Part shown: in pieces, positions 1 through 50,951 of the stretch
How the letters are laid out: each line of letters starts with the position of its first letter
Position numbering within the stretch: position 1 is the stretch's first letter
Origin: an uncultured bacterium
GTDB lineage: Bacteria; Verrucomicrobiota; Kiritimatiellia; RFP12; UBA1067
Assembly (NCBI GenBank): GCA_902769585.1
Contig: CACXPT010000022.1
Coordinates: 1 to 50,951 of the forward strand
Length of the DNA: 50,951 nt
Reading direction: 5' to 3'
Made by a program: the position numbers and the translations under genes
Notes under the pieces: model-generated
Told to the model about the DNA's origin: nothing
What the model saw: only the letters and a program-made list of their open reading frames with translations
Databases searched by the model: none

Positions 1-2022
1 GAGATGTTGAAGTTGGTCGTGTCGAAGATCGCGCCGCCGGCGCACGCCCGCACGATGATGTTCGTCCGCCACTTGAGGTGGTCCGTGCCGAGGAAGTTTG
101 CGGTGCTCGCCCGCGGCACCACGACGCCGCCGTCAAGGTTGAGCAATCCACACTGGTTGACGTTTGCGTCGATGTAGAAGTTGTTGAGCCGCACCACGCC
201 GCCCGTCTGGATATTCACCGAGTTTACCGGCAGGCCGTCTTTGAAGTTTCTCCATTGGCTGATGCGCAGGGCGGCGCACCGGAGCTCGCCGCCGTGCGCC
301 ACGACCGTGCGCCCGTTTCCGTTGTTGACATTGGCGCCGTTGATGCCGCTCAGGAGCTCGCGCGTCGCCGTGAGGTCCAATACGCCGTTCGTGACGATCA
401 CCTGTCCGTAGTTGCCAACCGTGATGTAGCAGTTTTGCGTCACCTTCAGCACGCCGCCCGCGACGACCAGGCAGCCCCGCGTGTCCGAGAAGCTCGAGCC
501 GTTGCCGCTGACGAGCAGCGGACATGCCGTGCCGACGCCGGCCGCGCAATTGCTCGTGACGAGCGTCGTGCCGCTGTCGATGCGCAGGACGCCGTTCACC
601 TGCAGCTTGCCGATCCGGTTCGTGACGCCCTCGTTCGGGGCGAGCGCGGTGGTGCCGGGCCAGCTGGAGACGACCATCAGACGCGCCTTCTCGCCGAGGA
701 CCTGGCCGCGGATGCGGCCGACCCTACCTTCAAATGTCCCGAACTGCGCATCGACGCCGTCCGCCAGGCGGAACGTGCGGTCCGTCCGCCAGGCGGAACG
801 TGCGGTTCGGGTGGACGTCGCACGTCGCGCCAATGTGGAAGAACGCGGAACTGGACTGAATGAACACGTTGTCCGTCGGTTCGGCGGGGATCGCGCCCAG
901 CGAGCGGTCGGTGTCGATCGCGCAGTAGACGCTCCCCGTCACGGTCGTGCCGCCGTTGTAGGTGTTGGTGGCGTACAGGTAGGCGCAGTGCTTGCCCGTG
1001 AGCGTGATGCCGCCGTCGTGCTCCGCGCCGCTCTCGAACGCCTTGTAGAAGTACGAGTCGCAGTCGCCCGGTGCTGAAGCGGTTGAGCTTGGTTCCGTTC
1101 GCCTTGTCGGTGGGCGTGTTGGTGGTGATGAGCGTGCCGCCGTCGAGGTTCATGGTGGCGTACAACTTGCTGCCGTTCGCCTCGTCCATGCAGAAGTTAC
1201 GGAACACGAACCGCCCGCCCGGACCGAGATAGACCTCTCCGGGTTGTCGGGATAGCTGTTGCTGGCGGCCTTGGAGATGCGGAACGCCTTCACGACGAAC
1301 GTTCCCTCGTCCTTGAGGGTGAGCCTCGAGCGTCTCGGCGCGAAGGAGCCGATGTTGTCTTTGAACGCATTGAGGTAGTCGCTTTTCAGGGACCACACGT
1401 CGAAGACGCCGTTCGTGACGTACATGTCGACGCCGGAATTGGCGGCGTACATCGAGTTCGCCGTCGTCTTGACCGTCGCGCCGCCCTCGACGACCATCGT
1501 GCCCTTGGCGAGCGAGAGTCCCTGCTGGCTTTCGCCCGCGCCCGTGGACACGTTGGTGATGGCGTGCATGCCGCCGTCGAACTTCACGGTGCCGCCGTGG
1601 ATGGCGAAGTAGCCGAGCGTCGAGTCGCCCTTGACGACGAGCGTGCCGTCGCCGTCCTTGACGAGGCGGTTGGCGAGCGGCCCCGTCTGCGCGAGCGGGC
1701 CATTCACCGTGACCGTGCGGCCGGCCGCCACGTTGAACGAGCCGTTCACCTCGAGCGTGCCCGCGCCGCCGAACGTGTAGTCCGCGCCGTCCACGGCCAC
1801 GGACGCCGCCGTCACGTCGCCGTTCACGTCCACGGACGTCTGCGACGACGCGCCGAATATGGCCTTGTTGGCGGTGGACGTCTCGTCCCACGCGCCCAGG
1901 TCCCAGTTCGCATCCGTCAGCCAATTGGCGCTCAACGGGCTTGCGAGCCATGTGTAGTCAACCGCACACGCCGAAAGCGCTATGCCTCCGACGATTCCAA
2001 GGCAAATATATCGTTTCATCAT
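1..2022 (-). pseudogene. Secreted beta-strand-repeat (autotransporter-adhesin-like) protein, frameshifted, 3' end off window
   Basis: The start is the first of two ATGs at 2022, preceded by AAGGAG, and opens a signal peptide (MMKRYICLGIVGGIALSACA). The body is a run of short beta-strand repeats rich in G, T, N and V, such as DGDGTLVVKGDSTL and GGTVKFDGG, as in the autotransporter-associated beta-strand repeats common in Verrucomicrobia and Kiritimatiellota surface proteins. The coding frame changes three times: near 1228 (after SYPDNPE, resuming VYLGPGGRFVFRN), near 1069 (after NRFSTG, resuming DCDSYFYKAFES), and at a 25-bp tandem duplication (757-806). Below that the same repeat style continues to base 1 (VNGVLRIDSGTTLVTSN). 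Function is probably cell-surface or exported, unknown target. I cannot tell gene decay from assembly error; the three separate shifts and the clean duplication favour a real or phase-variable lesion only weakly. Confidence 0.7.
757..806. repeat. 25-bp perfect tandem duplication inside the repeat protein
   Basis: Two back-to-back identical 25-bp units (757-781 and 782-806). Because 25 is not a multiple of three, the second copy shifts the reading frame; removing one copy restores a continuous frame (NRTFRLADG followed by VDAQFGTFEG). Confidence 0.9.
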
Positions 2023-2045
2023 CTTTGATGCTCCTTACGGCACGC

Positions 2046-2074
2046 ATTCTAGCAAAAACGAGCACGGCAGGCAA
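2046..2074 (-). promoter_or_regulatory. Sigma-70-type promoter for the beta-strand-repeat protein
   Basis: On the minus strand TTGCCT (2074-2069), 17 bp, then TAGAAT (2051-2046) preceded by TGC (extended -10). It sits just upstream of the AAGGAG ribosome binding site of the gene starting at 2022. Confidence 0.5.
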
Positions 2075-2088
2075 CTAAACATTCGCTA

Positions 2089-2355
2089 TCAGCTGCGTGC
2101 CGCGGCGCGGGCGAAGTCGGCAAGCGTCCTCAAGGCGGGAATCTCCTCGAGCGGTATCGAGACGCCGTAGCGCGCCTCCGTCTCCATGACGAGACGCAGG
2201 TGCATCACGCTGTCCCACTCGGGGATGTCGCCGCAGGCCGTCTCGGGCGTAAGCCTTTCGGGCGGCACGCCCAGCACGGAGGCCGCGAAGGCGATGAAAT
2301 CGTCCTCTGCGGACGCGCAGGAGCGCGTCCCTCCCGCTAGGGGCGCGCCTCTCAC
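2089..2355 (-). CDS. Acyl carrier protein-like protein
   Basis: An 88-aa protein. From about residue 16 it matches the acyl/peptidyl carrier fold: EDDFIAFAASVLGV, then PEWDSVMHLRLVMETE with Ser49 in the DS motif where phosphopantetheine is attached, then YGVSIPLEEIPALRTL. I chose GTG at 2355 because it overlaps the stop of the upstream glycoside hydrolase gene (GTGA), implying translational coupling. The first 15 residues are encoded largely by half of a REPIN-like repeat (2309-2335), so the N-terminus may be recently acquired. The partner enzyme (an acyl- or aminoacyl-activating protein) is not in view. Carrier identity is well supported; its pathway is unknown. Confidence 0.75.
   Translation of the reverse strand: MRGAPLAGGTRSCASAEDDFIAFAASVLGVPPERLTPETACGDIPEWDSVMHLRLVMETEARYGVSIPLEEIPALRTLADFARAAARS
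2309..2335. repeat. Half REPIN-like palindrome at the start of the ACP gene
   Basis: 27 bp identical to one hairpin arm of the element at 14202-14253, including the GGGAGG foot and the palindrome GGACGCGC...GCGCGTCC. Relative to the host gene it is in the opposite orientation to the copies in pyrG, carA and purF. It encodes the first residues of the acyl carrier protein. Confidence 0.8.
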
Positions 2356-4247
2356 GGCAAGTCCTTCAGTTCGCCGCCGAAGAAGTAGATGGGCGAGCCG
2401 GAGAGAGTGAGCGTCACCACGTTGCCTGCGCGCTCGGGACGCACCCGCGCGCCCGCCACGTCGAGGAACGTCACCTTGGGCGACGTGAACGTCAGCTTGC
2501 GCTCGTGCGCGGCCTTGGTCGTCCAGATCATGCCCGCCTTGCGCTTGTCGGGACGCGTCCACTGCGGGAAGTAGACCGTGCCGTCCGCCGAGCGCCACGT
2601 GGCGGCCTTCTGCACGGAGCCGACCGGCCGCGCGTCGACGAACGTCATGTACGCGCCGTACGCCGGCTTCGGGGCGAAGTTGTCGTGCACCATGCCGAAG
2701 TAGGACTCCGGGTCGTACGGATCGTGGTCGGGCTGGCGGAACTCGTACCAGAAGAAGTTCTCGATGCCCTCCGCGAACGCGATGCCGAGCGCGCGCGCCG
2801 TCATCTTCGCCTGGCGCTCCTCGCTGCTCGTGCCGTGGCTGCCGCGTCCGAAGAGACCGCTCACCACGATCGCGCCCTTCATGTCGCTGTTGAACTTGTA
2901 CACGGCGGCGGCGACGGCCTCGATGCCGTTCGTCGGCGCGGAGAGAAGCGGGATGAACGCGTCGCCCTTCTGGAGCAGGCGCGGCGTGAGGAACCGCTGG
3001 CCGTCAAATCCCTTCGGCGGCACCTTCACGCCCTTCGCCGCGGCGGTCGGGAGCACGGGCATCGACTCGGGGTAGCGCTTGTCGACCCACCACGCCGTCT
3101 CGGCGATGCGCAGGCGCTGGCGGTCCTTCCACGTCTCCGCCTTCTTGTCCCGCTGCATGACGCCGTCCGCGTCCGCGCGGTAGGCGTTCCACATCGGCAT
3201 GCCGCCGAAGTCCACGAGCACGCCGCCCGCCTTCACGAACGCGTAGACGGCGTCCACGGAGTCGGCCGCGTAGTTCTCGGAGAACGGGTAGACGACGCCG
3301 TCCACATCGCCCTTCGCAAGGCGCTTGGCCAGGTCGACGGAACGGCAGACCTCCACGCGCGAGCCCTTCGGCAGGGAGTCGAGCAGCTGGCGGCAGACGT
3401 TTTCGTCCGCATCGCCCTCCTCGTCCGTTTGAGCGGGCACGTAGAGCATCCGCCACGTCTTCATGTCCGGCCGCGCCGCCCTCAGGCCGGCGAGCAGCAG
3501 CCTGCCCTCCGAGATGCGCACGCTGTGCGTCGGCCAGCCGACTTCCGTGATCCAGATGGGCTTCTGCGCGTCGCCGTACTGCGCCATCATGAGGCGCAGC
3601 TTCTCGATCTGCGCGTCCATCACGCCCTCGGGACGGCGCGGATGCGAGTACGGGTGGATGTTCATGATGTCGAACCACTTCGCGCCGCCGAGCTTGTACA
3701 CCTCCTCGATGAACTTGAACGGCACGCCCGCCGTGCCGCCGAACGCGATGCGGACGTTAGGGTCGATCTTCTTCGCGGTCTCGTACGTCCGCCGCAGCAC
3801 GGCGAGGTAGTTCGTCGGATTCGGGTCCTTCCAGAAGCCGGGGATGTTCTCCTCGTTCCACACCTCGAGGACTGGCAGTCGCTTGCCGTAGTGCGTCACG
3901 ACCTTGCGCACGTACTCCTCCCACGCGTCGAGGTGCGCGTGGGCCGGATGCGCCCAGGGCACGGAGTAGCCGAGAATGGGCAGGAGCTGGACGCCCTCGG
4001 CCTCGCATTCGGCGACGACCTTGTCGAAGTAGGCGAAGTCCCATTCGCCCTTCTTCTTCTCGATCGACCGCCAGTCGAAGTCGCTGCGCACCCAGCCCAT
4101 GCCGGCCTGACGCATCATCGCGCATGTGCGCGCGGGCGGCTCGCCGCGCGTCACGTGCGCGCACGAGCCGTAGGGGTTGTTGACCGCCGCGAACGCAAGC
4201 GATGACGCCAGCGCGCACGCCAACAGTGACGCTCTTCTCGTATCCAT
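2352..4247 (-). CDS. Secreted clan GH-A glycoside hydrolase (GH39/GH5-like TIM barrel)
   Basis: 631 aa with a signal peptide (MDTRRASLLACALASSLAFA). A TIM barrel follows: strand motifs MGWVRSDFDW and LLPILGYSVPW, the acid/base motif EVWNEENI (Glu132), and the nucleophile motif PIWITEVGWPT (Glu235). Retaining glycosidases of clan A use such a pair after strands 4 and 7. A mid region (about 250-400, VDFGGMPMWNAYRADADG) resembles a glutamine-amidotransferase-like insert, and a beta-rich tail follows. Substrate cannot be read from sequence; the neighbours nagB and yhcH hint at amino-sugar glycans. The start follows a purine-rich GGGAGAAGAGG. The stop overlaps the acyl carrier gene. Family assignment within clan A is tentative. 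Confidence 0.8.
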   Translation of the reverse strand: MDTRRASLLACALASSLAFAAVNNPYGSCAHVTRGEPPARTCAMMRQAGMGWVRSDFDWRSIEKKKGEWDFAYFDKVVAECEAEGVQLLPILGYSVPWAHPAHAHLDAWEEYVRKVVTHYGKRLPVLEVWNEENIPGFWKDPNPTNYLAVLRRTYETAKKIDPNVRIAFGGTAGVPFKFIEEVYKLGGAKWFDIMNIHPYSHPRRPEGVMDAQIEKLRLMMAQYGDAQKPIWITEVGWPTHSVRISEGRLLLAGLRAARPDMKTWRMLYVPAQTDEEGDADENVCRQLLDSLPKGSRVEVCRSVDLAKRLAKGDVDGVVYPFSENYAADSVDAVYAFVKAGGVLVDFGGMPMWNAYRADADGVMQRDKKAETWKDRQRLRIAETAWWVDKRYPESMPVLPTAAAKGVKVPPKGFDGQRFLTPRLLQKGDAFIPLLSAPTNGIEAVAAAVYKFNSDMKGAIVVSGLFGRGSHGTSSEERQAKMTARALGIAFAEGIENFFWYEFRQPDHDPYDPESYFGMVHDNFAPKPAYGAYMTFVDARPVGSVQKAATWRSADGTVYFPQWTRPDKRKAGMIWTTKAAHERKLTFTSPKVTFLDVAGARVRPERAGNVVTLTLSGSPIYFFGGELKDLP

Positions 4248-4281
4248 GCCTCTTCTCCCGGCTTTGCCTGACGGCGCCTGC

Positions 4282-5064
4282 CTACGCCAGCTCGCGGGCG
4301 AGGGCCTCCTCGCCGCGCACGGTGTAGTACTTCCTGAGCTTCAGCTTGGCCGCCGCGGCAGCGTCGCAGAAGAACCAGGCGTCCGGGTGCATCTGGAGCG
4401 CGCTCGCCGTGCAGAACTGCGAGACGCCGCCCTCCACCGCGCCGGCCACCGCCGCCGCCTTGTTCGCGCCGAACGCGAGCAGCACCACGCGCTTCGCCTC
4501 CATGATGGAGCCCACGCCCATCGAGAGCGCGTAGCGCGGCACGTCCGCCGCCTTCTTGAAGAATCGAGAGTTGTCCTTTACAGTCTGCGGCGTGAGCGAG
4601 ACGAGGCGCGTGCGGCTCGCGAGGGAGCTGCCGGGCTCGTTGAACGCGATGTGGCCGTCGGAGCCGATGCCGAGAACCTGCAGGTCGATGCCGCCCGCCG
4701 CCTTGATCGCCTTCTCGTACGCCGCGCACTCCTTCGCCGCGTCCTTGGCGAGGCCGTTCAGGACGTGCGTGGACTTCTTCGCGATGTCGACGTGGTCGAA
4801 AAGGTTCGTGTCCATGAAGTAGCGGTAGCTCTGGTCGTGCGTGGGCGGCAGGCCCCAGTACTCGTCGAGGTTCCAGCTGCGCACCTGCTTGAAGCTGATC
4901 TTCTTCGCCTTGTTGAGCGCGATCAGTTCCTTGTAGAGCGGGATCGGCGTGGAGCCGGTCGCGAGGCCGAGCACCGCCTTCGGGTTCTTCTTCACGAGCG
5001 CAGCCACGAGCGCCGCCGCCTTGCGGCTGGCCTCTTCCTTTGTCTTGCAGATTATGATTTCCAT
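4282..5064 (-). CDS. nagB: Glucosamine-6-phosphate deaminase
   Basis: 260 aa, the usual length for the family. It converts glucosamine-6-phosphate to fructose-6-phosphate and ammonia in the cytoplasm, the last step of amino-sugar use. Visible motifs: the phosphate loop LGLATGSTPIPLYKEL, NLDEYWGLP with the catalytic Asp, and LGIGSDGHIAFNEPGSS. ATG at 5064 is chosen because it follows AGGAGA at good spacing; extending upstream to 5130 would translate tandem heptamer repeats. It lies 34 bp upstream of the glycoside hydrolase gene and downstream of a YhcH-family lipoprotein gene, giving an amino-sugar or sialic-acid flavour to this minus-strand group. Confidence 0.92.
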   Translation of the reverse strand: MEIIICKTKEEASRKAAALVAALVKKNPKAVLGLATGSTPIPLYKELIALNKAKKISFKQVRSWNLDEYWGLPPTHDQSYRYFMDTNLFDHVDIAKKSTHVLNGLAKDAAKECAAYEKAIKAAGGIDLQVLGIGSDGHIAFNEPGSSLASRTRLVSLTPQTVKDNSRFFKKAADVPRYALSMGVGSIMEAKRVVLLAFGANKAAAVAGAVEGGVSQFCTASALQMHPDAWFFCDAAAAAKLKLRKYYTVRGEEALARELA

Positions 5065-5077
5065 TTGTTTCTCCTTA

Positions 5078-5112
5078 GTTGATAGTTGGTAGTTGGTAGA
5101 TGGTAGTTGGTT
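5078..5112. repeat. Period-7 array (TTGGTAG)
   Basis: About five heptamers of the form TTGGTAG/TTGATAG/ATGGTAG in the nagB leader. The same family occurs inside purF at 16319-16353. Confidence 0.85.
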
Positions 5113-5119
5113 AAATCTC

Positions 5120-5203
5120 GCACCAAGCACTAAGCACTAGGCACCAAGCACTAAGCACTAGGCACTAGGCACTAAGCACTAGGCACTAGGCACTAACCAC
5201 TAC
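5120..5203. repeat. Period-7 array (GCACTAG/GCACTAA/GCACCAA)
   Basis: Eleven consecutive heptamers (5120-5196) plus one variant running into the stop codon of the YhcH gene. The same heptamer family, in an inverted 5+5 arrangement, lies in frame inside pyrG (13520-13608). Confidence 0.9.
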
Positions 5204-5778
5204 TTCCTCACCTTTATGACAAGCTTCTTCACGCGCGTGGCGCCGTCGAGCGACTTGCCGGGCGCGTGCGCGCCGTACGGCGGAACGAACACGCCGAAGT
5301 CTCCGGGGAGGAATGTGTAGGCGCGCGTCTTGCGGTCGAAGAGCGCGTAGTCCTTGGCCTCGTCGAAGTCAAGCGCGGCGCGCTCCTTCGGATCGAGCTT
5401 AAGCAGCCCGATCGTCTCGGGGCCGTCGAGCGGGGCCTGTATGTCGATGTACTTGCCGTGCACCTCGGTGCGCTGGACGTCGCCGAACGGCGTGAGCTTC
5501 GCCTCCTGGATCATGGCCCACATGTTGTCGCCGTCGATCTCGTACCGGCCGGGCTTGAGCTTGGCGAGGTCGGCGCGACGCATGAACGCGAACGCCTTGG
5601 CGAAGCGCGGATGGAGGCTCTCGTACTTTGCCGAGTCGGCGATCTTGCCGGTGATGAAGACGGGCATCGTGTCCTCGGCCTCGGCCGTCTCCTTCTTGCA
5701 CGTGCCGCAGCCGGCGATGGCCGCAAGCCCGCACACGGCGAGCATCTTCGGGGAAATCAGCTTGTCGCGAATTCTCAT
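5200..5778 (-). CDS. YhcH/YjgK/YiaL (NanQ-type anomerase) family protein with lipoprotein signal
   Basis: 192 aa. The family motifs are clear: HGKYIDIQAPLDGPETIG and the cupin metal/substrate region DFGVFVPPYGAHAPG. Known members are cytoplasmic anomerases or isomerases acting on sialic acid and related sugars. This copy is unusual because it begins with a lipoprotein signal ending IAGC (Cys24), so it is probably anchored in an outer or inner membrane facing the periplasm. It precedes nagB on the same strand, separated by period-7 repeats. Start ATG at 5778 follows AAGGAAAC. The family call is strong; the periplasmic role is inference. Confidence 0.83.
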   Translation of the reverse strand: MRIRDKLISPKMLAVCGLAAIAGCGTCKKETAEAEDTMPVFITGKIADSAKYESLHPRFAKAFAFMRRADLAKLKPGRYEIDGDNMWAMIQEAKLTPFGDVQRTEVHGKYIDIQAPLDGPETIGLLKLDPKERAALDFDEAKDYALFDRKTRAYTFLPGDFGVFVPPYGAHAPGKSLDGATRVKKLVIKVRK

Positions 5779-5822
5779 TTGATGTTTCCTTGTTGCATGT
5801 TTCTTTCGTGTCGTCGGCCTGA

Positions 5823-5831
5823 ATTATACCA
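5823..5831 (-). promoter_or_regulatory. Extended -10 promoter for the yhcH-nagB group
   Basis: Minus strand TGGTATAAT (perfect TATAAT with TGn), about 45 bp upstream of the ATG at 5778; the -35 is weak. A short palindrome (5835-5850, CTGCCGCTTGCGGCAG) lies just upstream. Confidence 0.5.
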
Positions 5832-5874
5832 CATCTGCCGCTTGCGGCAGCGCGAAAATCGTGAAAATGAGCAC

Positions 5875-5904
5875 TTGCGCGGCGGAGGGGTAATGTGCTA
5901 CAAT
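5875..5904 (+). promoter_or_regulatory. Sigma-70-type promoter for infC
   Basis: TTGCGC (5875-5880), 18 bp, TACAAT (5899-5904), with TG one base before the -10 hexamer. It is divergent from the minus-strand promoter at 5823. Confidence 0.55.
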
Positions 5905-5957
5905 CTCGCCGTTTCAAAAAACAGCATTAATGACAATCAACTAAAGAGAGGTGCCTT

Positions 5958-6596
5958 ATCGCCCAGTTTACGCGTGTCAACTTCAAGATTCGCGCGCCCC
6001 AGGTGCGCGTCTTGGATGCCAATGGACAAATGATCGGCGTCATGCCGACCGGACAGGCCCAGCGCCTGGCCGACCAGCAGGGGCTGGATCTCGTGGAGAT
6101 CACCCCTAACGCAACCCCGCCGGTGTGCAAGATAATGGACTACGGCAAGTTCAAGTACGACGAGTCCATCAAGGCCAAGAAGGCCCGCAAGGCCCAGAAG
6201 GTCACGCAGGTGAAGGAGATCAAGTTCCATCCCGGAACCGACACGGGCGACCTGGAGCACAAGCTGCGCCAGATCCGCCAGTTCCTCGGATCCGGCGCGA
6301 AGGTAAGGCTCACCCTCCAGTTCCGCGGACGCGAGAACGCCCACAAGGAGCTGGGCGAGGACATGATCGCGCGCGTGCTCGACATGCTCAAGGACGAATG
6401 CGTGGTGGAGCAGGCCCCGAAGACGCTCGGGCGCATCCACGGCTGCCTGATCGCCCCTCCCCGCACGAAGAAAGGCGGCGGCAAGCCGCAGATCTCCGTT
6501 GGCGGCGGCGAACAGCCCGCGCAGGAGCCGTCCCAGGATACCCAGGAGCCGCAACAGCCCCAGGACGGCGGCGGCATCCACATCTCGATCGGCTGA
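5958..6596 (+). CDS. infC: Translation initiation factor IF-3 (apparent AUC start)
   Basis: IF-3 binds the 30S subunit and polices start-codon choice. The N-domain begins FKIRAPQVRVLDANGQMIG, with PNATPPVCKIMDYGKF at its end; the C-domain has the KEIKFHPGTDTGDLEHKLRQ region. A Q/P/G-rich tail of about 35 residues follows. The nearest upstream in-frame stop is at 5931, and no ATG, GTG or TTG lies between it and 6003. A GTG at 6003 would remove the conserved IRAPQ segment. ATC at 5958 lies seven bases after AGAGAGG and yields the full family N-terminus. Non-AUG starts are known for infC and allow IF-3 to repress itself. rpmI and rplT, its usual followers, are absent downstream. Confidence 0.93.
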   Translation: MAQFTRVNFKIRAPQVRVLDANGQMIGVMPTGQAQRLADQQGLDLVEITPNATPPVCKIMDYGKFKYDESIKAKKARKAQKVTQVKEIKFHPGTDTGDLEHKLRQIRQFLGSGAKVRLTLQFRGRENAHKELGEDMIARVLDMLKDECVVEQAPKTLGRIHGCLIAPPRTKKGGGKPQISVGGGEQPAQEPSQDTQEPQQPQDGGGIHISIG

Positions 6597-6723
6597 CGGC
6601 CGACTCCGCTTTTACATTTTTTGTCGCAGCGGTGCAATGGTTGTGGCGAATCTTGTAGCATGATTCGCCGCAATCTTGTTCTTTGCTGCACATTTGGCGG
6701 TTCATGACGTCCACTCCGCGCCC
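6597..6723. other. infC-gltD intergenic region with a stem-loop
   Basis: It holds an inverted repeat GCGAATC...GATTCGC (about 6638-6670) that could end the infC transcript, although no T-run follows. The expected rpmI is not here. Confidence 0.35.
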
Positions 6724-6741
6724 TTGGCACGGCTTGTGCTT
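6724..6741 (+). promoter_or_regulatory. Sigma-54-type promoter of gltD-gltB
   Basis: TTGGCACGGCTTGTGCTT: GG (6726-6727), ten bases, GC (6738-6739), the exact -24/-12 spacing. It stands 27 bp before the gltD ATG. A near-identical site precedes glnA (20261-20277). Confidence 0.75.
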
Positions 6742-6767
6742 TCCCCCTCCCCAACAGCGGAGTGCAT

Positions 6768-8126
6768 ATGGAAAGAATACACGACATCTACCGTGACAAG
6801 GACGAGCGCGTGCGCGACTTCAAGGAAGTCGAGCGCCTGCTGCCCGCAGAGGCGATACGGGAACAGACCGCGCGCTGCCGCGACTGCGGCCAGCCCTTCT
6901 GCCACGCCTACGGATGCCCCCTCGGAAACCTTGTCCCCGACCAGAACCGCGCCGTGGCCGACGGCGACGATCGCCGCGCCTACGACCTGCTGAGCGTCAA
7001 CAGCGACTTCCCGGAGTTCACCTCCCGCATCTGCCCCGCCCTCTGCGAGGCGAGCTGCGTCCACCAGCTGGACGAGGAGTCCGTGATGGTGCGGCAGTCC
7101 GAGAAGCACATAATCGAGACCGCCTTCCGCAACGGATGGGTCGTGCCGCGCCCCCCGGCGGTGGAGAACGGTAAGAGCGTAGCCGTCGTCGGCGCTGGCC
7201 CCTCGGGCCTGTCCGCCGCCGTCACCCTGCGCCGCAAGGGCTTCAAGGTGACCGTGTACGAGAAGCGCGCCGACATCGGCGGCCTCCTCCGCTACGGCAT
7301 CCCTTGCTTCAAGCTGGACAAGTCGATCATCGCCCGCCGCCGCACGATCCTCGAGGCGGAAGGCATAGAGTTTGTCACCGGCATAGACGTGGGCACGGAC
7401 GTCTCCGCCGCCTACCTGGCCAAGAGCCACGACGCTCTCGTCCTCGCCATCGGCACGCCCGCCGCGCGCGACCTGAAGATCCCCGGCCGGCACCTGCCCG
7501 GCATCCACCTCGCCCTCGAGCTGCTCGAAGGGCAGAACCGCTTCCTCACGGGCGAGATTCCCGAACCGCCGATCAGCGCCAAGGACAAGAACGTGCTCGT
7601 CATCGGCGGCGGCGACACCGGCTCCGACTGCGTCGGCACCGCCATCCGCCATGGCGCGAAGTCGGTCACGCAGATCGAGATCATGCCGCGCCCGCCAGAC
7701 GAGCGCAGCGAATCCACTCCATGGCCGCAATGGCCATACATGCTGCGCACCAGCTCGAGCCACAAGGAAGGCTGCACGCGCCGCTGGAACCTCAACTCGC
7801 TCCGCTTCCTCGGCAACGACCGCGTCACCGGCGTGGAGGTGGAGCGCGTCGTTTGGACGCAGTCGCCAGAAGGCCGTCCGCTCAAGTTTGCCGCCGCCAC
7901 CGACTCCAAGGAGATCATCCCCGCCGACCTCGTGCTCCTCGCGATGGGCTTCACGGGCGTCCCCACGGACCACCCGATCGTGGCGCAGCTCGGCATCGCA
8001 CAGACGCCGCGCACCGCCCTCGTGGGCGACCCCGCGCGCAACATCTTCTGCGTCGGCGACTGCGCCTCGGGCGCGTCGCTCGTCGTGCGCGCCCTCGCCA
8101 GCGGCAAGAATATCCCACTCGACTGA
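6768..8126 (+). CDS. gltD: Glutamate synthase, small (beta) subunit
   Basis: 452 aa. It supplies electrons from NAD(P)H through FAD and 4Fe-4S clusters to the large subunit. The N-terminal cysteine motifs CRDCGQPFCHAYGCPLGN and SRICPALCEASC bind the clusters; GAGPSGLSAAVTLRRKG is the FAD-binding Rossmann motif; IGGGDTGSDCVGTA binds NAD(P)H; and NIFCVGDCASG closes the FAD site. ATG at 6768 is preferred over GTG at 6762 because GGAG lies six bases before it. It is followed 12 bp later by gltB and preceded by a sigma-54 site, pointing to control by nitrogen status. Confidence 0.95.
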   Translation: MERIHDIYRDKDERVRDFKEVERLLPAEAIREQTARCRDCGQPFCHAYGCPLGNLVPDQNRAVADGDDRRAYDLLSVNSDFPEFTSRICPALCEASCVHQLDEESVMVRQSEKHIIETAFRNGWVVPRPPAVENGKSVAVVGAGPSGLSAAVTLRRKGFKVTVYEKRADIGGLLRYGIPCFKLDKSIIARRRTILEAEGIEFVTGIDVGTDVSAAYLAKSHDALVLAIGTPAARDLKIPGRHLPGIHLALELLEGQNRFLTGEIPEPPISAKDKNVLVIGGGDTGSDCVGTAIRHGAKSVTQIEIMPRPPDERSESTPWPQWPYMLRTSSSHKEGCTRRWNLNSLRFLGNDRVTGVEVERVVWTQSPEGRPLKFAAATDSKEIIPADLVLLAMGFTGVPTDHPIVAQLGIAQTPRTALVGDPARNIFCVGDCASGASLVVRALASGKNIPLD

Positions 8127-8138
8127 AAGACCACGGAA

Positions 8139-12506
<4,368 letters not shown>

Positions 12507-12530
12507 GCCCCTTGCATGCAACTTGACCAA

Positions 12531-12628
12531 GTGTTGCCAATATCCAATGTTGCCATTATCATTTCTCAATTTCCATTGGTAATTGGCAACATTGACAATT
12601 GGCAACACTTACACATTGGCAACATTCT
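12531..12628. repeat. TGTTGCCA / TGGCAACA inverted element (intergenic copy)
   Basis: Two copies of TGTTGCCA, an AT-rich centre, then three copies of TGGCAACA. The same architecture, two then three, sits inside carA at 15270-15370. Confidence 0.85.
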
Positions 12629-12678
12629 GGTTGGCAGACCTACTGCCGTATCTCCAAAATGAGATGCTCGTTTTTTTT

Positions 12679-12764
12679 GACAGGATTACAGGATTGTCAG
12701 GATTTACAGGATTTTGTGATTTAGGAAATAATCCTGTTAATCTTGTAAATCATGTAATCCTGTC
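12679..12764. repeat. Period-9 inverted array (ACAGGATTT)
   Basis: Four nonamers related to ACAGGATTT on the left arm and their inverted counterparts (AATCCTGTT, AATCTTGTA, AATCATGTA, ATCCTGTC) on the right, able to form a long hairpin between convergent gltB and pyrG. Confidence 0.85.
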
Positions 12765-12878
12765 TAAATAGCGTCTGCGTCAATCAGTCAGTTAACAAGT
12801 ATTTCAAATGATTATATCTGTATGATTCTCTGTGTGAGAATTCAACTGCATGTTCAGGTTTACCCCTATCCATCGGCC

Positions 12879-14645
12879 CTACCGATGGCGGAGGGCGGCC
12901 GAGACGAGTCCGACGAAGAGCGGATGCGGAGCGGTCGGGCGGCTCTTGAACTCCGGATGGAACTGGCAAGCGATGAAGTACGGGTGCTTTGGCAGTTCCA
13001 CGATCTCCACCAGTTTGCCGTCTGGCGACGTGCCGCACACCTTCAGGCCAGCCGCCTCGATCGCCTTCTGCTCCTCCGAGCCGTTCGCGAACTCGTAGCG
13101 GTGGCGATGCCGCTCCGATATCAACATCATGCCGTCTTTACTTAACCTCGAAACATGCGAAAGTTCTGTTGGGGATTTCGTGTATTTCGTGTGTTTCGTG
13201 GTTCCATATAGTTTAGCGGCGAGAGAGCCTTTCTTCAGGACGCACGGGTATGCGCCCAGGCGCATGGTGCCACCCTTCTGCGTCACGCCGCGCTGCTCCT
13301 CCATGAGGTCGATCACCGGATGCGCCGTGCTCTCGTCGAACTCCGTGGAGTTGGCGTCGGTCCAGCCCAGGACGTCGCGCGCGTACTCGATCACCGTGCA
13401 CTGCATCCCGAGGCAGATGCCCAGGAACGGGATCTTCTTCTCGCGCGCATACTTGATCGCCGCGATCTTCCCCTCCACGCCACGCGAGCCGAACCCGCCA
13501 GGGACAAGGATGCCGTCAATGGTGCTTAGTGCTTGGTGCTTGGTGCTTGGTGCTTTACGCTTATTCTTCGCACTAGGCACTAAGCACTCGGCACTAGGCA
13601 CTAGTTCCTCTGCTTCGATCGGCACGACCTCGACCTTGCAGTCCTTCGCCATGCCCGCGTGCTGAAGGGCCTCGTGGATGGACTTGTAGGCGTCGCGGAT
13701 GGCGATGTACTTGCCGACGAGCGCGATGCGGCACTTCTTCTTAGGCTGCGTCGCCTTCCGCACGAGCGTGTCCCACACCGTGTGCTTGACCGGCCAGATA
13801 TCGAGGTGCAGCTGGCGCAGCACCTGCTCGTCCAGCCCCTGCTTGCGCAGTTCCCGAGGCACCGCGTAGACGGAGTCCGTGACGTCCTTCTCCTCTATCA
13901 CGCACTCCCGCTTCACGTTGCAGAACATCGCGAGCTTGTCAAGATGCTCCTGAGGAATCGTCATCTCCGTGCGGCACACGAGGATGTCGGGAATGATGCC
14001 GATGGCGCGCAGCTGTCCGACGGAATGCTGCGAGGGCTTGGTCTTCAGCTCGCCCGCCGCCTTGAGGTACGGCACGAGCGTGAGATGCACGAAGCACGTG
14101 TTCTCGCTCCCCTCCTCGAACCGGAACTGCCGGGCCGCCTCCAGGAACGGCAGGCTCTCGATGTCGCCGGAGACGCCCCCGATCTCGCAGAGGACGATGT
14201 CGGGAGGGACGCGCTCCTGCGCGTCCGCGGTCGCAGCAAGCTGCGACCCTCCCGAACGGATCGCCGCCTTTATCTCGTCAGTGATGTGCGGCACCACCTG
14301 CACCGTGCCGCCCAGATACCCCCCCGCGCGTTCCCGCGAGAGCACGGCAGAGTAGATGCGGCCCGACGTGTAGTTGGACGCCTTCGTGCACGACACGCCC
14401 GCGAACCGCTCGTAGTGCCCGAGGTCCAGGTCCGTCTCCGCGCCGTCGTCCGTCACGAACACCTCGCCGTGCTGGTACGGCGACATCGTGCCCGGGTCGA
14501 CGTTTAGGTAGGGATCGAGCTTCTGCATGAAGACCTTGTAGCCGCGGCTCTTCAACAGAAGCGCCAGCGACGCGCTCGTGATCCCCTTGCCAAGGGAACT
14601 CACCACGCCTCCCGTGATGAACACGTACTTCACTTGCTTTTTCAT
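12879..14645 (-). CDS. pyrG: CTP synthase with three in-frame repeat insertions
   Basis: 588 aa against about 535-550 for the family. It aminates UTP to CTP with glutamine. The synthetase domain has [16 protein letters not shown] and [20 protein letters not shown]; the amidotransferase domain has [16 protein letters not shown] (nucleophile Cys) and [18 protein letters not shown]. Three segments have no counterpart in ordinary CTP synthases: residues about 131-148 ([17 protein letters not shown], a REPIN-like element), 348-375 (inverted GCACTAG heptamers), and 480-506 ([10 protein letters not shown]..., a half of the TTTCGTGTA nonamer element). All keep frame and fall between conserved blocks. 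ATG at 14645 ([13 protein letters not shown]) is chosen; upstream codons translate a repeat. Last gene of the glnA-purF-carA-pyrG run. Confidence 0.95.
13176..13204. repeat. Period-9 TTTCGTGTA half-array inside pyrG
   Basis: Three nonamers (TTTCGTGTA, TTTCGTGTG, TTTCGTGG) translated as TTKHTKYTK on the gene strand. The full inverted version lies between pyrG and carA (14655-14723). Confidence 0.85.
13520..13608. repeat. Inverted period-7 array (GTGCTTG x5 / GCACTAG x5) inside pyrG
   Basis: Five heptamers GTGCTTA/GTGCTTG, a spacer of about 13 bp, then five inverted heptamers GCACTAG/GCACTAA. Translated in frame as [20 protein letters not shown] and onward, just before the conserved [10 protein letters not shown] block. 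Confidence 0.9.
14202..14253. repeat. REPIN-like double hairpin inside pyrG
   Basis: 52 bp bounded by GGGAGGG and CCCTCCC, with two palindromes: GGACGCGCTCCTGCGCGTCC and GTCGCAGCAAGCTGCGAC (on the plus strand). Encodes [17 protein letters not shown] on the gene strand. Confidence 0.9.
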
Positions 14646-14654
14646 CTTTGTTTT

Positions 14655-14723
14655 AACCACGAAATACACGAAACACACGAAATTTCATTTCTGCTTTTCG
14701 TGTATTTCGTGTCTTTCGTGGTT
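14655..14723. repeat. Period-9 inverted array (CACGAAATA) at the pyrG-carA junction
   Basis: AACCACGAAATACACGAAA and onward on the left, TTTCGTGTATTTCGTG and onward on the right, forming a long hairpin. Its right part encodes the last residues of CarA ([12 protein letters not shown]). Confidence 0.9.
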
Positions 14724-15977
14724 TTTAATCAGGTTTCTAAACTGAGCGAAAAGGTAGTTGGAATCGTGCGGGCCGGGGCACGCTTCGGGATGGTACTGCA
14801 CCGAGAACGCGGGGAGCGTCTTGTGGCGGACGCCCTCCACCGTGCCGTCGTTGAGGTTGATGTGCGTGACCTCAAGGGAGTCCGGGACGGACTCCCGCAA
14901 GACCGCGAAGTTGTGGTTCTGGCTAGTGATCTCCACCTTGCCGGTGGCGAGATTCTTCACGGGGTGGTTGCAGCCGTGGTGACCGAACTTGAGCCGCCCG
15001 GTCTTCGCCCCGCACGCGAGCGACAGCAACTGGTGGCCAAGGCAGATGCCCATGATCGGCACCTTGCCTAGCAACTTGCGGATGTTCTCGATGGCGTAGG
15101 TGACGGCGGCTGGATCGGCTGGGCCGTTGGAGAGGAACACGCCGTCGGGCTTCACCGCAAGCACTTCCTCGGCGGGCGTCTTGGCGGGAACCACCGTCAC
15201 GCGCGACCAAGAAGCGATCGAGCGCAGTATGTTCGTCTTCACGCCGAAGTCGTAGCAGACGATGTGGGGTGTTGCCATTGTGGAAGTGTTGCCAGTTCCA
15301 TTGTTGCCAATTTCCAATGAGTCGTTGGAACTGGGAATTGGACTTGGCAACATTTTCACATTGGCAACACTAGCGATTTCTGCCGTAAACTCATAAGGTT
15401 TCTTGCATGTCACCTTGGCGGCGTAATCCTGCCCATCCAACCCCTCCCATGCCTGAGCCTTGGCGATGGCGGCCTTCACGGGAGGGACGCAATTTATTGC
15501 GTCCGCCTTCCCTGCGGTCGCAGCAAGCTGCGACCCTCTCGCACCTGCTACGCACAAATACGCCTTGCGGTTGCCGTGCTCGCGCAGGTGGATCGTCAAC
15601 GCGCGCGTATCCACCCCGTATATGCCGGGCACGCCGTTCTCCTTCAGGTAGTCGTCGAGGCTCTTCTCGCTACGCCAGTTGCTGGGCTCGGCGAGGTCGC
15701 CGATCACGAGCCCGGACAGAAAGAGGGCGCGGCTTTCCACGTCCGCGCCGTTTATCCCGTAGTTGCCGACCTCAGCGGTGGTGAGGGTGACGAATTGCCC
15801 CGCGTACGACGGATCCGTCAGTATCTCCTGGTAGCCGCTCATGCCGGTGTTGAACACCACCTCTCCAAGCGCGTCTTTCCGCGCGCCGAACGCCACGCCG
15901 CGGAACACGGCACCATCGTCCAGCGCAAGGAACGCCTCGCGCTCGCGTTCCGCACGCCATTTCTCTATATAGCCCAT
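14685..15977 (-). CDS. carA: Carbamoyl-phosphate synthase small subunit with repeat insertions
   Basis: 430 aa against about 360-385 for the family. It strips the amide from glutamine and channels ammonia to CarB for pyrimidine and arginine synthesis. The amidotransferase motif [14 protein letters not shown] carries the nucleophile Cys, and [12 protein letters not shown] carries the His-Glu pair. Two internal insertions interrupt conserved sequence: residues about 146-166 ([24 protein letters not shown]-like) and 203-236 ([14 protein letters not shown]..., a TGTTGCCA/TGGCAACA element). The tail ([12 protein letters not shown]) is also repeat-derived. carB is not in the window. ATG at 15977 opens [19 protein letters not shown]. 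Confidence 0.94.
15270..15370. repeat. TGTTGCCA / TGGCAACA inverted element inside carA
   Basis: On the gene strand two TGTTGCCA units, a centre with CCAATTCC...GGAAATTGG pairing, and three TGGCAACA units. Same design as the intergenic copy at 12531-12628. Confidence 0.87.
15480..15540. repeat. REPIN-like double hairpin inside carA
   Basis: 61 bp from GGGAGGG to CCCTCTC, with palindromes GGACGCAATTTATTGCGTCC-type and GTCGCAGCAAGCTGCGAC. Encodes [19 protein letters not shown]. Confidence 0.9.
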
Positions 15978-16100
15978 GCGAAACCATTTAGCACACCCCG
16001 TGCCAAGGCGAATTCCCCGTCAATCAGCCGCATTGCTTTACAATTTGCGTAAGACAAGGGACTGTCATTGGACAAAACGTGAATGGGTGCCGGAAGGGCC

Positions 16101-16192
16101 AGGACCACCGGGACCACCAGGACCACCAGGACCGCCGGGACCACCAGGACCACCGAGACCGCCGGGAAGACCGGGAAGACCGAGAAGACAGG
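16101..16192. repeat. Period-9 array (GGACCACCA) between carA and purF
   Basis: About ten nonamers GGACCACCA/GGACCGCCG/GGAAGACCG. Read on the plus strand it mimics a collagen-like GPPGPP stretch, but it lies between two minus-strand genes and has no credible gene context. Confidence 0.85.
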
Positions 16193-16200
16193 AGGTAGGC

Positions 16201-18078
16201 CTAGTAGGAGCGTTCCTGGCGGTGATCCAGATAGTTCAGGAGCGCCTTGTGCAGAACCTTGTATCCGCCGGGCGTGGGATAGTCGCCGGTGAAGTACCAG
16301 TCGCCGGTGGCGGGATGGTAGTTGGTAGTTGGTAGATGGCAGTTGGTAGATGGCGTCAAACACCTGTGCAGGTTATCGACTGTCTGGTAGACTACCTTGA
16401 CTTCCGCCTTCATACCGGGAGGCGTGAGGAGACGCGCGATCTCGTCGCAATGCTGCTCGTCCGTGAAGCGGGCGTAGAGCGAGGCAAGTGGGTTCAACGG
16501 GCGAGACGCCCGTTGTCCCAGTCCTTGGCCACTAGCGCTATCCAGTGCCATTCGCAATTCCCGTTCCCCATTCCCCGTTCCCCGTTCCCCATCCAGCAGA
16601 TTCACGAGCGCCTTGAAGGCCACCAGCTCGCCCAAGGTCGACATGTCGATGCCGTAGCAGTCGGGATAGCGGATCGGCGGCGCGGACGAGGCAACGACGA
16701 TCCTTTTCGGCCCCAGCCGGTCGAGCATAGGCAGGATCGCGTTCCGCATCGTGTTGCCGCGCACGATGGAGTCGTCCAGAACGACGAGCGTATCCTTTCC
16801 AGGACGCACCAGCCCGTAGGTGACGTCGTACACGTGCTTGTAGAATTCGCGCCGTGCCGCCGCGTCCGCGATGAAGGTGCGGAATTTCGCGTCCTTCACC
16901 GCAATCTCGCCGAATCTTGGGAGTTCTTTGCCACAAAGACCACAAAGCTCAGGCGACACATCCTCTTTGTGTTCTTTGTGTCCTTTGTGGCCAATAACCA
17001 CGGCGAACAGCTCTTCTAATAGCCCGTGGAAGGCGATTCGCGCGGAATTGGGTATGTAGCTGAAGAAGATGTCTTCAAGAGGCGCGTCGGCCGCCTTCAG
17101 GATCTGCGGCACGAGCGCCGCCCCCAGCGCCTTGCGCTCCCTGTGGATGTCGGCGTCGTTCGCGCGCGAGAAGTATATACGCTCAAATGCGCAAGGGCGC
17201 GGCTCAGTCCTGATGTCCGAACTGAGTTCGGACATCACCACCTCCCCCTTCGGCGACACCACCAGCACCTTGCCCGGCGGCAGCTCCTTCACGGCCTCCG
17301 GCGGCACATCGAAGGCCGCCTGTATAGCAGGCCGCTCGCTGGCGACCACCACCACGTCGTCATCCTGGTAGTACCAGCCCGGGCGTATCCCATGCGGGTC
17401 GCGCGTGGCGAACGCCCACCCGTCGCCCGTCATGCCGCACAGCGTCCACGCTCCGTCGGCGTTGGCGAGGGCCCGTGAGACGGCGGAAGCCACGGGAGGG
17501 ACGCAATTTATTGCGTCCGTTTCCCCTGCGGTCGCAGCAAGCTGCGACCCTCCCAGCTCCTTCGCGATCATCTCGCATAGGAGATAGCCATCCGACCGGC
17601 TCGTGGGGAACGAGCCGTGGTGGCGGTAGTCGTCGAACAGCTCGGGGGCGTTCGTGAGGTTGAAGTTGCCGGCGAGCAGGACCGTATGGCACAGCTCGCT
17701 CGCCTCGTGGATGAATGGATGGCAGAACGAAACCTCGTTCTTCCCGAAGGTGGCGTAGCGGAGGTGGCCCAGGAATATCTTCTCGTTCCTCACGGCAGGC
17801 CGCTTCGCGATCATGCCCAGCACGTCCACGAGCGGGGTCGAAGAGGCGGACTTGAACGACCAGTACGGCGGCGTTCCAGGCTCGGGGTCGGTGCAGAGGA
17901 CCGCCGCGCCGGCACCGTCCTGTCCGCGGTTGTGCTGTTTCTCAAGAAGGAGCGATAGCTTCGTCCCTCCGAAGTCTCCCTGGTAGGGCGCGTTGTCCCC
18001 AACGCGCAGCGTGGCGGATGGTGGCCTTCGCAGAACCACCATCGCCACGCCGCATTCGTGCTTGAGTACGTCGGACAT
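16201..18078 (-). CDS. purF: Amidophosphoribosyltransferase with six repeat-derived segments
   Basis: 625 aa. First step of purine synthesis: PRPP plus glutamine to phosphoribosylamine. Class II amidotransferase start MSDVLKHECGVAMVV (Cys9), the KQHNRGQDGAGA motif, and the PRPP-binding motif VVLDDSIVRGNTMRNA. Segments made of repeats: about 24-30 (palindrome GCGCGTT/AACGCGC), 175-195 ([25 protein letters not shown]-like), 363-383 (GHKGHKEHKEDVS..., CACAAAG nonamers), 495-510 (GERGTGNGERE, GGGGAAC heptamers), 521-528 (palindrome CAACGGGCG/CGCCCGTTG) and 575-586 (TTGGTAG heptamers). Some related PurF proteins are about 620 aa, so the net length gain is uncertain. No Shine-Dalgarno is visible; the leader is a period-7 array. 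Confidence 0.92.
   Translation of the reverse strand: MSDVLKHECGVAMVVLRRPPSATLRVGDNAPYQGDFGGTKLSLLLEKQHNRGQDGAGAAVLCTDPEPGTPPYWSFKSASSTPLVDVLGMIAKRPAVRNEKIFLGHLRYATFGKNEVSFCHPFIHEASELCHTVLLAGNFNLTNAPELFDDYRHHGSFPTSRSDGYLLCEMIAKELGGSQLAATAGETDAINCVPPVASAVSRALANADGAWTLCGMTGDGWAFATRDPHGIRPGWYYQDDDVVVVASERPAIQAAFDVPPEAVKELPPGKVLVVSPKGEVVMSELSSDIRTEPRPCAFERIYFSRANDADIHRERKALGAALVPQILKAADAPLEDIFFSYIPNSARIAFHGLLEELFAVVIGHKGHKEHKEDVSPELCGLCGKELPRFGEIAVKDAKFRTFIADAAARREFYKHVYDVTYGLVRPGKDTLVVLDDSIVRGNTMRNAILPMLDRLGPKRIVVASSAPPIRYPDCYGIDMSTLGELVAFKALVNLLDGERGTGNGERELRMALDSASGQGLGQRASRPLNPLASLYARFTDEQHCDEIARLLTPPGMKAEVKVVYQTVDNLHRCLTPSTNCHLPTTNYHPATGDWYFTGDYPTPGGYKVLHKALLNYLDHRQERSY
16319..16353. repeat. 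Period-7 array (TAGTTGG) inside purF
   Basis: Five heptamers TAGTTGG/TAGATGG/CAGTTGG, same family as 5078-5112, translated in frame near the PurF C-terminus (NCHLPTTNYHP). Confidence 0.85.
16495..16515. repeat. Perfect palindrome CAACGGGCG-AGA-CGCCCGTTG inside purF
   Basis: Nine-base perfect arms around a three-base loop, in coding sequence; the flank GTTGTCCC is shared with the palindrome at 17988-18007. Confidence 0.8.
16548..16594. repeat. Period-7 array (CGTTCCC) inside purF
   Basis: About six heptamers CGTTCCC/CATTCCC, translated on the gene strand as ERGTGNGERE. Confidence 0.85.
16930..16992. repeat. Period-9 inverted array (CACAAAGAC) inside purF
   Basis: GCCACAAAGACCACAAAG on the left and CTTTGTGTCCTTTGTGGC on the right, in frame (GHKGHKEHKE). 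Confidence 0.88.
17494..17554. repeat. REPIN-like double hairpin inside purF
   Basis: 61 bp, GGGAGGG to CCCTCCC, nearly identical to the carA copy. Encodes [20 protein letters not shown]. Confidence 0.92.
17988..18007. repeat. Palindrome GCGCGTT-N6-AACGCGC inside purF
   Basis: Seven-base arms near the PurF N-terminus, encoding part of ATLRVGDNAPYQG, a segment absent from the usual KPLEYY-type region of the family. Confidence 0.7.
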
Positions 18079-18080
18079 AC

Positions 18081-18107
18081 TAGCCACTAGCCACTAACCA
18101 CTAGCCA

Positions 18108-18110
<3 letters not shown>
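18081..18110. repeat. Period-7 array (TAGCCAC) between glnA and purF
   Basis: Four heptamers fill the whole 29-bp gap and reach the glnA stop codon, replacing any ribosome binding site for purF. Confidence 0.85.
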
Positions 18111-20210
<2,100 letters not shown>

Positions 20211-20260
20211 CGTCATTCTCCTTTGGCGGACGCGACCTTCGCGCCCGGCGAACGACAATA

Positions 20261-20277
20261 AGCAAGAGCCGTGCCAA
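20261..20277 (-). promoter_or_regulatory. Sigma-54-type promoter of glnA (type III)
   Basis: Minus strand TTGGCACGGCTCTTGCT, essentially the consensus TGGCAC-N5-TTGCT, with GG-N10-GC spacing. Almost the same bases occur before gltD. Confidence 0.85.
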
Positions 20278-20364
20278 CGCCCCGAGAACGCACCTTAGCA
20301 CCTTTATCTTTACATCGGCACGAAACACAGGCCGAAAACGCTTACAAGAATTGTAAGGGCGCAA

Positions 20365-21527
20365 CTATCTGCCGCCAGAGGCCCCGTCGTCATTGGCCGC
20401 CTGGGCCCGTTCGCAAATCGCCGCCGCCATGTCATTCATTGTCAGGCAATTCTGCCGGAAGATCGCGCCGGCATCTGCCACCGATTGAGGAAAGCCGCTC
20501 AGGATGAGCATCCTATCTGCCGCCAGCTCGCGCGAATCCTCGGCGGAAGGATCATATTCGGGCGGCAGGGCGCAGGGGCGCATCTTGATGAACCTGGCAA
20601 CCGGCTCTTCCTTGAGACGGCGCAGCACCTCCTTCTCGCCGGGTGAGAGGAAGCCGGATACGGGAATCATGCCGTGCCGCGCCTTCTCGATGATCTCGTC
20701 GATGGCGGGCCGATGCGCCTCAAGGCTCATCTTGCGCGTGAGGCGCACATGGAAGAGGAATGGCGAGGAGAGCAGAAGCGGATTGCCCACCGCATCCCAT
20801 TGGCGCGAGGCATCGAGGATGGGATGGCGGATATTGGCGAGGCGCTTGAAGCGATTGGGATGGCGGGCCTTCCAGAGCGCACGCGCCGGATTGAGCTTGA
20901 TATAGCGGCGGATGGCCTTCAACTGGCGAGAGGAAAAGGAAAGCACCAGCCAGAAGCGGCGCTCCCAATGAAACGGGGCTGCCGCCCCGAACCCCGCCAA
21001 GGATTCGGATTGATTCTCCTCTGCCGCCCCGAACCCCGCTCCTGAGGCTTGAGGGCTTGCCGCTTCGGAGGCTCGGGGGCTTGCCTTTTCGGGGGTTCGG
21101 GGGCTTGCCGCTTCGGGGGTTCGGGGGCTTGCCGCTTCGGGGGTTCGGGGGCTTGCCGCTTCGGGGGTTCGGGGGCTTGCCGCTTCGGGGGTTCGGGGGC
21201 TTGCCGCCTTGCCCCCGTATCATTGATTGCCGCTTCGCTCCGCCTCTGGAAATCCTTGATCCACCCGATCACATCAAAATTGGGATCGATATCATAATTG
21301 ACAATGAGCAGAAGATGGATGTGATCCGGCATGATGATGAAATTGGATGCCGTGAGCGCCGGGTTGAGGCTGTGGGTGGCGCGCCATGCCGCTGCCACCG
21401 CCTCGCCCGCGGCGAGCAGGATCACCGTGGCATCGGGATTGATGCGCGAAAGCACCTTCGCCCGCCCTTCCACGCAAAGGGTGATGAAGAAGAACTTCCG
21501 CCCGAATCGCATTAGCCGCATTTTCAT
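20365..21527 (-). pseudogene. REP-associated tyrosine transposase (RAYT, Y1/HUH-like), frameshifted
   Basis: The first reading frame (21527 to about 21000) has the Y1 transposase pattern FFFITLCVEGRAKVL and the HUH motif IMPDHIHLLLIV. It then runs through seven eight-residue repeats (KRQAPEPP). The second frame (from about 21000 to 20365) resumes the family at HWERRFWLVLSFSSRQLKAI and RRYIKLNPARALWK, followed by a C-terminal extension. The two parts need a frame change near 20975, so the protein is split unless frameshifting occurs. RAYTs cut and move REP hairpins with GTAG or GGAG feet. No terminal inverted repeats are seen around the gene, as expected for RAYTs. The catalytic Tyr cannot be placed with confidence. 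Confidence 0.72.
21059..21208. repeat. 24-bp tandem repeats inside the RAYT-like gene
   Basis: About six to seven units of TTCGGGGGTTCGGGGGCTTG plus CCGC, the outer ones degenerate. Being multiples of three, changes in copy number keep frame. Confidence 0.9.
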
Positions 21528-21622
21528 GTGGAGATTATAGCAAAATCAAAAGGGAGCGTACTTTGGGGCGTGCTGGTGTCCCAAAAACTACCACGAGTTG
21601 GAAGGAAGGTTCAACTATCCGG

Positions 21623-21652
21623 AAAAGCAAAAACCTCGCTTTTTGCGAGGCT
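21623..21652 (-). terminator. Rho-independent terminator, originally downstream of tRNA-Val
   Basis: Minus strand GCCTCGC-AAAAA-GCGAGG followed by TTTTTGCTTTT. It follows the tRNA 3' fragment in attL, so before the island inserted it would have ended the tRNA-Val transcript. Confidence 0.75.
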
Positions 21653-21663
21653 TTGAACGTATC

Positions 21664-21720
21664 TTGAATGGTGGGCGCGACTGGACTCGGACCAGTGACC
21701 CCTACCGTGTGAAGGTAGTG
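21664..21720. repeat. attL, 57-bp direct repeat
   Basis: Carries the tRNA-Val 3' segment from the anticodon stem to CCA plus four bases beyond it; identical to 43978-44034. Confidence 0.92.
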
Positions 21721-21852
21721 TCCGAACCGCATAAAATAAGGCTTCGGCTTGCTTTTCGGCCTGATTGTCCGTACTTTTGTTCTTTTTGACCATTGACTTT
21801 GTGGCACTTCGTGAACCGAACGGTCACAAACTCACACGGAGGACACAAAGTC

Positions 21853-23490
21853 ATGGGAATAAGAGTAATCCCGTACCGCGACGGCTACCGGCCCTACTGG
21901 TATGCCGACTACAAGGAGAACGGAAAAGTGCGGCGAATCCGCCTGACGGAGAGGGTCATGGGGGTGCCACCCCCTAGTCTCTCCATAAAGGATGAAGGGA
22001 GCGTCTTGTACGAAAAAAGCAAGGCTCGCGCCCAAGCCGAGTTCGAGGCATTCGAGAACGAGCGGAAGCGGAAAGGCACTTCCGAACGGCTGATGGAAGA
22101 ATTGATTGCCTCCAAGACCGGCATGAAAGTGAGCTATCCCAAGCTCAAGGACCTGGGGAAACTCTGGAATGGGCTGCCGAGGGATAAGCCCTTGAGCGAA
22201 GGCCGTATCGCCAACAACCTTCATGTAGCGGCCGAGTTTGCCGACTACTGCAAGCGCGAATACATCTATGAGGTTACGGCGAAAGACGTCAAGGGCTTCT
22301 TGGAGTGGCTGAAAGCCCAAGGCATAGCCTGGACGACCATAAAGAGCAAGATGTCATTCCTATCGGGAGCATTCGACAAGTTCTATCGAGGGGAAATCAA
22401 CCCGTTCACCCAGGTCATCAAGCGTAATACGGACGTAAGTGCCAAGACCATTCACCGATGCCCGCTCACCAACGAGCAGATAGAGGCACTTCGGGATGCC
22501 GCTCGGGGCGACGACCTGCTTTACCCGCTTGTCGAATGCGGTCTGGCCACAGGCGCGCGGCTCGTGGACATCGTGCACATGCGAAAGGACAACATCGACT
22601 TCAAAGAGGGGTTTGTAAGCTATGTGGCACAAAAGACCGGAACCATGTGCGACATTCCACTCTTTGACGAGTTCCGAAAGGTATGTGAATGCATCGTTAC
22701 CGCCTCCGATCCGTCCGAGCCATATCTTTTCCCCGAAGCGGCACACTTATACGACACGAACCGAACGGGCCTTTGCAACCGGGGCAAACGGCTATTCGCC
22801 AAGGCGCTTTTCAAGGACATAGGCGCATCCCCAAAGGAAACCGTCATCGTAGATGGCAAGCCACAAGAGCCGCTATCCGCCGTGGAGGTCTATGCCCTCA
22901 TCTACAAACAAGGCTACAAACCGCCGAAGGGAGATAGGATGAAGTCTGTGTATGACATGTACATTGTCCAAGGGAAGTCCTACCGGCAAATCGAAAAGGA
23001 ACTTGGGATCCCCCGTTCTTCCATTACCGACTACCTGAAAGCGATGGAGAAGCTAAGCGGGGACACCCTCATTCGTTTCGATGCCAAGCACGGACACATA
23101 ATAGACAAAATAGAAATGACCAGAAAGCATCGCGATGGTGTTAAGCGAGCCGTCTCGATCTACGGTTGGTCGAGCCTCCGCTCTACATTCTGCCGCCTCG
23201 CCATCGAACGGGGGGTGGACGAGAAGATGATAATGCGGGCCGCCGGGCATAGCAACTTCAAGACGACCATGACCTACTACGACAACCCGACCCGTGCCCA
23301 CCAACGAGAGGCAATGAAAGCAAAAATGGCGGCAACGGCAATCGGGCATTCCGCCACCTCTCTTGCGACCACCATCATGGACATGGTAAGTAGGCTGTCG
23401 AGAGACCAACAAGCGCTATTGGCGGGAAAACTTAATGCCTTTTTTGAGAACGGCACCGACACCTTGAAGCAACTTACCGTTTCCGCATAA
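21853..23490 (+). CDS. int: Tyrosine recombinase (island integrase) with an HTH insert
   Basis: 545 aa. It catalyses integration and excision at the tRNA-Val att site. ATG at 21853 (MGIRVIPYRDGYRPYWY) follows GGAGG at suitable spacing. An N-terminal AP2-like arm and a SAM-like core-binding domain (about 100-190) precede the catalytic domain with Arg in TGARLVDIVHM, Lys in VAQKTG, SLRSTFC, AAGHSN and the nucleophile Tyr in MTYYDNP. Between the Lys and the second Arg lies an extra 100 or so residues with a helix-turn-helix (YRQIEKELGIPRSSITDYLK), not usual in this family. It adjoins attL. Confidence 0.93.
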   Translation: MGIRVIPYRDGYRPYWYADYKENGKVRRIRLTERVMGVPPPSLSIKDEGSVLYEKSKARAQAEFEAFENERKRKGTSERLMEELIASKTGMKVSYPKLKDLGKLWNGLPRDKPLSEGRIANNLHVAAEFADYCKREYIYEVTAKDVKGFLEWLKAQGIAWTTIKSKMSFLSGAFDKFYRGEINPFTQVIKRNTDVSAKTIHRCPLTNEQIEALRDAARGDDLLYPLVECGLATGARLVDIVHMRKDNIDFKEGFVSYVAQKTGTMCDIPLFDEFRKVCECIVTASDPSEPYLFPEAAHLYDTNRTGLCNRGKRLFAKALFKDIGASPKETVIVDGKPQEPLSAVEVYALIYKQGYKPPKGDRMKSVYDMYIVQGKSYRQIEKELGIPRSSITDYLKAMEKLSGDTLIRFDAKHGHIIDKIEMTRKHRDGVKRAVSIYGWSSLRSTFCRLAIERGVDEKMIMRAAGHSNFKTTMTYYDNPTRAHQREAMKAKMAATAIGHSATSLATTIMDMVSRLSRDQQALLAGKLNAFFENGTDTLKQLTVSA

Positions 23491-23510
23491 TAAGAAACGG
23501 CTTGCTGCCG

Positions 23511-23879
23511 CTATGCCGCCCCCGTGGACAAGACCTTGCGACGGCGATATTCTTCACGGCGGGCGGCATTCCTTTCTGCACGACGGGCGAGAACTTCCGC
23601 CGACGGCTGGCGGCGCCCGCTCGCCAACTCATAAAGGGATTCCTCCCTTACCAACCGCCGTCCTGTCGCCGTAACGACATCGAGAAGCCCGTCGGCTATG
23701 GCCCGCCTAAGCTTTGGATAGCTCCATCCAAGGAATCCACGAGCCTCGGCGATGCTCAACAACCTTGTGTGTTCCGCTTTCGCTTGCGGGAGGTCTTTTC
23801 CCTCAAGGATTTCATCAATTCGCGCCAATGTTTCGGGGGTCGCCTTGAGCAGCATTTCCATTCGTGATTGAAAGTCCAT
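23511..23879 (-). CDS. Small helix-turn-helix DNA-binding protein (excisionase-like)
   Basis: 122 aa, convergent with int. The middle carries a MerR/excisionase-like winged motif: LLSIAEARGFLGWSYPKLRR and AIADGLLDVVTATGRRLVRE. The C-terminus is Arg-rich (RAERNAARREEYRRRK). The start at 23879 follows AAGGAGACTCT. A likely role is directing excision or regulating island genes; this rests on fold resemblance and position. An inverted repeat upstream (23890-23949) may be its operator. Confidence 0.65.
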   Translation of the reverse strand: MDFQSRMEMLLKATPETLARIDEILEGKDLPQAKAEHTRLLSIAEARGFLGWSYPKLRRAIADGLLDVVTATGRRLVREESLYELASGRRQPSAEVLARRAERNAARREEYRRRKVLSTGAA

Positions 23880-23889
23880 AGAGTCTCCT

Positions 23890-23949
23890 TGTACATTTGT
23901 GACAAGTAAAGCCCCAAGGTCAAATCAAGTAATACGGCGCAAATGTACA
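23890..23949. promoter_or_regulatory. Inverted repeat TGTACATTTG...CAAATGTACA
   Basis: Perfect ten-base arms at 23890-23899 and 23940-23949 flank the start region of the HTH gene; operator candidate. Confidence 0.5.
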
Positions 23950-24095
23950 CGACCTGTCAATAGTCGCACCCCTCCGAGCAATCCATGTTGAAATGAGGGC
24001 TGGATATACTTTCATTTAATTGCCCCAATGCAAGGCGGACGGAACTTGGATTTCCAATAAAATAAGGGATTTCTTCAATTTCTTTTTACACCCCC

Positions 24096-24127
24096 TTGAA
24101 AGCCTCCTTGGAGGTATGAGATAATAT
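24096..24127 (+). promoter_or_regulatory. Promoter with an operator-like dyad in the spacer
   Basis: TTGAAA (24096), 18 bp, GATAAT/TAATAT (24120-24127). The spacer contains CCTCC-TT-GGAGG (24103-24114). About 50 bp before the ATG at 24176. Confidence 0.5.
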
Positions 24128-24175
24128 TCAACGTTCCCGCAAGGAACAGGAACAACTCACAACGAGGATAAGTAC

Positions 24176-24832
24176 ATGATAAAGAGATACAGAGAATGCA
24201 ATCCTTGCGATTTGCGCAAAGGATCTAATGACGACCCCGTCAGACGACGCGGGCAGAACACACGTACAAGCATACGCCAGTACGCGATGAGTATCAGCAA
24301 GAAGCCTCACAATCTGCCCACGAGCGCGGAGGAGGTACCTCCGAATGTCGTGGACAACAACCAAAAAACAAGGAATAAACAAATGAAGAAAAGAGAAACA
24401 AAAGAATATCGTATATCTTCCGAGGTTTCCGACATCCTAGATCAACAGTTCGTCGAGTCATATCCGCCAGCGTCCACTGAGGAGTTCGCGAAAAACTATG
24501 GTCTGAACGGAGCTCGGTACCTTGCGCCGGTCGTTATGGAGACTCCTTGCGAGGAGGACTTCTATTGGCGCATGGAACCTCTGGCTCGTGCAATTCTGAA
24601 TGATGTGCCTTATGATGCTGCCTGCGACTTCGTTGCGCAGGCTTTTAGAAGAGTTGTCCTGACGAGGCCACAGTCATTCCTTGAGGAACTGACACACCAA
24701 ATGAGGATTGTCGAGCCGTTTTCAATGACGGAGTTCTGTTACGATCTGGCTGTGAACGAACTTGCCGACCTGCTGTTCGTGCCAGGAAAGAAACTGCAGG
24801 CGGCAAAGCTCGATGAGGGTGGGAGAATCTAA
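24176..24832 (+). CDS. Island protein of unknown function
   Basis: 218 aa if started at 24176 (after GAGG), or 149 aa from ATG 24383 (MKKRETKEYRISSEVS, after AAGGA). The first 69 residues are polar and compositionally odd, so the shorter form may be the real one. The core is helical and acidic (SDILDQQFVESYPPASTEEF, WRMEPLARAILNDVPYDAAC). No family is recognised. It is downstream of a promoter with a dyad symmetric spacer and upstream of the putative replication-type gene. Confidence 0.5.
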   Translation: MIKRYRECNPCDLRKGSNDDPVRRRGQNTRTSIRQYAMSISKKPHNLPTSAEEVPPNVVDNNQKTRNKQMKKRETKEYRISSEVSDILDQQFVESYPPASTEEFAKNYGLNGARYLAPVVMETPCEEDFYWRMEPLARAILNDVPYDAACDFVAQAFRRVVLTRPQSFLEELTHQMRIVEPFSMTEFCYDLAVNELADLLFVPGKKLQAAKLDEGGRI

Positions 24833-24835
24833 CAA

Positions 24836-24896
24836 GCTCAGAAAATCCCTAGGGGGAAACCGCAAAAGCGGGAGTACCCCGTTCGTAATACCACAC
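24836..24896 (+). promoter_or_regulatory. Stem-loop leader before the 24911 gene
   Basis: Contains CCGC-AAAA-GCGG and TTCGT...ACGAA hairpins within GGGG...CCCC, directly upstream of the start codon; may control translation. Confidence 0.4.
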
Positions 24897-24910
24897 GAAT
24901 GGAGACAGGA

Positions 24911-25576
24911 ATGAAAATATACCTTCAAGGACAGGAGGAAACCGCCCGTCCGATCGATTACCGCAATCCCACCGACCTAGAGTCGGCAATCGGCGATTTA
25001 CCGTGCCATCCCAAACCGGAGACCCAGAGTTTCCTAAGACGGCAGTGGGCATGCAAGCTTTCTCGCATCTGCGAGGCGGTCGGGTTGTCCTGGCAACAGT
25101 GGTTTACCTGCGTTATGGCGAAACATCATGTGCAAGAGCGCGAAAGAAATCTGCTCCGCTCCGTTATCCTCAATACCAGATATGCCGACTACCTGCCTGC
25201 TGATGCGCCGGAAATCGTCGCTAAAAGGGTTGCGGAAATCGGAGATGCCATTACGCCACCGACATGGTGCAACAAGAGCGAGGACGCCTATAGACGTCTT
25301 TGGTCGGCGACATTGCTCATGGGGGCGGGCGGACATTCGTTTGCCTTTGCAACCGCGCGGATGGCCGCTGCGTTCAATCTCGCAAGCAAAAACACCGTCA
25401 CACGGTTTCTTAACGTTGCAAAAAGGCAAGGACATATCAAGGTTGCCCGCGAGGGTATCGCACGTCCACGTGGCGGCAAGGCGACGTTGTACAAACTCTC
25501 CAACGAGGATGATTACAACAAATGGCGACTCATATCCAATGTTGAGGCTATACCGTGGCTTCATGCCGCATCGTGA
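24911..25576 (+). CDS. Winged-helix protein, possible replication or transfer initiator of the island
   Basis: 221 aa from ATG 24911 (MKIYLQGQEETARPIDY), six bases after GGAG; an ATG four codons earlier is possible. The C-terminal third looks like a winged helix: TARMAAAFNLASKNTVTRFL, NVAKRQGHIKVAREGIARPR, GGKATLYKLSNEDDYN. Three direct repeats immediately follow the gene, a layout seen for Rep proteins and iterons. No relaxase or helicase motif is present, so the replication reading is a guess. Alternatives: a transcription factor of the island. Confidence 0.5.
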   Translation: MKIYLQGQEETARPIDYRNPTDLESAIGDLPCHPKPETQSFLRRQWACKLSRICEAVGLSWQQWFTCVMAKHHVQERERNLLRSVILNTRYADYLPADAPEIVAKRVAEIGDAITPPTWCNKSEDAYRRLWSATLLMGAGGHSFAFATARMAAAFNLASKNTVTRFLNVAKRQGHIKVAREGIARPRGGKATLYKLSNEDDYNKWRLISNVEAIPWLHAAS

Positions 25577-25625
25577 CCAAATCAGGATGCATCGTGACCA
25601 AATCAAAGCCTCATCGTGACCAAGA
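25564..25625. repeat. Three direct repeats CATCGTGACCAAATCA (iteron-like)
   Basis: Two full and one partial copy at 19-22 bp periodicity, starting within the last codons of the preceding gene, followed by an AT-rich stretch (25625-25665). Confidence 0.75.
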
Positions 25626-25922
25626 TTACTAATATTATCTTCAGAGTATTATTAAGAGTCTTCTCTTAAGGGGGGCTGGGGGGACATTCTCTTAATTGGG
25701 TGTCGTCGGCAAACAGCGCGTTGCTTGCTGCCGGCCTGCGGCCTTTCACCGCCGACACCCTCTATATGCGAACGAGCTAGAGCGTGGCAAAAACACACCT
25801 CTGTACCCTCCGGACAAAAGACGGCCAATGTCCTTCCAAAGCTTTTCGGAGACGACCTGGGTGGCATTTTGCCCTGTTCTTGCAGAAATTGGCGTTAGCT
25901 TCCGTCCAAGGAGGAGGGATTA
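25626..25922. other. Gene-free stretch with a large inverted repeat
   Basis: AT-rich segment, then GGGTGTCG (25698-25705) pairing with CGACACCC (25753-25760) around smaller hairpins. No convincing gene. Confidence 0.5.
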
Positions 25923-25931
25923 TGCTATAAT
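25923..25931 (+). promoter_or_regulatory. Extended -10 promoter of the restriction-modification operon
   Basis: TGCTATAAT with a perfect -10 hexamer (25926-25931). The -35 is poor. Confidence 0.5.
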
Positions 25932-25939
25932 GGCCCATG

Positions 25940-26147
25940 TCCAAGCGACCGCAAGGCCGCAACGACCAAACTTCGGCAGGTAGGCGGGGGAGAAATCCCG
26001 TCGAGCGTCGAGGTGGGTAAGCCGTTTCATACGAAATACTACCACAATATTTCTGTTTTGACACAAACGGCACAGGGTAAGTATACCTTCACGGGGTGTA
26101 TTCTGCCCCGTGCATTGTGTCAGCCTGTGGTAGGGCTTCGTATGAGT
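25940..26147 (+). ncRNA. Structured leader RNA upstream of hsdM (candidate)
   Basis: Begins near the predicted transcript start. First a hairpin with a GCAA tetraloop (25945-25960), then CGGG-GGAGAAAT-CCCG (25985-26000). Then a four-part nested stem: CATACGAA/TTCGTATG (26028-26035 with 26137-26144), CTACCACA/TGTGGTAG (26039-26046 with 26126-26133), TGACACA/TGTGTCA (26059-26065 with 26116-26122) and CACGGGG/CCCCGTG (26090-26096 with 26106-26112). 30 base pairs in order. The GGAGAAAT-loop hairpin recurs at 38559-38576 with a different stem. It may be a cis-regulator of the restriction genes or a separate RNA. Confidence 0.6.
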
Positions 26148-26229
26148 GTATGGGGAGCAACAGGTACACCCCGTCTTCATGCACGGAACTTCTCCGACGG
26201 CGGTCGAGGGAGCCACGGAGAACAGAGGC

Positions 26230-27843
26230 ATGTCCAACACAGAGGCGAATCCCGCAGGATCGCACGGAAAGGCTGCCGGCCGCAACGAGCGGGCGGAAGT
26301 CCACAAGGCTATCTGGAAGATAGCCGACGACCTGCGTGGCAAGGTGACGGGCTGGAACTTCATGATCTACGTTCTCGGTACCATCTTCTACCGCTTCATC
26401 TCCGAGATGCTTGAAAGCCGCATGAACGACCATCAGCGGAAGGCGGGACGAATATATTTCGAGTATAGCAAGATGCCTGACGATGCCGCCGACCGTGCTA
26501 AGAAGACGATCACGGACATGCTCGGCTACTACATTCCGCCCTCTCGCCTCTTCCGCAACGTCCGCGAGAAAGAGCGTAACAATCCCGACCTCAACATCTT
26601 CCTCCACGATGCCCTTGCCGCGATTGAGGAGTCCGCCAAGGGAACGGAGACGGAACGGGACTTCAAAGGTTTGTTCGAGGGCATGAACTTCAACGACTCG
26701 CAAATCTTTGGCGACACGGTGCCGGAGCGGAACAAGTACATCGTCAAGATCCTGGACGGTATCGCAAGCATGGATCTGGGCGGATTCAGCGAGCATTCCA
26801 TCGACGTGTTCGGCGATGCCTACGAGTTCCTGATGACGATGTATGCCTCCAATGCCGGAAAATCTGGAGGAGAGTTCTTCACCCCGCAGCAGGTTTCGCG
26901 GTTGCTCGCCCTTATCGCGACGAGAGGCAAGAATAAGATCACGAATGTCTATGACCCCGCCTGCGGCTCGGGCTCGCTTCTCATGCAGGTCGCAAAAGTA
27001 ATCGGCAAGGACAACGTGACGGACGGGTTCTACGGGCAGGAGACGGAACCGACGACACATCGACTCTGTCGCATGAACCTCTTCCTCCACGGCATATCCC
27101 CGCACAAGTTCGACATCCACAAGGGTGACACACTGCTCTACCCGAGCGAATTCCACAAGTCAAGAAAGCCGTTCGAGGTGGCCGTCTCGAATCCACCGTA
27201 TTCGACCAAGTGGGACGGGGACGAGAATCCCGTACTTGTTAGCGACGAGCGATTCGCCCCCGCCGGCGCATTGGCACCAAAGAATGCTGCCGATTTCGCA
27301 TTCATCATGCACACACTTTCGTGGCTCGCTCCAAACGGCACGGCAGCGATTGTATGTTTCCCTGGCATTTTCTATCGTACAAACAAAGCGGAGTCAACTA
27401 TCCGCAAGTATCTCATGGAGAACAACTTCGTCGATGCCGTCATCGACCTGCCGCCAAATCTTTTCTTCGGGAACAACACAATTGCCGTTACAATCCTTGT
27501 CCTCAAGAAGAACAAGACGAACGACAACACCGTGCTCTTCATCGACGGCAAAGACCAGTTCATCAAGGACGGCAATAAGAATCGACTCACGGACGAGAAT
27601 ATCGATAACATCTTCAAGCTTTATTGCGACCGAAAAGACGTGCCGCATCGGGCAGCAGTCGTGCCGTTCGAGAAGATACGGGAAGAAGGATTCAACCTGT
27701 CCGTATCAACGTACGTGGAGCCGGAGGACAAGCGGGAGAAGGTGGACATCAAGAAACTCAATGCAGAGATTGCCGAGATTGTGAAACGGGAGAGTGAACT
27801 TCGCGAAGCGGTTGATACTTTCGTGAAGGAGTACGAAAGATGA
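26230..27843 (+). CDS. hsdM: Type I restriction-modification system, methyltransferase subunit
   Basis: 537 aa. N6-adenine methyltransferase that pairs with HsdS to protect host DNA. N-terminal helical domain (KAIWKIADDLRGKVTGWNFM), then SAM-binding motif I DPACGSGSLLMQ (about residue 240) and catalytic motif IV SNPPYSTKW (about residue 320). ATG at 26230 (MSNTEANPAG) follows ACAGAGG; upstream codons lie in the structured leader. The stop overlaps the hsdS start (ATGA), a translational coupling typical of hsd operons. Confidence 0.95.
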   Translation: MSNTEANPAGSHGKAAGRNERAEVHKAIWKIADDLRGKVTGWNFMIYVLGTIFYRFISEMLESRMNDHQRKAGRIYFEYSKMPDDAADRAKKTITDMLGYYIPPSRLFRNVREKERNNPDLNIFLHDALAAIEESAKGTETERDFKGLFEGMNFNDSQIFGDTVPERNKYIVKILDGIASMDLGGFSEHSIDVFGDAYEFLMTMYASNAGKSGGEFFTPQQVSRLLALIATRGKNKITNVYDPACGSGSLLMQVAKVIGKDNVTDGFYGQETEPTTHRLCRMNLFLHGISPHKFDIHKGDTLLYPSEFHKSRKPFEVAVSNPPYSTKWDGDENPVLVSDERFAPAGALAPKNAADFAFIMHTLSWLAPNGTAAIVCFPGIFYRTNKAESTIRKYLMENNFVDAVIDLPPNLFFGNNTIAVTILVLKKNKTNDNTVLFIDGKDQFIKDGNKNRLTDENIDNIFKLYCDRKDVPHRAAVVPFEKIREEGFNLSVSTYVEPEDKREKVDIKKLNAEIAEIVKRESELREAVDTFVKEYER

Positions 27844-29390
27844 AATCCATTGACGAGCTGATTGAGGAGTTCTGCTCCGATGGTGTGGAATGCAAACCGC
27901 TGGGGGAGCTTGGTGATTTCTACGGTGGGCTGACCGGAAAATGCAAGGATGACTTTGGCAATGGAAATGCAAAATTCATTTCCTACATGAATGTGTATTC
28001 CAATTCTGCTACGAACTTGGAAGTGTCTGATACGGTCAATGTCGGACAGAACGAGAAGCAGAATCAAATCCAGTACGGGGATGTGCTTTTTACAGGATCG
28101 TCAGAAACACCAGAAGAATGTGCCATGTCTTCTGTCGTCACAACAGATGTCACGGAGCCAATATACCTAAATAGTTTCTGCTTTGGTTTTAGGCTGTTTG
28201 ACAAATCTCTTTACCATCCTGGCTTCTTGAAACACTTGTTACGAGGTGAAGCGACACGGAAACAATTGTATAAGACGGCGAGCGGTGTCACTCGGTTCAA
28301 TGTCTCTAAACAAAAAATGGCAAGTGTCATTATTCCTCGTCCTCACATTGAAGTCCAAAGTGAAATCGTGCGAATCCTTGACAGCTTCACGGGACTGATA
28401 GCCGAACTGGAGGCGGAACTTGCGGCACGACGAAAGCAGGATGAGCAGTACAGGGATAGTATTCTTGATTTTGGAGATTCTAATATCTATTGTTGCCTCG
28501 ACGATGTCATACTTTCGCTAAACACGGGATTGAATCCTCGGCAATTCTTTAAACTGAATACAAAAGATGCAGCAAATTACTATGTGACCATCAGAGAAAT
28601 CCATGACGGCAAGATAGTATTTTCGGACAAGACGGATAGGATAAACGATACGGCATTGTCGCTTTGCAACAATCGATCCAATCTTGAAGTCGGAGATGTA
28701 CTGTTCTCGGGTACAGGGACGATTGGTGAAACTGCCGTGATTGAGGAACCACCAACAAACTGGAATATAAAGGAGGGTGTGTATGCCGTTAAGCCAGACC
28801 CTTCAAAGGTGTTGCCTAGATACTTGCACTATGCTTTTATGTGTTCGTCTGTTCGCAAGGCCTATGGTGCTAGAATCTTTGGAGGAACTGTAAAAAGTAT
28901 TTCAATGAAGGATTTGCGGAAGATAAAAATTCCGGTTCCTTCTCTACCCGAACAGAAGCGGATCGTTGAAATCCTCGATAAGTTCGATGCCTTGTGCAAC
29001 GACGAGACGGCTGGGCTGGCGGCGGAGATCGCCGCCCGCAAGAAGCAGTACGAATACTACCGCGACAGGTTGCTAACCTTCAAGAGAAAAGAAGAAGGCG
29101 GCAGTGTTGAAAGTGCCAAGAGGGGGAAGCGGAACTCTCCTCGAAAAGGAGGCAGGTACTATACCGAGGATGGAATGGAACGGCTCAAGCGGAGCGGCAT
29201 GAAAGGACATGAAGCCGCAGAGCGGTTGATCGTCGAGCAGATAGGCGAACGGCATCGGTTGCTGCGACCTCTGACGAGAGAGGCCGCAAGTATCCTCAAA
29301 TCGGTGAAGGGAATGATACCACGTGCCTTGTTCCTCTCCAATGCGATTGTTCGCGAGGCAGAGCGCAGGGCGAAGGAGGAGAAAACATGA
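27840..29390 (+). CDS. hsdS: Type I restriction-modification specificity subunit with C-terminal extension
   Basis: 516 aa. Two target-recognition domains (about 15-190 and 205-400), each followed by a coiled linker: LDSFTGLIAELEAELAARRK and LDKFDALCNDETAGLAAEIA. This is the standard two-half layout that sets the bipartite DNA target. After about residue 410 there is an unusual basic extension (KRGKRNSPRKGGRYYTEDGM, then a helical segment) not needed in ordinary HsdS. The stop overlaps the next small gene (ATGA). The TRDs differ from each other, so the target is likely asymmetric. Confidence 0.92.
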   Translation: MKSIDELIEEFCSDGVECKPLGELGDFYGGLTGKCKDDFGNGNAKFISYMNVYSNSATNLEVSDTVNVGQNEKQNQIQYGDVLFTGSSETPEECAMSSVVTTDVTEPIYLNSFCFGFRLFDKSLYHPGFLKHLLRGEATRKQLYKTASGVTRFNVSKQKMASVIIPRPHIEVQSEIVRILDSFTGLIAELEAELAARRKQDEQYRDSILDFGDSNIYCCLDDVILSLNTGLNPRQFFKLNTKDAANYYVTIREIHDGKIVFSDKTDRINDTALSLCNNRSNLEVGDVLFSGTGTIGETAVIEEPPTNWNIKEGVYAVKPDPSKVLPRYLHYAFMCSSVRKAYGARIFGGTVKSISMKDLRKIKIPVPSLPEQKRIVEILDKFDALCNDETAGLAAEIAARKKQYEYYRDRLLTFKRKEEGGSVESAKRGKRNSPRKGGRYYTEDGMERLKRSGMKGHEAAERLIVEQIGERHRLLRPLTREAASILKSVKGMIPRALFLSNAIVREAERRAKEEKT

Positions 29391-29632
29391 CACCGAAACA
29401 GATTGCATCCATCAAGAAGGCGTGCGAAGGGAAAACCAGGGCGAGGCTAGAGAGGGAAGCGCAGGGCATATTCCCTCTGGAGTTCATGCGTCTAACCCTT
29501 ACAGATGAAGCTTTTGCCGTAGTAAAAGAAATGTCGTCAACTGAATTCAAGGATTTTGTGTCTGAGGCCATAATCCATGCCGCACAAGAAGCAGAGGCGA
29601 TTGGTCGTAGAGCGGAAAGCGAGTTGAGATAG
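29387..29632 (+). CDS. Small helical protein of the hsd operon, unknown function
   Basis: 81 aa starting in the hsdS stop (ATGA). Predicted alpha-helical and charged: MTPKQIASIKKACEGKTRAR, TLTDEAFAVVKEMSSTEFKD, FVSEAIIHAAQEAEAIGRRA. No family is recognised. Tight coupling suggests it works with HsdS or with the following gene. Confidence 0.7.
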   Translation: MTPKQIASIKKACEGKTRARLEREAQGIFPLEFMRLTLTDEAFAVVKEMSSTEFKDFVSEAIIHAAQEAEAIGRRAESELR

Positions 29633-29647
29633 GCGGAGAGCAATGAG

Positions 29648-31474
29648 ATGAGCGATTTTGACGAGAAGTGTGTTTACCTTGAGTCGCGGCACGGCAAGGC
29701 CGTAAAGATGGAGTGCCTTCGTCCGTGGTCTAAACCTGAATACAAGGGTGCCGTGACACCGTTTAGCCTTTCGGCTACATACAAGATAACTTACGAAGAT
29801 GGGGCGGAGGTGGTGATAGGCGGTCTGCCTGCCTATGCCTTGGCACAAGGGAGCTTCTGGTATTTCTCGGATAGTAAGAAAGAACCGGAAAGCGTATTTG
29901 CCCGAGACGACAGGGTTCTTGCCTATCTTGCACAGGCCGGACAGATTTTGAGGGGCGAGCGGCGAGGCGAGTGTATCCTCCCCTCGCAGGACGAAGCGGA
30001 CTGCATTCTCAATGGATTGGATGTTCCATTTGAGGCGCTTGAATGTGGCGGCGAGTGGGCTTGCAAAAACATGGATCGGTGGGTGAACGAATGGAAGCAA
30101 AGGGGTCTCATCAAGTGGGATGATGACAACCATATATGGCGCATCGTTCGGAAGTCGCTTAAAGAAAAGAGGCAATGTTGGGCCGTCAAAAGGATATTAG
30201 ATGCGTCTCCAAAATCACTTTCCCTTGACGGAAAAGAGTTTGTCGTGGTTGATGCCAACCATAGGAAGGTGAAGCGAATTTCAGTAGAGCCTGGGGTGGA
30301 CGTATTGCTGGCGCCGCGTAATCCGATAAAAATGGAGACGGTGCTGACGGTTGAGTATGAGAATTCAACTGAACATCCAAACTTCTGCCCATGGGAGACG
30401 TTGGCATTGGGCTGGGTACGGTGTTATACGAACGATGGCAATGCTATTGGATACCTATGCAACAAACAGGTGGTTGCGGCAATCGGAAGAGCAATTGCCG
30501 ACCTTGAACCATTCTTAGAGGGCGACATCAACATTCCGAATGAAAAGGAGGCTGATGAAATCATCAAGAAACTGGACATTCCATATCCGCCCATTTCGCA
30601 AGGTGAGGCAGGCAAGATTCGGCCTTGCATAAAGATGGAGTTGATGAAGCGGTGGAAGAAGAGCGGTAAACTCTGTCAAATGAAGGATGGAAGTTACGAG
30701 ATAGAGAAATTGCCGCACTCAAAGAATGTTGAAGAGGTGCGAATGGCTTTGGAGGGAAGGAAGGAGGATTACGAGAGAGAGAGACGAATCGCCAAGAGTG
30801 GGGCAGAGGTCGCTCAGGAGGCAATGGACGACGGAAGGCGTGAAAGTAAGCGTACTCCTAAAAGTGCCGGTCTTTCCAAGAAGAAAGGGAAGCCAAAGAA
30901 AAAGTCAATGGTGCGCAGGTGGCCGAAGAACAAGGCCGAGCACCGCGAGAACCAGATGAGGCTATGGGGCGGGGAAGAGGGTCTGAAAGGATACGAGACG
31001 AGGGAACTGAAAACTTCTGCGGGCAAGATGTGCACATACTACATTAGGCTCGAGCCAAACGGACGAATGCGGATACTGGACGTAGGGGAGGATGCGCCGG
31101 AGGGATATTACTCGCAGAGTTCAAAGTATTATGTTCTGATGAGGAATGCACGAGTGGCGAAAGGTTATTGTACCTTTGAGCAGCGGGCGTTGTGGTTTGC
31201 TTGCAGGGAACGGTTTAAGACTCCCTCGGGGTTTCTTGTCCAACTGGGAAACCTCGGTCTGATACGAAGAATAGACGGAAAGCATGCCGAAATGAATCTC
31301 GGAGCCACTGCAAAAGGGCGGAAGTTCCTTGACTCGGCGGAGGCGTTCTATCCAGAAGATGGTGTCGTTATCGGGGGAGCGAGGCTGAAAAGATCCAAGT
31401 ACACCATGATAATTGAACAGGCCAAGATAAAACCAGGCACATGGGAGGCTTGCGACTGGTGGCTTGAGGAATGA
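29648..31474 (+). CDS. Unknown 608-aa protein between hsdS and hsdR, with internal duplication
   Basis: No known domain recognised. Two similar segments of about 60 residues: one near 117-175 (DEADCILNGLDVPFEALECG ... WRIVRK) and one near 298-355 (KEADEIIKKLDIPYPPISQG ... YEIEKL), each preceded by a beta-rich part, so a tandem module of about 180 residues. The middle (about 380-430) is a very basic linker (SKKKGKPKKKSMVRRWPK) suited to nucleic-acid binding. The C-terminal part (QMRLWGGEEG..., YYIRLEPNGRMRILDVGEDA) is a separate domain. Its place inside the hsd operon suggests an accessory of restriction or an independent defence gene. Confidence 0.8.
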   Translation: MSDFDEKCVYLESRHGKAVKMECLRPWSKPEYKGAVTPFSLSATYKITYEDGAEVVIGGLPAYALAQGSFWYFSDSKKEPESVFARDDRVLAYLAQAGQILRGERRGECILPSQDEADCILNGLDVPFEALECGGEWACKNMDRWVNEWKQRGLIKWDDDNHIWRIVRKSLKEKRQCWAVKRILDASPKSLSLDGKEFVVVDANHRKVKRISVEPGVDVLLAPRNPIKMETVLTVEYENSTEHPNFCPWETLALGWVRCYTNDGNAIGYLCNKQVVAAIGRAIADLEPFLEGDINIPNEKEADEIIKKLDIPYPPISQGEAGKIRPCIKMELMKRWKKSGKLCQMKDGSYEIEKLPHSKNVEEVRMALEGRKEDYERERRIAKSGAEVAQEAMDDGRRESKRTPKSAGLSKKKGKPKKKSMVRRWPKNKAEHRENQMRLWGGEEGLKGYETRELKTSAGKMCTYYIRLEPNGRMRILDVGEDAPEGYYSQSSKYYVLMRNARVAKGYCTFEQRALWFACRERFKTPSGFLVQLGNLGLIRRIDGKHAEMNLGATAKGRKFLDSAEAFYPEDGVVIGGARLKRSKYTMIIEQAKIKPGTWEACDWWLEE

Positions 31475-31510
31475 TGTCTTTCGACACGATTCAACCTGAA
31501 AGGAAACGGA

Positions 31511-34500
31511 ATGGAAACGAAATCATACGACAGGGTCGCCGAGATGCCGTGCTACACGGTGGTGAACTCGTACGAGAGACTTCCCGACGAGACAGGCGGC
31601 GCCTACGAGAGCGAAGCGACGATGGAAGCGGGCTTCATCCGCACCCTTGCGCAGCAGGGCTACGAGTACCTTCCAGACGTGAAGAGCGAAGTGTCGTTCA
31701 AGGAGAACCTTCGGCGGCAGATGGAGGCACTGAACCGGGGGGCGCTGAACGGCGGGCGGTTCACCGAAGGCGAATGGCAGCGGTTCTGCGGCGAGGTGCT
31801 GGCGAAGAAGAACGACGGCATAGAGGAGAAAACGGCTAAGTTCCAGGAGGAACGTCGGTTCAAGTTCGATTTCGACGACGGTCATGCGGACAACCTGATG
31901 ATATTCGACGACCGTAACATCAACAACAACTCGCTGCAGGTCATCAACCAGTATCGGGAGGACAATGCGGCGAACGGCAAGAAGGTTCGCTACGACGTGA
32001 CGGTGCTCGTGAACGGCCTGCCGCTCGTGCATATTGAACTCAAGCGGCGGGGAGTGGCGATAAAGGAGGCCTTCAACCAGATTGCGCGGTATTCGCGGGA
32101 CGGTTTCTGGGGCGGCGATGCCCTCTTCGAGTGGGTACAGATATTCGTCATCTCCAACGGCACACACACGAAATACTATGCGAACACGACGAGGCGGGGC
32201 AAGGTAAGGGAGTCGGAGAATGCCGCCGCGTCGCCCGGCAGCCAATCGCACACATCGGAGACGTTCGAGTTCACGAGCTACTGGTCTGATGCGAAGAACA
32301 ACCTCATCGAGGATATCCGCGACTTCGCGAGGACTTTCTTCGCGCAGCAAACGTTGAGGAACATACTCGCCAAGTATTGCGTCTTCACGGTGGACAGATG
32401 CCTCATGGTGATGCGTCCGTACCAGATAGCCGCGACGGAGCGGATTATCGAGAAGATCCGCTATGCGTCCGGGAAGCGGGACATCCTCGGCACGAGGGAT
32501 GCGGGCGGGTATATCTGGCACTCTACCGGAAGCGGCAAGACCCTCACCTCGTTCAAGACGGCGCAGATCGCCTCTCAGCTCGATTACGTGGACAAGGTGC
32601 TGTTCGTGGTGGACAGGCAGGATCTCGACAACCAGACACAACTGGAATACGACAAGTTCCAGAAGGGATGCGTTGCGGGAACGGCGAGCACCAAGGCGCT
32701 AACGGCACAGTTGAGCGATGCCGTCAATAGCGAGAAGTCCAAGATTGTCATCACGACGATACAGAAGCTCTCCATCTTCGTGAAGGAGAACAAGCCCGGA
32801 AGCGTCCATGCGGGAATCTACGACAAGCACGTGGTCATCATCTTCGACGAGTGCCACCGCACACAGTTCGGCAGGATGCACCGAGACATCACGAGGCGCT
32901 TCCGCCGCTACCAGATATTCGGTTTCACGGGGACACCGATATTTGAAGGTCACGAGGCGCAGGCCTTGGTGGTCGACGGTCCCCGGACGACTCCGCAAGT
33001 GTTCGGCGAACGGCTTCACAGCTACACGATGGCGACGGCGATACGGGACAGGAACGTGCTACCATTCCACATCGAGACGATAGGCTGGGCCAAACCTGCG
33101 GAGGGAGAACTTGCGGGGACGAGCGCGGACGAGCGGCAGCCGATGACACCCGAAGAGATGGCGTTGATGCCGAGGCGGCCGGAGCAGATAGAGAAGATCG
33201 TCGCATACGTCCTCGGACACTATGCAGCCAAGACCTTGCAGGCGAAAAAATACATGCACAAGGTGGAGCAAAAGAAAGGTGCGCGGAAAGGCAAGGACGA
33301 GAAACGGCTCGTGAGCGGCTTCAACTCCATTTTCGCCGTGAACTTCATCGACGAGGCCAAGGCATACTACACGGAGTTCAAGAGGCAGATAGCGGCATTG
33401 CCGGAGGGACATCCCGCGAAGGGGCTCAAGATCGCGACCATCTTCACCGCCACACCCAACGAGGGGGAAAAGGAGGGCGTGATCGTAGATGACAACGGAT
33501 GGCTCATTGACGACGAGGGCGATCCGTCCTCGCTCGATGCCACGTCGAAGGAATTCCTCGAATCGGCGATGGCGGACTACAACCTCCTCTTTCCCGCACA
33601 GGGTGCGACTGGTTTCTCGGCGAAGGACGGCGACGCCTTCCACAACTACTACATCGACGTCTCCACGAAGATGAAGAACCGCGAGCTGGACATGCTGATC
33701 GTGGTGAACATGTTCCTGACTGGATTCGATGCAAAGACCTTGAATACGTTGTGGCTCGACAAGAACCTCAAGCTCCACACCCTCGTGCAGGCCTATTCGC
33801 GGACGAACCGCATCCTCAATTCCATAAAGCAATGTGGCAATATCATCTGCTTCCGCGACCTCGAAGATGCGACCAACGAGGCAATTGCGTTGTTCAGCGA
33901 CAGCGAGAACGGCGAGGAAGCGTCCGAGATAATCAAGATCAAGACGTTCGACGAATACTATTCCACGGGTTTCAGCAACCACAAGGGCGAGCATGTCAAG
34001 AGCTATACGGAACTTGTGGCGGAACTGCAGGCGAAGTTCCCGCCTGACAAGGAGATAGAAGGCAACGAGGCGAAGGAGGAGTACGTGCAGCTCCTTGGCG
34101 AGGTGTTGAAGCGGCAGAACCTCCTGCGGATATTTGACGAGTACGAGGATGAGCGGGAGGAGAAGCAGATAATCCCGCCCCTTGCCATGCAGGACTACAT
34201 CAGCAGGTACCTCGACATCCGAGACGAGATGGTTGACCAGGCACCATCGCCACCACTGGATCCCAACGTAATCGCCAAGACCGGAGATGACGAGGATGAC
34301 GATGAAGAAGCGTCGGACGAAGAGCCTGAGCAAGAGCAAGTTCCATGCGACGGCATTTCGTTTGAGCTGGAGCTGATCCGGCAGTTCGACGTGGACTTCG
34401 ACTATATCCTCATGCTCATAGACGACTACCACGAGGCCGACGAGGCGGAGCGGAAGCCGATTCTCGAGAAGATCGTGCGGGCCATCAGGTCGAGCGAAAC

Positions 34501-34846
34501 CCTCCGTCCGAAAAAGGACCTCATCATGGACTTCATTGAGCGGTACGACGATTCCCGCAAATGGCAGGCGTTCGTGCGGTGGCGGCTTGAAGAGGATATA
34601 CGGGGGCTTTCGGAGCGGCTTGGGCTTGATGCGGCGGCGGTGAAGGAGTTCATCAGCAATGCCATCGGCACGAGACGGCTCATGACGGTCGGCCCGAACT
34701 TCGACAACATGATTCCGCCGATGGACTTGTTTGGCGACAAGGAAGCGGCCGAGAGGGCGGAGGTGAAACGACGGGAGGTCGCCGCAGAGATGACGGCGCT
34801 CTACAACCGCTACAAGGATGACTATTCGGAGGCAGTGGACGTGTAA
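31511..34846 (+). CDS. hsdR: Type I restriction-modification system, restriction (motor/nuclease) subunit
   Basis: 1111 aa. N-terminal PD-(D/E)xK nuclease: YDVTVLVNGLPLVHIELKRR (about 160-180). SF2 translocase: Walker A STGSGKT (about 338), VDRQDLDNQT, DECHRTQFGRM (about 445), FGFTGTPIF, and later VVNMFLTGFDAK with QAYSRTNRI. The C-terminal helical region binds the HsdMS complex. It cuts unmodified DNA far from the recognition site after translocation. ATG at 31511 follows AAAGGAAACGG. All catalytic motifs appear intact. Confidence 0.95.
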   Translation: METKSYDRVAEMPCYTVVNSYERLPDETGGAYESEATMEAGFIRTLAQQGYEYLPDVKSEVSFKENLRRQMEALNRGALNGGRFTEGEWQRFCGEVLAKKNDGIEEKTAKFQEERRFKFDFDDGHADNLMIFDDRNINNNSLQVINQYREDNAANGKKVRYDVTVLVNGLPLVHIELKRRGVAIKEAFNQIARYSRDGFWGGDALFEWVQIFVISNGTHTKYYANTTRRGKVRESENAAASPGSQSHTSETFEFTSYWSDAKNNLIEDIRDFARTFFAQQTLRNILAKYCVFTVDRCLMVMRPYQIAATERIIEKIRYASGKRDILGTRDAGGYIWHSTGSGKTLTSFKTAQIASQLDYVDKVLFVVDRQDLDNQTQLEYDKFQKGCVAGTASTKALTAQLSDAVNSEKSKIVITTIQKLSIFVKENKPGSVHAGIYDKHVVIIFDECHRTQFGRMHRDITRRFRRYQIFGFTGTPIFEGHEAQALVVDGPRTTPQVFGERLHSYTMATAIRDRNVLPFHIETIGWAKPAEGELAGTSADERQPMTPEEMALMPRRPEQIEKIVAYVLGHYAAKTLQAKKYMHKVEQKKGARKGKDEKRLVSGFNSIFAVNFIDEAKAYYTEFKRQIAALPEGHPAKGLKIATIFTATPNEGEKEGVIVDDNGWLIDDEGDPSSLDATSKEFLESAMADYNLLFPAQGATGFSAKDGDAFHNYYIDVSTKMKNRELDMLIVVNMFLTGFDAKTLNTLWLDKNLKLHTLVQAYSRTNRILNSIKQCGNIICFRDLEDATNEAIALFSDSENGEEASEIIKIKTFDEYYSTGFSNHKGEHVKSYTELVAELQAKFPPDKEIEGNEAKEEYVQLLGEVLKRQNLLRIFDEYEDEREEKQIIPPLAMQDYISRYLDIRDEMVDQAPSPPLDPNVIAKTGDDEDDDEEASDEEPEQEQVPCDGISFELELIRQFDVDFDYILMLIDDYHEADEAERKPILEKIVRAIRSSETLRPKKDLIMDFIERYDDSRKWQAFVRWRLEEDIRGLSERLGLDAAAVKEFISNAIGTRRLMTVGPNFDNMIPPMDLFGDKEAAERAEVKRREVAAEMTALYNRYKDDYSEAVDV

Positions 34847-34936
34847 GGAGATACACTACGATTTTTTTGATTTGGGCCTGTCAGAAATCGGGAGATCTTG
34901 GTAATATCTCTGTGAAACATCATTGGAGAAGGAACG

Positions 34937-35665
34937 ATGAAGAAACTAACCCCTAAGGCATACGAGTACATTGATCAGGTTGTCGGCGAAGTTGTCGGCG
35001 GCAGTGGTGTCAAAGGTTTCAGCCTCTTTGAGGACGGCGACAACCCGTTTTCCTTCTTTCTTGAGATACCTCTTGAGAACGGAGAGGAGCTGGCGGTGCG
35101 GACGTGCAACGAGCTGTTCCATGCCCTTGGGCTGCTACCGGAAGGCAAGGACCTCGCCTTGGGGGAACTCGGCGACTATTGCAACATAGTACCTCCGCAA
35201 AGCAATGGCTTGTATCTCGCGGCCTTCAACCATCCGGCCGTGTTCGCTCTCAAGGAAACCGATCCCGAGTATCGGTTTGTCCTAAAGAAATGGCGAGATT
35301 GGGACGATGATGACGAAGCCGAGGCCGCGATTCGGGCACTTGTGGACGGCATCAAGGCGGGACGGCTGAAATCGAAGAGTCCCGACGGGTATCTCGTACT
35401 GAAGGCCCAGTTCTACGACGCCATCGAGGCGGGGAAGAAGAAGGTCGAGTACCGCGACTTCACGGAGTACAACCTCAAGCGCACGATCGGGATCAAGACG
35501 ATCCGCTTCAATCGCGGCTATGTGAAGAATGCCCCGCAGATGCGTTGGGAGGTGGAGAAGATCGCGCTTCTAGACGGCGAGGACAACGAATGCGATCCGT
35601 TCAACGTACCCGAGGACTTCTGGCCCGTGACGATTGCGATACATCTAAGGAAGCGAATCGACTAA
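34937..35665 (+). CDS. Protein with a C-terminal ASCH/PUA-like domain
   Basis: 242 aa. The C-terminal half fits the ASCH pattern: VLKAQFYDAIEAGKKKVEYR followed by TIGIKTIRFNRGY and a closing WEVEKIALLDG strand. ASCH domains bind RNA or modified nucleotides. The N-terminal half (GFSLFEDGDNPFSFFLEIPL, LGDYCNIVPPQSNG) is unassigned. The start at 34937 follows GGAGAAGGAACG. It lies 90 bp after hsdR on the same strand and begins the accessory tail of the operon. Confidence 0.65.
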   Translation: MKKLTPKAYEYIDQVVGEVVGGSGVKGFSLFEDGDNPFSFFLEIPLENGEELAVRTCNELFHALGLLPEGKDLALGELGDYCNIVPPQSNGLYLAAFNHPAVFALKETDPEYRFVLKKWRDWDDDDEAEAAIRALVDGIKAGRLKSKSPDGYLVLKAQFYDAIEAGKKKVEYRDFTEYNLKRTIGIKTIRFNRGYVKNAPQMRWEVEKIALLDGEDNECDPFNVPEDFWPVTIAIHLRKRID

Positions 35666-35743
35666 CGGGAATGAGGATGCGGCAAGAGGAATTGGTTGCG
35701 GTATCTTCAAGCGGTTCTTCGGGAGATTAGGAGACAAGAAGAC

Positions 35744-36502
35744 ATGAAAGATCATATACAGGAAGTTGGCCGCTTGATGTTCACACCAATTGGGCAATCG
35801 CTTCCGGAGGATGTTGCGCCGCTTTTGGGGTGCATAGGTTCTATAGGCAGGCTTGAGAAACTCTACTTGTTTTCCAACGATAATCTACGTAACGAGTTCA
35901 TCCTTCATACGGATAGCGGTGCATATGTCATTTGTGGAATGAATAGAACCTTCCCGCCTTTTTGCGAAATGCGATTTTTGACTGTCGTCAAGAAGGATAT
36001 CCCGCGTACAGAGGCTAACTATGGTCCCATGATGTTATTCTTTCATCCGCAGATTATAGCATCGATTGAAAAGGCAAACCTATGGAATCCCAATGGAGTA
36101 AGCGATTTCAAATCTGGCGACGAGATTGAGATATTGAGTATAAGTTCAGCACTTGAATATCTCAAGGCAAAGCAAGACTTTCACGTGAGCATGTATCCTG
36201 TTTATTGCAATTCTCTGAGTCAATTTATCTGGTGTGATCCAGACGGACGAGCATTGTATGAAAATACATATGACTTGTGCAAGGCAGCGGAGTTCGATTT
36301 TAATTTATTTAGTGTGCTGTCTGCTTCCCATCCACAAAGAATTGATGATCAGGATTTCTTTGGGCATCCAGATGCATTTGATGATTACTTTCAACGACGA
36401 TTTTGGGCCGACCGATACAAAGCCTATGCAAAATGCCGTCATGGAGTCGTGAAACATAGGGTGTGTGGAAAAGGCAGCTCGGATGACGGTGAAACACATT
36501 GA
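35744..36502 (+). CDS. Unknown island protein, paralogue 1
   Basis: 252 aa from ATG 35744 (MKDHIQEVGRLMF), preceded by GGAGA; 16 further codons upstream lack a ribosome site. Shares order and motifs with the next gene: GCIGSIGRLEKL, HTDSGAYVICGM, IIASIEKANL, FKSGDEIEILSISSALEYLK and a terminal KCRHGVVKH. No known family. AT-richer than the neighbours. Confidence 0.7.
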   Translation: MKDHIQEVGRLMFTPIGQSLPEDVAPLLGCIGSIGRLEKLYLFSNDNLRNEFILHTDSGAYVICGMNRTFPPFCEMRFLTVVKKDIPRTEANYGPMMLFFHPQIIASIEKANLWNPNGVSDFKSGDEIEILSISSALEYLKAKQDFHVSMYPVYCNSLSQFIWCDPDGRALYENTYDLCKAAEFDFNLFSVLSASHPQRIDDQDFFGHPDAFDDYFQRRFWADRYKAYAKCRHGVVKHRVCGKGSSDDGETH

Positions 36503-36533
36503 TATACCCTTTTAGAAGGACGAAAGAGAAAAC

Positions 36534-37280
36534 ATGAACTATTCGGAGATTGATGACAGCTCAGACATGATTCTGGACGAGAGCGTTAAGGTAAAGAACC
36601 GTAAGCAGCTCCATTTCGGTGTGCCAAACGATAATAACATTCTGCAATTTGTCGGCTGTGTCGGATCGTTAGGTGATTTAAAGAAGTTGGTTTTTGAAGG
36701 CTATGGGTTGAGCAGCGAATATGCAAGATTCATGTTATACACCGACAGTGGAGTATATGGTGTATCTACCGAGGGGTATGAGCCGGGTTTTCAGTCCATG
36801 CGGTTTCTCTCCGTTTGGCGGGAGGACAATCCTTCCTTGGATGAATATCAAGCCCTTCTTTTTGAGCCGTGCCTTATAGCATCTATCGAGAGGGCTGGAT
36901 TGTCGTTTATGAATAATAGCCGGATCAACGAATACAAACCAGGTGACGAGATTGCGATATTGGACCATTATACAGCGTTGGAATACTTAAGGAGTTGCAA
37001 AGACTTTCATATTGACTTCTGGCCACTAGAGACAGGAACATTGGCGCGAATATTATGGTGCGATAATAATGGTCGACCACTTTGCGAACGAATTGAAGAT
37101 TTTCCAAAAGTCGCAGAGAATGATTATGGGGTATGGAGTGTCTTTGCCGCATCTCATCCGTCCAAACACGATTCCGCAACCTTCACAACCTATAATCAGC
37201 GACGCTTTTTCGCTCAACGGTATGCAGTTTATGCAAGATGCCGTCATGGTGTCAAGACGTCTTGGAGTTTGTGGCCGTGA
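36534..37280 (+). CDS. Unknown island protein, paralogue 2
   Basis: 248 aa, start 36534 after AGAAGGACGAAAGAG. Homologous over its length to the gene before it: GCVGSLGDLKKL, YTDSGVYGVSTE, LIASIERAGL, YKPGDEIAILDHYTALEYLR, and YARCRHGVKT. A tandem duplication that has diverged well. Function unknown. Confidence 0.7.
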   Translation: MNYSEIDDSSDMILDESVKVKNRKQLHFGVPNDNNILQFVGCVGSLGDLKKLVFEGYGLSSEYARFMLYTDSGVYGVSTEGYEPGFQSMRFLSVWREDNPSLDEYQALLFEPCLIASIERAGLSFMNNSRINEYKPGDEIAILDHYTALEYLRSCKDFHIDFWPLETGTLARILWCDNNGRPLCERIEDFPKVAENDYGVWSVFAASHPSKHDSATFTTYNQRRFFAQRYAVYARCRHGVKTSWSLWP

Positions 37281-37340
37281 CATTTTTACGACGAAGAACA
37301 ATACCATGCAAAGAGGATTGACTTAAACGGAGAACAGGCA

Positions 37341-37775
37341 ATGACTCGAAAGAAAACAGCCAACAGCAAGAATGGCGGTAACGGCTTGACAAGAAAGAGC
37401 TTGTCGTTCTACAAGAAACGGACGTGTTGGTATGCCGAGGTGCCAGAACACACCGAAGCGCAGAACCAGATGGTGTCCGGCGCGGACGTGATGTGCGAGA
37501 CGATGGCTTGCGGACACAAGAGGGTCACGATTGACTTCCTCTATGGAGAAGAGTGCAAGCCGTCATCGGTCAAGTGCCTGGCCTGTCTTGACAAGATTGG
37601 GCAAACCGCCTATGGAGCCACCTATCGTTTGAGTTCGGAGTCGAGTGCTGTCCATCTTCCCGACACGGCTTGGCTCTGCAACGTCACAAAGACGGTATGC
37701 GACGGCAACCACCCCACCCACATCTACATTACGGACGTGAGGCCCAACGACGAACCGCCTTACGGTAGGGTATGA
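37341..37775 (+). CDS. Unknown Cys-rich island protein
   Basis: 144 aa. Cysteine/histidine pairs (CETMACGH, CKPSSVKCLACLDKIG, TKTVCDGNHP) suggest a metal-binding fold. N-terminus basic (MTRKKTANSKNGGNG). Start 37341 after GGAGAACAGGCA. No family recognised. Confidence 0.6.
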   Translation: MTRKKTANSKNGGNGLTRKSLSFYKKRTCWYAEVPEHTEAQNQMVSGADVMCETMACGHKRVTIDFLYGEECKPSSVKCLACLDKIGQTAYGATYRLSSESSAVHLPDTAWLCNVTKTVCDGNHPTHIYITDVRPNDEPPYGRV

Positions 37776-37848
37776 CATGCCACGACGGATATCCCGCTGA
37801 GAGATACGGCTAGTATGTTAGGAAGAAACTTCCCTACAAGGAGGCGCA

Positions 37849-38436
37849 ATGTCCGAAAGACACCTATACGGAAGCGATGGCCGACACGTTGGTAGCATTG
37901 ACGATGACGACCGCATCTACGACGATCGCCATTCGTTCATTGGGAGAATCGAGAACGGGACCATCTACGACAACTGCAACAGACCGCAGGGACGTATAAC
38001 AGATAGCGGGATGGTGCTGGACAACCACCGGCAGGAGATCGGGCAGGAGTACGGGACAGGATTTTCTTCGCCAGGCCCGAGACGGGAGATGGGGATTGTG
38101 CGGGCCGACATACTGAGCGAAGGCCACGGCAGCGACTACGGGGCATTCCATCTGCTCGACCGCAATCAGCGGCACAGATACGATACATACCCATACGATG
38201 AAGACGACGGAGAATCCGACGACAATGACGACTATGGGGATGACGATAGCGACGATGACGTATATGTTCCACCGTCTCGGTCAAAGCGCCGTTCCGGGCG
38301 AGGAAAGAATGGCGAAGTAATATCGCACGACGATCCAGAGGCAAGTTGCGCCGGGTGCGGGTGTCTAGTGCTTTTCGTCATAGGTATCTTAATTGTGCTT
38401 CGGCTATATTCCGGTGTCCCGTTCTCGCAATGGTGA
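37849..38436 (+). CDS. Predicted membrane-anchored protein with short beta repeats
   Basis: 195 aa. The N-terminal half repeats a G-x-I-x(5)-IYD pattern (HVGSIDDDDRIYDDRHSF, IGRIENGTIYDNCNR, GRITDSGMVLDN), reminiscent of beta-flower-like domains. An acidic linker (DEDDGESDDNDDYGDDDSDD) and a basic patch lead to a single C-terminal transmembrane helix (CGCLVLFVIGILIVLRLY). Start 37849 after AAGGAGG. Tail-anchored topology is inferred. Last gene before the ncRNA. Confidence 0.7.
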   Translation: MSERHLYGSDGRHVGSIDDDDRIYDDRHSFIGRIENGTIYDNCNRPQGRITDSGMVLDNHRQEIGQEYGTGFSSPGPRREMGIVRADILSEGHGSDYGAFHLLDRNQRHRYDTYPYDEDDGESDDNDDYGDDDSDDDVYVPPSRSKRRSGRGKNGEVISHDDPEASCAGCGCLVLFVIGILIVLRLYSGVPFSQW

Positions 38437-38477
38437 TTGCGGCAACTGTGAAATTTTCAGAAATTGCGCACACCCCG

Positions 38478-38507
38478 TTGACAGCCGCTGCCGATGTGTG
38501 GTAACAT
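38478..38507 (+). promoter_or_regulatory. Strong sigma-70-type promoter of the island ncRNA
   Basis: Perfect TTGACA (38478-38483), 18 bp, TAACAT (38502-38507) with TGG before it (extended -10). Confidence 0.65.
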
Positions 38508-38513
38508 GTGTGC

Positions 38514-38693
38514 CGACGAAGCATCAAGAGGTTCTTGCGAAAGCAAGGCGCCAACCGAGCAGGGGAGAAATCCTGCCACGGTGGACTCTGCGAAGCGGCG
38601 CGAGCCGCCAGCAGGATGTGCCCTTCGGGTGAAGGGAAAACATCTTAGGTAAAGAGCCATCCGATTGATGTATATCGGGTGGCTTCGTTGTTT
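38514..38693 (+). ncRNA. Structured non-coding RNA candidate with own promoter and terminator
   Basis: Five or more stable hairpins: CTTGC-GAAA-GCAAG (38534-38547) within GGTT...AACC; GCAGG-GGAGAAAT-CCTGC (38559-38576); CTGC...GCAG enclosing GCGGC-GCGA-GCCGC (38588-38614); GATGT...ACATC enclosing CCCTTC-GGGT-GAAGGG (38615-38644); and a terminator stem of ten pairs (38656-38683) with a T-rich tail. The first two match the hsdM leader in order and type (GNRA hairpin, then the same GGAGAAAT octaloop on a different stem). No known RNA family is recognised. Confidence 0.65.
38656..38693 (+). terminator. Terminator-like stem of the ncRNA
   Basis: GCCATCCGAT (38656-38665), eight-base loop, ATCGGGTGGC (38674-38683), then TTCGTTGTTT. 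Confidence 0.6.
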
Positions 38694-38739
38694 GCGGGGA
38701 ATAGTCCCACCTCCGACGTGTTTCATCAAGGAAGGCACG

Positions 38740-39543
38740 ATGGACGAAGTGGAATTCGACAGGGAGTTCGAGAACCTGCGCCTACGGCACGAGGCGCTCA
38801 AGGAGCAGGTGGCGAACCAGATCGAGATGTATACGCATCTTGTCGAGACGGAAGGGCCGAACATCGAGGCCCAGTACATGATGCTCGTGGGACAGCTCGA
38901 ATGCCAGGCGATGCGGCTGGACATGGAGGTCAGGCGCTGGAAGCGGCGCTTCACTCTCCGCCAGATGTATGTCAACCGGGGCGAGAAACCGGACCCGGTG
39001 GCCATCGAGGCGCTACTCGACAAGGAGTTTGGCGCATGGCGCGAGAAGATCGCCGCATTGGTAAAGAAGCTCGAGGGTTCGAAGCTCCAGTTCGACACTG
39101 TGAAGATGTCGGACACCGACACTAACGCGATCCGCTGCGAATATCTCAAGGCGGTGAAGAAGCTTCACCCCGACCTCAACAAGGACCTGTCCGATGCGGC
39201 GGTGAGCCTCTGGAACCAGATCCAGAAGGCTTATGCCGCGAAGAGCTGGCGGCAGCTCAAGTTCCTCGTCTCGCTCGTGGACGAGGCGGTCGTCGGCACG
39301 TCTGACTTTCCCGCTACGCCGGACGGACTTGCCGCGCTGCGCGAGGCTTGCGCGCAACTTGAGGCGAAGGGCCGCGAGGTGGCGGAACGGATCGCGGCCT
39401 TGAAGGCGACCGTGCCCTTCACCTACGAAGTGTTGCTGGAGGACCCGCTCCTGCTTGAAAGGAAGCAGAATTCGCTCAGGGGCAAGATCAAGGACCTGAA
39501 GGCCGCCATCGGGAAGTACGAGGAGGAGTGGGACAATGGCTAA
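38740..39543 (+). CDS. Coiled-coil protein with a J-like domain
   Basis: 267 aa from ATG 38740 (MDEVEFDREFENLRLRHEAL), after AAGGAAGG. An N-terminal coiled coil (about 1-60) and helical body precede a J-like segment: CEYLKAVKKLHPDLNKDLSD with the HPD tripeptide near residue 143 and WNQIQKAYAAKSW. A second coiled coil closes the protein. The DnaK-activating HPD suggests recruitment of Hsp70. Starts a seven-gene operon and overlaps the next gene by 8 bp. Confidence 0.72.
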   Translation: MDEVEFDREFENLRLRHEALKEQVANQIEMYTHLVETEGPNIEAQYMMLVGQLECQAMRLDMEVRRWKRRFTLRQMYVNRGEKPDPVAIEALLDKEFGAWREKIAALVKKLEGSKLQFDTVKMSDTDTNAIRCEYLKAVKKLHPDLNKDLSDAAVSLWNQIQKAYAAKSWRQLKFLVSLVDEAVVGTSDFPATPDGLAALREACAQLEAKGREVAERIAALKATVPFTYEVLLEDPLLLERKQNSLRGKIKDLKAAIGKYEEEWDNG

Positions 39544-39928
39544 CGAACTGGCTATCATCGAGAAGAACTGGCTGACGCTTGCCGACCAGGTAGGAAACCT
39601 GCCCGCACCTTTCGAGCAGACGATATTCCTGACGGAGTGCCACCTTGCGGGGACGGCGGAGATAGAGGATATGCTCGTCAAGACGCAGGACGTCGATGCC
39701 GGAACGGAGCTTGTCTTGAAGCGTACCGGAGCGGATGCGGAAGATTGGTGCGCCATCGCCGCACGGACTCCCGCCGGTGCCATCATCGGCTACGTGCCGC
39801 GCCGCCACGGCGCCGTCATGGCGAGATTGATGGACTCGGGGAAGAAGCTTTCCGCCAAGGTCGTCGGTAAGGAGCTTGAGGGCCATTGGCTGGACGTCAC
39901 GGTTGCAATCGAAATGAAGGAGGCATGA
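39536..39928 (+). CDS. HIRAN-domain protein
   Basis: 130 aa. Fits HIRAN: a beta-rich LVLKRTGADAEDWCAIAART then PAGAIIGYVPRRHGAVMARL with the conserved GYVPR. HIRAN domains recognise 3' ends or damaged DNA in Rad5/HLTF and appear alone in bacteria. Overlaps the previous gene; two bp before the next. Confidence 0.75.
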   Translation: MANELAIIEKNWLTLADQVGNLPAPFEQTIFLTECHLAGTAEIEDMLVKTQDVDAGTELVLKRTGADAEDWCAIAARTPAGAIIGYVPRRHGAVMARLMDSGKKLSAKVVGKELEGHWLDVTVAIEMKEA

Positions 39929-39929
39929 A

Positions 39930-40751
39930 ATGACAAAGGCAAATAGCGAAGAGACAAAAGCTCCGGCGTGTCCGTTTGCGGCTCAATGGGTTGAAGCGGC
40001 AAAACTGGTGTTCCTTGCAAATCCAGGGTGGAAGCGCATCTACGACGAGGCGCCGTCTGGCGCGAAACGACGCCTTGAGATTTCGTTCTGGTTCACGGAG
40101 AACCTAAGCGGACGGAAGGATTGCCCCGACATGCTCGCGGCATATCGCGAATGGCGCGAAGACGTGGAGAGAGCAATGACCGAAGAGGACATAATATACA
40201 TGTTCAAGACGATGGACAAGCCGGCGGCGAAAGAACACTACAAATCTCTCCTGAAGGGATTGAGGACGCATTCGCACGTCGGCAAGTCCGGAGTGGCGCT
40301 GATGTCGTATGACGATTTCTTCGCTATGCTGGACGAGCAAGGTGAATTCCAGTCGCCCGCATACGACGACGAGACGAAGGAGTCGATCATCGCCGAATTC
40401 CTGCCCGTGCTGAAGGGGTCGGGCGACCCGCTGGAGACGCACGTCGAGGACATCCTCGCGACGGCGGAGCTGAAGGAGGTGCGCGTCTATCCAAAGGGCG
40501 AGCTGATGTACGTCCGCGTCATGGTGCGCTTCCTCACCGAAACGGCGGAATGGAGCGATCTATACCAGATGCTGGCCGCCTGGGATTGCATCCACGACCT
40601 GAAAGGCTATGTGTTCCCCGTAGGGAAGGGACATAGAAGCGAGTTGCCGATCGAGCTGGAGAATCCCGAGAACAAGGCGCAACATGAGAAGCGCATGCAA
40701 CTTATGGCGATACGGGTCGCCGCAACGACGAAACAGAAAGGAGTAAAATGA
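39930..40751 (+). CDS. Unknown protein with the Y-x-x-A-x-x-G-A-K module
   Basis: 273 aa. The N-terminal part (about 20-100) holds the module shared with the three last genes of the island: WKRIYDEAPSGAKRRLEISF followed by an acidic spacer and EEDIIYMFKTMD. The rest (LMSYDDFFAMLDEQGEFQSP, VEDILATAELKEVRVYPKGE) is unassigned mixed alpha/beta. No known family. Start overlaps the previous stop region closely, supporting one operon. Confidence 0.7.
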   Translation: MTKANSEETKAPACPFAAQWVEAAKLVFLANPGWKRIYDEAPSGAKRRLEISFWFTENLSGRKDCPDMLAAYREWREDVERAMTEEDIIYMFKTMDKPAAKEHYKSLLKGLRTHSHVGKSGVALMSYDDFFAMLDEQGEFQSPAYDDETKESIIAEFLPVLKGSGDPLETHVEDILATAELKEVRVYPKGELMYVRVMVRFLTETAEWSDLYQMLAAWDCIHDLKGYVFPVGKGHRSELPIELENPENKAQHEKRMQLMAIRVAATTKQKGVK

Positions 40752-41395
40752 AAACGAATGCAATATTCGGCAAGGAGACTGTGTCGATTCACAGTCGTTG
40801 CATGCGCTACATGCCGCGAAATGGACACATGACGGATGAGGCCCCATTTGATCTCTACGGCGACCTTGAGGATGCCTACGACGAGGCGGATCGCGACGGC
40901 GACGTGGAGATCGTGGAGACGCTGGACACATTCGGGCTTTGGGACGGAAATCCTAAATGCGACCGTTCGTGGATGCACAAGATGTGGCGTGCCCTGAAAG
41001 GAGACGTCGAGGCCCAGGCGGACGTCGGATATGCCTTCTACTGGAACGACCACGATCCGGAGGATGTACGGGAAACGTATAAATGGCTGGACAAGCCGGA
41101 ACTTGCGATCTACTGGTACAGACTTGCGGCGGAGGCCGGATATGCCGCCGCCCAGAGCGACCTCGCATGTCTATACTGTCCCGATATGATTCCATACGAC
41201 AACAAGTTCAAGCTCGGTCGTTTCGCCCGCCGTTGGTGGGAGGAGGCCGCCGCGCAGAAACTGCCCTGCGGTATGCTCGGCCTTGCAAAATGCCTCCGGT
41301 GCGGGAAATGCTACGACTGCAATCGCGACATACCGCGCGCCAAGGCGCTTGAAGCCGAGGCCGATCGCATGGAAGGTAATCAAAATCGCTTATGA
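40748..41395 (+). CDS. Sel1-like repeat protein
   Basis: 215 aa starting in the stop of the previous gene (ATGA). Sel1/TPR-like repeats: ALKGDVEAQADVGYAFYWND, ELAIYWYRLAAEAGYAAAQS, DLACLY, then WWEEAAAQKLPCGMLGLAKC. A cysteine cluster (CLRCGKCYDCN) may bind a metal. Sel1 proteins are scaffolds for protein-protein contacts. Confidence 0.78.
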   Translation: MKTNAIFGKETVSIHSRCMRYMPRNGHMTDEAPFDLYGDLEDAYDEADRDGDVEIVETLDTFGLWDGNPKCDRSWMHKMWRALKGDVEAQADVGYAFYWNDHDPEDVRETYKWLDKPELAIYWYRLAAEAGYAAAQSDLACLYCPDMIPYDNKFKLGRFARRWWEEAAAQKLPCGMLGLAKCLRCGKCYDCNRDIPRAKALEAEADRMEGNQNRL

Positions 41396-41411
41396 ATGAA
41401 AGGAACTGGTA

Positions 41412-42311
41412 ATGGACAGGACTATGAGAGGTGTAAAGGGCGTCGAAGCACTTGAAGAGTGCATCAAGATGTGGCGGCTCAATCGGACTTCCCCCGCTCA
41501 ACGGCGGAAGCGGGGAAGGATCCAAGAGCCGCCCGGCGGTTTCTGCTCAATGGACGACGAGACATGGGATCATGTCATTTCCACCCGAGGATGCGGAGCG
41601 ACGATATGCGGCTACGGTCAACAACGGGCATACGTGCAGTTCATGCCCAAAGGCACGAAGTGGCTCTATATGCGGGAGAAGGAATTGATTGCCGCGAAAG
41701 ACTCCCTCCCTAATGACATGACGAACGTCGCCAAATCGCGGGTGGCGGAGTTCCGCCGCACGAAGCGTGGGCGAGCGATTTACGGAAATGCCCCGAAGGG
41801 CGCAAAGCTCTTCTACCAACGAGGACTCAATGGAATAGAGTATGGCGAGAAGCCCGTCTATGACCACTATCGCATGATGGATGACGCTTCATGGAACTAC
41901 ATCATAGCCCATGCCGAGACAGTCCCCCTCAAGGCCGACCTCGCCGATATTCGAAAGCACATGCAGGGCCAGCCCGAAGGCACAAACATGTTCTGGTGGC
42001 GGGGGCGGCATCGTCCGATGAATGCGGATTCGTTCGACGAGGCGAAGATGCGGGAGATCGCCGCCGAACTCGCACTCGCCAAGATGGGCTACGACGACGG
42101 GCGGATGTGGTACACGAACGAGTGCCGCGACATGACGTTGGAGGCGATGCGGCTAAGCGGCCTCAAGGCGCTCTATCTCGACTTGCCGAAAGAGGGATAT
42201 GGAAGCGCCAACTTCTTCTTCCGGGGGCCGTTCTGGGACTTGCACTATTGGGATCCAACATCCCAAAAGAGATTTGTCGATGTCGTCCATAAGATGTGGA
42301 CAGGGAAATGA
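41412..42311 (+). CDS. Unknown protein with repeated P-x-G-A/T-K modules
   Basis: 299 aa. Repeats of one module: QFMPKGTKWLYMREKEL, IYGNAPKGAKLFYQRGLNG, QGQPEGTNMFWWRGRHRP, and DLPKEGYGSANFFFRG. Each is linked to a W-x-(Y/H)-(I/V)-I helix: MDDETWDHVISTRG and MDDASWNYIIAHAE. No known family. Aromatic-rich. Related to the genes at 39930, 42325 and 42649. Confidence 0.7.
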   Translation: MDRTMRGVKGVEALEECIKMWRLNRTSPAQRRKRGRIQEPPGGFCSMDDETWDHVISTRGCGATICGYGQQRAYVQFMPKGTKWLYMREKELIAAKDSLPNDMTNVAKSRVAEFRRTKRGRAIYGNAPKGAKLFYQRGLNGIEYGEKPVYDHYRMMDDASWNYIIAHAETVPLKADLADIRKHMQGQPEGTNMFWWRGRHRPMNADSFDEAKMREIAAELALAKMGYDDGRMWYTNECRDMTLEAMRLSGLKALYLDLPKEGYGSANFFFRGPFWDLHYWDPTSQKRFVDVVHKMWTGK

Positions 42312-42324
42312 AAGGAGAAAGCAC

Positions 42325-42639
42325 ATGAGAAACAAAGTTGTTGCGCTCAATCAAAAATACCAGACGGGGGTGGACTTCTATCAGAAGCGGCCTTGGCGGC
42401 AGCTCTACCTTGGAGCACCCGAAGGAGCCAAAAGGTATTACGAGATAAGCTTCTACGGAGGAGTCCTCTTTTACGGGGGTATGACCGTCAACCACGATAC
42501 GGAAGAAGAAAAGCAAGATCTCATTGCCGTCTATCGCAGCCTCACTGACGAGGATTGGGACTATATCATCGGCCACACCCGTTGGGGTATGGCAAAATGG
42601 GGACTAAACCAAGCCCGCGAGAAGTACGGCAAAAAATAG
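42325..42639 (+). CDS. Small protein with one copy of the shared module
   Basis: 104 aa, start 42325 after AAAGGAGAAAGC. A single clean module: RQLYLGAPEGAKRYYEISFY then SLTDEDWDYIIGHTRWGMAK. Useful as a reference unit for the family. Function unknown. Confidence 0.7.
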   Translation: MRNKVVALNQKYQTGVDFYQKRPWRQLYLGAPEGAKRYYEISFYGGVLFYGGMTVNHDTEEEKQDLIAVYRSLTDEDWDYIIGHTRWGMAKWGLNQAREKYGKK

Positions 42640-42648
42640 AGGTAGTCT

Positions 42649-43647
42649 ATGAAAACTAAAAAACATTTCTACGAGAACATGCAGGCAATGGCGGAATGCC
42701 TTGCCAAAGACCCAGAGACAAAAGACCGCTATGACAAGGCCACACACGGCGGCAAGGAGTGGTTTTGCTTCTCAAGTTGGATAAAGGGAAACATGGCAAG
42801 GTGGAACGATGCCGAGGCTGTAGAGTATCGTGATGCCCTTGTCGGCAGGCTCATCTCTACCGACATCGCCTATGTTCTCCAATACGAAACTGTCCCTGAT
42901 GTGGTTGCCTACTTAAAGGGCGAGCTCATCGCCGCCGTAGGGCGGGAGACGTTCCCCGAACAACTCGCGAAGCGAGGCGATTGGACGGCCAATGCACGAA
43001 TACGATGGAGGCACATAACCGCAAATCCCCCACAGGAGGCCGAGAGTTGGAGCGGTCGCAAGATTCAGATTGGCACTTGCTTCTACTCGAAGATGCTACC
43101 AATCAAAGAGGCGCTATCAAAGGATTCGGACACAAAACAGCATTACGAGTTCCTAAGGTACGGCGGCAAGGAATGGCTTTGCTACTCATGGTGGATTTCT
43201 GAAGACCGCACACGATGGAACGACCCGGAAGCGGTAGAATACCGCGATTCGCTCACCTCGTGGCTAGACTCTATCGACATCGTATATGTCCTCCAGCTTG
43301 AGACGGATACAGAAATCGTGGACTACTTGAGAAACCGCCTTGTTGCCACATTGGAGCGCGAAACGACACCGGGAAGGCTACACCTTAGAAGTACGATTCT
43401 TGGACGAGGATTACACAAGCCTTGGAAAGGGCCGGAGGGACTTAAGACCACAAGCCAAGTGGCGGCACAATATGGTAGCGGGTGCGGTATGATATGCAGG
43501 TTCTATAGCGCCATGAAAGGTTATGCGGACTATCTCCGGGGCAATGCACCTGGTCCTAGCTTCTGGACACATCCCGACGTCAAACTTCATATCAAGTGGC
43601 ACAACCGATACAGTTCTCCGACGAACGGGATTTGTCGTGTGCAATGA
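42649..43647 (+). CDS. Unknown protein with two tandem copies of the shared module
   Basis: 332 aa. Copy 1 (about 8-105): DRYDKATHGGKEWFCFSSWI, NDAEAVEYRDALVGRL, STDIAYVLQYET. Copy 2 (about 145-245): QHYEFLRYGGKEWLCYSWWI, NDPEAVEYRDSLTSWL, SIDIVYVLQLET. A third partial start (CRFYSAMKGYADYLRG) ends the protein. Last gene of the operon, followed by a strong terminator. Confidence 0.72.
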   Translation: MKTKKHFYENMQAMAECLAKDPETKDRYDKATHGGKEWFCFSSWIKGNMARWNDAEAVEYRDALVGRLISTDIAYVLQYETVPDVVAYLKGELIAAVGRETFPEQLAKRGDWTANARIRWRHITANPPQEAESWSGRKIQIGTCFYSKMLPIKEALSKDSDTKQHYEFLRYGGKEWLCYSWWISEDRTRWNDPEAVEYRDSLTSWLDSIDIVYVLQLETDTEIVDYLRNRLVATLERETTPGRLHLRSTILGRGLHKPWKGPEGLKTTSQVAAQYGSGCGMICRFYSAMKGYADYLRGNAPGPSFWTHPDVKLHIKWHNRYSSPTNGICRVQ

Positions 43648-43697
43648 TGCCGCCTCGTGTAGGATTACAGGGGCTTGACAGAGCAACAAAGTCTCAT

Positions 43698-43733
43698 TGC
43701 CCGCGCGCATGTGCACGCGCGGGCATTGTTTTT
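43698..43733 (+). terminator. Strong Rho-independent terminator of the second island operon
   Basis: TGCCCGCGCG...CGCGCGGGCA stem followed by TTGTTTTT. Confidence 0.85.
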
Positions 43734-43737
43734 GCCA

Positions 43738-43766
43738 TTGGCCCGTGCCGATGATCGTGCTATACT
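43738..43766 (+). promoter_or_regulatory. Outward promoter at the island's right end
   Basis: TTGGCC (43738-43743), 17 bp, TATACT (43761-43766) with TGC extended -10, pointing to attR. In an excised circle it would face int. Confidence 0.5.
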
Positions 43767-43977
43767 ATTCGCCACTTGGAACACGAGGTGCCGAAAGGTT
43801 CTTCGGTCTAGGAGAGCAGAAGATTGTTCGTACTTTTGTACGTACCGCCGCCAAGGAACACCACCTTGCACGAACGGACACGAAGAACGGGCAAGGGCTT
43901 CGGGCTTGAGGCGAGAAGAGGCGGAATGTTCGCAGAAAAGCGAAAAGCCCGCCAAACTTGCGGACTTCGGATGCACT

Positions 43978-44034
43978 TTGAATGGTGGGCGCGACTGGAC
44001 TCGGACCAGTGACCCCTACCGTGTGAAGGTAGTG
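43978..44034. repeat. attR, 57-bp direct repeat
   Basis: Identical to 21664-21720; forms the 3' part of the intact tRNA-Val. Confidence 0.92.
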
Positions 44035-44059
44035 CTCTAACCAACTGAGCTACGCGCCC
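43983..44059 (-). tRNA. tRNA-Val(CAC)
   Basis: 77 nt including encoded CCA. Acceptor GGGCGCG/CGCGCCC, D-arm GCTCAGTTGGTTAGAGC, anticodon stem CTACC/GGTAG with loop TTCACAC (anticodon CAC reading GTG), and T-loop region GGTCCGAGTCC. The 3' part lies within attR, so the island keeps the gene functional. Confidence 0.95.
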
Positions 44060-44084
44060 GCACTTTCGCGGTGAAAACGGGTGT

Positions 44085-44113
44085 AGTATACCAAATACCC
44101 CCCGCAAACGCAA
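44085..44113 (-). promoter_or_regulatory. Promoter of tRNA-Val
   Basis: Minus strand TTGCGT (44113-44108), 17 bp, TATACT (44090-44085), 26 bp before the tRNA 5' end. Confidence 0.6.
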
Positions 44114-44204
44114 GGGCAAATTTGCCTCAACGGAAGATGCGGCCAAACCTAGTTCTCCCCCAAGCATAGCACACACGGCTTGGTCGCATCTTCTGCCAGA
44201 TCCG

Positions 44205-45590
44205 TCAGATCTTCACCTTCACGCCCGCATCGCCAGTTGCGGCAGGCGGCGGCTTCGGCAAGCCGCGCCACGGCTCGCCGGGAATCGCGAACTGGTTGTC
44301 GCCAAGCGCCGGCATCGGCACGTCGCCTTCCTTCTCGAAGTCCTCGGGCGTGGGCGTGCACGTGAGATCGTAGAACGGAGAGTTCGTGCTCTTGATGATG
44401 TCGTTCATCGTCACGAGCTGGCCCGTGTAGGCGGAGATGCGGATCATGATGCCGCATGCGGTGGACATCGCACACGCCTCGCCCTCGTTCAGGTACGGAC
44501 CCTTCCCGAGGATGGACTTGAGCATGTCCACGTGCTCCTGCACGTACGCGTTCACTTCCGGGAAGTCGCCGGCCAGCTCCACCTTCGTGCCGTCTAGCCG
44601 CTTCACGCTCTGCCCGCCTGCGATGATCTCGTTGGCGGTGCGGAAGTACTCGCGCACGTCGCGCTTGCAGCCGTCGATCTGGCGGCACATAGAGTGGATG
44701 TGCACGCCGTCGCCGTAGTCGAAGTCGCCGGAGAAGAAGTCGTACTGGTTGCCGGAGTAGCGGCGCATCCGCGCGCCGAACGCGACGACGCTCTTCGGGT
44801 AACGACCGAGGAACCAGTTGGCCACATCGATGTTGTGCACGTGCTGCTCGCAGATGTGGTCACCCGAAAGCTCGGTAAAGTTGAGCCAGTTGTTGCAGAG
44901 GTAATCCTTGTTCGACTGCCCCGGCGTACGCTCCCGCACCCACGGCACCGCGCTGTTCCAGTACACCTCTCCGCCAATGATCGGGCTGATCACGCCCTCC
45001 TTGAGAGCCTTGGCCTGGAGCAGGTAGCCGCGCTGGTGGCGACGCTGCGTGCCACACACGATCGTCAGCTTCTTCTCCTCGGCCTTCTTGGCGGCGGCGA
45101 TCATCAGGCGCACGCCGGGCGCGTCCACTGCCACGCCCTTCTCGGCGAACACGTGCTTGCCGGCCTCGATGGCGGCCATCGTGTGGCGAGGACGGAAGTT
45201 GAGCGGCGTGGTGAGGATCACAACGTCCACGTCGCTGCGCTTCATGATCTCCTTGTAGCCGTTAGCGCCGCCGTAGGCGTTCTCCTTGCCGACGCCGAAC
45301 TTCTCGGCGGCGAACTGCGCCTTCTCGAGGAAGTAGTCGGCGAACGCCACAGGCTTCACTTCCACCGGCACACCCTGCCCGCGCAACAGCTCGGCGGCGT
45401 TCAGCAGGTTGCCGAGCGCGCCCTGGCGGTAGAAGTCCTGCGGACCGTTCGGCTTGCCGCCGCCGCCCGTGCCACGACCGCCGCAGCCGACCACGGCCGC
45501 GCGGATCACGCGCTTGTCAGCGGCCTGCACGCCGATGCTCATGGCGCCAGCAGCCAGCGCCGAACCCTTGATGAAGTCTCTTCTGTTCAT
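44205..45590 (-). CDS. Gfo/Idh/MocA-family oxidoreductase, Tat-exported
   Basis: 461 aa. Tat signal MNRRDFIKGSALAAGAMSIG. NAD(P)-binding start RAAVVGCGGRGTGG, then VDVVILTTPLNFRPRHT, and EAGKHVFAEKGVAV with the conserved EKP-like motif as EKG. The substrate-domain signature GDHICEQHVHNIDVANWFLG carries the His used in catalysis. Proteins of this Tat type act on sugars or inositols in the periplasm. Last in a run of four minus-strand sugar-related genes. Confidence 0.88.
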   Translation of the reverse strand: MNRRDFIKGSALAAGAMSIGVQAADKRVIRAAVVGCGGRGTGGGGKPNGPQDFYRQGALGNLLNAAELLRGQGVPVEVKPVAFADYFLEKAQFAAEKFGVGKENAYGGANGYKEIMKRSDVDVVILTTPLNFRPRHTMAAIEAGKHVFAEKGVAVDAPGVRLMIAAAKKAEEKKLTIVCGTQRRHQRGYLLQAKALKEGVISPIIGGEVYWNSAVPWVRERTPGQSNKDYLCNNWLNFTELSGDHICEQHVHNIDVANWFLGRYPKSVVAFGARMRRYSGNQYDFFSGDFDYGDGVHIHSMCRQIDGCKRDVREYFRTANEIIAGGQSVKRLDGTKVELAGDFPEVNAYVQEHVDMLKSILGKGPYLNEGEACAMSTACGIMIRISAYTGQLVTMNDIIKSTNSPFYDLTCTPTPEDFEKEGDVPMPALGDNQFAIPGEPWRGLPKPPPAATGDAGVKVKI

Positions 45591-45660
45591 TTGCTTTTCC
45601 TTTGTTTGTTAGAAGTTTCTTATTGACCTAATCGATTGCCTCATAGACAAAAGGCCCCCC

Positions 45661-45716
45661 TTCACCTTTCACCCTTCACCTTTCACCCTTCACCTTTCAC
45701 CCTTCACCTTTCACCT
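45661..45716. repeat. Period-7 array (TTCACCT/TTCACCC)
   Basis: Eight heptamers, alternating TTCACCT and TTCACCC, ending at the stop codon of the next gene. Confidence 0.9.
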
Positions 45717-45717
45717 C

Positions 45718-46677
45718 TCACGCTTCCTCCCACTGGCGGCGCAGGAGAGAAACCATGTTCTTGATGAGCACATGCTTCTCGTCGTCGCTTGGCATGATGG
45801 GCTTGCCGCGGGCATCCTTGCCCTTTGGCGGGTAGCCGCACTCCATCGACACCGCGCCGCGGTAGCCGATGAACTTGAGTCCCTTGAAGCCGTCAACGTA
45901 GTTGTCGAGCTCGCCGTCAGTGCCGGGCACCTTGCGGTTGCCGAGCGAGGCGATGTGGACGTGCTTGAGGAGCTTTCCTGCCGCCACGAACGCGGCGAAG
46001 TAGCTTGGCTCCTCCCACATCATGTGCCAGAAATCGCCCATCACCGCGCAGCCCTTGCCGATCTCCTGCGCCATCTTGGCGGCGTCTGCCACCTGGCGCA
46101 TGAACGGCGTCTCGCCGCGGCGCAGCGGCTCCAGGACGATCTCCGTGCCGCACGCGGCCGCCTTTTCGGCGAGGCGCTTGCCCGTGTTCGTGACGAAGTC
46201 CTCGCGGAGCTCCTTCAGGCCCACTTCCGGCTTGCCGCGGGCGGGGCAGATGATGAGTCCGACGCTCTTCATCTGACCGAGGATCTCGAGGACCGGCATG
46301 AACCTTTCAACCTCGGCGTCGTTCTTCGACTTGTCGGCGTAGTCGAAGCGGGAAGGCCCGCACGCCGTCGTGAGGAAGAGCTTGCGGCCCTTGAGCGCGT
46401 CCACGAGCTTCGGCCCCTGATCGCGCAGCCACTCGAGCTTGGAGGTGATCTCCACCGCCTGGAAGTCGTTCTGCTCAAGGTAGTCAAGCTTCGCGTTGAT
46501 GTCGTCCTTCGTGGGAATCAGCCACCACTGGAGGCAGAGGTTGAGCTGTGCGGGCTTCGCGGGAGGCGTCAGCTTCGGCATGCCGCTGCAGCAAGGCTTG
46601 CAGGCGTCGCCTGCAGCCGGAAGCGCCGCCGCGAGCCCCGCGACCGTGCTCCCTGCCAAGAATTCACGTCGATTCAT
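45718..46677 (-). CDS. Sugar phosphate isomerase/epimerase-like TIM barrel, Tat-exported
   Basis: 319 aa. Tat signal MNRREFLAGSTVAGLAAALP. AP-endonuclease-2/xylose isomerase-like barrel: NDFQAVEITSKLEWLRDQGP, GTEIVLEPLRRGETPFMRQV (metal Glu), CAVMGDFWHMMWEE (Asp/His), KHVHIASLGNRKVPGTD (His) and GAVSMECGYP (Glu). Acts on a free sugar or hydroxy-acid. Upstream of the Gfo/Idh gene; such pairs often share one pathway. Confidence 0.85.
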   Translation of the reverse strand: MNRREFLAGSTVAGLAAALPAAGDACKPCCSGMPKLTPPAKPAQLNLCLQWWLIPTKDDINAKLDYLEQNDFQAVEITSKLEWLRDQGPKLVDALKGRKLFLTTACGPSRFDYADKSKNDAEVERFMPVLEILGQMKSVGLIICPARGKPEVGLKELREDFVTNTGKRLAEKAAACGTEIVLEPLRRGETPFMRQVADAAKMAQEIGKGCAVMGDFWHMMWEEPSYFAAFVAAGKLLKHVHIASLGNRKVPGTDGELDNYVDGFKGLKFIGYRGAVSMECGYPPKGKDARGKPIMPSDDEKHVLIKNMVSLLRRQWEEA

Positions 46678-46773
46678 TCGTCTTTACTCCTTATATGGGG
46701 AAAGGTTGATAGGGATTTTAGCCAAAATCGCCGCAGGAATCAAGCCAGAATTGCGCTTTGCAGGCCAAATACA

Positions 46774-48741
46774 TCAGAGCTCGTCGAAGCCGACGGCGCG
46801 CACGCCGCATTCCTTCGCCGTCGCAAGGATCCGCTCCAGCCATTCGGTCTTCATGCTGATCCCCTTCGCGCCTGGCGAGATGCCGTGCGAGGTGAGCACG
46901 AACGCCTCCTTGCGCTCCGCCGCCCGGCGGATGCACTTCAGGATGTCCTCGATATCGGTGTGGTACGCCTCGCCGGCGATAACCGTGTCGAGACGGAACT
47001 GTCCCTTGGCCTTCTCCGCCGGAATGAACGCGCGGTCGACCGTGTGGATCGGCGCAAGGCCCGCCTGCTTCTCGCCCTTCGGGTCGAAGGGCGCAACGCC
47101 CTTGTGTCCGCCGCGCACGTGCGCAAAGCCCTTCTTCCGGAACAGCTCGTCCGCCTCGTCCGAACGGCGGCAGTTCGGGTAGGCGAACGACTTGATGGGG
47201 ATGTACGCGACGCGGCACGCCTCCCGCTGCGGCTCGATCTCTTCCTTGTAGTAGAGTGCCGCGCCCTTCTTCGTGATCGCCTCGTCTGCGTTGGCGTGCC
47301 GGAGTCCGTGCAGGCCCACGGAATGCCCCGCCTCGGAGAGACGCTTCATCGCGCGCACGGCCTCGCCGTCGATCGGACCGCACACGAAGAACGTCGCGTG
47401 CGCGCCATACTTCTCGAAGATCGGCAGCGCCTTCACCCAGTCGCCGAAGTTGCGGTCGTCGAACGACAGGACGAGCAGGCCCGTCTTCTTCTCCTCTTCC
47501 GATGGCTGGCAGTTCTCGACGCGCAGGTTCGTCACCGGACCGCCCTCGATGAACTTCTTCGAGCGGTTTCCGCCCCATCCCCGGCGATTCCGCACGCGCA
47601 CCCGTTCGAGATGCTTGCGCGAGCAGTTGCGGAACGTGACGTTCTCGGGATGGCGCGACTCGGGGCTGAAGAACGCGATCGGCTGGAGCGACTCGAAGCG
47701 GCAGTCCTCGAAGGTGATGTCGCGGATGCGCCAGTCGTCGGAACGGGCGTTGGAGGTCACTGGCCGCGCGCATTCCCTGAACTCGCACCGCGACACGCGG
47801 ATGTTCTCGATGTACACGCCCTTCTTCCCAGGAATCCACGCCGGCGTGAACCCGACGCCGCTCATCGTTTCGTGGAAGCGGCAGTTCTCGACCGCGACGT
47901 CGCGCACCGTGCCCGTGCCGATGCCGAAGCGGACTCCGTAGCAGCAGCTCCAGACGTCGCAGTTGGAGATGCGGATGTTCTCGCACGCGTGCTGTTCGGC
48001 GTGGCCCGGCTGCCTGCAGCTCGCGCGGATGGCGAAGCCGTCGTCGCCCGTCTTGATCGTGCAGCCGTCCACCGTGACGTTACGCGTGCAGTCAATGGAG
48101 AAGCCGTCGGAATTGGCGATCGTCCGGTCGGCGTCGATCGTCACGTTGCGGATGTCGAGTCCGTCGCAGCAGCGGAAATGCGCCGTCCACGCGGGCGTGT
48201 TGGCGAGCGTCTTGGAGAGGAAGAATATCACCATGTGGCCCGGACGGAACCATGAGCGGTCGAGGGGATGCAGCTTGAGGCCGTACTTGTACCCCGGGAA
48301 CCAGCTGTCCTCCTCGCATTCGCCGAAGAACGCGGGGCCGCTGCCGTCGATCGTTCCCTCGCCGGTGATGGACGCGCCCTCGACCTTGTAACCGAGGACG
48401 AGGTGTCCGCCGCTCCACTCCTCGGCGTCGCTCCAGAAGTTTTCGGGGAATGCGTCGTTGCGGTTGTAGTCCGCCTGTCGCGTGCTGCCCTTCAGCACGG
48501 CACCCTTCGCGAGGTGCAGCTCCACGTGCGAACGGAGCCAAACCGTGCCGCTCGTCCACGTCCCAGCCGGCACGACCACCCTTCCGCCGCCCGCGGCGTC
48601 CGCCGCGTCGAGAGCCTTCTGGATTGCCGCCGTGCACGTCTCGCCCGTGCGGGCGCCATAGTTGCGGATGTCGAAATCCGCCGCCGCGGCCATTGCCGCA
48701 ATGCCGAGAACCGTCGCAGACGCAAATCTTTTCAATGGCAT
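46774..48741 (-). CDS. GH28-like beta-helix fused to a NodB polysaccharide deacetylase domain
   Basis: 655 aa. Signal peptide (MPLKRFASATVLGIAAMAAA). N-terminal right-handed beta-helix (about 20-425) like GH28: FDIRNYGARTGETCTAAIQK, NSDGFSIDCTRNVTVDGC, KTGDDGFAIRAS. The usual GHG and RIK motifs are replaced (CCYGVRFGIG, SGVGFTPAW). From about 430: NodB-type deacetylase, LLVLSFDDRNFGDW (metal Asp pair) and GHSVGLHGLRHANAD (metal His pair). The fusion suggests pectin-like backbone cleavage or recognition joined to deacetylation. Start 48741 after AAGGAG. 15 bp from the upstream HzsA-like gene. Confidence 0.85.
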   Translation of the reverse strand: MPLKRFASATVLGIAAMAAAADFDIRNYGARTGETCTAAIQKALDAADAAGGGRVVVPAGTWTSGTVWLRSHVELHLAKGAVLKGSTRQADYNRNDAFPENFWSDAEEWSGGHLVLGYKVEGASITGEGTIDGSGPAFFGECEEDSWFPGYKYGLKLHPLDRSWFRPGHMVIFFLSKTLANTPAWTAHFRCCDGLDIRNVTIDADRTIANSDGFSIDCTRNVTVDGCTIKTGDDGFAIRASCRQPGHAEQHACENIRISNCDVWSCCYGVRFGIGTGTVRDVAVENCRFHETMSGVGFTPAWIPGKKGVYIENIRVSRCEFRECARPVTSNARSDDWRIRDITFEDCRFESLQPIAFFSPESRHPENVTFRNCSRKHLERVRVRNRRGWGGNRSKKFIEGGPVTNLRVENCQPSEEEKKTGLLVLSFDDRNFGDWVKALPIFEKYGAHATFFVCGPIDGEAVRAMKRLSEAGHSVGLHGLRHANADEAITKKGAALYYKEEIEPQREACRVAYIPIKSFAYPNCRRSDEADELFRKKGFAHVRGGHKGVAPFDPKGEKQAGLAPIHTVDRAFIPAEKAKGQFRLDTVIAGEAYHTDIEDILKCIRRAAERKEAFVLTSHGISPGAKGISMKTEWLERILATAKECGVRAVGFDEL

Positions 48742-48756
48742 GTCACAATCTCCTTC

Positions 48757-50951
48757 CTAGCGTTTCGGGGCGTTGTAGCCGCCGCGGCGGACCCAGCAGG
48801 AGTTGCACTCGCAGGCATCGTCGCGGCCGCATGTGCCCTGGATGTCATGCGCGGGCTTCGGCTTGAGCGACGCCTTCACGAGCAGCAGGAAGCGGGCTCG
48901 GTCCTCGGGCTTCACGAGCCACAGCACGCGGCTCCGCTCCTCCATGCCGCGGTTCACGAGCGCGTCGAACGGCTGCGCCGCCACCTTCTCGCCCAGCGCC
49001 TCCTTCACCGCCGCGCGCAGACGAGCCTCGCCGGCCGGATCTGCCTCGCGCGACTCCGGACGGTTCCACGAATATCCGCCGCCCACGGTGAACTCCGTCA
49101 CGTTGAGGTCCATCCAGAGCGCTAGCGTCTGGAGCTCGTCCTTGGAGAGCTTCGCGCCGCCGTGGCCGCGCTTCACCTTCTTCCAGAGCGGACTCGCCGC
49201 CGCGAAGTAGTCGTACGGCTTCGACTCGCGCGTCTCGCGGTAGCTCGCCACGAACGAGACCTGCTTGCGCTTGATGAGGTTGTAGACGCCGTTCGTGCCG
49301 ACGAGCGAGAACGCGGGGCGCCGCCCTTCGCCGAGCCCGTGGCATGAGATGCAGTGCCTGTCGAAGATCGGCTGCACGCTCTTCGTGAAGCTGAACGGAC
49401 CCGTGTAGCCGAGGTCCACCTCGGGCTTCGGGTCATACGTGGTGCGGCCGGCCGGACTCTGCACCGCGTATTTCGCCGCGCCGCTCTTGAACTTGTTCTC
49501 GTGGCAGCCCGTGCAGCCCTGCACCTCGCCCTTCTGCGCATAGATGAACGAGCGCATCGTGAACACCGCCACGCCGTTCGTGTCCACGGCCTGCAGCTGG
49601 ATCGGCACGCCAGCCGGGATGCGGAACTGCGCCGAGCCGTCGGCGGCCACGGGTACCGTGCCGAGCGACTCCTTGTGGAGGTCGAGGTCGTCGTGCTGGT
49701 TGAGCGTCTCGCGGCGGCAAGCGCCCATCACGTCGAGCTTGTTGATGCGCAGGCACTTGATCGAGTCCTTCGGCAGCTCGGAGCGGCAGTCGTACACGTT
49801 CTCCACGTAGCAGAGGCCCGTGTCCGGCGCCTTGTCGGGCGGCGGCAGGGTGGAGACGAGCGCCGGCGGCATCGGACGCTTCACGAGCGGGATCGGGTTG
49901 AAGGTGGAGATCTCGGGATCCTGGTAGATGAGCTCGCGGCCGCCGAGCGTGTCCACGAGCCAGATGCCGAACGCGGCCGGCGACGGCCACGCGGCCATGT
50001 ACTCCTCGCGGCGGTGGCGGGGGTGATAGTCCGGATAGCCGAGCGTCTCGTCCGAGTACGAGCAGAGGAAGAGCGTGTCGTTCACGGGGAACGGCGAGCA
50101 GTAGGCGCCGGGCGTGTTCCAGCCCTCGCTCTCGGGGAACGGCACCTCGGGCGTGACGCGCGTGACAGGCTTGAGTCCGTCCTCGCCCACGCTTGGGTCG
50201 AGCAGGAACAGCGATCCGCTCGTGATGTTGTGGTGCGCGCTCGCCGTGCAGAGCAGCAGGCGCGAACCGGGGATCGCCTTCGTCTCGGTGACGACGCCGA
50301 TGTCCTCCGAGTAGTTGCCGTAGACGTGCGACACGGCCGTGCCGTCGGGACGCGTGGCCCAGAGCGACTGGAACCACACGGCGTGGCGGTTGATGTAGTC
50401 CCACCGCGTGTAGGCGATGCGGCCGTCGTTCATCACGGCGGGCTCCCAAGCTGGCGGATGTTCTTCCCGCCCGCGTCGGCGCGGTAGAGGAGGAACGAGG
50501 GCACGTAGCGGCCCCAGTGGCAGCGGCCGTAGTTCTGTCCGCGCGTGGACGAGAACACGAACCCGCCGTCCGGCAGGTAGCACGGGTCGATGTCCTCGAT
50601 CATCGCGGTCTGGCGTCCGCCCTGCGTCTCCATCGGGTCGCCGGGGCAGCCCGTCACCTGGCGCACCCAGCTGCCGTCCGCCGCGCATTCGTAGATGAAG
50701 TAGCGGCGGTGGGCGATGGCGCGTTCGCCGCCCGCCTTGAAGCCGGGCCCGTAGATCGGGTGCGTGGGATCGACCTTCTTCACCCACGGGTCGTCGCGCA
50801 CGATCACCTCGGGCACCTTCAGCTTCTGCGCGTCGGCCGGCGGCTTCGCCGTGTGGTCGCAGAAGGAGAAGAGGATGCGGTCCGCGTTCCAGTGGAGGTC
50901 GGGGTTGATCACCGTGCCCGTCGGGAGCTTGTCGCCGAGCAGGGAGGATTT
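48757..50951 (-). pseudogene. HzsA-like (hydrazine synthase alpha middle domain family) diheme protein, frameshifted, 5' end off window
   Basis: Resembles the widespread HzsA-mid proteins of Planctomycetes and Verrucomicrobia: FSFCDHTAKPPADAQK, YFIYECAADGSWVRQVTGC, CYLPDGGFVFSSTRGQNYGR, then MNDGRIAYTRWDYINRHAVW. Two c-type heme motifs follow: CTGCH (GEVQGCTGCHENKF) and CISCH (FDRHCISCHGLGEG). A Cys-rich tail (GTCGRDDACECNSCWVRRGG) ends it. The frame changes near 50443 (IRQLGS to EPAVMNDG), a one-base indel by sequence or assembly. These proteins are not hydrazine synthases outside anammox bacteria; true function unknown. First visible gene of the four-gene minus-strand group. Confidence 0.78.

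What the first reader, a model, noticed from the sequence alone, without database searches (positions are those of the whole stretch)
38740..43647. Seven-gene operon joining J-domain, HIRAN, Sel1 and the new module: candidate defence system
Genes overlap or lie within 20 bp, are headed by an ncRNA, end in a strong terminator, and lie in a tRNA island beside a restriction system. HIRAN (DNA end sensing), J-like (chaperone recruitment) and Sel1 (scaffold) form a plausible sensor-effector set not matching any system I know.
Basis: inference. Interest (0 to 1): 0.88.

Follow-up and report, generated by a model that had tools for sequence, protein, structure and literature searches.

The report
SAM-riboswitch-headed genomic island operon
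A run of seven little-known genes at the end of a mobile DNA island in a gut Kiritimatiellae bacterium really is a conserved operon, and the RNA in front of it belongs to a family of SAM-sensing riboswitches that head many island operons in this group, suggesting the genes are switched on when the cell runs out of the methyl donor SAM, for example during phage attack.

Summary
In detail: seven same-strand genes, overlapping or 1-16 bp apart, a structured RNA upstream and a strong terminator downstream, at the attR end of a 22.4-kb tRNA-Val island that also carries an integrase and a type I restriction system. J, HIRAN, the module protein P3 and the Sel1-like P4 recur together in five Kiritimatiellae loci (window included), and reduced sets recur in others. 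P5 and P6 form a second travelling pair. P7 is an orphan, so the unit is 4+2+1 rather than seven.

It is a diverged SAM-I/IV riboswitch-type leader. In six relatives of the operon the same leader passes Rfam's threshold. A distinct leader subtype, separate from the host metK leader, heads 18 loci of the order. These carry J operons, MoxR-VWA-SAM-synthetase operons, a lone SAM synthetase, module proteins and others. Folding suggests a translational OFF switch: when the SAM-bound aptamer forms, the ribosome site is masked.

Best reading: an accessory island operon expressed when SAM is scarce. Defence is plausible (RM neighbours, islands, patchy spread, J/HIRAN) but unproven, and no known defence system matches.

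The parts
21664..21720 (.). attL: copy of part of the tRNA-Val gene, perfect 57-bp direct repeat
21793..23490 (+). Tyrosine recombinase (integrase) of the island
   Evidence: Pfam Phage_integrase 5e-13
26146..27843 (+). HsdM, type I restriction methyltransferase
   Evidence: Pfam 4e-104, PADLOC
27840..29390 (+). HsdS specificity subunit
31511..34846 (+). HsdR restriction subunit
38478..38507 (+). Promoter-like TTGACA-N18-TAACAT ending 8 nt before the RNA; same spacing as in relative L017 (TTGACA-N18-TACAAT)
   Evidence: sequence
38516..38652 (+). SAM-I/IV riboswitch-type aptamer (diverged; 34.3 bits against the Rfam cut-off of 41.1)
   Evidence: relatives above the cut-off
38654..38685 (+). 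Leader hairpin H1, same place as in relatives but different sequence
38690..38708 (+). Conserved leader motif GTTTGCGGGGAATNGTCCC shared with relatives
38705..38717 (+). Predicted anti-Shine-Dalgarno segment, also complementary to the aptamer 5' strand
38728..38735 (+). Shine-Dalgarno sequence of the J gene
   Evidence: sequence
38740..39543 (+). P1: J-domain protein with HPD and coiled-coil-like flanks
39536..39928 (+). P2: stand-alone HIRAN protein
39930..40751 (+). P3: N-terminal module plus a C-terminal domain of unknown fold
40748..41395 (+). P4: Sel1-like protein with a conserved acidic N-terminus and a CLxCGxC motif
41412..42311 (+). P5: module-containing protein of the travelling P5-P6 pair
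42325..42639 (+). P6: single-module protein
42649..43647 (+). P7: protein with two modules; no full-length relative found
43698..43734 (+). Intrinsic terminator
   Evidence: z -3.2, U tract
43978..44034 (.). attR: 57-bp repeat inside tRNA-Val
43983..44059 (-). tRNA-Val(CAC), integration target

Best explanation
The seven genes are the attR-end cargo operon of a tRNA-Val integrative element. They are transcribed from one promoter into an mRNA whose leader descends from a SAM-I/IV riboswitch. With ample SAM the aptamer holds its own 5' strand, the downstream pyrimidine-rich segment (anti-SD) is free and masks the ribosome-binding site, and translation is low. When SAM falls, the aptamer 5' strand pairs with that segment instead, the ribosome-binding site is freed and the operon is made. 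The conserved core (module protein P3, J protein, HIRAN protein, Sel1-like P4) most likely forms one complex in which the J protein recruits the DnaK chaperone and HIRAN touches nucleic acid. The likeliest purpose is a stress or defence response of the island to conditions that drain SAM, such as a phage SAM-degrading enzyme or heavy methyltransferase activity, which would also disable the neighbouring SAM-dependent restriction systems. Shown by computation: the operon, the island, conserved co-occurrence, purifying selection, the leader's homology and its RF01725 identity in relatives. Predicted: the OFF switch. Inferred: SAM binding, the protein complex, the defence role.
For: J-HIRAN-P3-P4 co-occur in L014 and in L062, L063, L064 (order P3-J-HIRAN-P4); J-HIRAN-P4 in L015; J-HIRAN plus a P3-C-terminus/Sel1 fusion in L061. 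RF01725 above cut-off in front of the operon in L017, L014, L003 and L062, L063, L064; genome-wide E 0.0019 for the window copy. Window leader shares an exact 19-nt motif (0 expected by chance) and the H1 hairpin position. A CM of the subtype gives 18 strong hits in 162 genomes of the order, heading J operons, MoxR-VWA-MetK operons and a lone MetK-like gene, which points to SAM as ligand. Forcing P1 lowers ribosome-site accessibility from 0.71 to 0.40 in 19 leaders (controls change 0.01-0.13). Island and RM context. Patchy spread, 10 of 162 genomes. dN/dS 0.14-0.36.
Against: The window aptamer is below Rfam's cut-off, no pseudoknot partner is evident in it, and its predicted switch is weaker than in most relatives (0.67 to 0.48). 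Anti-SD/SD covariation is not significant (P 0.16). Two J-HIRAN loci (L015, L016) lack a detectable leader. No PADLOC system and no phage-encoded relative. J and Sel1 matches in the window are below Pfam cut-offs. Nothing links the proteins to phage inhibition directly.
Confidence: 0.55

Rival explanations
1. Methionine/SAM-starvation operon: the leader works as above, but the genes serve protein quality control or metabolism under nutrient stress and have nothing to do with phages.
For: The same leader subtype heads SAM synthetase relatives and an N-formylglutamate amidohydrolase. The J protein fits chaperone work. The module also occurs in chromosomal membrane proteins.
Against: Patchy, island-borne distribution and RM neighbours at window, L064 and L014 are unusual for a metabolic operon. 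HIRAN is a nucleic-acid-binding domain in its solved relatives.
Confidence: 0.25
2. Island housekeeping: the genes serve the element itself (stability, excision, transfer), and the leader times this by SAM level.
For: Leader and tRNA-Val end are shared by window, L017, L062 and L114 while the genes between them turn over.
Against: J operons also lie away from that tRNA (no tRNA found in L014, L063, L064). No transfer or replication proteins in the operon.
Confidence: 0.15
3. The window leader is a decayed riboswitch and the window operon is now constitutive or dying, although the family elsewhere is functional.
For: 34.3 bits, no clear pseudoknot, a large insertion in the aptamer, a weaker predicted switch, orphan P7.
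Against: Core nucleotides, hairpin H1, the 19-nt motif, promoter spacing and all reading frames are kept; dN/dS is low.
Confidence: 0.2

Closest known systems
SAM-I/IV riboswitch (Rfam RF01725)
   Same: Same aptamer core (CAUCA-GAG, CCAACC, GGUG, GAUG); six relatives of the operon pass the Rfam cut-off.
   Different: Here it heads island cargo rather than housekeeping SAM genes. The leader runs about 95 nt beyond the aptamer with its own hairpin and a predicted long-range anti-SD switch. The window copy is below the cut-off. The host's own metK leader is a separate subtype.
HIRAN-domain proteins (PF08797; PADLOC candidate PDC-M03B)
   Same: P2 is a HIRAN domain by Pfam and PDB comparison; the PDC-M03B match covers the HIRAN part only.
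   Different: Stand-alone 130-aa protein, no helicase or nuclease partner; PDC-M03 membership not met.
MoxR-VWA systems
   Same: The same leader subtype controls MoxR-VWA operons in relatives.
   Different: Those operons end in a divergent SAM synthetase and share no gene with the J operon.
Catalogued anti-phage systems (PADLOC-DB 2.0)
   Same: Island position beside type I and type III RM systems.
   Different: No operon protein matches a PADLOC model except the HIRAN domain.

Membership tests
SAM-I/IV riboswitch RF01725 | Rfam gathering score 41.1 bits | tested here: not met
   Window 34.3 bits. Met by the leaders of six relatives of the operon: 50.9, 49.7, 48.0, 53.1, 49.1, 43.1.
SAM-I/IV riboswitch RF01725 | SAM-pocket nucleotides as in SAM-I (residues 6-8, 11-12, 44-47, 57-59, 87, listed in PMC6890682) | tested here: met
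   By eye, window AUC..GA, CAAC, UG and A of GAUG are kept; position 59 is G instead of C, as in the host metK leaders.
SAM-I/IV riboswitch RF01725 | Pseudoknot between the P3 loop and the 3' end | tested here: inconclusive
   Relatives have GGAACA/UGUUCC in the right places; no clear partner in the window by eye.
SAM-I/IV riboswitch RF01725 | Binds SAM and changes gene expression | not testable with these tools
   Needs probing and reporters; predicts an OFF switch.
HIRAN domain PF08797 | Pfam gathering score | tested here: met
   35.2 bits against 24.7; PDB 3k2y 9e-12.
J-domain PF00226 | Pfam gathering score | tested here: not met
   24.8 bits against 27.8.
J-domain PF00226 | HPD motif | tested here: met
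   H143 P144 D145 invariant in 5 homologues.
Sel1 repeat PF08238 | Pfam gathering score | tested here: not met
   Window 16.2 against 30.7; the fused relative L061 scores 59.3.
Known anti-phage defence system | Match to a catalogued system | tested here: not met
   only HIRAN similarity to PDC-M03B.
Known anti-phage defence system | Protection against phage | not testable with these tools
   Experiment needed.
tRNA-integrated genomic island | Integrase plus direct repeats at a tRNA gene | tested here: met
   57-bp perfect repeat, tyrosine recombinase, tRNA-Val.

The most novel reading that the evidence does not exclude
A SAM-depletion alarm: phages that destroy SAM to escape restriction thereby switch on a second, riboswitch-controlled layer of island-borne immunity (J-HIRAN operon, MoxR-VWA with a back-up SAM synthetase, module proteins), one riboswitch regulon spread over mobile elements.
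Probability: 0.22. Interest if true: 0.93.

Novelty: new variant of a known kind. Interest (0 to 1): 0.74.

Why it matters
No paper found here describes a metabolite riboswitch shared by several unrelated cargo operons of mobile elements, or one sensing SAM in an immunity setting (the searches were limited to open papers). Phage T3 makes a SAMase that both degrades SAM and inhibits SAM synthetase (PMC8406200), so a SAM-gated cargo that includes a divergent SAM synthetase would be a direct and testable counter-move. It also defines an undescribed protein module and a four-gene J-HIRAN system whose function can now be assayed under the right condition, low SAM.

Tried and rejected
Seven genes as one conserved system: rejected; only P3, J, HIRAN and P4 travel together, P5-P6 separately, P7 alone. 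Unknown ncRNA class: rejected in favour of RF01725. H1 hairpin as a SAM-controlled terminator: not favoured; its arms do not overlap the aptamer, and only the G145 copies (L112, L113) have a good U tract. Leader as a DNA recombination site: not favoured; conservation starts about 8 nt after the -10 box, where transcription should start. Anti-SD/SD covariation: not significant (P 0.16); covariation of the 5' strand with the anti-SD segment P 0.006, uncorrected for relatedness. Structure of P3: pLDDT 63, no PDB fold match at E 0.001; P5: pLDDT 37, unusable. Relatives in viral contigs and phage records: none. A first blind pattern search of the genome was useless. R1 finds the window leader only weakly (17.6 bits) and a similar-scoring chance-like hit at 45875, so the window assignment rests on RF01725, the 19-nt motif and synteny. 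The 45875 hit is not supported by RF01725.

Full report
What is there. The host belongs to Kiritimatiellae, judged from its named relatives in GTDB genomes; its assembly is 4.9 Mb in 365 contigs. A perfect 57-bp direct repeat (21664-21720 and 43978-44034) lies in tRNA-Val(CAC). With a tyrosine recombinase just inside the left copy, it delimits a 22.4-kb integrative element. Inside lie HsdM, HsdS, an unassigned 608-aa protein and HsdR, then small genes including a DUF6717 protein and a beta-flower protein, and last the operon, ending next to attR.

Is it more than chance? Homologues of the J protein occur in 10 of 162 genomes of the order. A scan of about 85,000 species genomes found nine loci, all in Kiritimatiellae/Verrucomicrobia-type or unnamed gut metagenome assemblies. 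In L014 the order is leader, J, HIRAN, P3, P4, as in the window. In L062, L063 and L064 it is leader, P3, J, HIRAN, P4 (in L062 a 108-aa reading frame lies between leader and P3). L015 keeps J-HIRAN-P4. L061 keeps J-HIRAN followed by one 399-aa protein that joins the P3 C-terminal region to Sel1 repeats. Such a fusion suggests that P3 and P4 act together. P5 and P6 recur at the tRNA-Val end in L017 (62-65% identity) and L062 (P6 truncated there), with or without the core. P7 has only partial relatives. Pairwise dN/dS for J, HIRAN and P3-P6 is 0.14-0.36, so these genes are under selection.

The module. A profile finds it in 21 of 162 genomes, in two settings: island proteins and N-terminal parts of chromosomal proteins, several with a predicted-looking membrane segment, with a consensus like C-x2-DPEL-x2-YF-x2-APPGAK-x-FI-x-L-x-FY. 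On 11 of the 25 contigs with a module a SAM-I/IV-type leader lies upstream on the same strand. One protein (L131) fuses the module to Sel1-like repeats. No Pfam, NCBIfam or PADLOC family matches it, and the P3 model, of moderate confidence, has no convincing PDB match.

The leader. Rfam places a SAM-I/IV riboswitch at 38516-38652 with 34.3 bits, below the 41.1 cut-off. Over the whole genome this has E 0.0019, and the only better hit is the leader of the host's own metK. In six relatives the same family passes the cut-off directly in front of the operon or its remnant. The leaders of the mobile group form a tight subtype, clearly different from the metK group. Conservation begins about 8 nt after a promoter-like -10 box and runs about 190 nt, across the aptamer, a hairpin and a block GUUUGCGnGGnAnnGUCCC. 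The window leader contains that block exactly as in L017 (0 expected by chance) and a hairpin of different sequence in the same place, which supports homology of the whole leader. A covariance model of the subtype has 18 strong hits in the order and none elsewhere in a sample of 388 genomes of the phylum. The 18 head: J operons (5), a J remnant with P5-P6 (1), MoxR-VWA operons that in the complete cases end in a divergent SAM synthetase (6), another SAM synthetase relative (1), an N-formylglutamate amidohydrolase (1), module proteins (2) and beta-flower proteins (2). Two kinds of SAM synthetase under the same leader make SAM the likely ligand.

How it probably works. The aptamer's 5' strand (UCAAG..UCAGGAG) is complementary to a segment before the ribosome site (CUUCCUGA..CUUGA), as RNAalifold also proposes. 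That pairing cannot coexist with the folded aptamer. The segment can instead pair with the purine-rich ribosome site. When P1 is forced, accessibility of the ribosome site drops from 0.71 to 0.40 on average in 19 leaders; 14 drop by more than 0.05, none rises by that much. Shuffling the segment reduces the effect to 0.01-0.13. The leaders are related, so the Wilcoxon P value (2e-6) overstates independence. In the window the effect is smaller (0.67 to 0.48). This predicts a translational OFF switch: low SAM, more protein. It is a prediction from folding, not a measurement.

What the proteins might do. A J protein with HPD normally stimulates DnaK (established knowledge). HIRAN domains of HLTF bind DNA ends (established knowledge), but the usual N-x-Y-D stretch is mostly changed here (D kept in 8 of 9), so end sensing is uncertain. 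Sel1 repeats are usually scaffolds. Context favours conflict with foreign DNA: type I RM in the window and beside L064, type III RM plus a Z1/MzaC-like protein in the same contig region as L014, and RM genes next to the MoxR operon in L113. All RM methyltransferases use SAM, and phage T3 SAMase both destroys SAM and blocks SAM synthetase (PMC8406200). An operon that switches on when SAM falls would act exactly when restriction fails. This last step is inference; starvation response and island housekeeping remain open.

Verdict. The new point is the SAM-riboswitch-type leader and the shared regulon-like set of island operons behind it.

Noticed in passing
L080:4784-9492, also L068, L070, L078, partial in L069, L071, L113: Operon of MoxR AAA+ ATPase, a small protein, a VWA/DUF2201-like protein and a divergent SAM synthetase under the same SAM-I/IV leader subtype; GGPEGD, GLSGKK and GKDP motifs are kept.
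   Followed up: partly
L112:8033-9153 (-): A second, different SAM-synthetase relative directly behind the mobile-type leader.
   Followed up: partly
window 37849-38436 and L073, L074: The beta-flower protein gene just upstream of the window leader has relatives that lie directly behind the same leader subtype in G009 and G011.
   Followed up: no
G000:C32:15298-15543, G003:C36, G001:C209, G006:C145, G014:C131, G147:C7: The module is also the N-terminal domain of apparently chromosomal proteins with a membrane-like segment in this order.
   Followed up: partly
L017:7690-8390 and L120:7802-8014: J genes reduced to their first 49-71 codons, in L017 with a new gene starting inside; signs of gene turnover behind the leader.
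   Followed up: partly
L062:5014-5916, L114, L121, L067: ADP-ribosylglycohydrolase-like genes recur behind the same kind of leader or next to J or module genes.
   Followed up: no
window 29648-31474: 608-aa protein of unknown family between HsdS and HsdR.
   Followed up: no
window 45875-45972: Weak hit (15 bits) of the leader model outside the island, not supported by RF01725; probably chance.
   Followed up: partly
L072 and L116: N-formylglutamate amidohydrolase-like genes behind the leader in two genomes, apparently a remnant in L116.
   Followed up: no
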